64,000 nt of DNA from Jatrophihabitans telluris (GTDB taxonomy: Bacteria; Actinomycetota; Actinomycetes; Mycobacteriales; Jatrophihabitantaceae), in the NCBI RefSeq assembly GCF_023516435.1, contig NZ_CP097332.1, forward strand, positions 2,976,001 to 3,040,000. Reading direction: 5' to 3'. Numbering within the stretch: the stretch's first letter is position 1; each line of letters starts with the position of its first letter. Below are positions 1-64,000 of this stretch, piece by piece. The notes under the pieces were generated by a model, which saw only the letters and a list, made by a program, of their open reading frames with translations, made no database searches and was not told where the DNA came from. A program made the position numbers and the translations under genes.

Positions 1-1
1 G

Positions 2-1069
2 TCGCCTGCTAAACACCTGCTCGCCGCAGGGTGGGTCGTGTTCTCCAGCCTCATGGCTGCCCTCATGTACCTGCTCCCGGGTGAGGAGACCATTCCGTAC
101 CACCTCATCTGGGCCAGTTTCGCTCTGCTGTACGGGCTGTATCGCTGGTCGACGGGACTCACCTGGCTGGTCTTCAGCATCATCACCCTCGTCACCGGCA
201 TCGCGCTGGTCCGGCACGCCCGCAGTGGCGTGATCGGCTGGGAGGAATGCACGGAGATCGTCCTGATGGGCGTGCTCGTCGCGCTGCTCATCTGGCACGT
301 CAAGCGGTTCCAGGCCGCGCAGGATCGGCTGAACGAGCTGCGCGAGAGCGAACGCACCAAGGCCGAACACCGCGATGTCGCCGCCCGATTCGGTTCGCAC
401 GAGGTGCGGACCCGGTTGACGATCGCCCGCGGCTTCGCCGAGTTGATCCGCGACAAGACCACCGACGAGACCACCCGAGCCGATGCCGCTGTCGTGGTCA
501 GCGAACTCGACAAGGCCACCGCCATGACGACCAAGCTGCTGACCCTGGTCCGGGCCGAAGCCCCGTCCGAACGGTTGCCCATCGACGTCGTCACCCTCAT
601 CGAGACCATCTCGCGCCGGTGGGCGGCCACCGTCGACCGGGACTGGAAGACCGACGTGCACCTCGGGCGAATGCTGGCCGATTCCGAGCGCCTGGAAGCA
701 GCACTGGACTGCCTGGTCGAGAATGCGGTGAAGTTCACCGAACCTGGCGACTCGATCCTGCTGTCGGTGACGGCCGATGGCGAGGATGTGCTTATCGCCG
801 TTGAGGATTCGGGCCTCGGCATCCCTCGCGCCGACCTCAATCGGGTCACCGAGATCTTCCAGACCGGCAGCGCGGCCGGCAGTCGCGGCGGCAGCGGCCT
901 GGGCCTGTCGATCGTGCGCACCATGGTCGAATCACGCGGCGGCCAGCTCGAGTTGTCCAGCACCGAAGGCAACGGCACCCGGGTTGCGATGCGCATCCCA
1001 GGAGCGCACGCCGAACGCCGAACGGCCGTTCCGTTGCCGCTCAACGTGCGCGTTCCCGCCTCCGGCTGA
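2..1069 (+). CDS. Membrane sensor histidine kinase, 5' end cut by window
   Basis: The frame is open to the window edge. Residues encoded before the GTG at 38 already form part of a hydrophobic segment, so the true start probably lies upstream. Three or four membrane segments come first, then a HisKA helix with the phospho-acceptor His encoded at 398-400 in the motif SHEVRTRL; the usual Pro after RT is Arg. The HATPase_c domain follows, with N-box ENAVKFT, G1 DSGLGIP and G2 GSGLGLSIV. It should autophosphorylate and pass phosphate to a response regulator, presumably encoded upstream outside the window. The ligand is unknown. It may regulate the secreted copper-protein cluster that follows, but this is only inferred from position. 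Function is sure, start is not. Confidence 0.85.
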   Translation, partial: SPAKHLLAAGWVVFSSLMAALMYLLPGEETIPYHLIWASFALLYGLYRWSTGLTWLVFSIITLVTGIALVRHARSGVIGWEECTEIVLMGVLVALLIWHVKRFQAAQDRLNELRESERTKAEHRDVAARFGSHEVRTRLTIARGFAELIRDKTTDETTRADAAVVVSELDKATAMTTKLLTLVRAEAPSERLPIDVVTLIETISRRWAATVDRDWKTDVHLGRMLADSERLEAALDCLVENAVKFTEPGDSILLSVTADGEDVLIAVEDSGLGIPRADLNRVTEIFQTGSAAGSRGGSGLGLSIVRTMVESRGGQLELSSTEGNGTRVAMRIPGAHAERRTAVPLPLNVRVPASG

Positions 1070-1226
1070 TCCTTCCGGCGAGGCAGGCGCGCCGCGAATG
1101 TGCGGTTTCGACCAACAGCAAATCGCCGACAACTGGCCAGTCGTGTCGAAACGCCCATTCGGTTACATCGGCCGTGGGCATTTTCGCCTTGCGTACAAGG
1201 GAATCGTTCACCTGCATTACACGACA

Positions 1227-1251
1227 TGACAGCGGAGTGACGGCGCTGTCA
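1227..1251 (+). terminator. Hairpin after the kinase gene, probable terminator
   Basis: An 8-bp perfect inverted repeat (TGACAGCG / CGCTGTCA, 9-nt loop) is followed by the pyrimidine-rich run TCTTCCTTTT. It lies in the 278-bp gap between the kinase and the giant surface protein. A terminator fits the T-rich tail. A dyad operator for the downstream cluster is the alternative. The remainder of 1070-1347 shows only the ribosome binding site of the next gene. Confidence 0.45.
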
Positions 1252-1347
1252 TCTTCCTTTTGCCGCCGCTTCCCACCCCGCACAGTTCGCTCCAGAACTC
1301 TGCGCCCATGTCCAGTGGCGCGGATCGGGGAGAGGAAGGGCCTAGTC

Positions 1348-4300
1348 GTGAAGTCACATCCGACCAGCCTGATGCGATTCGCCAAGGCCGCCCTCGCGGC
1401 CACTCTTGTTGTCGCCGCGGTGCAATCGATGCAGCTGAGCAAGGCCGTCAAGGCGCAGGCCGCCGACGCGCCCGGCAGCATCACCCTCTCGGTGGCCAGC
1501 GCGAAGACCGTCGGCGGGGTGAGCACCGTCGGTGACCCGATCACCTCGTACAAGTGGATCGTCAACCTCGACGACACCGGCAACCCAGGCACGATCAGCA
1601 ACCAGGGCACCGGCCAGTGCCTGCCCTCGACCGCTCAAGGCGGCTCGACCGACCCCAACTACGCCGACACCTGCCAATGGCCCTCGGTCCGGGTCACCTC
1701 AGGGTTCGCACCGATCGTGGCCCAGGGCACCCAGGACGACCTCAACGCCACGAAGGCGCTGGCCGATCTGCCCGTCGGCAAGTACCTGATCTCGGTCACC
1801 TCGGACGGCTACAAGATCGACGGGCAGCACTTCACGGTCACCTCCGGCAGCAGCCAACTGGTCAAGGTCGCCATGAACGCCACTCCCCTGCCGCTGACCA
1901 CCCTGCGCCTGCAGGTCTTCAACGACAACGCTCCGGTCGATGCGACCTACGAGGTGGACGCCGAGCGCGGCCTTCGCGGATTCACCGCCACCCTCACGGA
2001 CGTGTTCGGCCTGGTCAGCACGGACTACTACGGCAACGCGCTGTGCACCAAGTACCTGCACGACGCGGCCGGGCACATGACCTTCACCGGCACCAAGCCC
2101 GACATCGACCCGACCTCGACGGGTAAGTGCGTCAGTGACTCCACCGGGCAGATCGTGATTCCGAACCTGGGACCGAACCGCTTCGCCGCCACGGTCGCGC
2201 CGCCCGTGAGCCAGACCGGCCAGTGGGTGCAGACCACCACCCTCGAGGGTGGTCACGACCACGACATCTGGTCGCAGGAAGGCGCCACAGGCTACGACAC
2301 CGAGCAGACCAAGGGTGCCGAACTGGTTCCGTCCGTGCAGTTCGGCTTCGTGCGCAAGCTACCGTCGGTGATCGCCCGCGGAGCAGCGGCCGCCACCGGC
2401 TCGATCACCGGAACCGCCATCGCCGGATTGCCCTACATCGGTGGGCAGAACGGCCAGGTCTCCCCGGAGACCGGCCTGGCCGGGGTGAAGAGCGGCGGAC
2501 CGATCCCCAACGCCTGGGTCGCGCTGTCGGACCTCGGCGCCGGTGACGCGCAGGTCTACACCGCTCAAACCGACGGCGCCGGCAAGTTCACCATCCCGCA
2601 CGTACCCAACGGCAGTTACCAGCTGTCCATCTGGGACGACGACCAGGACTACATCCTGTGGAGCTTCAACGTCGACGTCGCCAACGGCCTGCCCACCGAC
2701 GTCGGCAACAAGATCATCGTCGGCTGGTTCAGCCACGTGTACGGCAAGGTGTTCATCGACTCCAACGGCAACGGCAAGATGGATCCGGGCGAGAAGGCCG
2801 TGCCTCAGTTCGGACTCACGGTGCGCGAGCGCGACAACACGCTCATGGACCAGGCGACGAACACCGTTTCGACCAACGACAGCGGGTACTACGACATCCG
2901 CGAGGCCTACCCGCTGGGCAAGTGGCTCATCCTCGAAGGCTTCAACACCCGTTACCAGACAACGGGAATCACCTACAAGGCGGAGAACGAGACCAAGTCC
3001 ACCACACAGCTGGGCAGCCTCGTCGACATCAACTTCCTGCCGATCATCGGCCTGGGCGGCGAGATCGACTGGGGGGTGCAGCCCTACGCGGCCGGCACGA
3101 ACGGCGGCATCGTGGGAACGGTCAGCTATGACACGACCCGCAACGAGCTCGACCCGGCCGACGCGGTCAGCGAGAGCTACCAACCCGGCATCCCGAACGT
3201 CAAGGTGCACCTGTACGTCCCGGTCGCCTGTGACGCCACCACGCCGGCCGACCACTGCCGGCAGGGTTACCAGCTCAACGACGACGGATCGATGAAACGC
3301 GGTCCACAGGTCGCCGACACGTACACCTCCGAACAGTGGGCTCCGCCCAAGGGGTGCACGGCACGGCAGTACAACGGCCAGCCGCTGACCGATCAGCAGG
3401 CGCTGCCGGCGTTCGGCACGACGGCCAACGCGCTCTGCGTCGAGGCGCCGATGATGGGGATGCAGGTCGGTGCCAGCGACTCCGCCGGCGGCTCGCAGAC
3501 CGTCAACGGCAACTACGGCTTCGGGACGTCCGACATCAATCTGTACCCGCCGGGCAATCCGAAGAACCCCGCGCCGAACCACGACCTGGCGCTGTACGCC
3601 AACATGGCCGACAACGGCTACCACCCGCAGGACCTCGCTCCGCTGGACTACCTGGTGGGCGTGGACATTCCCAACGACCCGGTCGACGGCAAGCCGATGT
3701 ACAAGGTGACCACCGAGGCCGACGTCAACGTCTTCTCCGGCGACAGCTACGTACCCCAGGAGAACTACCCGCCCGCCAGCCAGGCCGTGGCCAACCAGCA
3801 GGACCAGGGTGCGCAGCTGAACCTGCCCACTCCGCCCTCACAGCCACCGTCCCAGCAGGCCGGCATCATCTCGCCCTGCGCAGGTTCCCTGCACACCGTG
3901 ACCGTCACCAACCCGGACTTCCTGGCCGCCGGCGGATCACCGTTCGAAGGCCAGCAGCGCCCGTACTGCACGGACAAGCTCGTCACCGTGCGCACCGGCC
4001 AGTCGACTGCACCGAACTTCAACCTCTACACCGACGTCCCGATCCCCACGCACTTCTGGGGCCTGACCCTCAACGACCTCGGGCTCTCGCTCGACAAGCG
4101 CAGTGTCAACTTCGGTGAGGCCCAGGGCCTGCCCTACGTCCCGGTCGGTCTCTACGACTGGAGCGGTCGGCTGACCTACACGACGCACACCGATTTCAAC
4201 GGCCTGTACGAGGCGCTGGTGCCTTCCACCGACACCTACAACTGCCCCGTCCCGGCCGGACCCTGCCCGAACATGTATCGCTTCGTGGGCAACGATCCCG

Positions 4301-6666
4301 GCGCGTCCAACGCACCGAACGCCGACTACAACCCGAGATTCCGCACCATCGCCACGAACTTCCAGGCGTGGCCGGGTCAGTACACGGTGACGGACGAGGC
4401 ACCGACCCAGGTGGCCACGACCGCGTTGGCTCCCGACACGACCACCGTCAACCCGACCCAGTGCGATCTCGGACCGAACACCCCGCAGTTGCTCGCCGTC
4501 GACCGTCCGTTCGTGCGGCGCAGCGACGCCAACCGAACGCTGACCATCAAGGGCTTCGGCTTCGGGGCGGCCCGGGGAACGCTCACCCTCGGTGGCGTCA
4601 CGCTCGGGACCACGGCGGCAAGCTGGACCGACACCCAGATCGTGGCCACCCTGCCGACCGGTACGGCGCTGCCGACGGGTGCCCTGCCCTTGAGCATCAC
4701 CCGGTCTGATGGTCGGGGCGGCTTCAACACCCTGACCATCCAGAGCCTCGGCAACTACTCGCAGAACTCCGCCGGTGACAACGCGTCCAACCCTCGCGTC
4801 GTCGAGGTCGGGCCCGGGGCCAAGTCGGCGCAGACCTTCGCGCGCTACAGCACCATCCAGGCCGCGCTGGAGGCCGCCCGCCCGACTCGGCAGGCACCGT
4901 TCTGGGTCGTGGTGGTCTACCCCGGCACGTCCACGAACCTCAATCCGCAAGGCCAGTACGACGAAAACGTGATCGTCCACCACCGCGTGCACATCCAGGG
5001 CGTCGGTCCGGGTGGATTCCAGCCCGACGGAACGTTCGTACCCGGATCGATCATCGACGGGTCGGGCTTCAACCCCGACAACCCGTCCGGCCTGAACTGG
5101 ATCGCGCTCCTGTCGTCGCTGCGCTACAGCGGGAACCCGGCGGTACCGGACGCCGCGGCGGTCACCGTGCTCGACGATCCGGCCGTGACGAACGGAATCC
5201 TCGACCCGAACTACCGGCTGACCTTCGACGGCTTCACGGTCACCGGTGGCGCGCAGTCGGACTTCCCGGCCAACATCAACGAGCTCACCGGCGGGATCAA
5301 GACCCCGTACGGGGCGGCGGGCGCGCTGGTGACGCAAGGCGGCGGGATCTACCTGCACAGCAACGTCCGCAACATGCAGATCACCGACAACATCATCCGC
5401 GGTAACGGCGGCTCCTACGGCGGCGCGGTTCGCGTCGGCACCCCGTACGTCAGTGGGAACAACAACACCGACCTACGGCTGGCCAACAACCAGATCCGCG
5501 ACAACGGCGGGACGAACCTGGCCGGCGGGGTCGGGCTGTTCGCGGGCAGTGACGGCTACGTCGTCGATCACAACGCTCTGTGCGGCAACTTCTCCGCCGA
5601 GTACGGAGGCGCGATCTCGGCCTTCGGCTACCAGGAGGCGGCCAGCGGCACGCAGTCCAAGGGCGGCACGATCACCAACAACCGCATGTGGTTCAACGCC
5701 TCCTACGACGAGGGCGGCGCGGTCATGATCGCCGGTGAACTGCCGGCCGATCCGACCGGGTTGTCGCAGGGCACCGGCCGGGTGCTGATCGACTCCAACG
5801 TCATCCAGGCCAACCTGGCCAACGACGACGGCGGCGGCATCCGGCTGCTGCAGGTGACCGGCTCCGCGGTCGGCAACCGTAACCAGGCCGAGAACCAGAC
5901 CATCACGATCAGCAACGACACGGTGGCCAACAACGTCTCGGCTCACGAAGGCGGCGGTATCGCCCTGGACGACGCTCCGTTCGTGCGGATCGTGAACACG
6001 ACGGTGACCAAGAACCTGACCACGGCCACGGCCGTGACCAGCGACGGCTCGCCGGCGCCGGCCGGCTTGTCGACGGCCACCAACAGCGATCCTCTGCAGG
6101 CCCAGCTGACCAAGCTGAACAACACCGGGGTCAACACCACGACGTTCAGCAAGCCCACGCTGCTCAACGACGTCTTCTGGGACAACCGAGCCGGTAACTT
6201 CGACGGCGGCGTGGTGTGCGGCATCGACTCGGTGACCTGCCCGGGAATCGTCAACTGGGACATGGGTGTAACCGACGACCAGAGCGCCAGCCTGGCCCCG
6301 ACCCACTCGGTGGTCCAGGACCTGACGCAGGTGACCAACGACGGCACGCTCAGCCAGAACGACCCGTCGTTCGTGTCCAACTACAACGTCGACGTCAACA
6401 TCCTGGCCTCGCGGACCTACCCGGCCTTCCGGCAGGCGGTCATCGTGGCCCAACTGTTGCCACCTTCGCTGATGGGCGATTACCACCTGAGCTCCACGCT
6501 GTCCTCGGCCTACGGGCTGGGTGCGGCCAACACCACGGTGACCTGGGGCGCCGGCGCCGGCCGGTGGACCTACGTCGTCAGCGCTCCCAGCGCCGACATC
6601 GATCGCCAGCCCCGCCCGGGAACCGGCCGGCGCTGGGATGCCGGTTCCGATCAGTTACTTCCCTGA
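1348..6666 (+). CDS. Giant secreted SdrD-like/IPT/beta-helix surface protein
   Basis: The 1772-residue protein starts at a GTG eight bases after AGAGGAAGG; the open frame reaches further upstream without a better site. A Sec signal peptide occupies about residues 1-38. Two carboxypeptidase-regulatory or SdrD B-like beta domains lie near 380-450 and 460-560, the second with a Ca-binding-like DSNGNGKMDPGE loop. An IPT/TIG domain lies near 1065-1125. From about 1165 to 1720 runs a right-handed parallel beta-helix of the pectin-lyase/NosD type with repeated Asn-rich GG-turn units. There is no LPXTG motif or C-terminal membrane segment, so it is probably released or held non-covalently. No catalytic residues were recognised; a scaffold or polysaccharide-binding role is inferred. 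It heads the multicopper oxidase cluster. Confidence 0.85.
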   Translation: MKSHPTSLMRFAKAALAATLVVAAVQSMQLSKAVKAQAADAPGSITLSVASAKTVGGVSTVGDPITSYKWIVNLDDTGNPGTISNQGTGQCLPSTAQGGSTDPNYADTCQWPSVRVTSGFAPIVAQGTQDDLNATKALADLPVGKYLISVTSDGYKIDGQHFTVTSGSSQLVKVAMNATPLPLTTLRLQVFNDNAPVDATYEVDAERGLRGFTATLTDVFGLVSTDYYGNALCTKYLHDAAGHMTFTGTKPDIDPTSTGKCVSDSTGQIVIPNLGPNRFAATVAPPVSQTGQWVQTTTLEGGHDHDIWSQEGATGYDTEQTKGAELVPSVQFGFVRKLPSVIARGAAAATGSITGTAIAGLPYIGGQNGQVSPETGLAGVKSGGPIPNAWVALSDLGAGDAQVYTAQTDGAGKFTIPHVPNGSYQLSIWDDDQDYILWSFNVDVANGLPTDVGNKIIVGWFSHVYGKVFIDSNGNGKMDPGEKAVPQFGLTVRERDNTLMDQATNTVSTNDSGYYDIREAYPLGKWLILEGFNTRYQTTGITYKAENETKSTTQLGSLVDINFLPIIGLGGEIDWGVQPYAAGTNGGIVGTVSYDTTRNELDPADAVSESYQPGIPNVKVHLYVPVACDATTPADHCRQGYQLNDDGSMKRGPQVADTYTSEQWAPPKGCTARQYNGQPLTDQQALPAFGTTANALCVEAPMMGMQVGASDSAGGSQTVNGNYGFGTSDINLYPPGNPKNPAPNHDLALYANMADNGYHPQDLAPLDYLVGVDIPNDPVDGKPMYKVTTEADVNVFSGDSYVPQENYPPASQAVANQQDQGAQLNLPTPPSQPPSQQAGIISPCAGSLHTVTVTNPDFLAAGGSPFEGQQRPYCTDKLVTVRTGQSTAPNFNLYTDVPIPTHFWGLTLNDLGLSLDKRSVNFGEAQGLPYVPVGLYDWSGRLTYTTHTDFNGLYEALVPSTDTYNCPVPAGPCPNMYRFVGNDPGASNAPNADYNPRFRTIATNFQAWPGQYTVTDEAPTQVATTALAPDTTTVNPTQCDLGPNTPQLLAVDRPFVRRSDANRTLTIKGFGFGAARGTLTLGGVTLGTTAASWTDTQIVATLPTGTALPTGALPLSITRSDGRGGFNTLTIQSLGNYSQNSAGDNASNPRVVEVGPGAKSAQTFARYSTIQAALEAARPTRQAPFWVVVVYPGTSTNLNPQGQYDENVIVHHRVHIQGVGPGGFQPDGTFVPGSIIDGSGFNPDNPSGLNWIALLSSLRYSGNPAVPDAAAVTVLDDPAVTNGILDPNYRLTFDGFTVTGGAQSDFPANINELTGGIKTPYGAAGALVTQGGGIYLHSNVRNMQITDNIIRGNGGSYGGAVRVGTPYVSGNNNTDLRLANNQIRDNGGTNLAGGVGLFAGSDGYVVDHNALCGNFSAEYGGAISAFGYQEAASGTQSKGGTITNNRMWFNASYDEGGAVMIAGELPADPTGLSQGTGRVLIDSNVIQANLANDDGGGIRLLQVTGSAVGNRNQAENQTITISNDTVANNVSAHEGGGIALDDAPFVRIVNTTVTKNLTTATAVTSDGSPAPAGLSTATNSDPLQAQLTKLNNTGVNTTTFSKPTLLNDVFWDNRAGNFDGGVVCGIDSVTCPGIVNWDMGVTDDQSASLAPTHSVVQDLTQVTNDGTLSQNDPSFVSNYNVDVNILASRTYPAFRQAVIVAQLLPPSLMGDYHLSSTLSSAYGLGAANTTVTWGAGAGRWTYVVSAPSADIDRQPRPGTGRRWDAGSDQLLP

Positions 6667-6767
6667 TCAACCGACCCAACGGCCTCGTCGAGGACACCCC
6701 CCGGTCCTCGGCGGGGCCAGCTGGACCGACCTTCATGCCGCGTTACCCAGTTTGAGGAGAGTGCACC

Positions 6768-8144
6768 GTGACCGAGAATCCCCTCCCGCGCGGCCTGAGC
6801 CGACGGACCTTCCTGGCCGGCGGAGCAGGCGTGCTCGGAGCAGCCGCCGTAGGCACCCGCCTGACCAGTGCGCATGCGGCGACGCCGATGGTCGCCGCCG
6901 TGCCGAAGCCGACCGACCCCAGTTCGGTGAACGTGCACCTCGTGGGCACCGACGGCTGGGTCGCGATGCCCGGCGCTCCGGACGATGCGCCGTTCTTTCC
7001 CGACACGTTGGCACCGTCGCCCTTCAACACCTACGTCTTCGGCTTCCGCAATGTCAGCGGATTCAGCCCGAGCCAGATCGCGGCCGAACGCGGCAAGGCT
7101 CAGATCAGTGCACCGATGATGTACTTCGACGAAGAGGACGACATCTTCATCACCCTGACCAACCTCGGGCTGTCCCAGCGACCCGATCTCTACGACGGGC
7201 ACACCCTGCACTGGCACGGTTTCGTCAACGCGATCCCGCTTTTCGACGGAGTGCCCGAGCTGTCGCTGGCCGTGCCGATCGGGCGCGATTTCACCTACTT
7301 CTACAAGCCCCACGACGCCGGCACCTACATGTATCACTGCCACTTCGAGGACGTCGAGCACGTGCAGATGGGCATGACCGGCATGGTCTTCGTCCGTCCG
7401 CGGCAGAACCAGACCAAGCACGGCGTGGACCCCGCCTTCGCCGCCGGGAGGCCCACCCCATGGGGCGGCACCGTGGCCAGCACCATCCCGCCGGGCAAGT
7501 ACGCCTACAACGACTACGACGGCTCCACCCGCTACGACCGGGAATTCGCGTTCATGGTCACCGAGCTCTGGTCGGCCGCCCACTACCGCGACGCCCACAT
7601 CCAGGTCAACGACTGGACGGACTACGACCCGAGCTTCTGGTTGCTCAACGGGCGCGCCTACCCCGACACCGTGGCCCCGAACTCCGGCACGGCCGGCGCG
7701 AACGTGTTCCCCTCCGGCGCCCTTCCGGTGCTGGGTGCGGACCCGGCCGCGACGGCCAATCGCCTGCAGTACCAGCCGATATCTTCGTTGATCAGCTGCG
7801 AGGTGAACAACAAGGTCCTGCTGCGGCTGTCCAACCTCGGCTACCAGAATCACGCCTTCACCGTCGACAACATCGACCTGAGCGTGATCGCCAAGGACGG
7901 CAGCCTGCTCAAGGGCCGCGACGGAACCGTCAACTACCTCACGACCAACACGGTCGATCTCGGTCCCGGGGAAAGTCGCGATGTCATCTTCACCGCGCCG
8001 TCGCAACCGGGCCGTTACCTGCTCTATGACCGTCACTACTCCTACCTGAACAACGGTGGGGGCGCCGGCTACGGCGGCATGGTCACCGAAATCCGGGTCG
8101 GCGCCGCCGGCAGCCTCGGCGCCCAGTCCCAACCCAACCACTGA
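6768..8144 (+). CDS. Tat-exported multicopper oxidase, type 1 copper-bearing subunit
   Basis: The 458-residue protein starts at GTG after GAGGAGAG. A Tat signal (SRRTFLAGG) precedes two cupredoxin domains. Domain 1 has the trinuclear-site motif LHWHG (His148, His150) and a combined type 1/type 3 motif YHCHFEDVEHVQMGM (His190, Cys191, His192, His198, Met203). In domain 2 the expected HPxHG and HxH motifs are reduced to single histidines (His362 in NHAF, His423 in DRHY). The type 1 site thus sits in domain 1, as in two-domain multicopper oxidases. The protein may need a partner to complete the trinuclear cluster; the next gene has the missing motifs. Expected role is extracellular one-electron oxidation of a metal or organic substrate with O2. 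Substrate unknown. Confidence 0.85.
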   Translation: MTENPLPRGLSRRTFLAGGAGVLGAAAVGTRLTSAHAATPMVAAVPKPTDPSSVNVHLVGTDGWVAMPGAPDDAPFFPDTLAPSPFNTYVFGFRNVSGFSPSQIAAERGKAQISAPMMYFDEEDDIFITLTNLGLSQRPDLYDGHTLHWHGFVNAIPLFDGVPELSLAVPIGRDFTYFYKPHDAGTYMYHCHFEDVEHVQMGMTGMVFVRPRQNQTKHGVDPAFAAGRPTPWGGTVASTIPPGKYAYNDYDGSTRYDREFAFMVTELWSAAHYRDAHIQVNDWTDYDPSFWLLNGRAYPDTVAPNSGTAGANVFPSGALPVLGADPAATANRLQYQPISSLISCEVNNKVLLRLSNLGYQNHAFTVDNIDLSVIAKDGSLLKGRDGTVNYLTTNTVDLGPGESRDVIFTAPSQPGRYLLYDRHYSYLNNGGGAGYGGMVTEIRVGAAGSLGAQSQPNH

Positions 8145-8167
8145 CAACGCATCGTCGAGGAGACGCC

Positions 8168-9472
8168 ATGAAACATGTGCAGAAGCCCTGGCTTCGCCGG
8201 ATGGCCCTGGTCGCCGCGATTGCGTCGACGGTGGCCACTGTCGTCTCGGTCGCGCCGGTGTCGGCGGCGACCACGGGCAACAGCGAAGGTATGCAGTGCG
8301 AGACCAACTCGCGCTCGACGTTCAATCTCACCGCCGCCGACGGATACATCTCCACACCGGACGGCAACTCCATCTACATGTGGAGCTACGGCGACGCCAC
8401 CAGCGGGTTCCAGTTGCCTGGGCCGACTTTGTGCGTCACCGAGGGTGCCACGGTCACCGTCGTGCTGCACAACAGCCTTCCCGAGCCGACGTCGATCCTG
8501 TTCCCCGGGCAGTCCGGGGTGCTCGCCGACGGCAAGGCCGCGCAGCCGCAGTACACCACCGACGCGGCGCCGGCCCTGACCTCGCTCGTGCAGTCGGCCT
8601 CGGCCAACGGCGGCTCGGTGACCTACCAGTTCACCGCCGGGACGCCGGGAACCTACCTCTACACCAGCGGTACCGACGTGAAGAAGCAGCAGCAGATGGG
8701 CATGTTCGGCGCCCTGGTCGTTCGCCCGTTGGGCTCGCCGGTCAATCAGGTCAACCGCCGCACCGACTCGGCCTTCGCACCGGGCAAGGAATACCTGTTC
8801 CTGCTCTCGGAGGTGGACCCGGACGTGCACCTGGCGGTCGAGCGCAACCAGCCGATCGACTGGTCGAGCTATCGGGCCCGGTACTTCATGATCAACGGCC
8901 GGTCGATGCCGGACACGCTCGCGCCCAACAACGCCTCGTGGCTGCCGAACCAGCCCTACGGCGCGCTGGTGCACGTCAAGCCGTGGGACGCGGCCAACAA
9001 CCCGTTGCCGGCCACGATCCGCTATCTCAATGCCGGGACCGTGAACTACCCGTTCCACCCCCACGGCAGTGATGAGCGGGTAATCGACAAGGACGGCCAT
9101 CCGCTGGTCGGCCCGAGCGGGCAGGACCTGAGCTACCTCAAGTACGACCTCGACGTCGGTCCCGGGCAGACCCTGGACACCTTGATGGACTGGCACAGCG
9201 AATACGACGTGACCAACAAGCCGATTCCCACCCAGCTGCCCACGATCACCGACCAGTTGCTGGTCGGTACCGACACCTGGTTCTCCGAAAGCGGCTACCT
9301 GGGGACGAAGAATCCGACTCCGACCACCATCACCAACAACAACGAGTGCGGCGAGTACTACCACATCGCGCACAGCCACGCCTTGCAGCAAGCCACCAAC
9401 TACGGAGCGACCTTCGGGGGAATGATGACGCTGTTCCGCATCGACCCGCCGTCCGGTTGCCCCACCAAGTGA
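8168..9472 (+). CDS. Secreted multicopper oxidase paralog with only domain-2 ligands
   Basis: The 434-residue protein lies 23 bp after the previous oxidase and has a Sec-type signal (about residues 1-35). Two cupredoxin domains align with the preceding protein. In domain 1 the copper motifs are lost: HWHG is replaced by FPGQ, and YHCH...MGM by YTSG...QMGM. Domain 2 keeps FHPHG (His297, His299) and HIAHSH (His399, His402, His404), typical trinuclear-cluster ligands. Alone it lacks a type 1 copper site and cannot be a complete oxidase. It is best read as a partner subunit of the preceding protein or as a copper-binding paralog. Confidence 0.8.
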   Translation: MKHVQKPWLRRMALVAAIASTVATVVSVAPVSAATTGNSEGMQCETNSRSTFNLTAADGYISTPDGNSIYMWSYGDATSGFQLPGPTLCVTEGATVTVVLHNSLPEPTSILFPGQSGVLADGKAAQPQYTTDAAPALTSLVQSASANGGSVTYQFTAGTPGTYLYTSGTDVKKQQQMGMFGALVVRPLGSPVNQVNRRTDSAFAPGKEYLFLLSEVDPDVHLAVERNQPIDWSSYRARYFMINGRSMPDTLAPNNASWLPNQPYGALVHVKPWDAANNPLPATIRYLNAGTVNYPFHPHGSDERVIDKDGHPLVGPSGQDLSYLKYDLDVGPGQTLDTLMDWHSEYDVTNKPIPTQLPTITDQLLVGTDTWFSESGYLGTKNPTPTTITNNNECGEYYHIAHSHALQQATNYGATFGGMMTLFRIDPPSGCPTK

Positions 9473-9483
9473 GGGCCGGGACG

Positions 9484-12400
9484 ATGAGAGTTCGTATCGC
9501 CAATCGCCGTTCGCCCCGGCGGGTCACCGCCGCGGCGCTCGGGACCACGATGGCCGCGCTGTCGCTGGTCGCGTTGCAGGCCGGCATCGCCGGAGCCGGG
9601 GCCGCTGAGCTGCCGGCTACGGCCCGGGTCACGGCGGCCGGGCTTCGTCCGGCCATCGCGCCGGTACTGGGAGCGACGACGCCGACCTCGGTCGGGCGCC
9701 TGACCCCGCGCGGTTGCACCGGCACCGGCACCGTCGCCTGCGACCTGTACGCCAAGGCCGGTTCCACCACCATGCCCGGCACCGTCGCGGCCATCCCGAT
9801 CTGGGGATTCGCCACCGACGCCACCAGCGCGGTCACCGCGCCGGGGCCGGTACTGGTGGTCAACCAGGGCGATCGCGTCACCATCACCCTGCACAACGGG
9901 TTGAGCGGACAGTCGATGTCGCTCGCGCTGCCCGGCCAGCAGGGCGTCAGCGGCGCCGGCGACGACCTCACCGGGGCGGCCGCCGGTTCCACCGCGCAGT
10001 ACACGTTCACGGCCTCTCGTCCGGGGACCTTCACCTACGAGGCCGGTCACACCCCGCAGGGGGCGCGCCAGGTGGCGATGGGTCTGGCCGGCGCGCTGAT
10101 CGTGCTGCCCAGCACGGCCGGTTCGGCCTACGGCAATCCAGCCGACTACCCGAACACCACCTATGACGACGACGCGGTCCTCGTGCTCAGCGAGATCGAT
10201 CCCGCGCTGAACACCAGCCCTGACCCGCTGGCCTTCGACATGCGCAACTTCGCGCCGAAGTACCGGCTGGTCAACGGTCATCCGTTCCCATCCGGCACGA
10301 GTTCGATCGCGACCGATTACGGCCACAAGGTGCTGGTGCGCTACGTGAACGTAGGCCAGCAGACGCATCCGATGGGCGCGCTCGGCACGACCCAGCTGGA
10401 AGTCGCGCAGGACGGCCATCCGGCGCATTACGCCACCACCGTCGCGGCCGAGTCGGTCGACCCGGGCACCACCGTGGACTCGATCATCACGATGCCGGGC
10501 AACCGGGCGATGGACGGCACGGTCAGTGCCACCACCCCGACGAAGGTCGGCCTCTACGAAACCAACGGCAGCCTGGACAACGCCGGCGCACTGACCGGCG
10601 ACACCCCGGCCCAGGTCGGATTCGGCGGCATGCTCGTCTTCCTCGACACCCAGGCGCCGGTCAACCCCGGTGACTTGACCGGTCCGACCTCGAAGGCCCT
10701 CACGGTCGGCCCGAATCCGTCCAACGCACTGTCCGACGTCACGGTCACCGCCACCGTCAGCGACGCGGCCACCGGCTCCAGCGCGATCGCCGCCGCCGAG
10801 TACGTCATCGACGACGACGCCGCATCACCCATCGCGGCCGCCAGCGGGGTACCGATGACCCTTGCCGCCACGGGCCAAATTACGACGACGGCCACCGGGA
10901 CCATCCCCGCCAGCGTGCTGGCGGACCCGACCTTCGCCGCGGGCAAGCACATCGTCTACGTTCGCGCCAAGGACGTCCAGGGCAACTGGGGCGCCGTCGG
11001 TTCGGTCGTTCTCAACGTTCCCAAGACGGGACCGGCCACGACCGGTGGGTCACTCACGCCGAACATCACCAACGGCACGGTTCCCATCGACATCTCCGCC
11101 ACCGGTGACGACTCCGGCGCCGGCGGGATCATCACCGACGCCGAGTACTTCCTCGACACCCCACCGGCGAGCTCTGACTACGGTCACGGCACAGCGATGT
11201 CCATCAACCGCCAGGCATCCGTGGTGTCGGTGGACGCCACCTTCGATCCCGCGAGCCTGGCGACACCACTGGCCGAAGGCGTGCACCACGTCTACGTCCA
11301 CGTCAAGGACGACCTGCTGGGCTCGGGACTGTGGGGTCCGGTGCTCGACCTGCCGCTGTCCATCGACCGGACCGGACCGGTCACCCAGGGCGCGACCCTG
11401 AGTCCACCGGCCACCAACGGGATCCAGGGCGATGCCAGCAACCCCGGCTACCTCAAGCTGACCGCTCAGCTCACCGATCAGGGTGTGCTGCCGCAGAACA
11501 TCGTCGACGGCGAAGCCTTCTTGTCGACGGTGAAGGCCGACGGCACCGGCCTGCAGCTGATCGCCATGGACGGCAAGCTCGACAGTCCCGACGAGCACGT
11601 CTATGCGCTCATCCCGCTGTCGCAGATCAAGGCCTACAAGGACGGCACCCTCAAGGTGTTCGTGCACGGCCAGGACGCCGCCGGCAACTGGGGTGACGCC
11701 ACTGCCAACCCGGCGACGCTCGTCATCGACCGGATCGCGCCGAAGCTCACCGGACTCAGCGGCGTGCTCGGACCGTTCGGGCAGCCCGGGGTCGCGTTGA
11801 GTTCGGCCGTCACCGAGGCCAACACCCTCAGCGCCGCCGAGGTATGGACCACCAATACCGATCCGGGAGTCGGCAAGGCGACGCCGGCGACCCTGTCGGT
11901 GAGCAACGGAGTGGTGACCGCCCTGGCCTCGATGCCCGCCACCGCGGGGGCATACAACTTCCATCTGCGGGTCAGGGATCAAGCCGGAAACTGGAGCAAC
12001 GCGGTTCAGGCCACCGTCTCGGTGTTCAACAGCGCGCTGCAGAACACCACTGGCTGGAGTCGTAGCGGGTCCCCGTTGCCGAGCGTCTCGGCTGCGGCGA
12101 AGCTGCCGAACAACGACGAGCCCGGTTCCACCTTGGGCCTGCCGGTGAACGGGTCCAACACCGCCAGCGCGCAGTTCCTGGCCAGCGCGGTGTCCTCGGC
12201 TCAGGGCTACCACGCCCGGTTCCGGTTCGCGGCGAACACGCTGAACTCGCAGGGTGCCACCAACACCGTGACGATCTTCAGCGCCACCACCGCGACCGGT
12301 CTCACCAGCAACACCGCGACCAACGACGTGTTCTCGCTGCAGTACCAGGGCAGCGGGAACACAGCCCAGATCCGCGGTGTGCTCGGCACGGCCACCACGG

Positions 12401-12633
12401 CCTGGATCACCATCGGTACCGGGCCGCACACGATCGGGCTGGACTTCAAGGGAGGAGCCACGTCCAGCCTCACGCTGACCATGGACGGAACCGCTCTCGG
12501 CGTGACCGGTGGAGCCACCACAGCCATCCGCTCCAACCGGCTGGGCTTCGTCCGCAACGGTGGCACCGGGCTCACCAGCACGGGAACGGCGTACTTCGAC
12601 AGCTTCTTCTCGGTCTTCTCGGTGACGCCGTAA
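9484..12633 (+). CDS. Secreted degenerate cupredoxin protein with Ig-like and LamG-like C terminus
   Basis: The 1049-residue protein starts at ATG 9484 shortly after a GAGGG. A signal peptide covers about residues 1-40. Residues about 75-400 form two cupredoxin domains homologous to the two preceding proteins, but nearly all copper ligands are gone; one THPMG (His295) replaces HPHG and no HCH motif exists. Several Ig-like repeats with a recurring DRxxP or D-x-TGP linker follow, then a concanavalin/LamG-like domain from about residue 860. An adhesive or assembly role is more likely than oxidase activity. It is the last gene before a strong hairpin, completing a set of three paralogs. Confidence 0.75.
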   Translation: MRVRIANRRSPRRVTAAALGTTMAALSLVALQAGIAGAGAAELPATARVTAAGLRPAIAPVLGATTPTSVGRLTPRGCTGTGTVACDLYAKAGSTTMPGTVAAIPIWGFATDATSAVTAPGPVLVVNQGDRVTITLHNGLSGQSMSLALPGQQGVSGAGDDLTGAAAGSTAQYTFTASRPGTFTYEAGHTPQGARQVAMGLAGALIVLPSTAGSAYGNPADYPNTTYDDDAVLVLSEIDPALNTSPDPLAFDMRNFAPKYRLVNGHPFPSGTSSIATDYGHKVLVRYVNVGQQTHPMGALGTTQLEVAQDGHPAHYATTVAAESVDPGTTVDSIITMPGNRAMDGTVSATTPTKVGLYETNGSLDNAGALTGDTPAQVGFGGMLVFLDTQAPVNPGDLTGPTSKALTVGPNPSNALSDVTVTATVSDAATGSSAIAAAEYVIDDDAASPIAAASGVPMTLAATGQITTTATGTIPASVLADPTFAAGKHIVYVRAKDVQGNWGAVGSVVLNVPKTGPATTGGSLTPNITNGTVPIDISATGDDSGAGGIITDAEYFLDTPPASSDYGHGTAMSINRQASVVSVDATFDPASLATPLAEGVHHVYVHVKDDLLGSGLWGPVLDLPLSIDRTGPVTQGATLSPPATNGIQGDASNPGYLKLTAQLTDQGVLPQNIVDGEAFLSTVKADGTGLQLIAMDGKLDSPDEHVYALIPLSQIKAYKDGTLKVFVHGQDAAGNWGDATANPATLVIDRIAPKLTGLSGVLGPFGQPGVALSSAVTEANTLSAAEVWTTNTDPGVGKATPATLSVSNGVVTALASMPATAGAYNFHLRVRDQAGNWSNAVQATVSVFNSALQNTTGWSRSGSPLPSVSAAAKLPNNDEPGSTLGLPVNGSNTASAQFLASAVSSAQGYHARFRFAANTLNSQGATNTVTIFSATTATGLTSNTATNDVFSLQYQGSGNTAQIRGVLGTATTAWITIGTGPHTIGLDFKGGATSSLTLTMDGTALGVTGGATTAIRSNRLGFVRNGGTGLTSTGTAYFDSFFSVFSVTP

Positions 12634-12639
12634 CCACCG

Positions 12640-12673
12640 GGGTGGGTCGCGGCGGCGGCGCTGCGACCCACCC
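12640..12673 (+). terminator. Strong GC-rich hairpin after the third oxidase paralog
   Basis: Perfect 11-bp arms (GGGTGGGTCGC / GCGACCCACCC) enclose a 12-nt loop directly after the stop codon at 12633. There is no U-tract, as is common for actinobacterial terminators. It may end the oxidase transcript or only attenuate read-through into the copper genes 76 bp further on. Confidence 0.6.
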
Positions 12674-12748
12674 GTCGGCACACCGCGGAGATCGCTCTGA
12701 GACACCGCACAGCCAAGCGGCCTCACGCGCCGCACCAAGGGGGAAACA

Positions 12749-13264
12749 ATGATCACGAGCACGCCGACCGTGGGACAGCCTGCTCCCGCGGACCGGATCA
12801 GATCATGGATGGGTGGACGCTGGAGCACGCTGTTGCTCGCGCTCGCGGTGACCGTCGTCCTGAGCGCCGGCGGGATCGGCCTGCGCACGGTCGCCGCGCA
12901 TCGGCACAGCAACGCCAGCGCCGTGGTTCCGCAGAGCCAGGCCATGCAGCAGAGCCTGGGCATCCGGTTCTCCCGGGTTGCGGTGGTGGCCGACGGCGGG
13001 CTCATCACCCTGTCCTACGTGGTGCTCGATCCGGAGAAAGCCCAGCGTTTCCAGGCTGATTCGGCCCATCCGCCGAAGCTGACGAGCGAGTCGCGCTCGC
13101 TGAGCACCACCCGGGTTTCGCTGATGAAGCAGGGCCACACCCTCACCGCCGGGCAGACCTACTACCTGGTGTACGAGAACACCCGGGGCGCGATCCGTCC
13201 CGGTGAGAAGGTCACGATCACCGACGGCTCGCTGACGCTGGCCCATTTCCCGGTCCTGCGATGA
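12749..13264 (+). CDS. Membrane-anchored small protein of unknown function, coupled to copCD
   Basis: The 171-residue protein starts at ATG after AAGGGGGAAAC. It has one N-terminal membrane segment (about residues 27-48) and a predicted extracytoplasmic beta-rich domain. There are no Cys or His clusters that would mark a metal site. The family is not recognised. Its stop overlaps the start of the CopC-CopD gene (ATGA), so translation is coupled, which suggests an accessory role in extracytoplasmic copper handling. Confidence 0.7.
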   Translation: MITSTPTVGQPAPADRIRSWMGGRWSTLLLALAVTVVLSAGGIGLRTVAAHRHSNASAVVPQSQAMQQSLGIRFSRVAVVADGGLITLSYVVLDPEKAQRFQADSAHPPKLTSESRSLSTTRVSLMKQGHTLTAGQTYYLVYENTRGAIRPGEKVTITDGSLTLAHFPVLR

Positions 13265-15213
13265 CGCTGGCCCGCCACCCCGTCGCCCCCGCTCGGCACG
13301 CGGCGCGTCCGCGAACACCAGGGTCGCGGGCCCTGGGCCTATTGGCGAGTGCGGCGGCGATCCTGCTCACGGCGATCACGCTGACGCTGCTGTTGCCGGG
13401 CGCCCCCGCCGGGGCGCACGCGTACCTCGAGTCGAGCAATCCCGCCGACGGGGCGGCACTGTCGGCGGCACCGCACGGCATTCGACTGTCCTTCAGCGAA
13501 TCCGTCGTCCTCGGTGCCAGCAGCGTGACCCTCGTCGACGGCGACGGTAGGCGGGCGCCGGTGACCAACCTGCGAATCGAGGCCGCCGATCCGAGCGAGA
13601 CGGAAGCCCCGGTCGCCATGGTGGCAGACGTGCCGGTGTTGGCCGCCGGGGTGTACCGGCTGTCGTGGCAGACGCTGTCGAGCGATGATCTGCACCGCAC
13701 CCACGGGGTGATCGTCTTCGGTGTGCGTACCCAGGTCGCCGCGGCCGGACAGCACGAGCCGCTCCCCCGGCCGGTTGAGATCCTGGCCCGTTGGCTGATG
13801 TTCGCGGCCACCGCCCTGGTGATCGGCGCCGGCCTCGCTCGCCGCGCCTACCGGGACGAGGACTCGGTCACCGCCCGCCGCAGCGCCCGAGCGGTGCTGC
13901 TGATCGGGGCCGGGACGGGGGCGGGCGCGGCCCTCGCCCTGCTGCTCTACCAGGCGGTGTCGGCTTCCGTGCCGATCGGCGACGCGCTGACCGGGCGGTA
14001 CGGCCTGGGCTGGTACGTCCGGCAAGCCGGCTTCGTGGCGGTCGCGCTCAGCGCCCTGTTCGCCGGGGACCGTCCTCGCGAGGAACGGGCCCGCCCGGCC
14101 CGCATCGGGCTGCGATCGGTGAGTGTTGCCGGCCTGGCGGGCGTCCTGCTCGGCAGTGCCCTGACCGGGCACGGATCAGCCGGCGGCCCGACCCGGCTGA
14201 CGATGGATGCCCTTCATCTCGGGGCGGTCTCCTGCTGGATCGGCGGTCTGGCCGTGATCCTGTGGTGCGGTCGCGGGGCCGAGCGCCGAGCCGCGCTGGT
14301 GCGCTTCGGACGCCCGGCCGGCTGGAGCGTCGCGTTGACGGTGGCCACCGGCCTCTACCTGGCCGGCGCGGAGACGGTGTCGCTGGACGCCATCGCGCGC
14401 ACGTTCTACGGACGGACCCTGGTCCTCAAGGTGGCCCTGGTGGTGATCGTGGGTGTGCTGGGGGGCCTCAACCATCGACGCCTGCGCCGCCGGAGCGGGA
14501 CACCGCGGGCGACGGTGCTCATCGAGGCCGCGGTCGGGACCCTGGTGGTGCTGCTCGCCGCGGTGCTGACCAGCAGCCAACCGGCGCGGGAATCGATCTA
14601 CCTGGCGCCGCCGGCCCCTTCGGTGGCGGTGGACCAGGCTCGCGCCGACCTTCAGCAGACGTTGACCGTCAAGCCGAATCAGCCCGGGCAGAACGTCGTT
14701 TCCGCGGAGGTGTTCCAGACTCGTCGCCCGGCTCCCGGGCCGATCACCACGGTCCGGATCGCGCTGCGCCGGTCGATTCGCGACAGTTGGTCACCGGCCG
14801 GCGCGGCACAGGCGGCCGGTGACGGGCGTTGGTCCCTGCCTATCGAGCTGTCCACGGCCGGTGCGCTGCAGATCCAGGTCACGACCGTACGCGCCGGGCT
14901 GCCCGCCGTGGTGACCGAATTCCCCTGGACCGTCGGCGTGATCCCGGGAAGCCGACCGAGCGTGCTGCTGTCCGATCGGGCCAGCGGTCCGGGTCTGCGT
15001 ACGGCCGGATTCCTCGCGGTCCTGCTGATCGGCGGCGTTGCCGTCCTACTCGGCGTCAGCGGCGGCCACGGTGGCGACCTGAGGGCCCGGGCCGGCGGTG
15101 CTCGCGCCGGCGATGGCGGGACCGGCCCCACAGCGCCGGAACCCGGGCCCGACGGCGCGACTCAGGACGGGCCCGCGGTCCTGGCCCTGTCCGGCAAGAC
15201 GGGTGCGGACTGA
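13261..15213 (+). CDS. CopC-CopD fusion copper protein
   Basis: The 650-residue protein begins with a signal or anchor segment ending at about residue 52. Cleavage would expose His53 (AGA|HAYLES), the N-terminal copper(II) ligand expected for CopC. The CopC domain spans about 53-155 and has LHRTHG where the conserved DxH region lies. CopD follows with about eight membrane helices (170-430), then an extracytoplasmic YtkA-like beta domain (about 455-560), another membrane helix and a low-complexity tail. Such fusions (YcnJ-like) bind and transport copper. Here it probably supplies copper to the exported oxidases upstream. It overlaps the preceding gene by 4 bp. Confidence 0.88.
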   Translation: MTLARHPVAPARHAARPRTPGSRALGLLASAAAILLTAITLTLLLPGAPAGAHAYLESSNPADGAALSAAPHGIRLSFSESVVLGASSVTLVDGDGRRAPVTNLRIEAADPSETEAPVAMVADVPVLAAGVYRLSWQTLSSDDLHRTHGVIVFGVRTQVAAAGQHEPLPRPVEILARWLMFAATALVIGAGLARRAYRDEDSVTARRSARAVLLIGAGTGAGAALALLLYQAVSASVPIGDALTGRYGLGWYVRQAGFVAVALSALFAGDRPREERARPARIGLRSVSVAGLAGVLLGSALTGHGSAGGPTRLTMDALHLGAVSCWIGGLAVILWCGRGAERRAALVRFGRPAGWSVALTVATGLYLAGAETVSLDAIARTFYGRTLVLKVALVVIVGVLGGLNHRRLRRRSGTPRATVLIEAAVGTLVVLLAAVLTSSQPARESIYLAPPAPSVAVDQARADLQQTLTVKPNQPGQNVVSAEVFQTRRPAPGPITTVRIALRRSIRDSWSPAGAAQAAGDGRWSLPIELSTAGALQIQVTTVRAGLPAVVTEFPWTVGVIPGSRPSVLLSDRASGPGLRTAGFLAVLLIGGVAVLLGVSGGHGGDLRARAGGARAGDGGTGPTAPEPGPDGATQDGPAVLALSGKTGAD

Positions 15214-15249
15214 CCGCACCGTGGTTCGCTGATCCCCCTCAGCGGCCCC

Positions 15250-15287
15250 GGCCGGCCGGCGACCAACCCGTACGTCGCCGGCCGGCC
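15250..15287. terminator. Bidirectional terminator between convergent operons
   Basis: Perfect 14-bp inverted repeat (GGCCGGCCGGCGAC / GTCGCCGGCCGGCC, 10-nt loop) between the stop codons at 15213 and 15324. Its place between convergent genes and its very stable stem support a terminator acting in both directions. Confidence 0.75.
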
Positions 15288-15323
15288 CCTTTCGTGACGT
15301 GCATCCGGTATGGGCGACGATCG

Positions 15324-15545
15324 TCAGGATCCGGCGGGATCTGTCTCCAGGAACAGGGCCTGGCGGGGGCACGCGTTGACCGCTTTGCGGGCGGCACGAA
15401 CGTCCGAGGCGTGCTCGAGTTCGCCGTGGACGATGGGAAACCCCCAGCTGTCAAGGGTGATCTGCCGTGGAGCCAGATGCGCACAGAGGGCCACCCCGTC
15501 GCAGGCCACCGGATCCAGGCGCAACCGGCGCGGGCTCTCAGTCAT
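15324..15545 (-). CDS. Small three-cysteine ferredoxin
   Basis: The 73-residue protein has only three conserved cysteines (Cys15, Cys21, Cys59 in the CP motif), the pattern of a [3Fe-4S] ferredoxin of the actinobacterial type. ATG 15545 is chosen because it gives an ATGACTGA overlap with the upstream gene and starts just before the conserved core. It is the last gene of a leftward operon with a NuoF-like protein and a ferric-reductase-like membrane protein. It probably exchanges electrons with the NuoF-like subunit in the cytoplasm. Confidence 0.85.
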   Translation of the reverse strand: MTESPRRLRLDPVACDGVALCAHLAPRQITLDSWGFPIVHGELEHASDVRAARKAVNACPRQALFLETDPAGS

Positions 15546-16800
15546 GCAGACAGCCCTGGGACTGCAGATGCCGGCGGACATCCGGGGCGAAGACCTGCAA
15601 CGCGCTGCGGATCAATCGCACGGCACCGTCGGGGTGGTGGCAGGCCCCGCGGCCGTCGATCTCGGCCAGGAAGCGTTCGAGCTTGGGCAGATCCCGCCGC
15701 CGGGGGCGGCCGTCGGCCAGCACCTGCATGAGATCGGCGACGGCGGGCAGCCCGAACAGGCACGGTCCGCACTGGCGGGCGCTGGCCTGCGCCAGGTACC
15801 GCACGATGGTTGCGGTGTAGCGCAGCCCGCATCGGCGCTCGTCCAGGGCGAGCATCACCCCCGCGCCGAGCACCGGACGCGGCACGCCGAATGGAGTCGA
15901 GGTACCGGTCGGGGTGCCGCCGAGCGTCTCGAAGCGATCACCGGACCACCAGGTCCCGCCGTAGCCGCCGAGCAGCACGGCCTGTGGGCGCACGGACACC
16001 CCAGCCCGGCTCAGTGCCCGGCTGAGCCGGTCCGTTGGCGTCAGCTCGACCACTGTGCGGCGCTGGCCGTGCGCGACGGTGACGAGGTATCGGTCAGGTT
16101 GCTGTCCGCGGGCCAGCAGGCCGATGCACGCCAGGGTCTCCACGTTGTGCACGAGGGTCGGACGCCCGTGCACGCCCGCAGTGGTAGCCGGCACTCGGCG
16201 GAAGGACGGCAATGCGCGGCGACCGGACAGGGAGTTGACGATCACGCTGGACTCCCCGGACAGGTAGTGCTCGGCCGCCAGCTCGATCCGGACCGCGGGC
16301 TCGGAGGGCAGGTGGGCACGCCGTTCGGCCAGCGCCCGGGTCACCGCCTGGCGGCTGGACGTGGCCGATTCGTGCAACCACACCACCGTTTCTTCCGCGC
16401 CGACGGCTTCGGCCGCGCTGGCCAGCCCGTCCAGGACCAGGTGCGGTCTCAGCTGCAGCAGCGCGGCGTCCTTCGCGCTCAACGGCTCGCTCTCGGCCCC
16501 GTTCGCGACGACCATCCCACCCAGACCCGCACGCAGGAAGTCCTGCCACTTTCGGGCGACCGGAAAAGCGGCCCCGCCCCGTCCGGCCAGCTCGTGACCG
16601 TTCACCGCGTCGAGCAACTCGTCTCCGGCCAGGCCGGTCGCACTCGGCCGCGGGCCGAGCTGGGCACCGTGGGCCGCCAGGTCCTGCGCACCCGGTGCGC
16701 GGACGAGATCGTCGCTGTGCGGGCCGAACACCGCGAGACCGTCGATGAGAACGTCCTCAGGCCCGTCGGGGGCCTCTACCAGCTGCAGCCGGGCGCTCAC
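15538..16800 (-). CDS. NuoF-like flavin/Fe-S oxidoreductase (SLBB protein)
   Basis: The 420-residue protein resembles the NADH-binding subunit of complex I. It has a GRGGAAFPVARKW-like flavin/NAD loop, a central Rossmann-like region, an SLBB-type region with the motif GGYGGTWW, and a C-terminal cluster motif QCGPCLFG...ACHHPDG. The canonical NuoF pattern CGxCxxC is reduced to CGPCxxG, so one cluster cysteine is missing. GTG 16800 overlaps the upstream stop (GTGA). The frame continues further upstream, but that part is antisense-like sequence over the membrane gene. It likely links NAD(P)H or ferredoxin to the membrane partner. Confidence 0.8.
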   Translation of the reverse strand: MSARLQLVEAPDGPEDVLIDGLAVFGPHSDDLVRAPGAQDLAAHGAQLGPRPSATGLAGDELLDAVNGHELAGRGGAAFPVARKWQDFLRAGLGGMVVANGAESEPLSAKDAALLQLRPHLVLDGLASAAEAVGAEETVVWLHESATSSRQAVTRALAERRAHLPSEPAVRIELAAEHYLSGESSVIVNSLSGRRALPSFRRVPATTAGVHGRPTLVHNVETLACIGLLARGQQPDRYLVTVAHGQRRTVVELTPTDRLSRALSRAGVSVRPQAVLLGGYGGTWWSGDRFETLGGTPTGTSTPFGVPRPVLGAGVMLALDERRCGLRYTATIVRYLAQASARQCGPCLFGLPAVADLMQVLADGRPRRRDLPKLERFLAEIDGRGACHHPDGAVRLIRSALQVFAPDVRRHLQSQGCLHD

Positions 16801-17477
16801 CGGGCCAGCTCCGCTACCCGGTCGGCCGGAGTCTTGGCGGCGTAGCGTCCCACCGCGACGATCAGCACCAATCCCGCGGTCACCAGGTACATCGCCGTCA
16901 GCGCGGCCGTGTCGCCACCGCCGAAAACCCCGTGCAGCCAGACGAGGATCAGGCTGATCGAGGACACCTTGTGCAATGGCCACCACAGCCAGCGCGGCAC
17001 CCTGGTGGCCAGCGCGGCCGTGACTCCGGCCAGCAGCCCGCACCACAGGCCGACCAGGCCGAGGGTGGTCGCCACCGGTCGGTAACTGGCTCCCATCGGC
17101 AGGAGTGCGCCGCGCCATCCGACGCCGGCGTAGCGATCCATCCCCAGCACCACAATGTGCAACGCGATGAAGGCCAGCGTGAACACGGCGAGCGCGACAT
17201 GCAGGCGGATCCGGTTGGCGTTGCTGGGTCGCTGAATCCTCGACCGCCACGGATGGGACAGCACCAAGCCCATGAGCACGAGAGTCACCAGCAGCAGGTA
17301 GGCCGTGACGCCGGAGGCTCGGCCGATGATCCAGGGGGCCATGCGGTCACCCGCGACGGACTGGGCGACCCAGCCCACGATGGCCAGCGTGATCGCCGCG
17401 CTCAGCGCTACGGCCAGGATCAGCCCGAGGCGGCGCACGATCCGCCGCGGCGCCGCTCCGGCCTGCGTTACGGCCAT
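16797..17477 (-). CDS. Ferric-reductase-like transmembrane haem protein
   Basis: The 226-residue protein has about six membrane helices with paired histidines suited to haem b ligation (for example LHVALAVF, LHIVVLG, LHKVSS, LHGVFG). This matches the ferric-reductase-like transmembrane domain (PF01794 type) without the cytosolic FAD/NAD module of eukaryotic FRE or NOX proteins. The start ATG 17477 overlaps the ApbE stop by 10 bp; no strong ribosome site is visible, consistent with translational coupling. It probably carries electrons from the cytoplasmic NuoF-like/ferredoxin pair across the membrane. Confidence 0.82.
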   Translation of the reverse strand: MAVTQAGAAPRRIVRRLGLILAVALSAAITLAIVGWVAQSVAGDRMAPWIIGRASGVTAYLLLVTLVLMGLVLSHPWRSRIQRPSNANRIRLHVALAVFTLAFIALHIVVLGMDRYAGVGWRGALLPMGASYRPVATTLGLVGLWCGLLAGVTAALATRVPRWLWWPLHKVSSISLILVWLHGVFGGGDTAALTAMYLVTAGLVLIVAVGRYAAKTPADRVAELAR

Positions 17478-18472
17478 GAGGGCCGCCAGGTGAGCACCGT
17501 CGCCGCGGCCGAGTTCGCCGCCACCACGCCGGCCTCGTCGACCCACACCGCGGGGCGGCCGACCGACTCGGCGGCCGCGGCAATCCCGGATCGGCCCGCC
17601 AGGAACAGGGTTTTACTCGTCACCTCGGCCCGCGCCGGATCGGGATCGACGACCGTCACCGACAGCACACCGCCGCGACTGGGTGCTCCGGTGCCGGGGT
17701 CGATGATGTGGTGCACCGGGCGGTCACCGGCACGCCAGCTGCGATGGCGGACGGAGGAAGTGGCACAGCTGGTCTCGCTCAGCCGCAGTACCGCCGACGG
17801 GTCCGCACCCCCATGCGGATCCTCGACCCCGACGGACCAGCCGGCTCCGGACGGGCCGTCCCCGCCGAGCACACAATCGCCGCCGGCCTCGACCAGGAAC
17901 CAGTCGGACTCGGCCGCCCGCCTCCGGACCAGGGCCTGCCGGGCCCGGCGCAACGCGAAACCCTTGCCGATGCCACCCAGGTCGATGGGGTGGCTGCCGA
18001 GCCGGATGGCTGACCCGTCCGGGTCGAAATCCGGCGCCCAGCCTGACGCGGCGGTCGCCGTGGCACTGAGGTCGACGGTCACTGGGTCGGTGCGTTCGGG
18101 CTTGTGCGTGAAGGCGAAACTGCGGTTGTAACCGATGGCCAGCAGGGACGTCAGTACGCGGGGATCGAACCGCCCGCCGGTCGCGCGGTGGGCGAGGAAG
18201 GCCTCGTGTACCGCCTCGAAGCACGTCGCCGACACCACCACCCACTCGCCGGGATGGCGGTTCAGGCGGGACAGGTCACTGTCGGGATCGAACCGGGAGC
18301 ATCGCCGCTCGACGTCGGAGAAGATCTCCTCCACCTCGGAACAGGCGCCGGCCGGATCGGGTGAGGACGTCGGCAACTGGACCGAGATTCGGGAGGCCAT
18401 CGCGGTGAATCGGTGCACCGGCGGCACGACGGCCCACCGGCGATCCAGCGTGGGCAGATCGGTTGCGCGCAT
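17468..18472 (-). CDS. apbE: ApbE-type FAD:protein FMN transferase
   Basis: The 334-residue protein contains ApbE signatures: VERRCSRFDPDSDLSRLN near the N terminus, DLGGIGKGFA in the flavin pocket, HHIIDPGTGAP, and a Mg-binding region VVDPDPARAEVTSKTLF. It transfers FMN from FAD to Thr or Ser of exported flavoproteins. No lipoprotein or Sec signal is obvious, so it may act in the cytoplasm. No FMN_bind substrate protein is visible in the operon. It follows an upstream coiled-coil gene by 2 bp and overlaps the ferric-reductase gene. Confidence 0.9.
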   Translation of the reverse strand: MRATDLPTLDRRWAVVPPVHRFTAMASRISVQLPTSSPDPAGACSEVEEIFSDVERRCSRFDPDSDLSRLNRHPGEWVVVSATCFEAVHEAFLAHRATGGRFDPRVLTSLLAIGYNRSFAFTHKPERTDPVTVDLSATATAASGWAPDFDPDGSAIRLGSHPIDLGGIGKGFALRRARQALVRRRAAESDWFLVEAGGDCVLGGDGPSGAGWSVGVEDPHGGADPSAVLRLSETSCATSSVRHRSWRAGDRPVHHIIDPGTGAPSRGGVLSVTVVDPDPARAEVTSKTLFLAGRSGIAAAAESVGRPAVWVDEAGVVAANSAAATVLTWRPSWP

Positions 18473-18474
18473 CC

Positions 18475-19131
18475 TCAGCCGCCGGAACCACCGGTTGAGG
18501 TCTGCACCGGAGGCGCTGGTGCCGGAGCCGGCGGCGGCGCGACCGTGACCGGAGGTGCCGGGGCCGGCTGGGGGGCGACGCCGGTAGACCCGGTACCGCT
18601 GCCCGATCCCGTTCCGGTCGCGCCACCGCCGGTGGCACCGGTGCCGCCGGTCCCCGAGGTGCTGCTCCCACTGCCACTGCCGCTGCCACTGCCACTGCCA
18701 CTCGTGCCGGAGCCGGCGGTGCCGCCGGCGGTACCGCCGGCCGACCAGTTCGTCCCACCCGATCCGCCCGTGGCACCGGTAGCACTACCGGTCCGGCTTC
18801 CCGCCCCGGCACCGGAGGATGCACGTTGCAAGCTCGACAACTGCTTGCTGAGCGCGGCGATGGAGCGGTCCAGCCGGCTGAGGTTGTGCTGGCGGGCCGA
18901 CAGCGACGTAGCGAGGTCATGCTGGCGCTGCTGCAGCGAGGTCTCGGCGGGGTCGGCGACCGCCGCCGCTGGATGGGCCTTCGATGCGACCCCGGACGCC
19001 GCGGCGGTAGCTGAGTGTTCGGGTGTCGAACCGATGGCCCACGCGCTTGCCACCCCGAACACGGCGGCCGCGCCCGGGGCCGCGACCAGCACCAGGTGCC
19101 AGCGGGCCCGGCGGCCGGTGGGTTCAGTCAT
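18475..19131 (-). CDS. Membrane-anchored coiled-coil protein with Gly/Ser/Pro-rich tail
   Basis: The 218-residue protein starts at ATG 19131, making an 8-bp ATGACTGA overlap with the upstream gene. One membrane segment (about residues 12-36) is followed by a predicted coiled coil rich in Gln, Leu and Ser (about 62-105). The tail is low-complexity: GSGSGSG and TGGTGATGG runs, then PAPAPP repeats. No enzymatic domain was recognised. It sits directly before apbE. It may be a surface tether or spacer for the electron-transfer complex, but no function can be assigned from sequence. Confidence 0.65.
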   Translation of the reverse strand: MTEPTGRRARWHLVLVAAPGAAAVFGVASAWAIGSTPEHSATAAASGVASKAHPAAAVADPAETSLQQRQHDLATSLSARQHNLSRLDRSIAALSKQLSSLQRASSGAGAGSRTGSATGATGGSGGTNWSAGGTAGGTAGSGTSGSGSGSGSGSGSSTSGTGGTGATGGGATGTGSGSGTGSTGVAPQPAPAPPVTVAPPPAPAPAPPVQTSTGGSGG

Positions 19132-19774
19132 CGGTCGGCCCCGGGCTCGGGGTGCCGCCGTGATCATGTTGATCGGACCCGCCGTCGGACGGACTCGTGC
19201 TGGGCGAGCCGTGGTCGTCGCCGCTGCCGGCCGAGCTGCTGCCGGACCCGGACCCGGCGCCGGACCCGCCGGTGCTGGCACGCGTCGGCGCCGGAACCGG
19301 ACTGGATTCCTCTGCCGACGGGGTCCGGGCGACGCTGCTCGCTGCAGGTACCGTTCCGGGTCCACCGTTTCGGGCCCCGCCGGACGCCCCGCCGGCCGCC
19401 CCGCCGGACGCCCCGCCGTTCGGGTCAGCCGCTCCAGCCGCTCCAGCCGCTGCTGCCGCTCGGGCTGCCGCTGCTCGGGCCGCCTTCGCCGTCGCAATCG
19501 CGCTGGCCAGCGTGGCGATCCGTTTCTGGCGGGCGGCTTCCTGCCTGCCGGTCAACGTCAGCTGCGCCTGCAGCTGCGCCAGCTGGCGCTCGTCGCTGGC
19601 CAGCCTGGCGGCCGCCGCCTCGGCCGCGGACGAATCCGTCGACGACGCGCGGGCGGCCGTGGCCGGAGTGGATTTCGAGTGTCCCGAGGGCACCTCGGCG
19701 ATGGCCACGCCGGCGCCGACGAGCAAACCGCTCACCGACGCGGCGGCGGCAAGGGCACGAGCTGTTCGGTTCAC
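19124..19774 (-). CDS. Exported coiled-coil protein with low-complexity tail, first gene of redox operon
   Basis: The 216-residue protein starts at GTG 19774, seven bases after AGGAG; another GTG six bases upstream is too close to that site. It has a signal or anchor segment (about residues 5-25), an Ala/Gln-rich coiled coil (about 45-110) and a Gly/Ser/Thr-rich tail ending in charged residues with a DQHDHGG motif. Its layout matches the following gene, so the two are probably diverged duplicates. No known domain was seen. A structural role at the outer membrane face is inferred only from its neighbours. Confidence 0.62.
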   Translation of the reverse strand: MNRTARALAAAASVSGLLVGAGVAIAEVPSGHSKSTPATAARASSTDSSAAEAAAARLASDERQLAQLQAQLTLTGRQEAARQKRIATLASAIATAKAARAAAARAAAAAGAAGAADPNGGASGGAAGGASGGARNGGPGTVPAASSVARTPSAEESSPVPAPTRASTGGSGAGSGSGSSSAGSGDDHGSPSTSPSDGGSDQHDHGGTPSPGPTDD

Positions 19775-20095
19775 GATCACGCTCCTGGGATCTGTGGGTC
19801 GGGCGGCGAGGCACGTCGCGGTTCGGTGACGTCGCGGTTGGATGACGTCGTGTTCGGTGACGTCTCGGGTCCGCTCCTGCGCACACGCTCCGTCACTGCA
19901 AGTCATCGACACGAAACAGTCCGGGGTTACGCGGCGGCGAAAGCCGTGGCGATTGCCCGTTTTTGCCGGAGTTGTGAGGCGTGACAGCCCAGTCATGCTC
20001 CTTGCCACCTGACGAAACCGCCGGTAAGACTCATGCCTGCGCTGCCCTGCCACAGGCTGGCCGAGACCGGCTCGGGGCAGCGAGGACGTGAGGCG
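19775..20095. promoter_or_regulatory. Divergent intergenic region (redox operon / sigma factor)
   Basis: This 321-bp region holds no gene. Its left part has short direct repeats (separate entry) within about 100 bp of the redox operon start. The remaining sequence (19869-20095) is less GC-rich around 19940-19990. It must contain the promoters of both divergent units, but no convincing -35/-10 pair could be fixed by eye. Confidence 0.5.
19814..19868. repeat. Three and a half 15-16-bp direct repeats upstream of redox operon
   Basis: Units begin at 19814, 19830, 19846 and 19861. They read CGTCGCGGTTCGGTGA, CGTCGCGGTTGGATGA, CGTCGTGTTCGGTGA and a partial CGTCTCGGG. They lie 40-95 bp upstream of the start of the coiled-coil gene at 19774. 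They could be iterated activator sites; CGTC is also the usual -10 core of ECF promoters. Confidence 0.6.
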
Positions 20096-20644
20096 ATGGC
20101 GGCTCTGTCCGAGGAAGCGGTGCTGGCTGCGCAACGAGGCGAACCGGCCGCGCTGAACGAGGTATACCGAGCACTGTCCCCCGCGGTGCTCGGATACTTC
20201 GTGTCACGGCGCGTCGAGGACCCCGAGGGTCTGACCAGCGAGGTCTTCCTTGCCGTGCTTCCCCGGCTGACCTCGGTCACCGGTGGGGTCAGCGGCCTGC
20301 GCAGCCTGGTCTTCTCCGTCGCCCACGCCCGCCACGTCGACGACGTCCGTCGGCGCAGTCGACAAGTGCCGACCGTCGGCTACGAGCCTGAGCTGGACAC
20401 CCGGAGCAGCCCGGCCGCCGAGGACGCGGCGCTGGCCAACGACGCGCAGGCCAGGGCCATCGAGCTGCTCGCATCGCTGCCGCCGGACCAGGCCGAGGTG
20501 CTGAGGTTGCGCATTCTCGGCGACCTGTCACTGGAGCAGGTCAGCGAGATCATGGGCCGCAGCCAGGGTGCGATCAAGCAGCTCCAGCGCCGCGGCCTGC
20601 TCGCCCTGCGCGGTGTGTTGTCCGCCGGCGGGGTAACCCGATGA
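20096..20644 (+). CDS. ECF-like RNA polymerase sigma factor
   Basis: The 182-residue protein has a sigma region 2-like N terminus (about residues 8-85) and a clear region 4 helix-turn-helix (LPPDQAEVLRLRILGDLSLEQ and GRSQGAIKQLQRRGL). ATG 20096 is preceded by GTGAGG and starts just before region 2; an earlier in-frame ATG at 20033 lacks support. Its stop overlaps the next gene (ATGA), a membrane protein that is probably its anti-sigma factor. It may transcribe the adjacent divergent redox operon. Confidence 0.85.
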   Translation: MAALSEEAVLAAQRGEPAALNEVYRALSPAVLGYFVSRRVEDPEGLTSEVFLAVLPRLTSVTGGVSGLRSLVFSVAHARHVDDVRRRSRQVPTVGYEPELDTRSSPAAEDAALANDAQARAIELLASLPPDQAEVLRLRILGDLSLEQVSEIMGRSQGAIKQLQRRGLLALRGVLSAGGVTR

Positions 20645-21468
20645 GCCGTGGCAGCGATAACCAGGACGAGATGAACGCCGACGAAGATTTCACCCCTGAC
20701 GGTGCCGGGCCGGACCAGGCACCGCTGGCCGCCGAGCTCGCCCTCGATCCGGTGCTTCGGGCCTTTGCGGCCGAACTGCGGAGCCTGAGCGAGGTGGCGC
20801 CTCCGGTGCCGTCCCCGGCGTTGGCCAGCCGGCTCGACGGGGCCGCCCAGTCCTCGTTCGCCGGCAGACGGGCTCACGCCATCGTCGGTTCCATCCTCGC
20901 GGGGGCGGTCGTGATCGGCGTGTCCGGCGCAGCCGCCGCGACCGACCGGCTGCCGATCGTGTCGCACCTACGGACCTCGACCCACACCAGCACCGGACCG
21001 TCCTCGACCTCGGGCGGGGGCAGCAAAACGGTCCCGGCGGCCCCGGCGGCCCCGGCGGTCAGGCGCCCCAGCCAGTCCGGTCCGCATCCGGGGGCATCGC
21101 TCGTCCCGACCGGGCCCGGCCCGTCCCAGTTGCCTGGAACCGGGAGCAGCGGCAGCGGGTCCGAGCGGGAAGGCGCCGGCTCGCCGGGCCGCAGTCAGGC
21201 ACCGGGCGAGGACCGTGGCGGCTGGACCGGGTCGTCATCGTCGCAAGATCCCACCCGCAGCGCTGAACCCGGCGAAGGCACCGGGGGATCGGGATCTGGC
21301 GACAGCGAGTCGAGCAGCCCGCCGAGCAGCGCACCGAGCAGCCCGCCAGGCGAGGGTTCGCCGTCCGGTGAGGACCGTCATCACAGCTCACCCTCGGCCC
21401 CGCGCTCGACGCCGCCGGCTGCATCGCCATCTGAGCCGTCCCGCTCGCACGACGAGAGTGGAGCCTGA
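20641..21468 (+). CDS. Membrane protein coupled to the sigma factor, probable anti-sigma
   Basis: The 275-residue protein has a cytoplasmic part of about 80 residues, one membrane segment (about 81-100, IVGSILAGAVVIGVSGAAAA) and a long extracytoplasmic tail of low-complexity Ser, Pro and Gly. The zinc-binding HxxxCxxC motif of ZAS anti-sigma factors is absent. Similar sigma-adjacent proteins in actinobacteria bind the sigma factor through the cytoplasmic segment. The anti-sigma role is inferred from the ATGA overlap and topology only. Confidence 0.6.
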   Translation: MSRGSDNQDEMNADEDFTPDGAGPDQAPLAAELALDPVLRAFAAELRSLSEVAPPVPSPALASRLDGAAQSSFAGRRAHAIVGSILAGAVVIGVSGAAAATDRLPIVSHLRTSTHTSTGPSSTSGGGSKTVPAAPAAPAVRRPSQSGPHPGASLVPTGPGPSQLPGTGSSGSGSEREGAGSPGRSQAPGEDRGGWTGSSSSQDPTRSAEPGEGTGGSGSGDSESSSPPSSAPSSPPGEGSPSGEDRHHSSPSAPRSTPPAASPSEPSRSHDESGA

Positions 21469-21588
21469 CCGGCGACGTCATTTGGACAGCTGTTCAGGCG
21501 GCGAGTCCGAATCCGGCATAACCTGCATCTGGCAGAGCAGTCCGCCCGACCGTCCTCAGGGGGACAGATGCAGATTGGCCCTATGTAG

Positions 21589-21885
21589 ATGTCTCTCGAC
21601 ATTGACCGTGGCGATCCGATCCAGGCGAAGGTTCGTTTCATCCTCGACTCCGACAATCCCGTGGGACGCGTATCGGTGGTCGGCTCCTTCAACGATTGGA
21701 CCCCAGGATTGGACGAACTGTCCGACGATGGCGACGGAACCCGCAGCGTGACTGTCGGCCTGCCGTACGGACGGCAGTTCATCTTTCGCTATCTGGGACC
21801 CGGGGATCGCTGGTTCGACGACCCGGATGCCGATCGGGTCAGCTCCGCGGGCTCGATCATCGAGGCGCTTCGGCCGCTGCCCTGA
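21589..21885 (+). CDS. Small CBM48 (isoamylase N-terminal-like) protein
   Basis: The 98-residue protein is almost a complete isolated CBM48/early-set domain. It shows VSVVGSFNDWTPG near residues 24-36 and the QFIFRYL...WFDDPDAD pattern. This fold binds alpha-glucans or acts as a protein-interaction module, as in the AMPK beta subunit. No catalytic domain accompanies it and no signal peptide is present. A start ATG at 21589 has only a weak ribosome site. Its partner is unknown; the neighbours are regulators. Confidence 0.8.
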   Translation: MSLDIDRGDPIQAKVRFILDSDNPVGRVSVVGSFNDWTPGLDELSDDGDGTRSVTVGLPYGRQFIFRYLGPGDRWFDDPDADRVSSAGSIIEALRPLP

Positions 21886-21916
21886 CCTCCGCACGTCCGA
21901 CTGAGAGTGAGCCACG

Positions 21917-22642
21917 ATGCTGAACGACATTCAGGCGGACGCCGAGCACGCCGCCGGCATCGAACGGGATTTCACGCAACTGGCCGTGCTGCTCGCGACC
22001 CAGCCGACCGTCGCGGCCACCTTGCACTCGATCGTGGGCAGTGCCGTGGCCATGACCTCGGGGGCAGAGCAGGCCGGGCTCACCGTCCGGCGAGGGCCGA
22101 CCTGGTTCACGCTGGCCGCCACCGGGCCATTGGCTCGCCAGATGGACAAGCTTCATTCCGAGTTCGTGGAGGGTCCCAGCCAGGACTCGTTGCTGTTCAG
22201 TCACGCGCTTTCGGTTGATCATCTCGGCACCGATCCGCGGTGGCCGGTATTCGGCCCCGGGGCGTGCCGGCAGACGGGCGTGAACAGCGTGGTGGCCCAC
22301 CAACTGGTGTTGGACGCCGACGTCGGGTCGGTGGCCGTGCTGAATCTGTACTCGCGGCAGCCCGCTGCGTTCGCCGGGCTGGACCGGGGAATGCTCGACG
22401 GGCTGATCACCCATTCGGCGATCGGTCTGGCCAAGGCCGAGGCCAAGCAGCACAGTCAGGAACTGCGTAACGCCCTGGAGAGCAATCGACGCATCGGGAC
22501 CGCGATCGGCATCCTCATGGCCCTGCACAACGTGAGCGAGCGGCAGGGCTTCGACCTGCTCCGGACGTGCAGCCAGCACCGGCACCGCAAGCTGCGCGAG
22601 ATCGCCGAGGATGTCATCGAAACCGGCACCCTCACCCTCTAG
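21917..22642 (+). CDS. GAF-ANTAR transcription antitermination regulator
   Basis: The 241-residue protein has a GAF-like sensor domain (about residues 20-165) and a C-terminal ANTAR domain (about 170-235: ESNRRIGTAIGILMA and the conserved alanine/leucine helices). ANTAR domains bind paired RNA hairpins and prevent termination. Such soluble GAF-ANTAR proteins are common in actinobacteria. Its target RNA is not evident. The ATG follows GAGAGTGAG. Confidence 0.88.
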   Translation: MLNDIQADAEHAAGIERDFTQLAVLLATQPTVAATLHSIVGSAVAMTSGAEQAGLTVRRGPTWFTLAATGPLARQMDKLHSEFVEGPSQDSLLFSHALSVDHLGTDPRWPVFGPGACRQTGVNSVVAHQLVLDADVGSVAVLNLYSRQPAAFAGLDRGMLDGLITHSAIGLAKAEAKQHSQELRNALESNRRIGTAIGILMALHNVSERQGFDLLRTCSQHRHRKLREIAEDVIETGTLTL

Positions 22643-22645
22643 TCC

Positions 22646-22700
22646 CACCCGTCGCGCGCGTGCCCCCACCCGTTGCGTGCCCTCACCCGTTGCGTGCCCC
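22646..22700. repeat. Three imperfect tandem CACCCGTTGCGTGCC repeats
   Basis: About three 16-18-bp units (CACCCGTCGCGCGCGTGCCC, CACCCGTTGCGTGCC twice) follow the stop codon of the GAF-ANTAR gene. Non-coding; no function assigned. Confidence 0.5.
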
Positions 22701-22709
22701 AACCATTGC

Positions 22710-22777
22710 GCGAATGGGCGGTTCGGGCGCGAATGGGCGCCCACAACTGCCCATTCGGCGCCGAACCGCCCATTCGC
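22710..22777. repeat. Long perfect inverted repeat between convergent genes
   Basis: Outer 17-bp arms match perfectly (GCGAATGGGCGGTTCGG / CCGAACCGCCCATTCGC). The 34-nt interior contains a second stem (CGAATGGGC / GCCCATTCG, 22730-22738 and 22749-22757). It lies between the convergent GAF-ANTAR and SET genes. It can act as a two-way terminator; its length and nested copies also resemble mobile palindromic (REP-like) elements. Confidence 0.7.
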
Positions 22778-22785
22778 CGGGTACA

Positions 22786-22880
22786 GGGGTGCTGGGGGTA
22801 CTGGGGTACTGGGGTCCTGGGGGGTGCTGGGGGTACTGGGGCGCTGGGTCCTGGAGGAGCTGGGGTGCTGGGGTGCTGGT
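22786..22880. repeat. G-rich tandem array of GGGGTNCTG units
   Basis: About ten degenerate 9-10-bp units (GGGGTGCTG, GGGGTACTG, GGGGTCCTG and variants) fill the space up to the SET gene stop codon. Runs of four or more G at regular spacing could form G-quadruplexes on the + strand. It is non-coding. Confidence 0.7.
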
Positions 22881-22881
22881 G

Positions 22882-23328
22882 TCAGTCGGTGGGTGCGAGC
22901 ATCGTGCCGCGACAGCCCGGGCTACCGCACGCGCACCGGTACAACAGCCGCTCGTCGGGGTCCTCGTCGTCCTCGATGATCAGGTTGTAGTCGAGGGTCA
23001 GTTCCTCCCCCGCGCTCACGTCGTGCAGGGTGCTGATCACGACACGGCCGTCGTCCAGTTCGGCGGCACAATTGGGGGCACAGCTGTGGTTGATCCAGCG
23101 CGCGGCGTTGCCACCGCTGCCGCCGTCGATGACCTGGTCGTCGCCCAGATCGAAGTAGAACGTGTGACCGGCGGTGCCGGCGGCGTTGTAGCGATCAGCG
23201 GCCTCCTGCCAGCTGATGCGCTCGCCGGTGTACTCGATCACCGTCTCCTCGGCCTGGAATCGCCTCGTGGCAAAGGCGCCCCGCCCGTGCACGGCGGACT
23301 TGCGGATCGAGATCGAACGCGAGGTCAC
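22882..23328 (-). CDS. SET-domain lysine methyltransferase-like protein
   Basis: The 148-residue protein is a compact SET domain. It has HGRGAFATRRF at the N terminus, the YTGERIS segment, the signature RWINHSCAPNC, GEELTLDYN, and a post-SET cysteine motif YRCACGSPGCRG. It should transfer a methyl group from S-adenosylmethionine to protein lysines. GTG 23328 after CAGGGG is chosen because it precedes the conserved core by only a few residues; longer frames upstream run into the divergent gene. The target in a bacterium without histones is unknown. Confidence 0.85.
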   Translation of the reverse strand: MTSRSISIRKSAVHGRGAFATRRFQAEETVIEYTGERISWQEAADRYNAAGTAGHTFYFDLGDDQVIDGGSGGNAARWINHSCAPNCAAELDDGRVVISTLHDVSAGEELTLDYNLIIEDDEDPDERLLYRCACGSPGCRGTMLAPTD

Positions 23329-23463
23329 CCCCTGATCCTGCCAGTTGGCGTCGACCGCTCCTCGCGCCAGCGCCGACACGCCGGACCAGCAACCGGGCCA
23401 GCGGGCAAAACGGGCCAAGCCGGGAGAGGATTTGCCTAGCTCTGCCGAATCCTTGGAGACATC

Positions 23464-24399
23464 GTGCCGCTGTTCGTTCTGTTCTTCATCCTCCTGCTCA
23501 CCGCCATCGCCCTGCTGGTGGCGAGCCGGCGCTCGCTCGGCGCGGCATCGATCTTGCGGCTGACGGCGATCGGGGTCGCGGTCGTGGCGATCATCTCGCT
23601 GTTCTTCTCGACCTTCACCACCGTCGGGACCAAGAACCTCGGCGTCAAGACGATCGGGGGACGGCCGGTCGGCTACCTGACCAACGGCTACCACTTCAAG
23701 GAGCCGTGGGTCACGGTCACCGAGCTGACCAACGCGGTGCAGACCGACACCTACGCCAGCGACGGCTACGGAAAGGGCCCGCAGGGCGGAGCGAATGCCT
23801 CCTGCATCAACGTGCGGATCGCCCGCCAGGCAACGGCATGTGTGAACGTCTCCATCCGCTGGCAAGCCACCGGAACCGGCATCGACTACCTCTTCCGCAA
23901 CTTCAAGGACAACGAGAAGATCACCGACAACCTCGTGCTGCGCGACCTGCAGCAGGCGATGAACGAACAGTTCACCGCCTATGACCCGCTGGGCATCGAC
24001 AACAACGGCAACTCCACCAACCGGCCGCTGTCCAGCGCCGGGGGCGGCAGCTACTCCTCCGCGGTGCTGGCGATCATGCGTAACGACATCGGCCAGTGGA
24101 TCGACGTCCAGTCGGTCATCGTCCCGTTGCTCAACTTCGACCCGGCGACCCAGGACCGGATCAACCAGCTCCAGCAACAGGTCGCCCAAACCCGCATCGC
24201 CGTGCAGGCAAAGCTGACCGCCGACGCGCAGGCCGCCGCCAACCGGGCGTTGGCCGCATCGGTGAACAACAACCCCGGGGTACTGACCTCACGATGCCTG
24301 GACATCCTGCAGGACGCGGTCAACAAGGGCCAGGCGCTGCCCGCAGGCTTCTCCTGCTTCGGCGCCTCGACGACCGGGATTGCCGTGTCGGGCAAGTGA
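23464..24399 (+). CDS. SPFH/band 7 domain membrane protein
   Basis: The 311-residue protein has two N-terminal hydrophobic segments (about residues 2-18 and 30-52), then an SPFH domain beginning TVGTKNLGVKTIGGRPVG, followed by an Ala/Gln-rich helical region (about 235-275). Such proteins form membrane-associated oligomers or scaffolds. The GTG at 23464 lies six bases after TTGGAGAC. Divergent from the SET gene with a 135-bp shared intergenic region. Specific role unknown. Confidence 0.8.
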   Translation: MPLFVLFFILLLTAIALLVASRRSLGAASILRLTAIGVAVVAIISLFFSTFTTVGTKNLGVKTIGGRPVGYLTNGYHFKEPWVTVTELTNAVQTDTYASDGYGKGPQGGANASCINVRIARQATACVNVSIRWQATGTGIDYLFRNFKDNEKITDNLVLRDLQQAMNEQFTAYDPLGIDNNGNSTNRPLSSAGGGSYSSAVLAIMRNDIGQWIDVQSVIVPLLNFDPATQDRINQLQQQVAQTRIAVQAKLTADAQAAANRALAASVNNNPGVLTSRCLDILQDAVNKGQALPAGFSCFGASTTGIAVSGK

Positions 24400-24437
24400 T
24401 GCCGAACCGCGATCGGCCCGGCGGTATCGACGGCGCG

Positions 24438-25688
24438 CTAGCCGAGCAGGGCCCGACCCAGCCAGTCCTCGGCGTCCCGAACTCCCGGCAGGGTGAAGAA
24501 ATACCCGCCGCCGGTGGGTGAGATGTAGTCCACGAGCGGTTCGTCGATCAGTCTCTTCTGGGTCGCCTCGAACTGGGTCACCGGGTTTCGCTGGAAGCAG
24601 TTGAAGACCAGGCCCATGTCGAGGTTGCCGTTGACGTCCTCGCCGCGGTCGTAGTTGTAGCCGCGTCGCAGGATCCGGCTGGGGTCGGTGGCGGCGGTCC
24701 GCGGATTGGCCATCCGGATATGGGCGTCCATCGGGATGACGCTGCCGTGCGGATCCTTGCCGTACTGCGGGATGTCGCTCTCCTGGGCACCATCCAGGGG
24801 CGCTCCGGTGTCCCGGCGCCGGCCGATCATTTTCTCCTGCTCGTTGAGCGAGACCCGGTCCCAGAACTCCACGAACATCCGGATGACGCGCAGCACGTGG
24901 TAGGTGCCGCCCTGCGCCCAGGCCGGCTCACCCGGGCCGGCCCACAGCAGTTCCTCGGCCAGCGTCGCCTGCGTCGCGACCGCGGGGTTGGCGATCCCGT
25001 CCTTGAAGCCGAGCAGGTTGCGCGGCGTTCCCGTCGGCGCCGGTGGGGACGTGAACCCCTCGATGCGGTACTTCACCTGCATCGCCCCGCGCGTGTGTTT
25101 GGCCAGCATCCGCAACGCACGCAGGGTGCTGTCCCGGTGACCGGCGCAGATCTGGATCACCAGGTCGCCGTGGGTCTGCCTCTCGTCGAGATTGTCGTTC
25201 GGGAAGCTCGGCATCGGCGTGAGGTGGGCGGGCTTGTGCGGCGCGAGGCCGAACCGGTCGTCGAACAGCGATGCCCCGACCCCGACGGTGATCGTCAGGC
25301 CGTCGGCCGGGGCGTCCGTTCCGAGCACGGCATTGTCGGTGGGCGGGGCGCCGATGCCGGCGTCGGGGAGCGCGCCACCGGCGGTGAGTTGCCGGGCCAC
25401 CGACGTCACGCTCCGCATCAATTGCGCGAGCCCGGCGCGGTCCGGCGCGGTCACATCGAAGACCGCGAAGATCGCCGCGGCCGGCGCCGGAGTGGTGATG
25501 CCCGCTTGGTGCACGCCGTGAAAGGCGACGGCCGGCAAGCGGTCGTCCTTGGTCGCCGTGATCGGCACGCCGGTGTCGGTCGAGGAGGTGTCGGCGTGGG
25601 CGCTGACGGCAAACGGCACGGTCGCCGCGGCCGAACCAGCCACCCCGGCGCCCAGGCCCTTGAGGAACGTTCGTCGATCCAGACTCAT
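24438..25688 (-). CDS. efeB: Tat-exported Dyp-type haem peroxidase (EfeB)
   Basis: The 416-residue protein has a Tat signal ([12 protein letters not shown]) and Dyp-type motifs: GFKDGIANP with the catalytic Asp, [10 protein letters not shown] with the proximal haem His, and RILRRGYNY with the conserved Arg. EfeB takes part in the EfeUOB iron uptake system, oxidising ferrous iron or acting on haem outside the membrane. It lies 12 bp downstream of the fused efeU-efeO gene and is probably co-transcribed under the same iron box. Confidence 0.93.
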
Positions 25689-25700
25689 CTATCGGTCTTC

Positions 25701-27770
25701 CTACTGCGCGCGGATCTCGAGCAGATCCGGGATGGGGGCAAGGGTTTCGGTGAGCTGGCTGGTCGCGGCGTTCAGCTTCATCCGCGCGGGCTGCGGTACT
25801 GCGGTCAGTGCCGTGGACGACAGCCCGGCTGAGGTGGCCATGCGGGACAGGACGTCGGCCAACGTGGCCATGTCCCGGTGGATCGCCGGGACGAGGGCCC
25901 GGTTGCGCTCGTTCAGTAACGGCGCCAGCAGATCGACCAATACGCGATCACCCTCGAGGTCGGCACGCGCCGTGCCGAGCGCGGTGTGCGAACCGTAATC
26001 ATCTTGTCCGGTAAGGGTGAACCGCAACGTGTCCTCGATGATCTCGTGCGCGCGGATGGTCACGTCGTTGGGCTCGAAGGTGAAGGAGGGCAACCTGGCG
26101 TGCAACGCCGCGACCGCCGTCTCCAGCCGCGCGGCCTGGCGGCGGACGTCGGTCACCGGCCGGCCGGACCACAGCTGCAACTCGATCCGGTGGAAGCCGA
26201 CGAAGCCCGCGTCCTCCGTCCCGTCCGGCAGGCCGCTGGCGAGTCCGTCGACGGCCGAACCCGCGTCGCCGAAGGCGTTGTAGGCGGCGCCGATCCGGTG
26301 GTAGGTCGCGTGAGCAGTCACCCAGCAGGCTTGGGCGCTACGGCGATCGCCTGCGTCCACCGCGGTGCGCAGCGCGCCCACCTGCCGCTGCAGAAGGGCC
26401 AACTGCCCGGCGACGTAGCTGCGATACCGCGTCAGGACAGGGGTCATCGCCGCGGTGCTGTTGGGCTTGATCGACACCACGGCAGCGCCGGCCGCGGCCG
26501 TCCCGGTCGGCGTCCGGGAAACAGACTGAGTAGTCGGTGCCCCGGAGTAGACGCACTTCCAGCTGTAGGCGATCGCCGTCAGCGCGGCGGGCAGATCGCG
26601 ACTCGTGCCGGGCCCGAGGACCTCGATCTCAGCGGCGACGGCGCCGGAGGCCGTCTCGACGATCTCGACGTCGACGGCATGAGCGGAGTTGTTGCGCACG
26701 GCGTAAGTGCTATGACCGACCGACGGTGCGTTCCAGTCCGCCGCACAGCTGGAATCGGTCACGGTCACCGTCGGGCCGCCGCTCGCCTGGGCGTTGCGAG
26801 TGCGGTCCACGGCGATCCAGGTGCCTGCCCCCAGAACCGGAATCGCCAGCACGGCGGCCGCGATCAGCACCCGGGCTCGCGAAGGGCCGGTCACCTTCTC
26901 GGTGTTCGGCGATTGGTCCGTGCCCTCGGCAACGGCCTCGGCGAGCGCTGGTTGCGCCGGCGCGGGTTTGCGCAGGAACAACGAGAGCACGATGAGCAGA
27001 TAGCCGAGGTAGGCGATGACCTGCAGCCAGCTCATCCGATTGTTGATGTTGGTCACGCCACGGATCGTCTCGGCCCACCAGGTACCGGTCGGCACCTGCG
27101 CGCTGACGTCGAAGGCCACCGAGTTCAGACCGGGCAGCAGGTTCGCGTCTTGAAGATCGCCGATGCCGTAGGCCAGGACACCGGCCACGATGACGACGAG
27201 GACGCCCCCGGTGATGGTGAAGAACCGGGCCAGGTTCAGGGTCACCACGCGGCGGTACAGGCCCAGGCACAGCGCCGAGGCGATGGCGAGCCCGATCACG
27301 GCGCCGAGCAGCGGACTGGTCGATGAGCCGGCCGCCTGGGCGTTGGTCCAGACGAACAGGGCGGCCTCGAGGCCCTCTCGCGCCACGGCGACGAAGGCCG
27401 TGACGACCAGAGCCGTTCCGCCGGCGCTCAGCGCGTCACCGACCCGTTCCCGCAGCTCGCCGGCCATCCCGCGGGCGGCCCGGCGCATCCAGAAGATCAT
27501 CGACGTCACGAGGATCACCGAGATCACGCTGGCCGCGCCGGCGAAGCTTTCCTGAGCGTGTGGGGACAGTTCGGCTCGCGTGAAGGTCAGCACCGCGCCG
27601 AAGCTCAGGCTGAGAACGGCCGCCGCCGCGACCCCGAGCCAGACTCCGGTCAGGGAGCGTCCCGGTGCCAGTCGGCGCACCGCGCCGATCAGGATGGTCA
27701 CGACGAGTCCGGCTTCGAGTCCTTCACGCAATCCGACGAGCAGATTCGGCAGGGCCAGGGACCAAGTCAC
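25701..27770 (-). CDS. efeU: Fused EfeU iron permease - EfeO imelysin-like protein
   Basis: The 689-residue protein joins two components that are usually separate. Residues about 1-270 form an FTR1/EfeU permease with seven helices and two REGLE iron motifs (LREGLEAG, AREGLEAA). After a linker comes a further membrane helix (about 295-315), then a cupredoxin-like domain (about 325-420). Last is an M75/imelysin-type EfeO domain (about 440-660) with the metal motif HRIE. The GTG start is only 5 bp from the iron box and has no ribosome site, so translation may be leaderless. The following gene is efeB. Confidence 0.9.
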   Translation of the reverse strand: MTWSLALPNLLVGLREGLEAGLVVTILIGAVRRLAPGRSLTGVWLGVAAAAVLSLSFGAVLTFTRAELSPHAQESFAGAASVISVILVTSMIFWMRRAARGMAGELRERVGDALSAGGTALVVTAFVAVAREGLEAALFVWTNAQAAGSSTSPLLGAVIGLAIASALCLGLYRRVVTLNLARFFTITGGVLVVIVAGVLAYGIGDLQDANLLPGLNSVAFDVSAQVPTGTWWAETIRGVTNINNRMSWLQVIAYLGYLLIVLSLFLRKPAPAQPALAEAVAEGTDQSPNTEKVTGPSRARVLIAAAVLAIPVLGAGTWIAVDRTRNAQASGGPTVTVTDSSCAADWNAPSVGHSTYAVRNNSAHAVDVEIVETASGAVAAEIEVLGPGTSRDLPAALTAIAYSWKCVYSGAPTTQSVSRTPTGTAAAGAAVVSIKPNSTAAMTPVLTRYRSYVAGQLALLQRQVGALRTAVDAGDRRSAQACWVTAHATYHRIGAAYNAFGDAGSAVDGLASGLPDGTEDAGFVGFHRIELQLWSGRPVTDVRRQAARLETAVAALHARLPSFTFEPNDVTIRAHEIIEDTLRFTLTGQDDYGSHTALGTARADLEGDRVLVDLLAPLLNERNRALVPAIHRDMATLADVLSRMATSAGLSSTALTAVPQPARMKLNAATSQLTETLAPIPDLLEIRAQ

Positions 27771-27775
27771 GGAAG

Positions 27776-27794
27776 TTAGGTTAGCCGACCCTAA
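27776..27794 (-). promoter_or_regulatory. IdeR/DtxR-type iron box for efeUO-efeB
   Basis: TTAGGTTAGCCGACCCTAA matches the IdeR/DmdR consensus TTAGGTTAGSCTAACCTAA at 16 or 17 of 19 positions. It is 5 bp upstream of the efeUO start codon, so a bound iron-loaded repressor would cover the transcription start. Confidence 0.85.
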
Positions 27795-27890
27795 CTTTGT
27801 TCCTCAAATCGACCCGCGCCCCTCGCGCGCCACCAACTTCGCCGACGCCTGTCTGCGTCACCCCCCGCGATAGCAGACGGCGATACCAGA

Positions 27891-27930
27891 CGGCGATGCC
27901 CGGACCGGTTGTCCGGCCCGGGCATCGCCG
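27891..27930 (-). terminator. Terminator downstream of katG
   Basis: A 13-bp perfect stem (CGGCGATGCCCGG / CCGGGCATCGCCG) with a 14-nt loop that can pair internally lies 27-67 bp past the katG stop codon. Confidence 0.75.
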
Positions 27931-27957
27931 ACTCACACTGACGTGCGCTCTCCGGGT

Positions 27958-30225
<2,268 letters not shown>

Positions 30226-30236
30226 TCAAACGGGAT

Positions 30237-30740
30237 TCAGGCGGAGCTTCGGACAGGGTCTTCGGTCGGGCGATCGAGCGTCCCGGTTCGGGCCGGTCGG
30301 GTGGCACCGCGGCCATCGGTGCGGAGGAGGCAGTTCGGGCAGAGCCCCCAGTACACGACCTCGGCCTCGTCGATGAGGAACCCGTTGTCGTCAGAGGCCG
30401 TCAGGCACGGTGCCTCACCCGTGGCGCAGTCGACGTCGGCGATCGTGCCGCACCCGCGGCACACGACGTGGTGATGGTTGTCCCCGACCCGCGCCTCGTA
30501 ACGGGACACCGAGCCGGAAGGCTGGATGCGGCGGACCAGTCCGGCCGTGGTCAGTGCCCGCAGCACGTCGTACACGGCCTGGTGGGACACATCACCGGCC
30601 CGGCCGCGCACCAGGTCGATGATCGAGTCGGTGTCGGCGTGTGGATGTTCGTGCACAGCGGCCAGGACGGCCAGCCGGGGACGGGTCACCCGCAGGGCGG
30701 CCCCGCGCAGGAGACCTTCGTAGTCCGAGGTGACGGGCAC
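30237..30740 (-). CDS. furA: Fur-family repressor FurA, regulator of katG
   Basis: The 167-residue protein has an N-terminal winged helix (RVTRPRLAVLAAVHE, SHQAVYDVLRAL), the metal region DNHHHVVCRGCG, and a C-terminal structural-zinc CPNC pair. It precedes katG and should repress the pair through a palindrome just upstream of its own start, with derepression by peroxide. The GTG at 30740 has no clear ribosome site. Confidence 0.92.
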   Translation of the reverse strand: MPVTSDYEGLLRGAALRVTRPRLAVLAAVHEHPHADTDSIIDLVRGRAGDVSHQAVYDVLRALTTAGLVRRIQPSGSVSRYEARVGDNHHHVVCRGCGTIADVDCATGEAPCLTASDDNGFLIDEAEVVYWGLCPNCLLRTDGRGATRPARTGTLDRPTEDPVRSSA

Positions 30741-30759
30741 GCATGCAGTATGGCACTTT

Positions 30760-30776
30760 TCTTGAGTGAATCAAGA
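30760..30776 (-). promoter_or_regulatory. Palindromic FurA-like operator upstream of furA-katG
   Basis: TCTTGA-GTGAA-TCAAGA is a perfect 6-bp inverted repeat in an AT-richer stretch 20 bp upstream of the furA start. On the gene strand it continues into AAAAGTGCC, resembling the AT-rich FurA-binding region described upstream of mycobacterial furA. The remaining 30777-30888 shows nothing. Confidence 0.7.
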
Positions 30777-30888
30777 TCTGCCGTGCGGGACAGCGTTGAC
30801 CGGCTGCTCTGACCGACGCTCTGCTGTTCGGCCGAATCGCGAGGTGCGCCCCCGCGCCGGAACACGCTGACCCCGCAGTGCGGACGGA

Positions 30889-32277
30889 TCAGCCGCAGAT
30901 CGCCGTGACCGCCCGCTCGGCGGAGGCCACACAGTCAGCCAGCCCGAGGCCGTGGGTCCCGCTGCCCGCCAGCCTGATGCCGGGGAACGTGGCGAGCTGG
31001 GCCTCGATCTCGGCGACCCGTTGCAGGTGGCCGACCTCGTACTGCGGCATGACCTGAGTCCATTGCCGAACGTGCTGGACCACCGGGGCGGCTTCGATCC
31101 GAAGGGTACGACGAAGTTCGGCGCGGGCCTGGCCGACCAGCTCCTCGTCGGCGATGCCGTCCTGCGTGCGTACCGAGACCCGGAAGAGTTCGTGCCCGGC
31201 CGGCGCCCGACCCGCGTACTTGGCCGATGACCGGGTCACCGACAGCACGCGGCCACGACCCGGCTCGGACAGCAGATAACCATGAGCCGGCAGCAGCCCG
31301 TCCAGGTGCGGAAGCGCCTCGGCGAGATAGCCGAGAGACACGGTGGCCACCGAGTCGACGGGCATCGCGCGCAGGGTCGCCGCCGGCGCGCTCGCGCCTA
31401 CCGATTCGAGGACCTCAGCCGCAGGAGCGGTGGGGACAGCCAGCACGACGCCGGTCACGCCGAGCAGGGTGCCGTCGCTCAGGGTGGCGCGGTAGCCGCC
31501 GTCGACCTGCTCCAGCTGCGTGACCCGCGTGGAGACCCGAAGGTCCACTCCGGGCGTGCGCTCGAGCCGCTCGACCAGCGCCGCCGACAGCGCCCCCATC
31601 CCCTGGGCGGGCGCCGACAAGCCGGGACGCGGCGGCCCCGCGGGCTTGCGGGCGGCCGCCTTGCGCTCGGCCAGCACCGCACGCAGCAGCCCGCCGTGCT
31701 GCTGCTCGGCGGCCCGCAGATGCGGCATCGTCGCCAGCAGGCTCAGCCGCGCCGGATCGCCGCAGAAGATGCCGGTAGCCACCGGTTCGACCAATCGCTG
31801 GTAGGCCTGTCGGCCCAAGCGCCGCGAGGTGAACGACCGCAGGCTCTCGTCGGCGTCGCCCTTGCGCGCGGGCAACAGGCTCTCGACCGCCATGCGGGCC
31901 TTGCCGGCCGGTGAGAACAATCGGGTGGTCGCCAACGGCCGGACCTTGCGCGGGATGAACCCGCCGAGCCCGTCGGGCATCGTCCTCAGCTGGCCCTTCA
32001 CCAGCACGGCACCGGGCGCACCCACGGCGGCCGGGGCGAGGGCTATTCCCAGCTCAGCGGCGAGCTTGGCGGCGTGCGGTTTGCCCGGAGCCAGCGATTC
32101 CGGCCCGGCGTCGACCACAAAGCCATCCACCTGCGCGGTGAGCAGCTTGCCCCCGAGCCGCGGACCGGCCTCGACCAGCGTGACCCGCGCCCCGGCCTGA
32201 CTGGCCCGATAGCTCGCCGCGAGACCGGTGATCCCGCCCCCGACGACAAGGACGTGATGAGCTGACTCGCTGGTCAT
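30889..32277 (-). CDS. hemY: HemY-type protoporphyrinogen/coproporphyrinogen oxidase
   Basis: The 462-residue flavoprotein has the FAD-binding motif VVGGGITGLAASYRA and the downstream DAGPESL signature of the family, with a C-terminal GSGTHGLGLADCVASAERA segment that completes the FAD site. In Gram-positive bacteria this enzyme normally oxidises coproporphyrinogen III on the route to haem. Its start overlaps the stop of an alpha/beta hydrolase gene (ATGA), so it is translated as the third gene of an amidohydrolase operon rather than with other hem genes. KatG, FurA and EfeB are next to it. Confidence 0.92.
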   Translation of the reverse strand: MTSESAHHVLVVGGGITGLAASYRASQAGARVTLVEAGPRLGGKLLTAQVDGFVVDAGPESLAPGKPHAAKLAAELGIALAPAAVGAPGAVLVKGQLRTMPDGLGGFIPRKVRPLATTRLFSPAGKARMAVESLLPARKGDADESLRSFTSRRLGRQAYQRLVEPVATGIFCGDPARLSLLATMPHLRAAEQQHGGLLRAVLAERKAAARKPAGPPRPGLSAPAQGMGALSAALVERLERTPGVDLRVSTRVTQLEQVDGGYRATLSDGTLLGVTGVVLAVPTAPAAEVLESVGASAPAATLRAMPVDSVATVSLGYLAEALPHLDGLLPAHGYLLSEPGRGRVLSVTRSSAKYAGRAPAGHELFRVSVRTQDGIADEELVGQARAELRRTLRIEAAPVVQHVRQWTQVMPQYEVGHLQRVAEIEAQLATFPGIRLAGSGTHGLGLADCVASAERAVTAICG

Positions 32278-33188
32278 GGCTTGTCCCTCTCGGTGCCCGT
32301 AGTCGAGGCGGTGACAGCGGCGGCGGCGGTGGCGGCGGAAGACATGGGGACGTTCACCGGGCCGGTCCCCAGGCGGGACAGCAGGAAGTCGGTCGTCCGA
32401 TCGACCAGCGCCTCGAGCTCGGCGGCGGGCATACCGACGAACATGTGGTCGTAGCCGGGGACGAGTTCCAGGGTCGTGTCGGCGCCGGCCGCACGCAGCG
32501 CCGTGTGCAGGCGCGCACTTTGCGCGGCGGGAACGAGACGGTCCCGGTCGCCGTGCAGCAGCAGGAACGGCGGCGCGTTGCGGTGTACCTGGTGCAGCAC
32601 ACTGGCCTGTCGGGCCAGCTCGGGCATCTGGGCGGCCGGCGCGCCGAGCAGCAGCGCCTCTCGCGATCCCGGGCCGCGGTCGGCCTCACCGCCCGCGGCC
32701 GCGATGTCATCCGGCACCGCGGGCAGGTCGCTGACGGCGTACCAGAGGGCGACGGCCCGCACGGGCAGGCTCGGGTTCAGGCCGCACAGACCCGCCAGCT
32801 GTCCGCCCGCCGAGACTCCGAAGGTGACCAGCGGCAAACCCGCCACCCCGGATGCGTCCTCCGACGACAACCAGCGGATGCCGGCCTCGACGTCTTCACG
32901 CTGGGCGGGGAAACGGGCCTCGCCGGAGAGGCGGTAGTCCACCGAGGCGACCGCCAGTCCCCGGGCCGCCATCCGTGCGAACAGCCGTCGGGAGGTCGGC
33001 GACAGCGGGCCCGGGCCCTCGCGCCGCGAGCCCATCCGCCAACCGCCGCCGTGGGCGTAGACGCACACCGCACGCGCCCCGTCATCGGGCAGGTAGAGGT
33101 CAAGGCTCAGCGGCCGGTAGCCGGGAACCCGGGTGTGCACGAGGTCACGGCGAACCGTCACTCCGTCGGGGACGAGCGGGTCGTTCAC
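32274..33188 (-). CDS. Alpha/beta hydrolase, esterase/BD-FAE type
   Basis: The 304-residue protein has the oxyanion motif HGGGW, the nucleophile elbow GVSAGG, and a likely catalytic His in GYDHMF. There is no signal peptide, so it acts in the cytoplasm. Such enzymes cleave small esters or lactones. The start overlaps the amidohydrolase stop and its own stop overlaps hemY. A role in opening a lactone or ester made by the neighbouring catabolic enzymes is inferred from context. Confidence 0.85.
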   Translation of the reverse strand: MNDPLVPDGVTVRRDLVHTRVPGYRPLSLDLYLPDDGARAVCVYAHGGGWRMGSRREGPGPLSPTSRRLFARMAARGLAVASVDYRLSGEARFPAQREDVEAGIRWLSSEDASGVAGLPLVTFGVSAGGQLAGLCGLNPSLPVRAVALWYAVSDLPAVPDDIAAAGGEADRGPGSREALLLGAPAAQMPELARQASVLHQVHRNAPPFLLLHGDRDRLVPAAQSARLHTALRAAGADTTLELVPGYDHMFVGMPAAELEALVDRTTDFLLSRLGTGPVNVPMSSAATAAAAVTASTTGTERDKP

Positions 33189-34456
33189 GCGCCGACAGTT
33201 GCCGGGGCCTTGTAGAAGCTCCCGCCCTGCATGATGTGGGTGATCTTGTCCGCGTCCTGCAGCACCGTGACGTCCGCGGTCGGGTCGCCGTCGATGACCA
33301 GCAGGTCGGCGAGGTAGCCCGCCTTCACCAGGCCCAGCTCGTCGCCCATGCCCATCAGCTGGCCGCCGTACTGGGTGGCCGCGACCAGCGCGTCCACCGG
33401 GGAGTAGCCGAGCTGCTCGACGAACAGCTGCAGGTCACGGGCGTTGCGCCCGATCGGATTGTTCGGGAATCCGTAGTCGCCGCCGATCAGGGCCCGGATA
33501 CCGCGCTTGCGGATCTCGGGATAGATCTCCTGCATGCCCGCCAGCGCGGCGACCGAACCCATGCTTTCAGCCACCTCGCGGGTGATGCCGAACTCCTCGC
33601 CCTCGTAGACGTTGGCGTAGATGATGCCCGGAGCCGGGGAGACGAACACCGAATCCTTGTGGGCCTCGAGCAGATCGAGCGCCTCGGCGTCGGCGTAGGT
33701 GCAGTGATAGATCGACCGGAAGCCCGCGCGCACGGCGAGCTTGACCGATTCCGGCGACTGGCAGTGGCCGTTGAGCCAGACGTTCTCCTCGCGGGCGGCC
33801 TGTCCGGCGGCGTTGAGCTCCTCGGCTGAGTACTGCGTGATCATGCTGCCGCCGGGTGTGAACACGTCGTCGTTGCTGACCAGGAACTTGATGCTGTCGA
33901 AGCCCTGCGCCGCCTTCTCGTGCACCCACGCCGCGGACGACTCCGGGCCCTGCCAGTCGGCGACGAAGTGGCCGTCCGGTCGCTGCGGGTGGTTGTCGCG
34001 CTCGGCGGCGGCCGCCAGGAATCTCGGACCCGGGATCACCCCGGCACGTAGCTTGTCGCGCAGCACCGGCTCGACCGGCATCTCGATGATCGAACCGGCC
34101 GAGTAGGCGGAGGTGAATCCGGCGTCGAGCACGATCTTGGCGTTACGTTCCGCGCGGGCCAGTTCGGACGGGAATCCCTCGATGTGGTGGAAGAAGCTCA
34201 CGTCCAGCGGCGGGTTGAAGCTCGGGTCGATGTGCCCCACCGCCGACGGGAAGGTCAGGTGCGAGTGGGACTCGATCATGCCGGGCATGACCGTGCGGCC
34301 CGGTACGTCGAGGACCTCGTGGCCCTCGTGCCGGTCGGGGTGGTGGCCACGGCGGACTTCTACGATCCGGTCGCCCTCGATGACCACCTCGCCGGGGAAA
34401 GCCGGCGCGCTCGTGCCGTCGAAGATCTGTCCACCTGTGATCACCATGCGCGCCAT
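33185..34456 (-). CDS. Amidohydrolase-superfamily protein, imidazolonepropionase-like
   Basis: The 423-residue protein has the metal ligands HSH (IESHSHL), a candidate bridging Lys (IKFL), GHC, HCTY and a distal Asp (GGDYG), all in the expected order for the cyclic amidohydrolase/prolidase-like group. Substrate cannot be predicted. It is first in an operon with the alpha/beta hydrolase and hemY, and the shared operator element lies 14 bp upstream of its start. Confidence 0.85.
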   Translation of the reverse strand: MARMVITGGQIFDGTSAPAFPGEVVIEGDRIVEVRRGHHPDRHEGHEVLDVPGRTVMPGMIESHSHLTFPSAVGHIDPSFNPPLDVSFFHHIEGFPSELARAERNAKIVLDAGFTSAYSAGSIIEMPVEPVLRDKLRAGVIPGPRFLAAAAERDNHPQRPDGHFVADWQGPESSAAWVHEKAAQGFDSIKFLVSNDDVFTPGGSMITQYSAEELNAAGQAAREENVWLNGHCQSPESVKLAVRAGFRSIYHCTYADAEALDLLEAHKDSVFVSPAPGIIYANVYEGEEFGITREVAESMGSVAALAGMQEIYPEIRKRGIRALIGGDYGFPNNPIGRNARDLQLFVEQLGYSPVDALVAATQYGGQLMGMGDELGLVKAGYLADLLVIDGDPTADVTVLQDADKITHIMQGGSFYKAPATVGA

Positions 34457-34469
34457 GCTGTTGCCTCAT

Positions 34470-34493
34470 TCTCGTATCATGAAAGCCAGTTTC
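34470..34493 (-). promoter_or_regulatory. Putative IclR-type operator, site A
   Basis: On the gene strand it reads GAAA-N5-TTTC-N7-GAGA, 14 bp upstream of the amidohydrolase start. The GAAA-gccag-TTTCAAA core (on the + strand) is nearly the same as in site B (GAAA-gtcag-TTTCAAA). Confidence 0.6.
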
Positions 34494-34575
34494 AAACTTG
34501 CCGACAAGCTTCGCTCGCGGGCGCACGGCTGTCAAGGTCAGCAAGGCAATTCTGATCGGACCCTAACCCGTTCGC

Positions 34576-35415
34576 TCAGCCCGCCACGAAGCTCTGCCGC
34601 AGTTCACCGACGCCCTCGAGCCGGCTCACCAGCGTCTCGCCCGGCTGCAGAAAACGCTGCGGGCTGCGACGGTTGCCGACTCCCTCGGGCGTCCCGGTGA
34701 AGATCAGGTCCCCCGGAAGCAGCCGGCAGACCGCCGAGAGGCGAGCGATGAGTTCGTCGACGCCGAAGATCATCTCGCTGGTCCGGCCGCTCTGGATGAC
34801 CTCACCGTCGATGCTGGACTCGAAGCCGAGATCGGACCGTTCGTCGAACTCGTCCGGGGTCACCGCGACCGGCCCGACCGGCCCGAAGCCAGGGTGCGAC
34901 TTGGCCAGCGAGAACTGCGGCGGCTTGCCGGTGAGCTGCAGCACCCGTTCGGACAGGTCCTGTCCGAGCGTCAGTCCGGCCACGGCGTCCCAGGCCTGCT
35001 CGCGCGGGATCCGGTAACCCCCGCGCCCGATCACCGCAACGACTTCGATCTCCCAGTCGACGTTGCCCTCGGGCAACTCCACGACGGTCACCGGACCGGT
35101 GATGCAACTCGGGAACTTGGTGAAGACCAACGGCTCGGCCGGCGGCTCGAAGCCCGCCTCGGCGGCGTGCGGGGCATAGTTCAAAGCGATCGCGAAGACC
35201 TGCCGGGGAGCGGGCACCGGCGGGCCGAACTGATCGGCGCTCACGGTCACCGAGGCCGACCAGTCCGCGCCCGGTGCCCATGCCAGAACATCGTCCCAGC
35301 GCTGCAGGGCTGCGATCGCGTCCGCGGGCAACAGGCCCGCGGAGGCGGCGGCGACGTCGAGCGCCCGGTCGCCGTCGACCAGGACGAAGCGGCCGGCGAC
35401 GGTGGAGAACCTCAC
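34576..35415 (-). CDS. FAA hydrolase-family protein, second copy
   Basis: The 279-residue protein belongs to the fumarylacetoacetate hydrolase fold. It shows the metal-binding acidic motif VDWEIEVVAVIG and the C-terminal DLIFTGTPEGVG. GTG 35415 is preferred because it lies 10 bp past the upstream stop and directly before the typical N-terminal domain; the longer frame reads antisense-like residues. Members cleave C-C bonds of 2,4-diketo acids or decarboxylate and hydrate ring-cleavage products. It is the second of a tandem pair. Confidence 0.88.
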   Translation of the reverse strand: MRFSTVAGRFVLVDGDRALDVAAASAGLLPADAIAALQRWDDVLAWAPGADWSASVTVSADQFGPPVPAPRQVFAIALNYAPHAAEAGFEPPAEPLVFTKFPSCITGPVTVVELPEGNVDWEIEVVAVIGRGGYRIPREQAWDAVAGLTLGQDLSERVLQLTGKPPQFSLAKSHPGFGPVGPVAVTPDEFDERSDLGFESSIDGEVIQSGRTSEMIFGVDELIARLSAVCRLLPGDLIFTGTPEGVGNRRSPQRFLQPGETLVSRLEGVGELRQSFVAG

Positions 35416-35425
35416 TCGGCGCTCG

Positions 35426-36307
35426 TCACGCCGTCGGCGAGTACAGGTCGATCGAGTAGGGCTCGGTGTCGTGCGCGGCGCTCCACGGCACGACGTGGTT
35501 GCGCAGGATGCCGATGCCCTCGATCTCCGCCTCGATCTCGTCACCGGGCTGCAGGTAGAAGTCGAAGGGGTTGGGCTGCACGGCGGCGACTCCCGAGATG
35601 GTCCCGGTGGTGATGATGTCGCCGGCGCTGTAACCCTGGGCGGAGTGATAGGCCACCAGGTGGGCCAGCGAGAGAACCATCTGGGCGGTGTTGCCGCTCT
35701 GCCGCTTCTCACCGTTGACCCGCAGCTCCATCGCCAGCGACTGCGGGTCGGCGATCTCGTCCTTGGTGACGATCCAGGGACCGATCGGGCAGAAGGTGTC
35801 GATCGCCTTGGAGAAGGAGAACACCCCCGACTCCATCTCGCGGCGCTGGATGTCGCGGGCGGTGATGTCGTTGAAGACGAGGTAACCGGCGATGTAGTCC
35901 TCGGCCTCCTCCGGGCCGAAGAACTTTCCGCTCTTGCCGATGACGACGGCGAGTTCGAGCTCGTAGTCGAGCTCCTTGGTCAGGCCCTCGGGGTAGACGA
36001 TCGCCTCGTCCGGCCCGATGATCGCATCGACGTTCTGGAAGAACACGATGCCTTTGTGCACCGGGTGCGACCAGTCCACAGCCTGAAGCTCCTTGTGGTG
36101 GTCGGTGAAGTTTCCGGCCGTATGGAAGAACTTCTTGGGCACCAATGGCGCGCGCAGGGTTACCTCGGCCAACGGGAGACTCACACCGGTCTCGGCCACG
36201 TCGCCGCCGCGTTCGAAGTACTCCCGCATCGTCGGCACATCCAGCTCGACGACCGTGTCGCCCTCGATCCGACCGACTCGACCCTCGTCGAACGTCACCA
36301 GCTTCAT
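35426..36307 (-). CDS. FAA hydrolase-family protein, first copy
   Basis: The 293-residue protein has LDYELELAVVIG with the metal ligands, FNDITARDIQRRE and GDIITTGTISGV. ATG 36307 (KLVTFDEG) is the natural start. The longer frame upstream would run through the operator. It and the next gene are diverged paralogs, suggesting two successive steps on an acylpyruvate- or oxohexenedioate-like intermediate. Typical substrates are ring-cleavage products of aromatic acids. Confidence 0.9.
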   Translation of the reverse strand: MKLVTFDEGRVGRIEGDTVVELDVPTMREYFERGGDVAETGVSLPLAEVTLRAPLVPKKFFHTAGNFTDHHKELQAVDWSHPVHKGIVFFQNVDAIIGPDEAIVYPEGLTKELDYELELAVVIGKSGKFFGPEEAEDYIAGYLVFNDITARDIQRREMESGVFSFSKAIDTFCPIGPWIVTKDEIADPQSLAMELRVNGEKRQSGNTAQMVLSLAHLVAYHSAQGYSAGDIITTGTISGVAAVQPNPFDFYLQPGDEIEAEIEGIGILRNHVVPWSAAHDTEPYSIDLYSPTA

Positions 36308-36337
36308 CGCACCCGCACCCGCTTCCGCTTCGTCGAC

Positions 36338-36361
36338 TTTCGATCTACGAAAGTCAGTTTC
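36338..36361 (-). promoter_or_regulatory. Putative IclR-type operator, site B
   Basis: GAAA-N5-TTTC-N7-GAAA on the gene strand, 30 bp upstream of the first FAA hydrolase start. Overlapping it (36335-36355) is a perfect 8-bp inverted repeat GACTTTCG-ATCTA-CGAAAGTC. Confidence 0.7.
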
Positions 36362-36365
36362 AAAA

Positions 36366-37022
36366 CTATCGCGACTGCGGGTGCTCCGTGTCAAGTCGAG
36401 TCGGGGCCGGGCTGCCCACCCGGAACACCCGCATCTGCAACGCGAGGGTCGCGTAGTAGCCCACCAGCGTGAGCAGTTCGAACACCCCCGCCTCCCCAAG
36501 GGCCTCGACCGCGTCCGCGTAGGTGGCGTCGTCCAGATCAGCGTCGGCGGACAAGCGGCGGCACACCTCGGCGACCAGGCGATCCTGCGGCGGCAGCACG
36601 GTGTAGTCGCCTTCGGCCAGCCCGTCGAGCTCGGTCTCGCTCAGCCCCACATGACGACCCACCGCCTCGTGTGCGTACCACTCGAAGGCCGAGCTCCACT
36701 GCACGGCGACGACGAGGATCGCGATCTCGCGGGCGCGATCGGACAGCGCGGTGTCATAGCGCACCGCCGAGCCGACGGCCTGCAACGCGGCCCCGAGTCG
36801 CGGCTGCAAGAGGAAGGCGTTGAACGGTCCCTCCAGCGCGCCGTCGTCGTCGCGCAGCCGGAAGAGCTGAGGTCCCTGGGCCCGACGTCCGCCGGCGATG
36901 GCCTCGTAGACCGCCCGCTGGTCCTCGGCCAACGCGCCCGGGACGAGCTTGGGGATGCGCGCCTTCGGGGCCCTAGCGTCGGGGCTGGCGTCGGGGCTGG
37001 CGTCGGCTCCCGGGCTGCTCAC
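36366..37022 (-). CDS. Carboxymuconolactone decarboxylase-like (AhpD-fold) protein
   Basis: The 218-residue protein has an all-helical CMD fold with the conserved region VQWSSAFEWYAHEAVGRHVG. The CxxC pair of AhpD peroxidases is absent (EWYAH instead), pointing to the decarboxylase or hydratase-like branch. The N terminus has a short Asp/Pro/Ala repeat. GTG 37022 overlaps the IclR stop (GTGA), so it is produced with the regulator. Role in aromatic breakdown is inferred. Confidence 0.8.
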   Translation of the reverse strand: MSSPGADASPDASPDARAPKARIPKLVPGALAEDQRAVYEAIAGGRRAQGPQLFRLRDDDGALEGPFNAFLLQPRLGAALQAVGSAVRYDTALSDRAREIAILVVAVQWSSAFEWYAHEAVGRHVGLSETELDGLAEGDYTVLPPQDRLVAEVCRRLSADADLDDATYADAVEALGEAGVFELLTLVGYYATLALQMRVFRVGSPAPTRLDTEHPQSR

Positions 37023-37873
37023 GGAGTCAGGCTCCCGCCGCGGAGCAGGGTCGAGATCTCGGCACAGGCGGCCAGCACGGCCGGGCGCAGCTCGCGCACG
37101 ATGCGTTGGGTCGACCAGTCACGGGCCTGCAGGGCGAGGTTCACCCCGGCGACGACCCGGCCGCCCTCCCCCACGATGGGTCCGGCGATCGAGCGCAGCC
37201 CGTAGGCCAGCTCCTCGTCCTGCATAGCCCAGCCCTGTTCGCGGATCTTGACCAGTTCCTCGCGCAGTTCGTCCAGCGAGACCTTGGCGTTCGGCCCGTG
37301 CTGCGCCCCGAAGGAATCGACCGTGATCCGCGCGTTCAGGTCGTTGTCGTCGAGGTAGGCCAACAGCAGCTTTCCGATCGAGGTGGTCACCGCGGGCAGC
37401 CGTGACCCCACCTGGATGTTCGCGGTCACCAGGTCCGAGTTGCGCAGTCGCACCAGATAGAGCACGCGGTCGTCGCTGAGCACGGCGAGGTTCACCGTCT
37501 CGCCGGTGGTCTCGCCCAGCCGCTGGAGCAGCGGCGTCGCCACCCCGACCAGGTCGAGGCTGCGCAGCGCGGCCGTGCCGAGCGTCAGAGCCTTTACGCC
37601 AGGCCGGTATTCGCCGTCGGGCAGGTGATCGAGATAGCCCTCCGCGGTGAGGGTCATCACCACGCGATAGACCGTGGGCATCGGCAGCCGCGCGGCGGCG
37701 GCGAGATCGGTGACGCGCCAGGACGGATGCTGCTCGTCGAACAGGCTCAGGATGCGTAACCCTTTGGCCAGCGCCTCGACCCGATATTCGGGACGCTCCG
37801 GCGCCGCCAGCGCCACCGGGTCGGTGGCGCCGTTGGTGGACGGTCTGGTTTCACTCTTGCGCTTGGCGGGCAT
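37019..37873 (-). CDS. IclR-family transcriptional regulator
   Basis: The 284-residue protein has an N-terminal winged helix (ALAKGLRILSLFDE, WRVTDLAAAARLPMPTVYRVVMTL) and a C-terminal IclR effector domain (about residues 105-275) with GVNLALQ near the end. The ATG follows AGGAG. IclR proteins bind palindromes often built from GAAA/TTTC half-sites and respond to aromatic or sugar metabolites. Five similar 24-bp elements in the surrounding operons make it the prime candidate regulator of this island. Confidence 0.9.
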   Translation of the reverse strand: MPAKRKSETRPSTNGATDPVALAAPERPEYRVEALAKGLRILSLFDEQHPSWRVTDLAAAARLPMPTVYRVVMTLTAEGYLDHLPDGEYRPGVKALTLGTAALRSLDLVGVATPLLQRLGETTGETVNLAVLSDDRVLYLVRLRNSDLVTANIQVGSRLPAVTTSIGKLLLAYLDDNDLNARITVDSFGAQHGPNAKVSLDELREELVKIREQGWAMQDEELAYGLRSIAGPIVGEGGRVVAGVNLALQARDWSTQRIVRELRPAVLAACAEISTLLRGGSLTP

Positions 37874-37897
37874 CCGGACATCTCCTGCAGGGGGTAG

Positions 37898-37912
37898 CTG
37901 GCGTAGCGCCAG
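37898..37912. promoter_or_regulatory. Inverted repeat upstream of the IclR gene
   Basis: CTGGCG-TAG-CGCCAG is a perfect 6-bp dyad 25 bp before the IclR start codon. It could be an autoregulatory site or a leader hairpin; it does not resemble the GAAA/TTTC elements. Confidence 0.35.
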
Positions 37913-37979
37913 TGTGGCGTCAGCCTAGGGGACGGTCAGTCATGCCTGGACAGGTCCGTCGGGCTCGGCTAGTTTAGCA

Positions 37980-38003
37980 GAAAGCGACTTTCATCATGCG
38001 AAA
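37980..38003 (+). promoter_or_regulatory. Putative IclR-type operator, site C
   Basis: GAAA-gcgac-TTTC-atcatgc-GAAA, followed by GTGAC, 22 bp before the first rightward SDR gene and in the divergent IclR/SDR region. Same spacing and same GTGAC flank as site D. Confidence 0.7.
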
Positions 38004-38025
38004 GTGACGGTTCGAGGTGGCAGAT

Positions 38026-38784
38026 ATGGCGGATTGGCTGGGGCTTACCGGCCGGCCGGCGCTTGTCGTCGGGGCAGGCGGCCTCGGCGGGGCCAGCGCG
38101 GCAGGGCTGGCCGCGCAGGGCGCCCGGGTCGTCGTCGTCGATCGCGACGAGGACAAGCTCGATGCGCTCGCGCGCCGAACCAAGGACCAGGGCGCGGAGA
38201 TCACCCCTCTACTGTTCGACGTCAGCACGGCCGAGCGCAGTCGTGCGGCCGTCGAGAAGGCCGTCGGGGTCATCGGCACGCCCGAGATCTTCCTGCACGC
38301 GATCGGCCGCAACGACCGCCGGCCCGTGCTGGAGCTCGGTGATGAGGACTGGCAGTCGATCCTCACGCTGAACCTGTCGACGGCCTGGTGGCTGGGCCAG
38401 GAGGTCGGGCGCCGGATGGTCGCCGAAGGCCGCGGCCGCATCGTGTTCCTGTCCTCGGTGTCGGCCCTGCTCGCCCACGCCAACCACGCCCCGTACGCCG
38501 CGACCAAGGGCGGCATCAACCAGCTGATGCGCGTCATGGCGCGCGAGTGGGCGGCAACCGGCATCACCGTGAACGCGGTCGGCCCCGGCTACGTCGAAAC
38601 CGACCTCACCCGGGCCTACCTCGATCGAGACGGCCACCGCGAAGAACTCGAGTCGCTCGTACCCGCCGGCCGGCTCGGTCGCCCGCAGGAGGTCGCCGAC
38701 GCCGTGGCCTTCCTGGCCTCCGACCGGGCCGCGTTCATCACCGGCCAGGTCATCTACATCGACGGCGGCCGCACCCTCGTCTGA
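38026..38784 (+). CDS. Short-chain dehydrogenase/reductase
   Basis: The 252-residue protein has an N-terminal GAGGLGG cofactor loop (unusual variant of TGxxxGxG) and the catalytic SSVS...YAATK set. ATG 38026 is chosen because AGGTGG lies at the right distance; a GTG nine bases upstream is possible. The C-terminal GQVIYIDGGRT is typical. NAD(P)-linked oxidation of an alcohol intermediate is expected. First gene of the rightward operon. Confidence 0.88.
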   Translation: MADWLGLTGRPALVVGAGGLGGASAAGLAAQGARVVVVDRDEDKLDALARRTKDQGAEITPLLFDVSTAERSRAAVEKAVGVIGTPEIFLHAIGRNDRRPVLELGDEDWQSILTLNLSTAWWLGQEVGRRMVAEGRGRIVFLSSVSALLAHANHAPYAATKGGINQLMRVMAREWAATGITVNAVGPGYVETDLTRAYLDRDGHREELESLVPAGRLGRPQEVADAVAFLASDRAAFITGQVIYIDGGRTLV

Positions 38785-38821
38785 GGACCCGACCCATTCC
38801 CACCCACCGAAGGACCGACCC

Positions 38822-39616
38822 ATGCCTCTGGCCCCACTGCCCATTCCGCGCCGTTTCGTCGGGCGCTCCGTCGTCGTCACCGGAGCCGGCACCGGCTTCG
38901 GCGCCGAGATCGCCGTGCGCGCCGCACAGGAGGGTGCCCGCGTCGTCGGCATCCACTACCGGTCCTCGGCCGCCGGCGCCGAGCGGACCGCGGAACGGGT
39001 CCGGGCCGAAGGGGCCCAAGCCGTGCTGCTGCAGGCCGACATCGTCGACTGGGCCCAGGTCGCCGCGATGGCCGAGTCTGCCTTCGCGTCGCTCGAGGGC
39101 GTGGACGTCCTCATCAACAACGTCGGCGACGTGGCCCGTGACCAGATGTCCTGGCGCGACATCACCGAGGAATCGATCGATCACGTCCTGGCGGTGGACA
39201 TCAAGGGCACGATGGCCTGCATCCACGAGTTCGGCAAGCGGATGATGGACCAGGGCCACGGCAGCATCGTCAACATCGGCTCGACCGTGATCGTGCGCGG
39301 CAGCGCACGCGCGCCTCAGTACGCTGCGGCCAAATACGGCCTGCTCGGCGCCACGAAGTCCTACGCCCACGCCTTCGCCCCGACGGTTCGCGTCAACATC
39401 TTCGCCCCAGGCTTCATCGAGACCGAGGCGACCCTGGGCCGCGAGGACTGGAAGTCCGGCCGCGGCGACCAGTTGCGATCGATGACCCCGATGGGACGCA
39501 TCCCTGCACCGGCTGACATTGCCGGCACCGCACTGTTCCTGGCTACCGACGACGCCAACCACATCACCGGCACGTACATGGTCGCCGACGGTGGCTACAA
39601 CATGGTCGGCGCCTGA
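38822..39616 (+). CDS. Short-chain dehydrogenase/reductase
   Basis: The 264-residue protein has TGAGTGFG, NNVGDVARD, GSTVIVRG with the catalytic Ser and YAAAK. The C terminus ITGTYMVADGGYNM matches the FabG-like classical SDR group. It follows the first SDR by 37 bp and likely acts on the same substrate class. Confidence 0.9.
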   Translation: MPLAPLPIPRRFVGRSVVVTGAGTGFGAEIAVRAAQEGARVVGIHYRSSAAGAERTAERVRAEGAQAVLLQADIVDWAQVAAMAESAFASLEGVDVLINNVGDVARDQMSWRDITEESIDHVLAVDIKGTMACIHEFGKRMMDQGHGSIVNIGSTVIVRGSARAPQYAAAKYGLLGATKSYAHAFAPTVRVNIFAPGFIETEATLGREDWKSGRGDQLRSMTPMGRIPAPADIAGTALFLATDDANHITGTYMVADGGYNMVGA

Positions 39617-39674
39617 GCCACGGCGCCGGTCCGACCGCGATCAGGCAGCTTGCCTCGTGACCCTGAGGAGCCCT

Positions 39675-40676
39675 ATGAAGGCCTTCGCACTGTCCGACTT
39701 CGACGCCCCGCCGAGCGTGGTCGACCTCCCTCGGCCCGTGCCGGCAGCCGGGCAGGTCCTGGTCCGCGTCCACGCGACGTCGGTGAACCCGGTCGATCTG
39801 CTCATCAGTTCGGGTTTCTTCCGCACCGTGCAGGAGTATCGCTTCCCCGCCGTCTTCGGCCGCGACCTGGCCGGCGTGGTCGAGCAGGTCGGAGCAGGGG
39901 TCACCCGCTTCGCGGTGGGCGATGCCGTCTACGGCTTCGTCAAGCGCGACTACATCGGGGACGGAACGTTTGCCGAGTACGTAGTGGTGCCCGAGGACAT
40001 GTTCATCGGCCCGGCACCGCTCGGGCTGGAGCTGGCCTCCGCAGGCGTGCTGGCGCAGGGTGGGATCACCGCACTGGAGTGCGTCGACGCGGTGGTATCC
40101 GGCCCGGGCGACGTCGTCCTGGTCAACGGCGCGACCGGCGGGGTCGGGGTGTACGCGATTCAGATCGCGGCGGCCTGTGGAGCCGAGGTGATCGCGACCG
40201 CACGCACCTACGAACAGCAGACGCTGGCGCGCTCGCTCGGCGCCAAGCACGTGATCGACTGGAGCGCCGGCGATCTCGTCGAGCAGGTGCGGGCCCTCGT
40301 TCCCGCCGGCGTGCACGGCTTCATCGACCTGGTCAAGCACGTGGACTCCGCCCGGATCGGCGAGAACGAGGCCGAGGCCCACGCCCTGGTCGCGCGATTG
40401 TGTCGCGGTCTGCTGCGCGAAGGTGGCCGGGCAGCGTCGGTGACCAACGGCGGCGTTCCCGAACTGCTCGGGGATATCCCCTGCGCCAACGTGCATTCCT
40501 CGCCGACGCCGGAGTCGATCGCACGGCTGACCGCGCTGGTCGAGGCGGGCCAGGTCGTGGCGCCGGTCTACGCCACCTACCGCTTTGCCGAGTTGGCCGC
40601 CGCTTTCGACCTGCTGGCCGCCGGTCCGGCGCTCGGCAAGATCTCCGTCATCCTCGAACCCGGGAGCCAAGCGTGA
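39675..40676 (+). CDS. Quinone oxidoreductase-like medium-chain dehydrogenase
   Basis: The 333-residue protein resembles zinc-free MDR enzymes. It has a GroES-like N domain (VLVRVHATSVNPVDLL, FPAVFGRDLAGVV) and the NADPH loop NGATGGVGVYAIQ. ATG 39675 follows GAGGAG. The catalytic zinc cysteines are missing, so NADPH-dependent quinone or enone reduction is more likely than alcohol oxidation. Its stop overlaps the next start (GTGA). Confidence 0.88.
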   Translation: MKAFALSDFDAPPSVVDLPRPVPAAGQVLVRVHATSVNPVDLLISSGFFRTVQEYRFPAVFGRDLAGVVEQVGAGVTRFAVGDAVYGFVKRDYIGDGTFAEYVVVPEDMFIGPAPLGLELASAGVLAQGGITALECVDAVVSGPGDVVLVNGATGGVGVYAIQIAAACGAEVIATARTYEQQTLARSLGAKHVIDWSAGDLVEQVRALVPAGVHGFIDLVKHVDSARIGENEAEAHALVARLCRGLLREGGRAASVTNGGVPELLGDIPCANVHSSPTPESIARLTALVEAGQVVAPVYATYRFAELAAAFDLLAAGPALGKISVILEPGSQA

Positions 40677-41650
40677 CCCACCCCCACGATGTGCCGCTCG
40701 AGCGCGCCCGCGCCCTGGTGCAGCGCGCGGTCGACAAGGCCGAACAGCTCGGTATCCGTGGGGCGATCGCCGTCGTCGGGTCCAGCGGTGCCCTGGTCAC
40801 CGCCTCCCGGTTGGACCACGGCGGTCCCGGCGGGATGGGGCGAGCGACGTCGAAGGCCTGGATCAGCGGCACCCAGCAGATTCCGAGCACCGAACATCTG
40901 CACCGCATGACGAGCTTGCCGGTTCCGATCTCGGCGGGCTTCGTCGGCGTGTCGCCGCAGGCGATCTTCCCGGGGGCCGGGGGCATCCCGATCCTCGACG
41001 AGGCCGGGGTCGTCGTCGGCGGGATCGCAGCGTCGGGCGCCACGGTCAGCCCCTTCTTCCCGACCGGTGTCGCGCCCGAGGTCGTCAGCGCCGACGGGGA
41101 ACCGGCCAACCCCGAGGATCTGCTGATCGCCTATGCCCTCGGCGTGCCTTACGTCGGCCAGCACGGTGACGACCGCGCACGGTGGGAGCAGCGCTTCGGC
41201 GAGCTCACCGTGGCGGCGGACCGGAGCCTGGGCATGCAGCCCGCGCCGGCCGCAACCCGCCAGGCCGAGCTGGCCTGGGCCCGGGAGATCTGTGACCGGG
41301 TGCTGGCGCTCGCGCTCGATCGGGGCGTGCGGGTCTCGGTCGCGGTGGTCGATCGGGGCGCAGACCCGGTGCAGCAGGACCGAATGGACGACGCCGTCGG
41401 CGGGGGCGTCGAAGTGGCCGTCGCGACGGCGGCCACCGCGGCTCGATACGGCATGTCCAGCCATCAGGTGCCGGCGGCCTACGCGGCGGCGACCGGGGCG
41501 CTCGGGCGACTGCACCCGGCGCCGTTTCTGCCCGTCGCCGGCGGGGTTCCCCTCATCGCGGACGGTCGGGTGGTCGGCGGTCTCGGAGTCGGCGGGGCGG
41601 ACCCGCAACTGTGCGGCGAACTGGCCGCCGCCGCGCTGGTGGAGGCATGA
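40673..41650 (+). CDS. Tandem GlcG/HbpS-domain protein
   Basis: The 325-residue protein contains two GlcG/HbpS-like (PF03928) domains, about residues 8-150 and 180-325; each ends with a similar P-GG-P-I-x-x-G-x-V-V-GG strand (GGIPILDEAGVVVGG, GGVPLIADGRVVGG). Single-domain members bind haem or small carboxylates and often accompany catabolic enzymes. The internal duplication would make a pseudo-dimer. GTG 40673 and the stop at 41650 both overlap neighbours. Biochemical role unknown. Confidence 0.82.
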   Translation: MTHPHDVPLERARALVQRAVDKAEQLGIRGAIAVVGSSGALVTASRLDHGGPGGMGRATSKAWISGTQQIPSTEHLHRMTSLPVPISAGFVGVSPQAIFPGAGGIPILDEAGVVVGGIAASGATVSPFFPTGVAPEVVSADGEPANPEDLLIAYALGVPYVGQHGDDRARWEQRFGELTVAADRSLGMQPAPAATRQAELAWAREICDRVLALALDRGVRVSVAVVDRGADPVQQDRMDDAVGGGVEVAVATAATAARYGMSSHQVPAAYAAATGALGRLHPAPFLPVAGGVPLIADGRVVGGLGVGGADPQLCGELAAAALVEA

Positions 41651-42573
41651 CCGAGACCGTGCGCGTCGCCGTGCTGGGGTGTGGAGCGATCGGCAGTCTC
41701 TACGCCGCTCATCTCGCGCGCGTTCCAGGCGTCGAGGTCTGGGCGGTCGATCCGTGGCACGAGCACATGGCCGCCATCGCCGCGGACGGCCTGCGGGTCA
41801 CCGGCCACGCCGAGTTCGTCGCGCCGGTGCACGCGCTCACCGACCCCGCCGCCCTGCCACGCTGCGACCTGGCCGTCGTCGCCACGAAGTCGCTGCACAC
41901 CGCCGCTGCCGTGCGAGCCGCCCAGGGCGCGTTGTCGAATGCCGCCGCTGTCAGCGTGCAGAACGGCGTCGGCAACGAGGAGACGATCGCCGAATTCGTT
42001 CCCCGGGTGATCCGCGGCAGCATCGTCACCGCCGGGCACATCCCCGAGCCCGGCACGGTTCGCTACGACGCGCCCGGGGATTCGTGGTTCGGGCCGTTCG
42101 AACCGAGTCCGGCGGGCGAGGACGAGATCACGCTGCTGGCCTCGCTGCTCAGCGACGGCGGATTGCGCACCTTCGCCGTGCCGGACGCACGTGGTCCCCA
42201 GTGGACGAAGGTCGTCTTCAACGCCGCGACGAGCCCGCTGTCCGCGCTCACGGGACTCAGCGTGGGGCAGGTCTGCACCCATCCCGAGCTGCGGACCCAG
42301 GTCGAGCGGTTGGTCGCCGAGGGTCTGGCCGTGTGCGAGGCCGCCGGCATCACGCTGGTGCGCGATCCGCTGGAGTCCGTGCAGGAAGCCATCGACGAGG
42401 CGTTCTGGCACAAGCCGTCGATGCTGCAGGACGTCATGGCCCGACGGCGGACCGAGATCGATGTGCTCAACGGCGGAATCGCCGCCGAGGGGCGCCGGGT
42501 CGGGGTCACCACCCCCGGACACGACGCGATGGTCGCGCTGCTGCACGGGCTCGAGTCGTCCTGGACGTCCTGA
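41647..42573 (+). CDS. PanE/ApbA-like 2-ketoacid reductase
   Basis: The 308-residue protein has an N-terminal Rossmann loop VLGCGAIGSLYAAHLA and the ApbA middle motif SVQNGVGNEE, with a helical C-terminal domain (KVVFNAATSPLSALTG). It uses NADPH to reduce a ketopantoate-like 2-keto acid. Gene context is catabolic, so pantothenate synthesis is unlikely. Last gene before site D. Confidence 0.87.
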   Translation: MTETVRVAVLGCGAIGSLYAAHLARVPGVEVWAVDPWHEHMAAIAADGLRVTGHAEFVAPVHALTDPAALPRCDLAVVATKSLHTAAAVRAAQGALSNAAAVSVQNGVGNEETIAEFVPRVIRGSIVTAGHIPEPGTVRYDAPGDSWFGPFEPSPAGEDEITLLASLLSDGGLRTFAVPDARGPQWTKVVFNAATSPLSALTGLSVGQVCTHPELRTQVERLVAEGLAVCEAAGITLVRDPLESVQEAIDEAFWHKPSMLQDVMARRRTEIDVLNGGIAAEGRRVGVTTPGHDAMVALLHGLESSWTS

Positions 42574-42671
42574 TTCGCACGGTCTCGCCGAGCGAAACCG
42601 CGGCCGAATCGAAACGAAATCCTGCGTTCGGCTCTGTACTTCAGCCGCCCCAGGTCGTAACGTACTAGAAA

Positions 42672-42695
42672 GAAAGTCGCTTTCACAATGTGAAA
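42672..42695 (+). promoter_or_regulatory. Putative IclR-type operator, site D
   Basis: GAAA-gtcgc-TTTC-acaatgt-GAAA, followed by GTGAC. The inner part CTTTCACA-A-TGTGAAAG is a perfect 8-bp dyad. It lies 29 bp before the ABC transporter operon. The remaining 42574-42671 is non-coding promoter sequence. Confidence 0.75.
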
Positions 42696-42724
42696 GTGAC
42701 CCCAACTCTACGAGGAGAACGTCT

Positions 42725-43741
42725 GTGAGCATTACCTGTCGGCGCTCGGTGCGCGCCACTGGCCTTGCCCTCGCTGCGGTGTCGTCCCTGGCGCTGGCCG
42801 CCTGCAGCTCGAGTTCGAACCACAGCAGCTCGTCGTCGTCGTCGGCCAACGGCGCGAGCGGCGCCGCCGGCGGTGGCTCGTCGCTGCCGAAGACCCTGGT
42901 GTTCTCCCCGCTGTCGCTGGCCCCGCCGGCCCTGAAGGGATTGTCGGTCGGCATCAAGGGCTACGCCGGCTCGAAGGGCTGGAACGTCGTCGTCCAGGAC
43001 CCGAACTTCAGTCCGACCTCGCAGGTGCAGCAGCTGAGCGCGGTGCTGGACTCCGGCCGAGCGGGTGCGGCCTGGGTGATCGCCGTCGATCCGAAGTCGA
43101 TGGCCGACACGCTGAAGGCCGCCCAGTCCAAGGGAATTCCCATCCTGGTCAACGGCAAGCCGACCGAGTACGGCTACTCCGGCGCGCAGCCCGGCATCAC
43201 CTTCGACTACATCGACTACACCGCGGCCGGCAAGGCCCTGGGCACCGAGCTGGGCAACTGCCTGACGGCGAAGAACGGCGGCAGTGGGGACGTGCTGTTC
43301 TCGGTGTCCAGCCCGGGCCAGGCCGGCAAGGCCGAGTTCGAGGCGGCCGCCGAGGCCGGGTTGAAGGCGACCGCGCCCAACGCCAACATCGTGCAGAAGC
43401 TCGTGGTCAGTGACCGAGCCAAGGGCCAGACCGACATCGGCAACGCGCTGCAGGGTCACCCCAACCTGGTCGGCGTGATGGCCTCCACGGACGAGGGCTC
43501 CCTGGGTGCCCTCGGAGCGTTCTCCGCCGCCGGCAAGTCGCTCAAGTGCGACGCCGACTTCGGCGGCAACGACGAGGTCCTCAAGGACGTCAAGGCGGGC
43601 ACCATCTTCGCCTCCGTCGCGCTGCAGTTCTCGGCCGACATGGCGCAATCGTTCGACACGCTGGTCAAGATGCAGGCCGACCCGAAGGCGACCGGCCTGG
43701 TCCTGACCGTTCCGCAGAAGACCATCACGTCGGCAGGATGA
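42725..43741 (+). CDS. ABC transporter substrate-binding lipoprotein, sugar type
   Basis: The 338-residue protein has a lipoprotein signal with lipobox LAAC (Cys at about residue 27) and a Ser-rich linker. A periplasmic-binding type 1 (RbsB-like) domain follows. GTG 42725 lies eight bases after GAGGAG; the longer frame through the previous gene is excluded. The ligand pocket cannot be interpreted by eye. With the permease and ATPase it forms an importer that ends 75 bp before a cytoplasmic rhamnosidase, so a glycoside ligand is likely. Confidence 0.9.
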   Translation: MSITCRRSVRATGLALAAVSSLALAACSSSSNHSSSSSSSANGASGAAGGGSSLPKTLVFSPLSLAPPALKGLSVGIKGYAGSKGWNVVVQDPNFSPTSQVQQLSAVLDSGRAGAAWVIAVDPKSMADTLKAAQSKGIPILVNGKPTEYGYSGAQPGITFDYIDYTAAGKALGTELGNCLTAKNGGSGDVLFSVSSPGQAGKAEFEAAAEAGLKATAPNANIVQKLVVSDRAKGQTDIGNALQGHPNLVGVMASTDEGSLGALGAFSAAGKSLKCDADFGGNDEVLKDVKAGTIFASVALQFSADMAQSFDTLVKMQADPKATGLVLTVPQKTITSAG

Positions 43742-43744
43742 GGA

Positions 43745-44830
43745 ATGAGCATGACCATCCACAACGAGGCGAGTAAGACGGCGACCCCTGCTCCGGCAGG
43801 GGCCGCCGGCCCCGCCGCACCCAGCGCGCGCGAGACCGATCCGATCGGGATCAGAGCGCTGATCTTCGTCCGCGACCGCGGCATCTTCGCCTTGTGGGTG
43901 CTCATTCTCGTGGGCTTCGGCATCTGGGCTCGCCCGTACTTCGCCAGCGTCCACAACGCGGTGCTGATCGCGAACGCGGCGGCCCTGACGGCCATCTTCG
44001 CCGCCGGGGTTGCGGTCGGCATCATCTGCGGCGCGCTGGACCTGTCCATTCCGGGCGTGGCCGCGGTCGCCGCGGTCAGCTGTGGCTGGATGCTCGAACA
44101 CGGCAAACCGGTGTGGCTGGCGCTGCTGGTCGGCATGGTGATCGGCGCGATCGTCGGGCTGATGAACGGGCTGATCTCGCTGCGCGGGTTCAACCCGATC
44201 GTCGTGACCATCGGCACCCTGTCGATCACCACCGCGGCCGCCTCGATCATCGCCAGCGGCTACACGATTCCCGGACTGACCTCGCTGAAGTTCATGGGAA
44301 CCCAGCGCTACGGCGGGGTCCCGGCCCCGGTCTACATCGCCGGGGCGCTGTTCCTGGTCGGCACGATCTTCCTCACCCGGACCCGTGACGGCATCCGGTT
44401 GATGGCCGTCGGCGGTAACCCCGAGGCCGTTCGCCGGTCGGGCATTCACAGCGACCGGTACAAGGTTCTCGGCTTCGTCATCAGCGCCTCCTGCGCCGCG
44501 CTGGGCGGTCTGGTCACCACGGCTGTGGTCACCGAGGCCAGCCCGGCCGCCGACCCCGGCATCATCTTCACCGCCCTGACCGCGGTCGCGCTGGCCGGCG
44601 TATCGCTGGCCGGTGGCCGGGGCAGCCTGCCCCGGGTGCTCGTCGGCGCGCTTGTCCTCGCCACCATTTCCAACGGCCTCACCATCAAGGGCATCGACCC
44701 GTACTGGGGCACCGGCGTCACCGGCGTGCTGCTGCTCGCCTCGCTGGGGCTGGAGAAATGGATCTCCGCCACGGTGTCCAAGAAGCTCGTCGCCTCGGCG
44801 CAAGCCTCCGTCCACACCGGAAAGCGGTGA
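43745..44830 (+). CDS. ABC transporter permease, RbsC family
   Basis: The 361-residue protein has an N-terminal cytoplasmic extension of about 40 residues and about ten membrane helices. The conserved RbsC-type loop GGNPEAVRRSGIHSDRYK is present. Two start codons are possible (43745 and 43751); both have a purine-rich site at acceptable distance. Its stop overlaps the GTG that begins the reading frame of the ATPase. Confidence 0.92.
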   Translation: MSMTIHNEASKTATPAPAGAAGPAAPSARETDPIGIRALIFVRDRGIFALWVLILVGFGIWARPYFASVHNAVLIANAAALTAIFAAGVAVGIICGALDLSIPGVAAVAAVSCGWMLEHGKPVWLALLVGMVIGAIVGLMNGLISLRGFNPIVVTIGTLSITTAAASIIASGYTIPGLTSLKFMGTQRYGGVPAPVYIAGALFLVGTIFLTRTRDGIRLMAVGGNPEAVRRSGIHSDRYKVLGFVISASCAALGGLVTTAVVTEASPAADPGIIFTALTAVALAGVSLAGGRGSLPRVLVGALVLATISNGLTIKGIDPYWGTGVTGVLLLASLGLEKWISATVSKKLVASAQASVHTGKR

Positions 44831-44835
44831 CCGCC

Positions 44836-45618
44836 ATGACCTCCACGACCACGGCCGCGCTCGAACTGCGCGCGGTGGACATGCACTACGGCTTCGTCCG
44901 CGCTCTGGATTCGATCGACTTCCAGGTCAGCCAGGGCGAGGTCGTGGGCCTGCTCGGTGACAACGGCGCCGGCAAGTCGACCCTGCTCAAGGTGATGTCG
45001 GGCGCGCACCGTCCGACCAGCGGGACGATCCTGGTCAACGGCCACGAGACGACGTTCCACTCCCCCAGTGCCGCCACAGCCGCGGGCATCCAGATGGTCT
45101 ACCAGGATCTGGCGCTCGTCGACGCCCAGGACATCTCCACCAACCTCAACCTGGGCCGGGAGATTCTGCGCAAGGGTCCGCTCGGCTGGCTCGGCGTGGT
45201 CGACACCCGTGCTCAGCGCAAGCGGGCGGAGAAGGAACTGGACCGCCTCGGTGTGCGTACGGCCGCCATGACCCGTCCGGTGGAGATGCTCTCCGGCGGC
45301 CAGCGTCAGGTCGTGGCGCTGGCCCGCAGCGCGACCCGGGTGACCGGCGAGAGCAACGGGGTGCTGTTGCTCGACGAGCCGACCGCGGCCCTCGGCTACG
45401 AACAGACCCAGCAGGTGCAGGCGCTCATCCGCCGGATGGCCGACCACGGCATCGCCATCGTGCTGGTCACCCACAACCTGCCGCTGGCCATGGACGTCTG
45501 CGACCGGATCGCGGTGCTCAACCGCGGTCGCAAGGTCGCTGACCTGCCCACGGCCGAGACCGACAACGACCAGCTCGTCGGGTGGATCACCGGGGCTCGC
45601 GCCTCGATGTTCGCCTGA
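44836..45618 (+). CDS. ABC transporter ATPase, single-domain sugar type
   Basis: The 260-residue protein has Walker A GDNGAGKST, Q-loop, signature LSGGQRQ and Walker B VLLLDEPTA, with H-loop VTHN. It has one ATPase domain only, unlike the duplicated RbsA, and so works as a homodimer as in FrcA. ATG 44836 is used; GTG 44827, overlapping the permease stop, is an alternative. Confidence 0.92.
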   Translation: MTSTTTAALELRAVDMHYGFVRALDSIDFQVSQGEVVGLLGDNGAGKSTLLKVMSGAHRPTSGTILVNGHETTFHSPSAATAAGIQMVYQDLALVDAQDISTNLNLGREILRKGPLGWLGVVDTRAQRKRAEKELDRLGVRTAAMTRPVEMLSGGQRQVVALARSATRVTGESNGVLLLDEPTAALGYEQTQQVQALIRRMADHGIAIVLVTHNLPLAMDVCDRIAVLNRGRKVADLPTAETDNDQLVGWITGARASMFA

Positions 45619-45634
45619 CCGAACCCACCGATCC

Positions 45635-45666
45635 GGTCCGCGGTGCGCTCTGCTGCGCCGCGGACC
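45635..45666 (+). terminator. Hairpin after the ABC transporter operon
   Basis: Perfect 9-bp arms GGTCCGCGG / CCGCGGACC with a 14-nt loop, 17 bp past the ATPase stop and 27 bp before the rhamnosidase start. It may terminate or reduce transcription into the rhamnosidase gene. Confidence 0.6.
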
Positions 45667-45693
45667 CGGGATCGTGACTAAGGACTGTCGCGC

Positions 45694-48372
45694 GTGGACT
45701 CCCCCGAGAGCACCGGCCCCGCCCGCACCCTCCGGACGGAGCTCGCCGGCGGGGATGCCCTGGGACACGGCGACCAGCCGACGCTGTCGTGGTGGCTTCC
45801 CGAAGGCGCCCGAAGCCAGCTGGCGTACCGGATCACCACCGCGGACGGCTACGACAGCGGCCGCGTCGAATCAGCGCGGCAGAGCTACGTCCCCGTCGAG
45901 ATCTTCGATCGCTCGCGCCGGAGCACCACGGCACGGGTACAGGTGTGGACCGACCTCGGGACGAGCATCGTCAGCGAGTCGGTGTCCTTGGACAGCGGCC
46001 TGTTGCAGGCCGAGGACTGGACGGCGTCCTGGATCGGGGTGGCCGAGCCGGAACGGCCCGCACAGGGTTCCCGGCCGGCCTACTGGCTGCGCTCGATCGT
46101 CGATCTTCCCGCGGACGCGACGGTCCGGCTGCACGTGACTTCCCTCGGCCTCCACGAGGTCTTCCTCAACGGCGAGCGCGTGGGCGATGAGGAACTGGCT
46201 CCGGGCTACACGCAGTATCTACGCCGGGTACAGCGACGATCCCATGACATCTCCGGCCTGGTTCATCCGGGACGAAACGTGGTCGCCGTCCTGCTCGCCG
46301 ACGGGTGGTTCCGCGGACAGGTCGGTATGCCGCGGCTGGCCGACCAGTTCGGCACCGAGCTCGCGTTGCGGCTCCAGGTGGAGGCGGCCCTCGACACGGG
46401 CTGGACGGTGCTCGCGGGCACCGATCCGTCCTGGCAGACTTCGGTTTCGCACGTGAGCGCCGCGGATCTCATCGGTGGCCAGCGCGAAGACCGGCGCGCG
46501 GTCGACCCGGCTGTGCACGACCCGGCTTTCGAGCCCGCCGGCGGTACCGGGAGCGCCCGGTCACGCAGCGGTGGGCGGTGGCAGCCGGCCGTGGCCCGCG
46601 ACGTCGACGTGGCGATCGTGGCCGGTGTCGCTGCGCCCATCCGCCGCATCGAGCAGGTGCGGCCGATCTCGGTGAGCCCCGTCGAGGGCACCGACGCGGT
46701 CATCGTCGACCTCGGCCAGAACATCAACGGCTGGGTGCGCCTGGGCGATCTCGGCGTGGCCGGGTCCCGGATCGAGCTGCGACACGGTGAAAGCCTCGAC
46801 AAGGACGGGGACCTCACCACGTCGCACCTGGATGTCAACGTGCCGATCTTCCCCGAGCCGTTGCCGCTGGGGCAGATCGACGAGGTGGTGTCCGCCGGGG
46901 TCGATGGCGACTGGTTCGAACCTCGATTGACCACCCACGGGTTTCGCTACGTTCGCATCGCCGGTCACTCCGGACGGCTCACCGAAGCGGACATCACCGG
47001 CGTGGTCGTGCATTCGGACCTGCGTCGCACCGGGTGGTTCGAATGCAGCGACGAGCGCCTCAACCGGCTGCACGAGGCCGCCGTGTGGTCGCTACGCGGC
47101 AACATGTGTGGCATTCCCACCGATTGCCCGCAGCGGGAACGGGCCGGCTGGACCGGGGACTGGCAGGTCTTCGCGCCGACCGCGGCCTATCTCTACGACG
47201 TGCTGGGCTTCACCCGCTCGTGGCTGCGCGACGTCGCCCTGGACCAGCGCGCCGACGGCTGCGTGGCCAACATGTCCCCCTGCCCACCGGGGGAAGGCTT
47301 CGCCAGCCCCGTCGGCGGCGTCAACGGCTCGGCCGGCTGGGGCGATGTCGTGGTGAGCGCACCGTGGGACCTGCACGAGGCCTACGGCGACCTCGCCCTG
47401 CTGCGCGAGACCTTCTCGATCGCGAGCGCCTGGGTCGAGTTCGCGGCCCGCACCGCCGCGCAGGGCCGGCACCCGAGCAGGACGGCACGCCGACCGGAGG
47501 CCGCGCCCCACGAGACATACCTGTGGGACACCGGTTTCCACTGGGGCGAGTGGCTCGAGCCCGGATTCCAACTGACCGACTTCGGGGCCTTCGCCGCGGC
47601 GGACAAGGCCGAGGTCGCCACCGCCTACCTGCACCGCTCGGCGGCGACGCTGGCCCGGACCGGCGCTCTGCTCGGCGCGGACGCCGCGACGCTCGCCCGG
47701 TACAGCGAGCTCGCCGAGGGCACCCGCGCCGCGTGGCAGGCCGAGTTCGTCGGAGTGGACGGTCGGCTGGCGGCACAGACCCAGGCGGCCCACGTCCGCG
47801 CGCTGGCCTTCGGTCTGGTCCCGCAGGACCTTCGCGCGACGATCGCGGACCGGCTCGTCGAGTTGATCGCCGAGGCCGGCGGCCATCTCAGGACCGGCTT
47901 CCTGTCCACCGGACTGCTGTTGCCGACTCTCGCCGACAACGGCCACCTCGACGCGGCCTACGAGCTGCTGCTGCAGGACAGTGAACCGTCGTGGCTGACC
48001 ATGATCGACCGCGGCGGCACGACGGTATGGGAGCACTGGAACGGCATCGACGCCGACGGGGTCGCCCACGACTCGCTCAACCACTACAGCAAAGGCGCCG
48101 TGGTGTCGTTCCTGCACCGCCAGGTCGCCGGCCTGCAACCGACCGAGCCGGGTTACCGCAGCTTCCGCGTGCAACCCCGCCCCGGTGGCGGAATCAACTG
48201 GGCGAGGACCACACATGAATGCCCGTACGGCCCGATCGACGTCTCCTGGTACCAGGACGGACCGATCTTCCGGCTCGACGTCGCCGTCCCGGGCGGCACC
48301 AGCGCCGAGGTCGTGCTGCCCGACGGCCGGAGGCACGCGGTCGGGCCCGGTACCCACCGGTGGCCGGCGTGA
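45694..48372 (+). CDS. Cytoplasmic GH78 alpha-L-rhamnosidase
   Basis: The 892-residue protein has the multi-domain layout of GH78: N-terminal beta domains (residues about 20-420), then an (alpha/alpha)6 catalytic domain with CGIPTDCPQRERAGWTGD (acidic catalytic residues) and the general-base motif TTVWEHWNG, and a C-terminal beta domain. There is no signal peptide, so it acts on an imported glycoside. The GTG at 45694 follows AAGGA at nine bases. It removes terminal L-rhamnose, as from rutinosides or neohesperidosides of plant phenolics. Confidence 0.93.
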   Translation: MDSPESTGPARTLRTELAGGDALGHGDQPTLSWWLPEGARSQLAYRITTADGYDSGRVESARQSYVPVEIFDRSRRSTTARVQVWTDLGTSIVSESVSLDSGLLQAEDWTASWIGVAEPERPAQGSRPAYWLRSIVDLPADATVRLHVTSLGLHEVFLNGERVGDEELAPGYTQYLRRVQRRSHDISGLVHPGRNVVAVLLADGWFRGQVGMPRLADQFGTELALRLQVEAALDTGWTVLAGTDPSWQTSVSHVSAADLIGGQREDRRAVDPAVHDPAFEPAGGTGSARSRSGGRWQPAVARDVDVAIVAGVAAPIRRIEQVRPISVSPVEGTDAVIVDLGQNINGWVRLGDLGVAGSRIELRHGESLDKDGDLTTSHLDVNVPIFPEPLPLGQIDEVVSAGVDGDWFEPRLTTHGFRYVRIAGHSGRLTEADITGVVVHSDLRRTGWFECSDERLNRLHEAAVWSLRGNMCGIPTDCPQRERAGWTGDWQVFAPTAAYLYDVLGFTRSWLRDVALDQRADGCVANMSPCPPGEGFASPVGGVNGSAGWGDVVVSAPWDLHEAYGDLALLRETFSIASAWVEFAARTAAQGRHPSRTARRPEAAPHETYLWDTGFHWGEWLEPGFQLTDFGAFAAADKAEVATAYLHRSAATLARTGALLGADAATLARYSELAEGTRAAWQAEFVGVDGRLAAQTQAAHVRALAFGLVPQDLRATIADRLVELIAEAGGHLRTGFLSTGLLLPTLADNGHLDAAYELLLQDSEPSWLTMIDRGGTTVWEHWNGIDADGVAHDSLNHYSKGAVVSFLHRQVAGLQPTEPGYRSFRVQPRPGGGINWARTTHECPYGPIDVSWYQDGPIFRLDVAVPGGTSAEVVLPDGRRHAVGPGTHRWPA

Positions 48373-48380
48373 GGCTCGAC

Positions 48381-49007
48381 TCAGAGCTCGCTCGGTTCAC
48401 CGGCCGTGAGGCGGGTGACGACCCCGGCCGGGCTGAAGGCCTGCAGCATGCCGGCGTACTTCGCGGGGTCGGTGGTCTCACCCTCGTGGATGGGCAGCGC
48501 CACTCGCGGCCCGACCGCCCGGACGTAGTCCACCGCCTCGGCCAGCTTGAGCCACGGCCCGTCGATCGCGACGGCCAGGACGTCAACGTCCTGCGTGGGG
48601 ACGAACAACGAGTCGCCCGGGTGCAGCAAGGCGCCGTCGTCGATCAGGTAGGCCGAGTTGGTGCAACCGGGAACGTCACCGTAGACGGCGGCGTGCAGGC
48701 CGCCGAGGACGTCGACCGTGCTCGCGCCGAAGGTCAACCGCTGACCCGGCGAAGCGACGGTGCCCTCCGGCAGATCGGGCACGGCGGCGGCCGAGTCCGG
48801 ATCGAGGACCAGTTGGGCCCGCGGGTTGGCGCCCAGCAGTGCGGTGAGCCCGGCGACGTCGAGGTGATCAGGGTGCTGGTGGGTCACCAGAACGGCGTCG
48901 AGGTCACGTACCTCGGCGAAGGACGACATCGTGCCGGGATCGATGAGCAGCCGGGCGGTAGCGGTCTCGATCAGCAGGCAGGCGTGGCCGTAGTGCGTGA
49001 TTTTCAT
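48381..49007 (-). CDS. Metallo-beta-lactamase-fold hydrolase, UlaG-like
   Basis: The 208-residue protein has the metal motif THQHPDH and a GHACLLIE N-terminal strand. Downstream metal ligands are found at HPGDS and in PIHEGE. UlaG-type members hydrolyse lactones such as ascorbate-6-phosphate. It is the only leftward gene between the rhamnosidase and the next rightward operon, and it shares the divergent region holding site E. The substrate may be a lactone intermediate. Confidence 0.83.
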   Translation of the reverse strand: MKITHYGHACLLIETATARLLIDPGTMSSFAEVRDLDAVLVTHQHPDHLDVAGLTALLGANPRAQLVLDPDSAAAVPDLPEGTVASPGQRLTFGASTVDVLGGLHAAVYGDVPGCTNSAYLIDDGALLHPGDSLFVPTQDVDVLAVAIDGPWLKLAEAVDYVRAVGPRVALPIHEGETTDPAKYAGMLQAFSPAGVVTRLTAGEPSEL

Positions 49008-49069
49008 GGGGACTCCTGGTGCGTCGGGTCTTCCGGTGGGCGAGTTCCAGGGTCATACTTTCACTCTGA

Positions 49070-49093
49070 GAACATCACTTCCATAGAATGAAC
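49070..49093. promoter_or_regulatory. Putative IclR-type operator, diverged site E
   Basis: GAAC-N5-TTCC-N7-GAAC keeps exactly the spacing of sites A-D with one base changed in each element; a TTTC lies 11 bp before it (49059-49062). It is in the 112-bp divergent region, 26 bp before the VOC gene and 62 bp from the leftward hydrolase. Confidence 0.45.
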
Positions 49094-49119
49094 ATAGTTG
49101 CCAAGAATGGAGGACGCCA

Positions 49120-49647
49120 GTGACGCGCCCGCTCCACCACATCGGGTATTGGGTCTCCGACCTCGACACGGCGGTCGAGCACGCCGTCCGCACCCTCGGC
49201 GTCGGGCCGTTCCTGGTGGATCGCCACGTCCGCTTCGCCTCCTTCACCCTCGCCGACGGCACCGAGATCGCCGATCCCGCCTACCTGGACCACACCGCCG
49301 CCTTCGCCGCCTGGGGGCCGATCGTGCTCGAACTGGCCCAGGTCCACAGCGTGCACCCCGAGCTGGCCGCCGCCTACCGGATCCGCACCGGCGACGTGGG
49401 CCACGTCAGCTGGGTGGTCGAGGACCTGCCCGCCGAGTCCGCGCGGCTGCAAGCCCTGGGCTGCCCGCTGATCCACACCGCCAACCTCGGCCAGGTCAAC
49501 GTCGCCTGGCACGACGGTGGATCGCTGTTCCCGCACCCCATCGAGGTGCATCGCGCCGGTGCGCCGATCCTGGGCATGCACGCCCGCCTGAGTGCGCTGG
49601 CCGACGGGTGGGACGGCGCGGACGTGATGAGACCGATCGCACCCTGA
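49120..49647 (+). CDS. VOC/glyoxalase-fold protein
   Basis: The 175-residue protein has two beta-alpha-beta-beta-beta modules (LHHIGYWVSDLDTAVEHAV and GHVSWVVEDLPAESARLQAL). Candidate metal ligands include His7 and the GHVSW histidine. GTG 49120 lies seven bases after GGAGG. VOC enzymes include isomerases and extradiol dioxygenases; this one cannot be assigned further. First gene of the rightward operon that ends with the beta-glucosidase. Confidence 0.82.
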   Translation: MTRPLHHIGYWVSDLDTAVEHAVRTLGVGPFLVDRHVRFASFTLADGTEIADPAYLDHTAAFAAWGPIVLELAQVHSVHPELAAAYRIRTGDVGHVSWVVEDLPAESARLQALGCPLIHTANLGQVNVAWHDGGSLFPHPIEVHRAGAPILGMHARLSALADGWDGADVMRPIAP

Positions 49648-49721
49648 CCCGGCTGCTCAGGGCGACCGCACCGGCGCCCACGACCAACGCCCTTGTCCAG
49701 ACCAACAACGAGGAGACAACG

Positions 49722-50630
49722 ATGCCGCACAAGGTGCTCGGCCTCAATGCCGGTTCGCCCGGCGGGAACACCGAGATCGTGCTCGTCCAGGCGCTGCGCG
49801 CCGCCGCCGCCGAGGGCGCGGACGTCGAACTGGTCCGCCTGGACGACCTGCACCTGCCCCTGGGACCCGGACCGAAAGAACCCGATGACGCCTGGTGGTT
49901 CTGGGAGCGGCTGATGGAGGCCGACGGGTTCATCGTCAGCGCGCCCATCTTCAGCCGCGTCGTTCCGGCTCGACTCAAGCTGCTCATGGACCGGCTCCTC
50001 GGGCCCAACGCCGACCGCGCCATCGTCGAGAAGCTGATCGCGATGCGGGCTTCCGGCGAGGAGCCGGCGGTCCCCTTCCGCGTGGACGAGCGGGTGCTCA
50101 AGCCCCGGGTCGGCGGGTTCATCGCCGTGGGCGGTGCCCTGACGCCGCAGTGGAAGACCCTGGCCCTGCCGACCATGCACATCCTCACCTTCTCGATGCA
50201 GACCGCAGTCGTCGACCAGTTCGTGGTGTCCGGGGCCGGCACGCCCAAGTCCGTCGTGCTGGACGAGGACGCCATGGGCCGATCGGCCCGGTTGGGCCGC
50301 AACGTGGCACGGCAACTCGGGCGGTCCTTCGACGAGGCCGATTACGTCGGCGAGCCGGGGTTGTGCCCGATGTGCCATCTCAGCGTCATCGAGCTGCACG
50401 GCCGCAGCGTCGACTGCGCCACGTGCGGTGCGCAGGGCAGGCTCGCCGACGACTTCACGATCGACTGGACGGACCTGGACTGCTCGGTGATCTCGATGGC
50501 GGAGAAGAGCGCCCACTACGACGAGATCCTGCAGACCGCGCAACGCCACGCCAAGGTGCGCGACACGATCACCGAGCGGGCCGCCGACTACGACGGCGCC
50601 GACCTGATCGTCCGACCTGAGCACGCCTGA
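49722..50630 (+). CDS. NADPH-dependent FMN reductase fold with an internal four-cysteine motif
   Basis: The 302-residue protein begins with a flavodoxin-like domain (LGLNAGSPGGNTE phosphate loop, SAPIFSRVVPARLKLLMDR). Near the C terminus Cys215/Cys218 (CPMC) and Cys232/Cys235 (CATC) form a zinc-ribbon or rubredoxin-like pair, not usual in this family. The ATG follows GAGGAGA. It could supply reduced flavin or reduce an aromatic or quinone intermediate for the monooxygenase that follows. Confidence 0.82.
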   Translation: MPHKVLGLNAGSPGGNTEIVLVQALRAAAAEGADVELVRLDDLHLPLGPGPKEPDDAWWFWERLMEADGFIVSAPIFSRVVPARLKLLMDRLLGPNADRAIVEKLIAMRASGEEPAVPFRVDERVLKPRVGGFIAVGGALTPQWKTLALPTMHILTFSMQTAVVDQFVVSGAGTPKSVVLDEDAMGRSARLGRNVARQLGRSFDEADYVGEPGLCPMCHLSVIELHGRSVDCATCGAQGRLADDFTIDWTDLDCSVISMAEKSAHYDEILQTAQRHAKVRDTITERAADYDGADLIVRPEHA

Positions 50631-50649
50631 GACCGGAACGGATATCAAG

Positions 50650-51936
50650 ATGACTGCTGCACGACCGTTGCACGTCCTCATCGCCGGGGGCGGCCTGGCC
50701 GGCCTGGCCACCGCCCAGGGCCTGTTGAAGTCCGGGCACTCGGTGGAGGTGTTCGAGCGCGACGCCGACCTCGACCGCAAGCAGGGGTACTACCTGCACT
50801 TCAACGCCATCGGCGGCAACGCGCTGCGCCGCTGTCTACCCGACGACCTGTACGAGCTCTACCTGCAGACCTCGCGCCAGAGCTACGACCGTCCCGAATC
50901 GATCGTGCTCGACGACCAGTTGCGCGAGCTCAGCTCGCGCCCGCACATGGGACCGCCGAACGACGGACCGGTGCCACACACCGGCGTGCACCGCCGCACC
51001 CTGCGGCAGGTGCTGTCGGCCCGCCTGGGCGACCGGCTCCACAGCGGCAACGCGGTCCTGGCCTTCAGTCAGGACGACGACGGCGTGAGCGTGACGTTGG
51101 CCGACGGCAGCACGGTGCGCGGCGACGTGCTGGTCGGCGCCGACGGCATCCGCTCGGCGGTGCGCACCCAGCTGTTGCCTGACGTGCCGGTAATCCCCAC
51201 CGGGATAAGGGGAATCGGCGTGTACGGCCGGACTCCGCTCACGCCCGAACTCGACGACCTGATGCCCGACATCCTGAATCAGGGCGTGCTGATGGCGGTG
51301 GACCGAAAGGGCACCCGGCTGTTGATCGCCACCTTCCGGCCCCGGCAACTCGCCGACGAGGCCGCCTCCGAGATCGCCCCGGACGTACGCCTCGATCCCG
51401 TACCCGCCTACGTCATGGTCAGCTGCAGCGTGTCTCCGGGAACGGTGGTTCCACCAGCCGCCGAATGGACAGCCGAGACACCACTGCTGCTGCGCGACTC
51501 GATGCGAGCCACTGTCGCGGACTGGCACCCCGCGGCCGATGGGTTGGTCGCGGGAATGGACCCGTCCTCGATCTTCGCGATCCCGTTCGGTTACCTGGAA
51601 CCGGCCGAGTCGTGGGAACCGTCGCGGGTCACCGTCGCCGGCGACGCCGCCCATGGCATGCTGCCCACGCTGGGCATGGGTGCCAACCTCTCGCTCCACG
51701 ACGCGGCGCTGCTGGTCGAGCGGTTGGACCAGGTCGGTCGCGGCGAGGCGGAACTCCTGGCGGCAATCGGCGGCTACGAAGCCGAGATGCGCGCCACGGC
51801 CTACCCGATCCTGCGACTGACCCTCGACCACGACACGAACTTCGGCGGCGGCGCGCTCGCCGAGGCGGAGGGGCGCGACGGCGCCGACGGTCCTAGCAGC
51901 GACAATGCCGGTCCGAGCCAGGAGCACCCGGCGTGA
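50650..51936 (+). CDS. FAD-dependent aromatic monooxygenase
   Basis: The 428-residue protein has the FAD motif IAGGGLAGLATAQGL, the DG motif VLVGADGIRSAVR and the GD motif VTVAGDAAHGMLPTLGMGANL, all typical of group A flavoprotein hydroxylases. It should hydroxylate a phenolic ring with NAD(P)H and O2. Its stop overlaps the next start (GTGA). Possible role: hydroxylation or decarboxylating hydroxylation of the released aglycone. Confidence 0.9.
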   Translation: MTAARPLHVLIAGGGLAGLATAQGLLKSGHSVEVFERDADLDRKQGYYLHFNAIGGNALRRCLPDDLYELYLQTSRQSYDRPESIVLDDQLRELSSRPHMGPPNDGPVPHTGVHRRTLRQVLSARLGDRLHSGNAVLAFSQDDDGVSVTLADGSTVRGDVLVGADGIRSAVRTQLLPDVPVIPTGIRGIGVYGRTPLTPELDDLMPDILNQGVLMAVDRKGTRLLIATFRPRQLADEAASEIAPDVRLDPVPAYVMVSCSVSPGTVVPPAAEWTAETPLLLRDSMRATVADWHPAADGLVAGMDPSSIFAIPFGYLEPAESWEPSRVTVAGDAAHGMLPTLGMGANLSLHDAALLVERLDQVGRGEAELLAAIGGYEAEMRATAYPILRLTLDHDTNFGGGALAEAEGRDGADGPSSDNAGPSQEHPA

Positions 51937-52703
51937 CCGGACGGCTCGCGGGCAAGGTCGCCCTCGTCACCGGCACCGGTGGCGGGATCGGCCGCGCCAC
52001 GGCCCAGCTCTTCGCCCGCGAGGGCGCGCACGTCATCGGCTGCGATCTCAACCCCACTCCGTCCGAGGAGACCGTGGCTCAGGTACGTGCCGCGGGCGGC
52101 CGGATGGACGCGATCGCCCCGGTCGATCTGGCCACCGAGGCCGGCGCCCAGAGCTGGGTGGAGCAGGCCGCAACCATCGGCGGCGGGATCGACATACTGG
52201 TCAACAACGCGTCGTCCATCCGCTTCGGCGCCATCGATGAACTGTCCTATGCGGACTGGACCTTCACGATCCGCAACGAGCTCGACATCGTCTTCCTGGT
52301 CACCAAGGCGGCGTGGCCCCACCTGGTCGGCCGAGGCGGCGGCAGCATCGTCAACATCGGCTCCATCTCCGGTTCCCGAGGTGCCTGGTTCATGCCGCAG
52401 AACGCCCACGGCGCGGCCAAGGGCGGCGTGCTGGCGCTGACCCGGCAGCTCGTCATCGAGGGTGGTCCGCACGGTATCCGCGTCAACGCGGTCAGTCCCG
52501 CGATGACCGAGACGCCACACACCACTCCCTTGTTGCGCGGGGCGGACAGCCCGGCCGAGCAGATCCTTTCGCGGGTGCCGCTGCGCAAGTGGGGCCAGCC
52601 ACTGGACGTCGCGAACGCGATCCTGTTCCTGGCCGGCGACGAGTCCTCCCACATCAGCGGTGTGGACATCGCGGTGGACGGCGGCGCGGCGGTGGTGGGA
52701 TGA
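51933..52703 (+). CDS. SDR-family protein with His at the catalytic Tyr position
   Basis: The 256-residue protein has TGTGGGIGRATAQ, NNASSIRFG, SGSRGAW and GVDIAVDGGAAVV. In the YxxxK position it reads HGAAK, so the catalytic tyrosine is replaced by histidine while lysine stays. It may work with altered chemistry or as a non-redox isomerase or lyase. Overlaps both neighbours by 4 bp in the operon. Confidence 0.87.
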   Translation: MTGRLAGKVALVTGTGGGIGRATAQLFAREGAHVIGCDLNPTPSEETVAQVRAAGGRMDAIAPVDLATEAGAQSWVEQAATIGGGIDILVNNASSIRFGAIDELSYADWTFTIRNELDIVFLVTKAAWPHLVGRGGGSIVNIGSISGSRGAWFMPQNAHGAAKGGVLALTRQLVIEGGPHGIRVNAVSPAMTETPHTTPLLRGADSPAEQILSRVPLRKWGQPLDVANAILFLAGDESSHISGVDIAVDGGAAVVG

Positions 52704-54085
52704 CGATCGCGGTGAAGGGCGCCTTCTACCTTCCCGGCGACGAGGGCTACGAGCAGGCCCGCGTCGGACGAATCTTCAACGCCCGCAAGCCCGAACGCTA
52801 TCCCGCCGCGATCCTGCAGGTGGTCGACGAGACCGACGTCGTCGCCGGTGTTCGGCTGGCGGCCGAGCGCGGCTGGACGATCAGCGTGCGCTCTGGCGGT
52901 CATTCCTGGGCGGCGTGGAGCGTGCACGACGACGCCCTGCTGCTCGACCTCGGCGCGCTGCGTTCCCTCGACTACGACGATGCGACCGGGATCGTCGCGG
53001 CGGGACCGGCGACGATGGGTTCGCTGGAGCTCGCGCCGTTCCTGACCGAGCGTGGCCGGTCCTTTCCCGGCGGCCACTGCGCCTCCGTGGGCATCGGCGG
53101 CTACCTGCTGCAGGGCGGGCAGGGCTGGAACGGCCGGCTCAAAGGCTGGGCCTGCGAGAGCGTCGTCGCCGTCGACGTGGTCACCGCCGACGGGGACCTG
53201 ATTCGCGCCGACGCGCAACAGAACACCGATCTGTACTGGGCAGCGCGCGGTGCCGGGCCCGGCTTTCCCGGTGTGGTGGTGCGCTTCCACCTGCAGACCT
53301 ACCCACAACCGCCCGTCATGTGGCAGGACACGTGGACCTTCCACCTCGACGACGCGGAGCGGGTCGTCCACTGGCTGCACGAGGTCCTGCCCAGCCTGGA
53401 CCGCCGCGTCGAACCAGTACTGGCGGCGACCCGGCTTCCCGACGTGCCGCTCTACCCCGGCGTCGAGCACCCCGGCGGCACCGTGCTGTTGTTGCACACC
53501 ACCTGTATGGGCCAATCCGAGACCGAGGTCCGGGCGCTGCTGCAGGGGCTGGGCGAGTGCCCGGTGGCCGGGCGCGAACTCGGCCGGGTCACCGGCCCGA
53601 CCACGCTGGCCCAGGAGAGCGACGCCCAGATCGCCCAGAACCCGGACGGCTATCGCTACGCCGTGGACTGCGCGTGGTCCGACGCCTCCGCCGACGTCCT
53701 CGCTCCACTGCTGCTGGACATCTGGCGCGGTCTGGACACCGAACATTCGTTCTCGATCTGGTATGGCTGGGCACCGGTGCGCGCGTTGCCGGATATGGCC
53801 TTCTCCGTCGAGGGAAACGTCTACGTGGCCACCTACCTCATCTACCAGGACGCGGCCGAGGACGAGCGATACCGCGCCCGGGTGCACGAACAGACCGCGG
53901 CGATCGCCCGCAACGGCGGCGTCGGGGTATACCTCGGGGACACCGACTTCACCCGGCGCCCCGACCGGTTCCTGACCGATGAGAATTTTCAGCGGCTGAC
54001 GGAGATCCGAGCCGTTCGAGACCCACACCGCCGGATCGCGTCCTACCTCGTCAGCTCGCCCGATCGGCTCAACCACCATGGCTGA
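52700..54085 (+). CDS. FAD-linked oxidase, BBE type with bicovalent flavin motifs
   Basis: The 461-residue protein has a PP-loop-like RSGGHSWAAW with the FAD-linking His and GHCASVGIGGY with the FAD-linking Cys, as in berberine-bridge-type enzymes that bind FAD at two points. The C-terminal BBE segment is weak but recognisable. No signal peptide. Such enzymes oxidise alcohols, lignols or sugars. ATG 52700 overlaps the preceding stop; the longer frame upstream is a shadow. Confidence 0.9.
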   Translation: MTIAVKGAFYLPGDEGYEQARVGRIFNARKPERYPAAILQVVDETDVVAGVRLAAERGWTISVRSGGHSWAAWSVHDDALLLDLGALRSLDYDDATGIVAAGPATMGSLELAPFLTERGRSFPGGHCASVGIGGYLLQGGQGWNGRLKGWACESVVAVDVVTADGDLIRADAQQNTDLYWAARGAGPGFPGVVVRFHLQTYPQPPVMWQDTWTFHLDDAERVVHWLHEVLPSLDRRVEPVLAATRLPDVPLYPGVEHPGGTVLLLHTTCMGQSETEVRALLQGLGECPVAGRELGRVTGPTTLAQESDAQIAQNPDGYRYAVDCAWSDASADVLAPLLLDIWRGLDTEHSFSIWYGWAPVRALPDMAFSVEGNVYVATYLIYQDAAEDERYRARVHEQTAAIARNGGVGVYLGDTDFTRRPDRFLTDENFQRLTEIRAVRDPHRRIASYLVSSPDRLNHHG

Positions 54086-54503
54086 GTCTCGGGCGCGAAC
54101 ACTCGATCATGTCGGGCTCAACGTCGCCGACCTCGACGCCGCCGAGCGCTGGTACATCGACGCCTTCGGCTACATCCGGGACCTCGCCGTGCGGCTGGAG
54201 GCCTTCGAGCTCGACATCGTCATGCTCGTCCACCCCGAGGGCGGCGACCGCCTCGAGCTGCTGCATCGTCCCGGTTCGGCTCCCGGACTGCGGGCCGACA
54301 CCCCACCCGCTGCCGTGCTCACCGAGGGATTCGGCCACATCGCCTTCGACGTCGAGGATGTCGACGGCCACTTCGACCGGCTGGTGTCCCTCGGCGCGCG
54401 AGCGGTCATGAGCCCGCGGCCCTCTCCAGAGCCCGGCGTGCGGATGGCCTTCGTGGCCGATCCGGAGGGCAACCTCCTCGAACTTCTCGATCGCCGCCGG
54501 TGA
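54078..54503 (+). CDS. VOC-family lyase/dioxygenase-like protein
   Basis: The 141-residue protein is a single VOC unit with LDHVGLNVADLDAAERWY, a central HIAFDVEDVD and the end FVADPEGNLLELL; conserved His and Glu fit a metal site. It overlaps the oxidase by 8 bp (ATGGCTGA) and the transporter by 4 bp. A methylmalonyl-CoA epimerase-like or ring-modifying role cannot be separated by sequence alone. Confidence 0.85.
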   Translation: MAESRARTLDHVGLNVADLDAAERWYIDAFGYIRDLAVRLEAFELDIVMLVHPEGGDRLELLHRPGSAPGLRADTPPAAVLTEGFGHIAFDVEDVDGHFDRLVSLGARAVMSPRPSPEPGVRMAFVADPEGNLLELLDRRR

Positions 54504-55696
54504 CGCCGCCACCCCGCCACCTGGTGGCCCTGCTCGCGGCCTTCAGCTCCTTGACCGTCCTGACGACCGATGTCTACCTGCCGGTGCTGCCATCCCTCGG
54601 GCGCGATCTCGAGGCCAGCAGCGCTGCTGCAGCCGCGACGGTCTCCGCGGTCCTGGTGGGCATCGCCGTCGGGCAGCTGCTCATCGGCCCGATCAGCGAC
54701 GCACTCGGCCGCCGGACCCCGCTGCTGGCCAGCGCCGCCACCTACGCGGTGGCTCATCTGGCGGCTGCGCTCGCGCCGAACATCGCCACGCTGCTGGTGA
54801 TCCGCCTGGTCGCGGGCCTGGCCACCGCCGGTTGCATCGTGGTCGCCCGGGCGATCGTGGCCGACGTCTATCCCGGCTCCGCGGCTGCCCGGGGTTTCGC
54901 GACGCTGAGCGCGGTCGTGTCGATCGTCCCGGTCCTGGCGCCGGTGGCCGGAGGGGCCCTCGCGCACGTGATGTCCTGGCGAGGCATGTTCGTCGTGCTG
55001 GCTGTCGCCGCCGTCCTGCTCACCGCGCTCGGCTGGCGGGTGCTGCCCGAGACGCTGCCGCCCGAGCAGCGCGTCCCGGCCCACCCCATGTCGATCCTGC
55101 GCGATCTCACCCCGCTGTTGCGCCATCGCCGGTTCCTCGCCTACGTGGCGGCGATGGCGGCCGCCGGCGGGTACCTGTTCGGCTACATCGGCGCTTCGGC
55201 CTTCATGCTCCAGAACAGTTTCGGCCTGTCACCGCAGCAGTTCAGCTTCGTGTTCGCGCTGAACTCGGTCGGCCTGTTCGCCTTCTCCTGGACCACCCGT
55301 CACCTGGTCGGCCGGGTGGACCCGCAGCGGCTGCTGGTCACCGGCCAACTCGCGGCGCTCAGCGGCGCGGGGCTGCTGGCCCTCGGCGTCGCGCGCCACA
55401 GCCTGCCGATAGTGCTGGGTGGACTGTTCCTGGCCATTGCCTGTCTCGGCCTGGTCATGCCCACCGCAACCGCACTGGGCATGGCCGCGGCCAGCGGGCG
55501 TGCCGGCTCGGCCTCCGGTCTGATCGGCATCTGCCAGTTCACCGCCGGTTCGGCCGCCGCCCCGCTGGCCGGTATCGGCGGCTCACCGTGGTCGCTGGTG
55601 TTCGTCGTGGCCATCAGTGCCGCGGCGGGCTTGATCCTTCGTTTCGTTCTGTTCGCGCCGGCTGAGCCCGCGCCCGTACTAGGGAGTCCTTCATGA
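54500..55696 (+). CDS. MFS transporter, Bcr/CflA-like
   Basis: The 398-residue protein has twelve predicted membrane helices and the MFS motif A loop GPISDALGRRTPLL between helices 2 and 3, with DVYLPVLP in helix 1 as in Bcr/CflA members. That subfamily exports drugs, but here it lies between catabolic enzymes. It may export or import an aromatic or its glycoside. Overlaps both neighbouring genes by 4 bp. Confidence 0.88.
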   Translation: MTPPPRHLVALLAAFSSLTVLTTDVYLPVLPSLGRDLEASSAAAAATVSAVLVGIAVGQLLIGPISDALGRRTPLLASAATYAVAHLAAALAPNIATLLVIRLVAGLATAGCIVVARAIVADVYPGSAAARGFATLSAVVSIVPVLAPVAGGALAHVMSWRGMFVVLAVAAVLLTALGWRVLPETLPPEQRVPAHPMSILRDLTPLLRHRRFLAYVAAMAAAGGYLFGYIGASAFMLQNSFGLSPQQFSFVFALNSVGLFAFSWTTRHLVGRVDPQRLLVTGQLAALSGAGLLALGVARHSLPIVLGGLFLAIACLGLVMPTATALGMAAASGRAGSASGLIGICQFTAGSAAAPLAGIGGSPWSLVFVVAISAAAGLILRFVLFAPAEPAPVLGSPS

Positions 55697-56937
55697 GCGC
55701 ACGACCCTTCCCGCCCGGCTTCCTGTTCGGCGTCGCCAGCGCCGGACACCAGGTGGAGGGCGACAACGTCGACAGCGACACCTGGTTCGCCGAACGGGTG
55801 ACGCCGAGCGTGTTCCGTGAGCCGTCGGGCCCGGCCTGCCAGGGCTATCTGCGCTGGCGGGAGGACGTCGACCTGGCCGCCGACATGGGTCTGAACGCCT
55901 ACCGGTTCTCGGTCGAGTGGGCTCGGGTCGAGCCCGTCGAAGGCACGATCGAGGAGCAGGCGCTGGCTCACTACGAGGCGATCGTGGACCACTGCATCAC
56001 CCGTGGTCTGGCCCCGATCGTCACGCTCAACCACTTCACCTCGCCGCACTGGTTCGCCCAGCGCGGGGGCTGGCTGGACCCGGACGCCCCGCAGGTGTTC
56101 GCCCGCTACTGCGACCAGGTGGCGGCCCGCTTCGGTGACCGGATCGCCTACGCCGTCACCATGAACGAGCCGAACCTGCCCCGGCTGCTCACCTGGATCA
56201 ACCTGCCCCAGTTCGTCCGGGACCTGGAACGGGCCACCCTGGCCGCGGCGAGCGAGGCAGCGGGGGTGCCTCGGTACCGCCTGGCCAATGTCGTGCTGCC
56301 GGAGGAGTTGGACGCCATCGGTGAGGGTATGGCCGCCGGACATCGGGCCGCGAAGGCCGCCCTCAAGCGGCGCGTACCCGGGTTGCCGGTCGGGCTGAGC
56401 ATCGCCGTCGTGGACGACGTCACGGTCGGCGACGATTCGTCCCTGCGCGATCGCAAGCGGGCCGAGGTCTACGGTCCCTGGCTCGAACTGGCGGCGGCGG
56501 ACGACTTCGTCGGGGTGCAGAACTACGAACGCGCCTACTACGACGGCAACGGGCAGGTCGAAGCTGACGGTTCAGCGTCGACCGGCGGCTTGTACAGCGG
56601 CGTTGATGCGGGTTCGCTCGCCGGGGCGGTGCGCTACGTCCAGGCCGCGAGCGGCGTTGCCGTGCTGGTGACCGAGCACGGCATGGCCACCGCCGACGAC
56701 ACCCGCCGGGCCGCTCAGCTCGAACCGTCGCTGGCCGGACTGCTCGACGTGATCGAGGACGGTGTACCCGTCCTCGGCTACCTGCATTGGTCGCTGATGG
56801 ACAACTTCGAATGGATCTTCGGCTACAGCGAGCAGCTCGGGCTGCACACCGTGGACCGCCAGACGTTCGAGCGCAGCCCCAAGCCCAGCGCCGGTGTGTA
56901 CGCCGCGATCGCGCGGGCCGGCGCTGTCCAAGGCTAG
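55693..56937 (+). CDS. GH1 beta-glucosidase-like enzyme
   Basis: The 414-residue protein is a GH1 (beta/alpha)8 barrel with FLFGVASAGHQVEG, the acid/base motif TMNEPN, and the nucleophile in VTEHG (usual TENG). It ends LHWSLMDNFEW..YSEQLGLHTVD as usual. No signal peptide. It can remove beta-linked glucose after the rhamnosidase has removed rhamnose. Last gene of the rightward operon. Confidence 0.92.
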   Translation: MSARPFPPGFLFGVASAGHQVEGDNVDSDTWFAERVTPSVFREPSGPACQGYLRWREDVDLAADMGLNAYRFSVEWARVEPVEGTIEEQALAHYEAIVDHCITRGLAPIVTLNHFTSPHWFAQRGGWLDPDAPQVFARYCDQVAARFGDRIAYAVTMNEPNLPRLLTWINLPQFVRDLERATLAAASEAAGVPRYRLANVVLPEELDAIGEGMAAGHRAAKAALKRRVPGLPVGLSIAVVDDVTVGDDSSLRDRKRAEVYGPWLELAAADDFVGVQNYERAYYDGNGQVEADGSASTGGLYSGVDAGSLAGAVRYVQAASGVAVLVTEHGMATADDTRRAAQLEPSLAGLLDVIEDGVPVLGYLHWSLMDNFEWIFGYSEQLGLHTVDRQTFERSPKPSAGVYAAIARAGAVQG

Positions 56938-56950
56938 GACGGGCGAGGAA

Positions 56951-56976
56951 GGGGCCTCGGCGCAGGCTGGGGCCCC
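56951..56976. terminator. Short GC-rich hairpin between convergent operons
   Basis: GGGGCC / GGCCCC arms with a 14-nt loop between the GH1 stop (56937) and the ligC stop (56983). Weak but in the right place. Confidence 0.45.
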
Positions 56977-56982
56977 CGCGGG

Positions 56983-57933
56983 TCAGACCTGCGTGGCGAG
57001 CTGGCGCTCCAGGTCCCCGAGCACTCGGTAGCAGTCCAGCACCGAGGACACACTGGAGTTCGGCTCTCGGCCCTCCCGGATCGCGGCGACGAATTCGCGG
57101 TCCTGCAGCTCGATGCCGTTGGTCGACACGTCGACGCCGGAGACATCGATCGGCTCCTCCTTGCCGGTCACCAGATCGTCGTAGCGGGCGATGAACGTGC
57201 CGTTGTCGCAGATATAGCGGAAGAAAGTGCCCAGCGGGCCGTCGTTGTTGAAGCTCAGGGACAGGGTGCAGATCGCACCCTGTTCGGTGCGCAACTGGAT
57301 CGACAGGTCCATTGCGATACCGAGATCGGGATGGATCGGCCCCTGGACCGCGTTGGCGATCGTGACCTTCTGCCCTGTCTGGTACTGGAACAGGTCGACG
57401 GTGTGCGCGGCGTGGTGCCACAGGAGGTGGTCGGTCCAGCTCCGCGGCTGGCCGAGCGCGTTCATGTTCGTACGGCGGAAGAAGTACGTCTGGACGTCCA
57501 TCTGCTGGATCGACAACTCACCCGCCTCGATGCGCCGCCTGACCCATTGGTGGGACGGGTTGAAGCGCCGGGTGTGGCCGACCATGCAGACGAGTCCGGT
57601 CTCCTGCTGGACACGCTGCACCTGCAGGGCATCGGCCCACGAGTCGGCGAGCGGAATCTCGACCTGCACGTGCTTGCCCGCCCGCATCGCACTGATCGCC
57701 TGCTCGGCGTGCAACTGCGTGGGCGTGCACAGGATGACCGCGTCCACGTCGTCGCGCTCCAGCGCCTCGACGAGTTCGGTGCCCGCGTGCGCCGCGCCGT
57801 ACTTGTCGGCGACTTCCCGGGCCTGGTCGAGGCGGCGGCTGATCACCGAGGTGACCGAGACACCATCGATCGCCGTCAGGGCGTCGAGGTGCTTGATTCC
57901 GAACGCGCCGGCGCCGGCGAGTGCGATTCGCAT
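56983..57933 (-). CDS. ligC: 4-carboxy-2-hydroxymuconate-6-semialdehyde dehydrogenase (LigC-like)
   Basis: The 316-residue Gfo/Idh/MocA protein has the Rossmann motif GAGAFGIKHLDAL and the conserved substrate region GHTRRFNPSHQWVRRRI with WHHAAHTVDLF. Length and sequence character fit LigC, which uses NADP to oxidise the hemiacetal of the ring-cleavage product to 2-pyrone-4,6-dicarboxylate. Its place at the end of the lig operon supports this over a sugar dehydrogenase. It is separated from ligB by a decamer repeat array. Confidence 0.85.
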   Translation of the reverse strand: MRIALAGAGAFGIKHLDALTAIDGVSVTSVISRRLDQAREVADKYGAAHAGTELVEALERDDVDAVILCTPTQLHAEQAISAMRAGKHVQVEIPLADSWADALQVQRVQQETGLVCMVGHTRRFNPSHQWVRRRIEAGELSIQQMDVQTYFFRRTNMNALGQPRSWTDHLLWHHAAHTVDLFQYQTGQKVTIANAVQGPIHPDLGIAMDLSIQLRTEQGAICTLSLSFNNDGPLGTFFRYICDNGTFIARYDDLVTGKEEPIDVSGVDVSTNGIELQDREFVAAIREGREPNSSVSSVLDCYRVLGDLERQLATQV

Positions 57934-57960
57934 GATGGGTGGTCTGCCTTCATCGTTGGT

Positions 57961-58055
57961 CGGGACTGGTCGGGACTGGTCGGGACTGGTCGGGACTGGT
58001 CGGGCTTGTATCGGGTGTGGACTGGCCGGGACTGGTCAGGACTGGCCAGTTCTGG

Positions 58056-58057
<2 letters not shown>
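57961..58057. repeat. Decamer tandem repeats (CGGGACTGGT) between ligB and ligC
   Basis: Four exact 10-bp copies at 57961-58000 are followed by about five diverged copies up to the ligB stop codon. The array fills nearly the whole 122-bp gap between two operon genes. On the transcribed strand the unit reads ACCAGTCCCG. Confidence 0.9.
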
Positions 58058-59289
<1,232 letters not shown>

Positions 59290-60183
59290 CTAGTCCTTCC
59301 AATACAGGCGGTTGGGGTTGTCGACCAACAGGCTCTGCTGCAGGTGCGCGGTCGTCGCGATGTGCGGGATCACGTCGACGAGCGCACCGTCGTCGGGCAT
59401 GTGAGCCTTCATGTTCGGGTGCGGCCAGTCGGTACCCCACAGCACCCGATCCGGGAACCGCTCCACCACGGTACGAGCGAACGGGCGCACGTCGAGGTAC
59501 TCCGGTGGACCGGTCACCGAGATCCGTTCGGGGCAGCTCACCTTGCTCCACACGGTTGGATTGTCGTCCATGAACCGCAGGAACTGCGCGAATTCGGGTC
59601 CGTCCACGGGTTTGCTGACGTCGGGCCGGCCCATGTGATCGACCACGACGTCCACCGGCAGGGACGTGAACAGACCCCAGCGCTCGGCCAGATCGGCCGC
59701 CTCGAAGTAGACCACGACGTGCCAGCCCAGCGGGGCGATCCGGTCGACCAGGGAGCGGTAGTAGGCGTCCGGCTTGGGATCGACCAGTCGCTTGACGAAG
59801 TTGAAGCGCACGCCACGGACGCCGGCGGCGTGCAGGTCGTCGAGCTCGGCCTGCGATATCGAGGGCCGAATCGTCGCCACGCCCCGAGCCCGGCCATCGG
59901 CGGCGACGAGAGCGTCGAGCATCGCCGTGTTGTCCGCGCCGTGGCAGGTCGCCTGCACGACGACGTTCCGATCGAAGCCGAGGAAGTCGCGCAAGGCGAA
60001 GAGTTCGTCCTTACCGGCATCGATCGGGGTGTACTTTCGCTCGGGCGCGTAGGGGAACTGCGCGCCCGGACCGAACACGTGGCAATGCGCGTCCACCGCG
60101 CCGGCCGGGGGCTGGAACCTCGGCTTGCTCGGGTTCGGGTGGTAGGCCAACCAGTCGGCGTCGGGAGTGAAGGTCGAACTCAT
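59290..60183 (-). CDS. ligI: 2-pyrone-4,6-dicarboxylate hydrolase
   Basis: The roughly 297-residue amidohydrolase has the N-terminal DAHCHVFGP motif, RGVRFNFVKRL, VVDHMGRPD and a C-terminal WGTDWPHPN motif, all as in LigI. It opens the pyrone ring to give 4-oxalomesaconate. ATG 60183 forms a TGATG junction with ligJ; a GTG three bases earlier is also possible. Confidence 0.93.
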   Translation of the reverse strand: MSSTFTPDADWLAYHPNPSKPRFQPPAGAVDAHCHVFGPGAQFPYAPERKYTPIDAGKDELFALRDFLGFDRNVVVQATCHGADNTAMLDALVAADGRARGVATIRPSISQAELDDLHAAGVRGVRFNFVKRLVDPKPDAYYRSLVDRIAPLGWHVVVYFEAADLAERWGLFTSLPVDVVVDHMGRPDVSKPVDGPEFAQFLRFMDDNPTVWSKVSCPERISVTGPPEYLDVRPFARTVVERFPDRVLWGTDWPHPNMKAHMPDDGALVDVIPHIATTAHLQQSLLVDNPNRLYWKD

Positions 60184-61199
60184 CACAGACCCCGTGCCGT
60201 CAGCGAGGCGTCCAGACGCGGGTAGACGCGCCGGGCGTTGCCGGCGAACACCTGCGCGCGCTGGACCTCGGTGAGGTCGGCGGCGTCGACATAGCGCTTC
60301 GTGTCGTCGAAGTACTGCCCGGTGGTCGGGTCGATTCCGCGCACGGCGCCGACCATCTCCGATCCGAACAGGATGTTCTCGACGTCGATGACCGTGAACA
60401 GCAGATCGATGCCGGGCTGGTGGTAGACGCAGGTGTCGAAGAAGACGTTTCGCATCAGGTGGGTCGACAGCGGCGGCTTGTCGAGCATGTCGGCCAACCC
60501 CCGAAAGCGGCCCCAGTGGTAGGGCACTGCGCCACCGCCGTGCGGGATCACGAGCCGTAACTCGGGGAAGTCGGCGAACAGATCACCTTGCAGGAGCTGC
60601 ATGAACGCAGTCGTGTCGGCGTTGAGGTAGTGCGCTCCGGTGGCATGGAAGACCGGGGTGCAACTGGCCGAAACGTGCACCATCGCGGGCACGTCGAGCT
60701 CGACCATGGCTTCGTACACCGGGTACCAGTACCGGTCGGTCAGCGGCGGAGAATTCCAGCGCCCGCCGCTCGGATCGGGATTGAGGTTCACGCCGACGAA
60801 GCCGAGTTCGACGCAGCGCCGCAACTCGGCCACGGCCGCGTCCACCGGCTCCCCCGCGGTCTGCGGCAACTGACCGACTCCGATGAAGGTCTCCGGAAAC
60901 AGGCCGACGACGCGGGCGATGAGATCGTTGCAGGCCCGGGCCCATTCGATGCCCGTGGCGAGGTCGCCCTGATGATGAGCCATGGCCGAGGCCCGGGGGG
61001 AGAAGATGGTCATGTCCGCGCCCCGCTCGCGCAGTAACTTGAGCTGGTTCAGCTCGATCGTCTCGACGATCTCCTCATCGGAGATCTGCGGATACGCCGG
61101 GGCGGCGCGGCCGTCGAGGAAGGCCTGCAGCTGACTGTCGCGCCAGTCGTTGTGCGGTGTCGGCGCGGTCGTGTAGTGGCCGTGACAGTCGATGATCAC
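60183..61199 (-). CDS. ligJ: 4-oxalomesaconate hydratase (LigJ-like)
   Basis: The 338-residue amidohydrolase-like protein starts IIDCHGHYTTAP with the HxH metal pair and carries NPDPSGG and IPHGGGAVPYHWGR motifs characteristic of LigJ. It hydrates oxalomesaconate to 4-carboxy-4-hydroxy-2-oxoadipate. GTG 61199 overlaps the preceding stop (GTGA); the longer frame is antisense to the neighbour. Confidence 0.92.
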   Translation of the reverse strand: MIIDCHGHYTTAPTPHNDWRDSQLQAFLDGRAAPAYPQISDEEIVETIELNQLKLLRERGADMTIFSPRASAMAHHQGDLATGIEWARACNDLIARVVGLFPETFIGVGQLPQTAGEPVDAAVAELRRCVELGFVGVNLNPDPSGGRWNSPPLTDRYWYPVYEAMVELDVPAMVHVSASCTPVFHATGAHYLNADTTAFMQLLQGDLFADFPELRLVIPHGGGAVPYHWGRFRGLADMLDKPPLSTHLMRNVFFDTCVYHQPGIDLLFTVIDVENILFGSEMVGAVRGIDPTTGQYFDDTKRYVDAADLTEVQRAQVFAGNARRVYPRLDASLTARGL

Positions 61200-62083
61200 G
61201 CGGTCGTCTCCTCGGGGTGGTCGATGGCGTGCAGCAGGGCGTCCACCATGGCGGTGGTCGAGCCGGCCTGACCGGCCTCGGGAAAGCCCGCGGCCCACCG
61301 TTGGCGTTGTACCGCAGCCAGCGACATGTAGGGGTCCACGCCGGCCTCGGACACCGTGGCCGCGGCCTCCTCCATCTCCTCGGCACGCCGTCGACCGTGT
61401 TGCAGCGAGCGGGAGATGAAGTAGCCGGCCACGGCCTCCCAGTCCGCCGGCGGAAGGATGTTGGGCAGCGAGTCGAGCACGTCGCGATCGACCCCGAACC
61501 GCCGCGCGGTCAGCAGGGATTCGACGAGCAGCGACTCCAGCCCCTTCACGATGACCGACCGGCACAGCTTCGTGGCCGCGGCCCGGCCGATCTCCTCCGA
61601 CACGACCGTGGTGTCGACGATGCCGAAATCACCGGCCAGCGCGGCGAACTCCGCGGCGTGCCGGCCGCCCAGCAGGAACGGCGACGCCAGGCGCTTCGGA
61701 CCGATCGGGGACATCAGGGCCGCTTCGACGTAGCGCCCGCCGGCTCCCTCGATCTCGGCCGCGGCGGCCTGCTTGTGGCCTGGAGAGGATGAGTTGAGGT
61801 CGAAGAACCACGCACCGGGCCCCAGTTGCGGCAGCACCGAGCGCGCGGCAGCGACGCATTGGGCCGCGGTGACCGCGCTGATGACCAGCTCCGCGCCGGC
61901 AGCGGCTTCACCGGCCGAGGAGGCCGCGGTGAGTCCGAGCCCACTGAGGTGGCGAGCCGCCGAACTGCGCGGATCGGTGAAGGCGGTGTCCCACGACGTC
62001 AGGTCGGTGATCCCGGCGGTGCGCAGATCCTCCGCCAGGATGCGCCCGACCTCCCCGAGACCCAGCAGCAGCACCCGGGTCAT
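61196..62083 (-). CDS. NAD(P)-binding dehydrogenase with DUF1932-like C terminus
   Basis: The 295-residue protein has the Rossmann motif LLGLGEVGRILAEDL and a C-terminal helical domain with KLCRSVIVKGLESLLVES, like the DUF1932 group of hydroxyisobutyrate-type dehydrogenases. ATG 62083 overlaps the tautomerase stop (ATGA). It is not part of the standard lig pathway; it may act on a side product or on an upstream hydroxy acid. Confidence 0.85.
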   Translation of the reverse strand: MTRVLLLGLGEVGRILAEDLRTAGITDLTSWDTAFTDPRSSAARHLSGLGLTAASSAGEAAAGAELVISAVTAAQCVAAARSVLPQLGPGAWFFDLNSSSPGHKQAAAAEIEGAGGRYVEAALMSPIGPKRLASPFLLGGRHAAEFAALAGDFGIVDTTVVSEEIGRAAATKLCRSVIVKGLESLLVESLLTARRFGVDRDVLDSLPNILPPADWEAVAGYFISRSLQHGRRRAEEMEEAAATVSEAGVDPYMSLAAVQRQRWAAGFPEAGQAGSTTAMVDALLHAIDHPEETTA

Positions 62084-63237
62084 CCGGTTGCTCCCGCGCT
62101 CCACGTGGCGGCCGGCACCATCACGTGACCGCGCATCAGCAGCCGGGCGGTGCGCAGCAGCGCGGACCGGCGAACCTCTGGAGGGTTCTGGGAACGGTCG
62201 ACGTCGAGGCTGACCGTGAAGAATCCCGTCGGGTGCTCGACGACCACATCGAGGACCCCATCGACCGGGCCGTCGGCGGTCCCGTCCGGCTCGGGCGCCT
62301 GGGCGACGGCTTCGGCCACCGAACCGGGCAGCAGACATGCGGTCGCCACCGACACGGCACCGAGGACGCCGATGGCCTCGTGCACGCGGTGCGGGATCAG
62401 CGTGCGCGTGGACACCGTGCCGCCAGCGGTGGCCGCGGACAGCAGGCTCATCTTCGGGACGGTCTTGGCCGTCACGTCACCCAGCTTCATCAGCGGCCCG
62501 GCGGCCAGGCGCACCTGTTCGATGCGCTCCAGCACGTCGGTCATCGCTTCGAGCTCGGCCGGGGTCTCCGTACCGCTCAGACCGAAGTCCGCCGCGGCCA
62601 GGCACACCACGGGCATGCCGTTGTCGATGCAGGTGACCGACAGGCCAGCGATCTCGTCGACCACGTTGCCGGTCGGCAGCAGGGCGCCGCAGGAGGACCC
62701 CGCGGTGTCGGCGAATTCCAGCGGGATGGGGGCATGCCGTCCCGGCACGCCGTCGATGGCGGCCTCGCCGTCGTAGTGGACCGCACCACCGGGAGTGCGG
62801 ACATGGGCGGTCGCGAGGGTGTCGGTGTTCTGCATCCAGATGCGGACGGGCGTGAGGCCGTCGCGCGCCTCGACCATGCCGTGCTCGATCGCGAACGGCC
62901 CGACGGCGGCGAGCATGTTGCCGCAGTTCTGCGAGTCCGACACCTCGGGCCGGTCGGGCCAGACCTGCAGGAACAGGTAGTCCACGTCGGCGTCCGGGCG
63001 TGCCGAGCGCGAGACCACGGCGACCTTCGAGGTGAGGGGGTGCGCGCCTCCCATGCCGTCGATCTCCCGCTCGTCGGGTGAGCCCATCGCGGCGAGCAGG
63101 ACTGCGTCACGCTCGGCTCGGCCGGTCGGCAGATCGGCACGGTCGAAGACCAGCCCCTTGGAGGTGCCCCCGCGCATCACGTCGCAGGCGATCGCGGTCT
63201 GGGTCGGAGCCGGAAGCTGCCACGGCGTCTGGGTCAT
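62080..63237 (-). CDS. PrpF-family isomerase, probable 4-oxalomesaconate tautomerase
   Basis: The 385-residue protein has the PrpF features MRGGTSKG near the N terminus and a conserved SQNCGNM cysteine motif, with a second domain of similar fold. GalD and LigU of this family interconvert oxalomesaconate isomers. Its place between the dehydrogenase and the aldolase, with 1- and 4-bp overlaps, supports that role. Confidence 0.88.
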   Translation of the reverse strand: MTQTPWQLPAPTQTAIACDVMRGGTSKGLVFDRADLPTGRAERDAVLLAAMGSPDEREIDGMGGAHPLTSKVAVVSRSARPDADVDYLFLQVWPDRPEVSDSQNCGNMLAAVGPFAIEHGMVEARDGLTPVRIWMQNTDTLATAHVRTPGGAVHYDGEAAIDGVPGRHAPIPLEFADTAGSSCGALLPTGNVVDEIAGLSVTCIDNGMPVVCLAAADFGLSGTETPAELEAMTDVLERIEQVRLAAGPLMKLGDVTAKTVPKMSLLSAATAGGTVSTRTLIPHRVHEAIGVLGAVSVATACLLPGSVAEAVAQAPEPDGTADGPVDGVLDVVVEHPTGFFTVSLDVDRSQNPPEVRRSALLRTARLLMRGHVMVPAATWSAGATG

Positions 63238-63920
63238 TATTGCGACCAGTCCTCGTACCGCAAGCCCTTGGCGGCGAGCCGCTCACGCATGCCGTAGACG
63301 TCCAGCCCGAGCTCGCCCGCGGCGAACCGCGAGCGCTTGGCCGCCTCGTTGTCCTCGCGGGACCGGGCCTTGTCCAGCACCGCCCCGGCGTTTTCTCGAG
63401 GCACGCAGACCACCCCGTCGTCGTCGGCCACGATGACATCTCCCGGCCGGACGTACACACCGGCGATGGTGATCGGCACCTGGCAGTCGCCCGGGGTCTC
63501 CTTCACGGTTCCCTGCGCGCTGATCACCTTCGACCACACCGGAAAACCCAGCTCGGTCAACGTCGCGACGTCCCGCACGCCGGCGTCGATGATCACGCCG
63601 CGCACTCCGCGCGCCCGCAGGCTCTCGGCCAGCAGATCACCCAGATAGCCGTCGTCGCACGGACTGGTCGGGGTCACGACGAGCACGTCGCCGGTCTGGG
63701 CCTGTTCGACCGCTACGTGCAGCGTCCAGTTGTCGCCCGGCGCGACGGTGCAGGTGAGCGCCGTGCCGGCGATCCTGGCCGGCCGATAGATGGGCCGCAG
63801 CCGGTGATGCAGCAGGCCGGTCCGTCCCTGCGCCTCGTGGACGGTGGCGGTTCCAGCCGCCGCGAGTCCGTCGACGAACTCCAGGGCGGTACGCGGGGTG
63901 TTTCGAACGACGACGGGCAC
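63237..63920 (-). CDS. ligK: RraA-like 4-carboxy-4-hydroxy-2-oxoadipate aldolase
   Basis: The 227-residue protein has the family's [27 protein letters not shown] with the Asp and Arg of the pyruvate aldolase active site, and [18 protein letters not shown]. It would split the last intermediate into pyruvate and oxaloacetate. It overlaps the tautomerase start by 1 bp. GTG 63920 lies after GGAGCC. First visible gene of the leftward lig operon. Confidence 0.9.
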
Positions 63921-64000
63921 GGAGGCTCCAGATCAGGCGGGCGGGCGGGTACTGACAGCTTCCCAGCCCAGTGGCCGCAGCGATACGATCGGTTTCCGTC
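63921..64000. other. Partial upstream region of the lig operon
   Basis: Eighty bases to the window edge. No gene and no complete GAAA-N5-TTTC-N7-GAAA element is visible; a GGAAACC on the gene strand near the edge is not enough to claim one. Confidence 0.3.

Follow-up and report, generated by a model that had tools for sequence, protein, structure and literature searches.

Copper ligands divided between adjacent cupredoxin paralogs of Jatrophihabitans telluris suggest a multicopper oxidase encoded by three genes

Described multicopper oxidases and the present locus

The multicopper oxidases known to us build their O2-reducing copper centre either from identical copies of one protein or within a single chain, which makes a division of the copper ligands between two different proteins unusual. 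In the window analysed here (the whole stretch of 64,000 nucleotides), two neighbouring genes of the plus strand, A (6768..8144, 458 aa) and B (8168..9472, 434 aa), appear to encode pieces of one secreted copper enzyme, and with its ligands divided between the two proteins the oxygen-reducing centre could form only when they meet. They are accompanied by a third paralog, C, and by a gene for a large secreted-type protein, S. The arrangement recalls the two-domain oxidases, whose trinuclear copper cluster (TNC) is described as taking its ligands from two neighbouring monomers, from domain 1 of the first and domain 2 of the second (PMC13151041).

The best solved relatives of A are 3G5W (Nitrosomonas europaea) and 2ZWN (a metagenomic laccase), which also came out on top for the profiles of A and B and for the structure models, share the motifs HTIHWHG/YHCH...EH...GM, and which we take to be type C two-domain multicopper oxidases. 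As in type C enzymes, each subunit has two cupredoxin domains, and the type-1 copper site lies in domain 1, a feature found in A only and absent from B and C. The known type C oxidases are homotrimers in which one gene gives both half-sites of the TNC, whereas here each half-site comes from a different gene and the third gene supplies neither. Since a type C subunit carries both half-sites, while domain 2 of A and domain 1 of B were found empty, A-B-C falls formally outside the type C family.

Six-domain multicopper blue proteins are described as three two-domain units that together retain no more than one TNC (PMC3600357). Taken together, A, B and C resemble six-domain oxidases such as ceruloplasmin, hephaestin and MnxG in having one TNC left among three units, but they are three separate ORFs and not a single chain; no ORF matching two of the three proteins at 120 bits or more was present among 116 loci. 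Besides, prokaryotic six-domain proteins are described with the type-1 site in domain 2 and the TNC where domains 2 and 3 meet (PMC3600357), whereas in the present locus a unit carries the type-1 site in its first domain. With respect to NirK, in which a catalytic type-2 copper replaces the TNC, the eight TNC-type histidines that A and B have between them would favour a TNC.

MnxG has its whole copper centre in one chain, and its partners MnxE and MnxF are not known to be half-sites of the cupredoxin type. The Mnx complex of Bacillus, described as a multimeric multicopper oxidase complex (PMC5622069), was considered as an identity for the system and differs from it. OmpB/MofA are, as S-A-B-C would be, large extracellular or outer-membrane bacterial multicopper oxidases; they are described as a single chain with four motifs in an operon with a mofB isomerase and a mofC cytochrome c (PMC5566968, PMC8218464), and were rejected as an identity because both the operon and the single chain differ. 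No system of this kind is described in passages from the Nitrospina multicopper literature. No description of a heteromeric two-domain oxidase was found in the titles and abstract openings of open-licence papers.

Gene cluster and ligand pattern

The genes run in the same direction, on the plus strand, in the order sensor histidine kinase, S, A, B, C, small protein and CopC-CopD. The kinase (38..1069; Pfam HisKA, HATPase_c) lies upstream of S (1174..6666, 1830 aa), a large protein with CarboxypepD_reg, SdrD_B, fn3_3 and TIG matches, whose real start is possibly downstream of 1174, whose relatives give weak beta-helix matches in Pfam, and which we propose as a surface scaffold. A has a Tat-like signal and two cupredoxin domains with Cu-oxidase_3, Cu-oxidase_2 and Cu-oxidase matches; B was recognised as a two-domain cupredoxin protein by Cu-oxidase_3 and its profile match to A. 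C (9484..12633), the proposed third subunit, is a two-domain paralog followed by Ig-like repeats whose Pfam matches fall below cut-off, and was assigned from its clade in the tree and from the aligned columns. Cu-oxidase_3 was matched above cut-off by A, B and C alike. Downstream are a small protein with a hydrophobic N-terminus and without a Pfam match (12749..13264) and a fusion of CopC and CopD (13261..15213), related to copper binding and uptake. Among 82 loci scanned, the small protein adjoins the cluster in 37 (the window included), the CopC-CopD fusion is a neighbour in 28, related sensor kinases are near it in 33 and a response regulator in 27. On the minus strand past the copper genes, a NuoF-like protein (Complex1_51K, NADH_4Fe-4S) is encoded at 15538-17250, and an FTR1-imelysin fusion with a DyP peroxidase (EfeUOB-like iron uptake), beside a two-domain peroxidase of catalase-peroxidase size, at 24438-30207.

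Two further S-A-B-C clusters, with the genes in the same order, were found in the same genome (4.19 Mb, one contig) at about 434-443 kb and at 2557-2571 kb, giving three in total; their A and B proteins share 47-50% identity with those of the window. The sequence-only reading of this region had identified the A and B frames correctly and had claimed all domain-1 motifs for A, and for B the loss of those motifs with retention of FHPHG and HSH in domain 2; C, S and the two other clusters were absent from it.

The ligand division proved real and more marked than had been reported. Domain 1 of A, with HTLHWHG and YHCHFEDVEHVQMGM, contains a complete type-1 site (H145, C191, H198 and M203) and four TNC histidines (H148, H150, H190 and H192), encoded at 7200..7217 (H145, H148 and H150) and 7335..7376 (H190 to M203). 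In domain 2 of A, the aligned TNC positions are T365, D367, Y420 and R422, and H362 occupies the first-histidine (type-1) position only. The reverse was observed in B, where the aligned ligand positions of domain 1 are T108, L111, P113, T166, S167, G168, Q174 and M179, and domain 2 supplies the other half of the TNC through H297 and H299 (FHPHG; 9056..9064) and H402 and H404 (HSH; 9371..9379). The register between the two proteins was taken from a profile-profile alignment (hhalign probability 100, E 1.2e-41).

Across 116 loci, the octet of A was intact in 113 of 116 ORFs, the exceptions being one locus with a single change (L031, H190 to L, beside an intact B), one decayed locus (L177) and one fragment (L086), and the quartet of B was intact in 110 of 115 ORFs, the exceptions being L177 again and four fragments (two in L057, one each in L073 and L175). 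None of the 116 A ORFs, one of which has a gap, carries histidine at the four domain-2 TNC positions; no cysteine occurs at the domain-1 positions of 115 B ORFs, where a single histidine was seen in four. In C, the domain-1 positions likewise lack cysteine in all 104 sequences and show at most one histidine (4/104), and no conserved ligand pair was found in domain 2 across 75 sequences, in which the last motif region is poorly aligned. Histidine at the type-1-like first position is frequent in both C (87/104) and A (55/116). These counts include near-copies, with five loci being the same contig fetched twice, and 96 A, 95 B and 92 C sequences are left below 90% identity. The split pattern of A and B is not a matter of chance. 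Outside the canonical copper motifs, two histidines located between the domains of A (H272 and H277, window 7581-7598) are each conserved in 81 of 82 sequences.

The decayed locus (L177; G674 contig 479, minus strand) has A at 3006-4259, where five of the eight copper ligands are gone (LQRHCRYM), and B at 1647-3002, where one of the four is gone (H299 to D). The A, B and C reading frames are still open there, although the ligands of both A and B have decayed.

Distribution, ancestry and proposed surface attachment

Scanning A against a collection of 84,980 species genomes returned 293 relatives. The analysis retained the best 80, representing 79 distinct loci, which come from Actinomycetota, Chloroflexota, a single Methylococcaceae MAG and some other bacterial records. 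The gene order is maintained in homologous loci of Actinomycetota, Chloroflexota and Pseudomonadota, and A, B and C occur together and in order in 102 of 116 loci, the remaining 14 being incomplete. In two of the latter the contig stops after A (L066, L079), and in eight it stops in or soon after B or within C (L032, L036, L060, L073, L077, L168, L171, L175); another keeps C alone at a contig end (L179), and one is a short stretch of a contig that does carry C (L180, from the L059 contig). The last two are one contig (L090/L184) whose next ORF is cut by the contig end and has 56-59% identity with the extension that the C protein of L059 carries at its N-terminus.

On the question whether the two genes always co-occur, independent searches for A and B in the same genome draws returned the same genomes: both were present in 28 of 966 genomes (3/396, 16/249 and 9/321 per draw) and only one of them in none. 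The 28 genomes include three known carriers used as centres (G000, G420 and G421), few candidates were scored per genome, and the counts are not independent owing to kinship. The tree distances of A and B correlate at 0.93 over 102 loci. The same A/B split was found in divergent members of the proteobacterial draw, and also in Cupriavidus metallidurans CH34 (L197) and in Paraburkholderia largidicola (L198), the latter with A, B and C all annotated as 'hypothetical protein'; the C proteins of divergent proteobacterial members score weakly, at about 100-170 bits.

A tree built from 29 loci put each of A, B and C on one side of a branch (support 100/100, 99/97 and 96/85, respectively), and since each forms one clade, the triplication should be older than the spread among phyla. 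A, B and C are most likely products of an old triplication of a type-C-like two-domain multicopper oxidase, and the system may be an ancient class present across at least three phyla.

An S homolog lies upstream of A in 73 of the 75 loci that have an upstream ORF, the window included. At five proteobacterial loci the S homolog is instead the C-terminal part of the C protein, in fusion ORFs of 2560-2755 aa (L197:14740-22836, L198:14760-22931, L172:11321-19000, L178:3045-11096 and L169:164-8431), and no S match was found among the ORFs upstream of A in L169, L172, L197 and L198 (L178 starts within A). These fusions provide a natural link joining S to the complex, which suggests that S is attached through C; S would then probably anchor the enzyme at the cell surface or in the matrix. 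An apparent S-A fusion in L164 (a 2347-aa ORF) was rejected as a high-GC artefact because an overlapping ORF in another frame (11906-17500) has the size of S. Regarding export, a permissive Tat-like pattern, RRx[FLMI][LIVMFA], was detected in the N-termini of 98/116 A, 13/115 B and 9/104 C proteins. As A mostly has the motif and B and C mostly do not, the shared cluster could be completed only after export, and export and copper loading become a question for a cluster shared between A and B.

Predicted assembly and alternative readings

The structure models are consistent with a partnership of A and B. The A-B read-through model superposes on the multicopper oxidase 6vow over 374 of 409 residues at 3.0 Å (VIA-align; model range 46-843), and the predicted placement of A domain 1 against B domain 2 resembles that of a multicopper oxidase. 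When this model and 6vow are aligned by Foldseek itself, the TM is 0.52 (target length) and the rmsd 15.2 Å over 583 columns; given this poor rigid fit, the A/B contact is read from the VIA-align result, which states just where the aligned range starts and stops. The confidence in this contact may also be inflated, because AlphaFold2 received tandem read-through chains (32 or 21 rows) and is already familiar with homotrimers homologous to these proteins. An alignment of 115 rows, made of single A, B and C rows and three read-through chains, piled onto the B part, and natural read-through rows were used instead. The pTM of the A-B model is moderate, at 0.71, and that of the model including C is 0.81, the two having different first sequences and alignments.

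Against ceruloplasmin entries, Foldseek aligned the ABC model over 1362-1381 columns (E 9e-43 to 1e-40), but with a whole-chain TM of only about 0.2 and an rmsd of about 34 Å, so the predicted chain does not follow ceruloplasmin order; ceruloplasmin was not among the 50 matches listed in either model search, an absence that excludes nothing. The match of the ABC model to the Thermus laccase 2xu9 (target TM 0.69 over 750 columns) would be suggestive of the same ring order, and was set aside as evidence because the ranges are not shown and the rmsd is 13.5 Å.

We consider an obligate hetero-oligomer, probably a 1:1:1 pseudo-trimer of A, B and C with a single copper centre where A domain 1 meets B domain 2, and with S joined through C, to have a probability of about three in four. 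The sequence-only reading had proposed a hetero-oligomeric oxidase with an obligate division of ligands. Its A/B partnership is well supported by the exact co-occurrence, the conserved order, the joint decay in L177 and the predicted placement of A domain 1 and B domain 2, which is like that of a multicopper oxidase; its 3+3 assembly seems less likely than a 1:1:1 arrangement, because an equally old C follows B in 102/116 loci and the pTM is higher with C. In the 1:1:1 assembly, three exported two-domain cupredoxin subunits would form a ring with copper ligands kept at one of three inter-subunit interfaces, that of A domain 1 with B domain 2, and with no site left at those of B domain 1 with C domain 2 and C domain 1 with A domain 2. 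Substrate electrons, from a candidate metal ion or phenol, would enter at the type-1 copper of A and run through the C191/H190/H192 path to a TNC bound by the four histidines of A and the four of B, where O2 would be reduced to water, and C would close the ring without copper. Such a ring explains why two of the six half-sites are full and the other four empty, why C is there at all, and why the ligands of A and B decayed together in L177. Mn(II) oxidation as its function was not retained, the sole hint being a MAG titled 'MnB', 'Mn' (L071), which is too little to claim it.

That every ligand sits in A and B could also mean that these two alone form the oxidase, as A3B3, A2B or AB, with C as a separate structural protein, and the model without C does keep its superposition on 6vow. 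This seems unlikely, since C equals A and B in age and in the tightness of its linkage, the known trimer needs three two-domain units where here three different ones exist, and the pTM rises once C is included, though with another first sequence and alignment. It is improbable that the proteins act separately, A as a type-1/type-2 blue copper protein or nitrite-reductase-like electron carrier and B in copper binding or storage: copper nitrite reductases are near in fold to the models and A alone has the full type-1 site, but a lone type-1/type-2 protein would have no need for HxH...HxH, four TNC histidines are conserved in each protein, and A and B co-occur exactly and decay jointly in L177. 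Least probable by our estimate is that the complex has ceased to be an enzyme and serves as a surface scaffold whose relic copper sites do no more than stabilise the A/B contact. The loss of ligands from four of six domains, the large Ig-like and SdrD-type parts and the persistence of the L177 cluster with decayed ligands would fit such a role, against which stands the strong conservation, across phyla, of the complete type-1 Cys/His/Met set and the eight TNC histidines.

Returning to the A-B-C pseudo-trimer, we lean, with somewhat less assurance, towards its fuller history: an obligate heterotrimeric multicopper oxidase that would have arisen from a homotrimeric ancestor by complementary loss of sites, with one TNC at the A/B interface and display on S. 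In the scheme that is attributed to Ryden and Hunt and to Murphy et al. (PMC3600357), an ancestral six-domain oxidase started out with three mononuclear sites and three trinuclear ones and lost the majority of them later on. If the present reading is true, A-B-C would represent another result of this asymmetrisation, reached separately and with the genes left unfused, a 'ceruloplasmin in three genes', and would show a path from a symmetric enzyme to an obligate hetero-oligomer.
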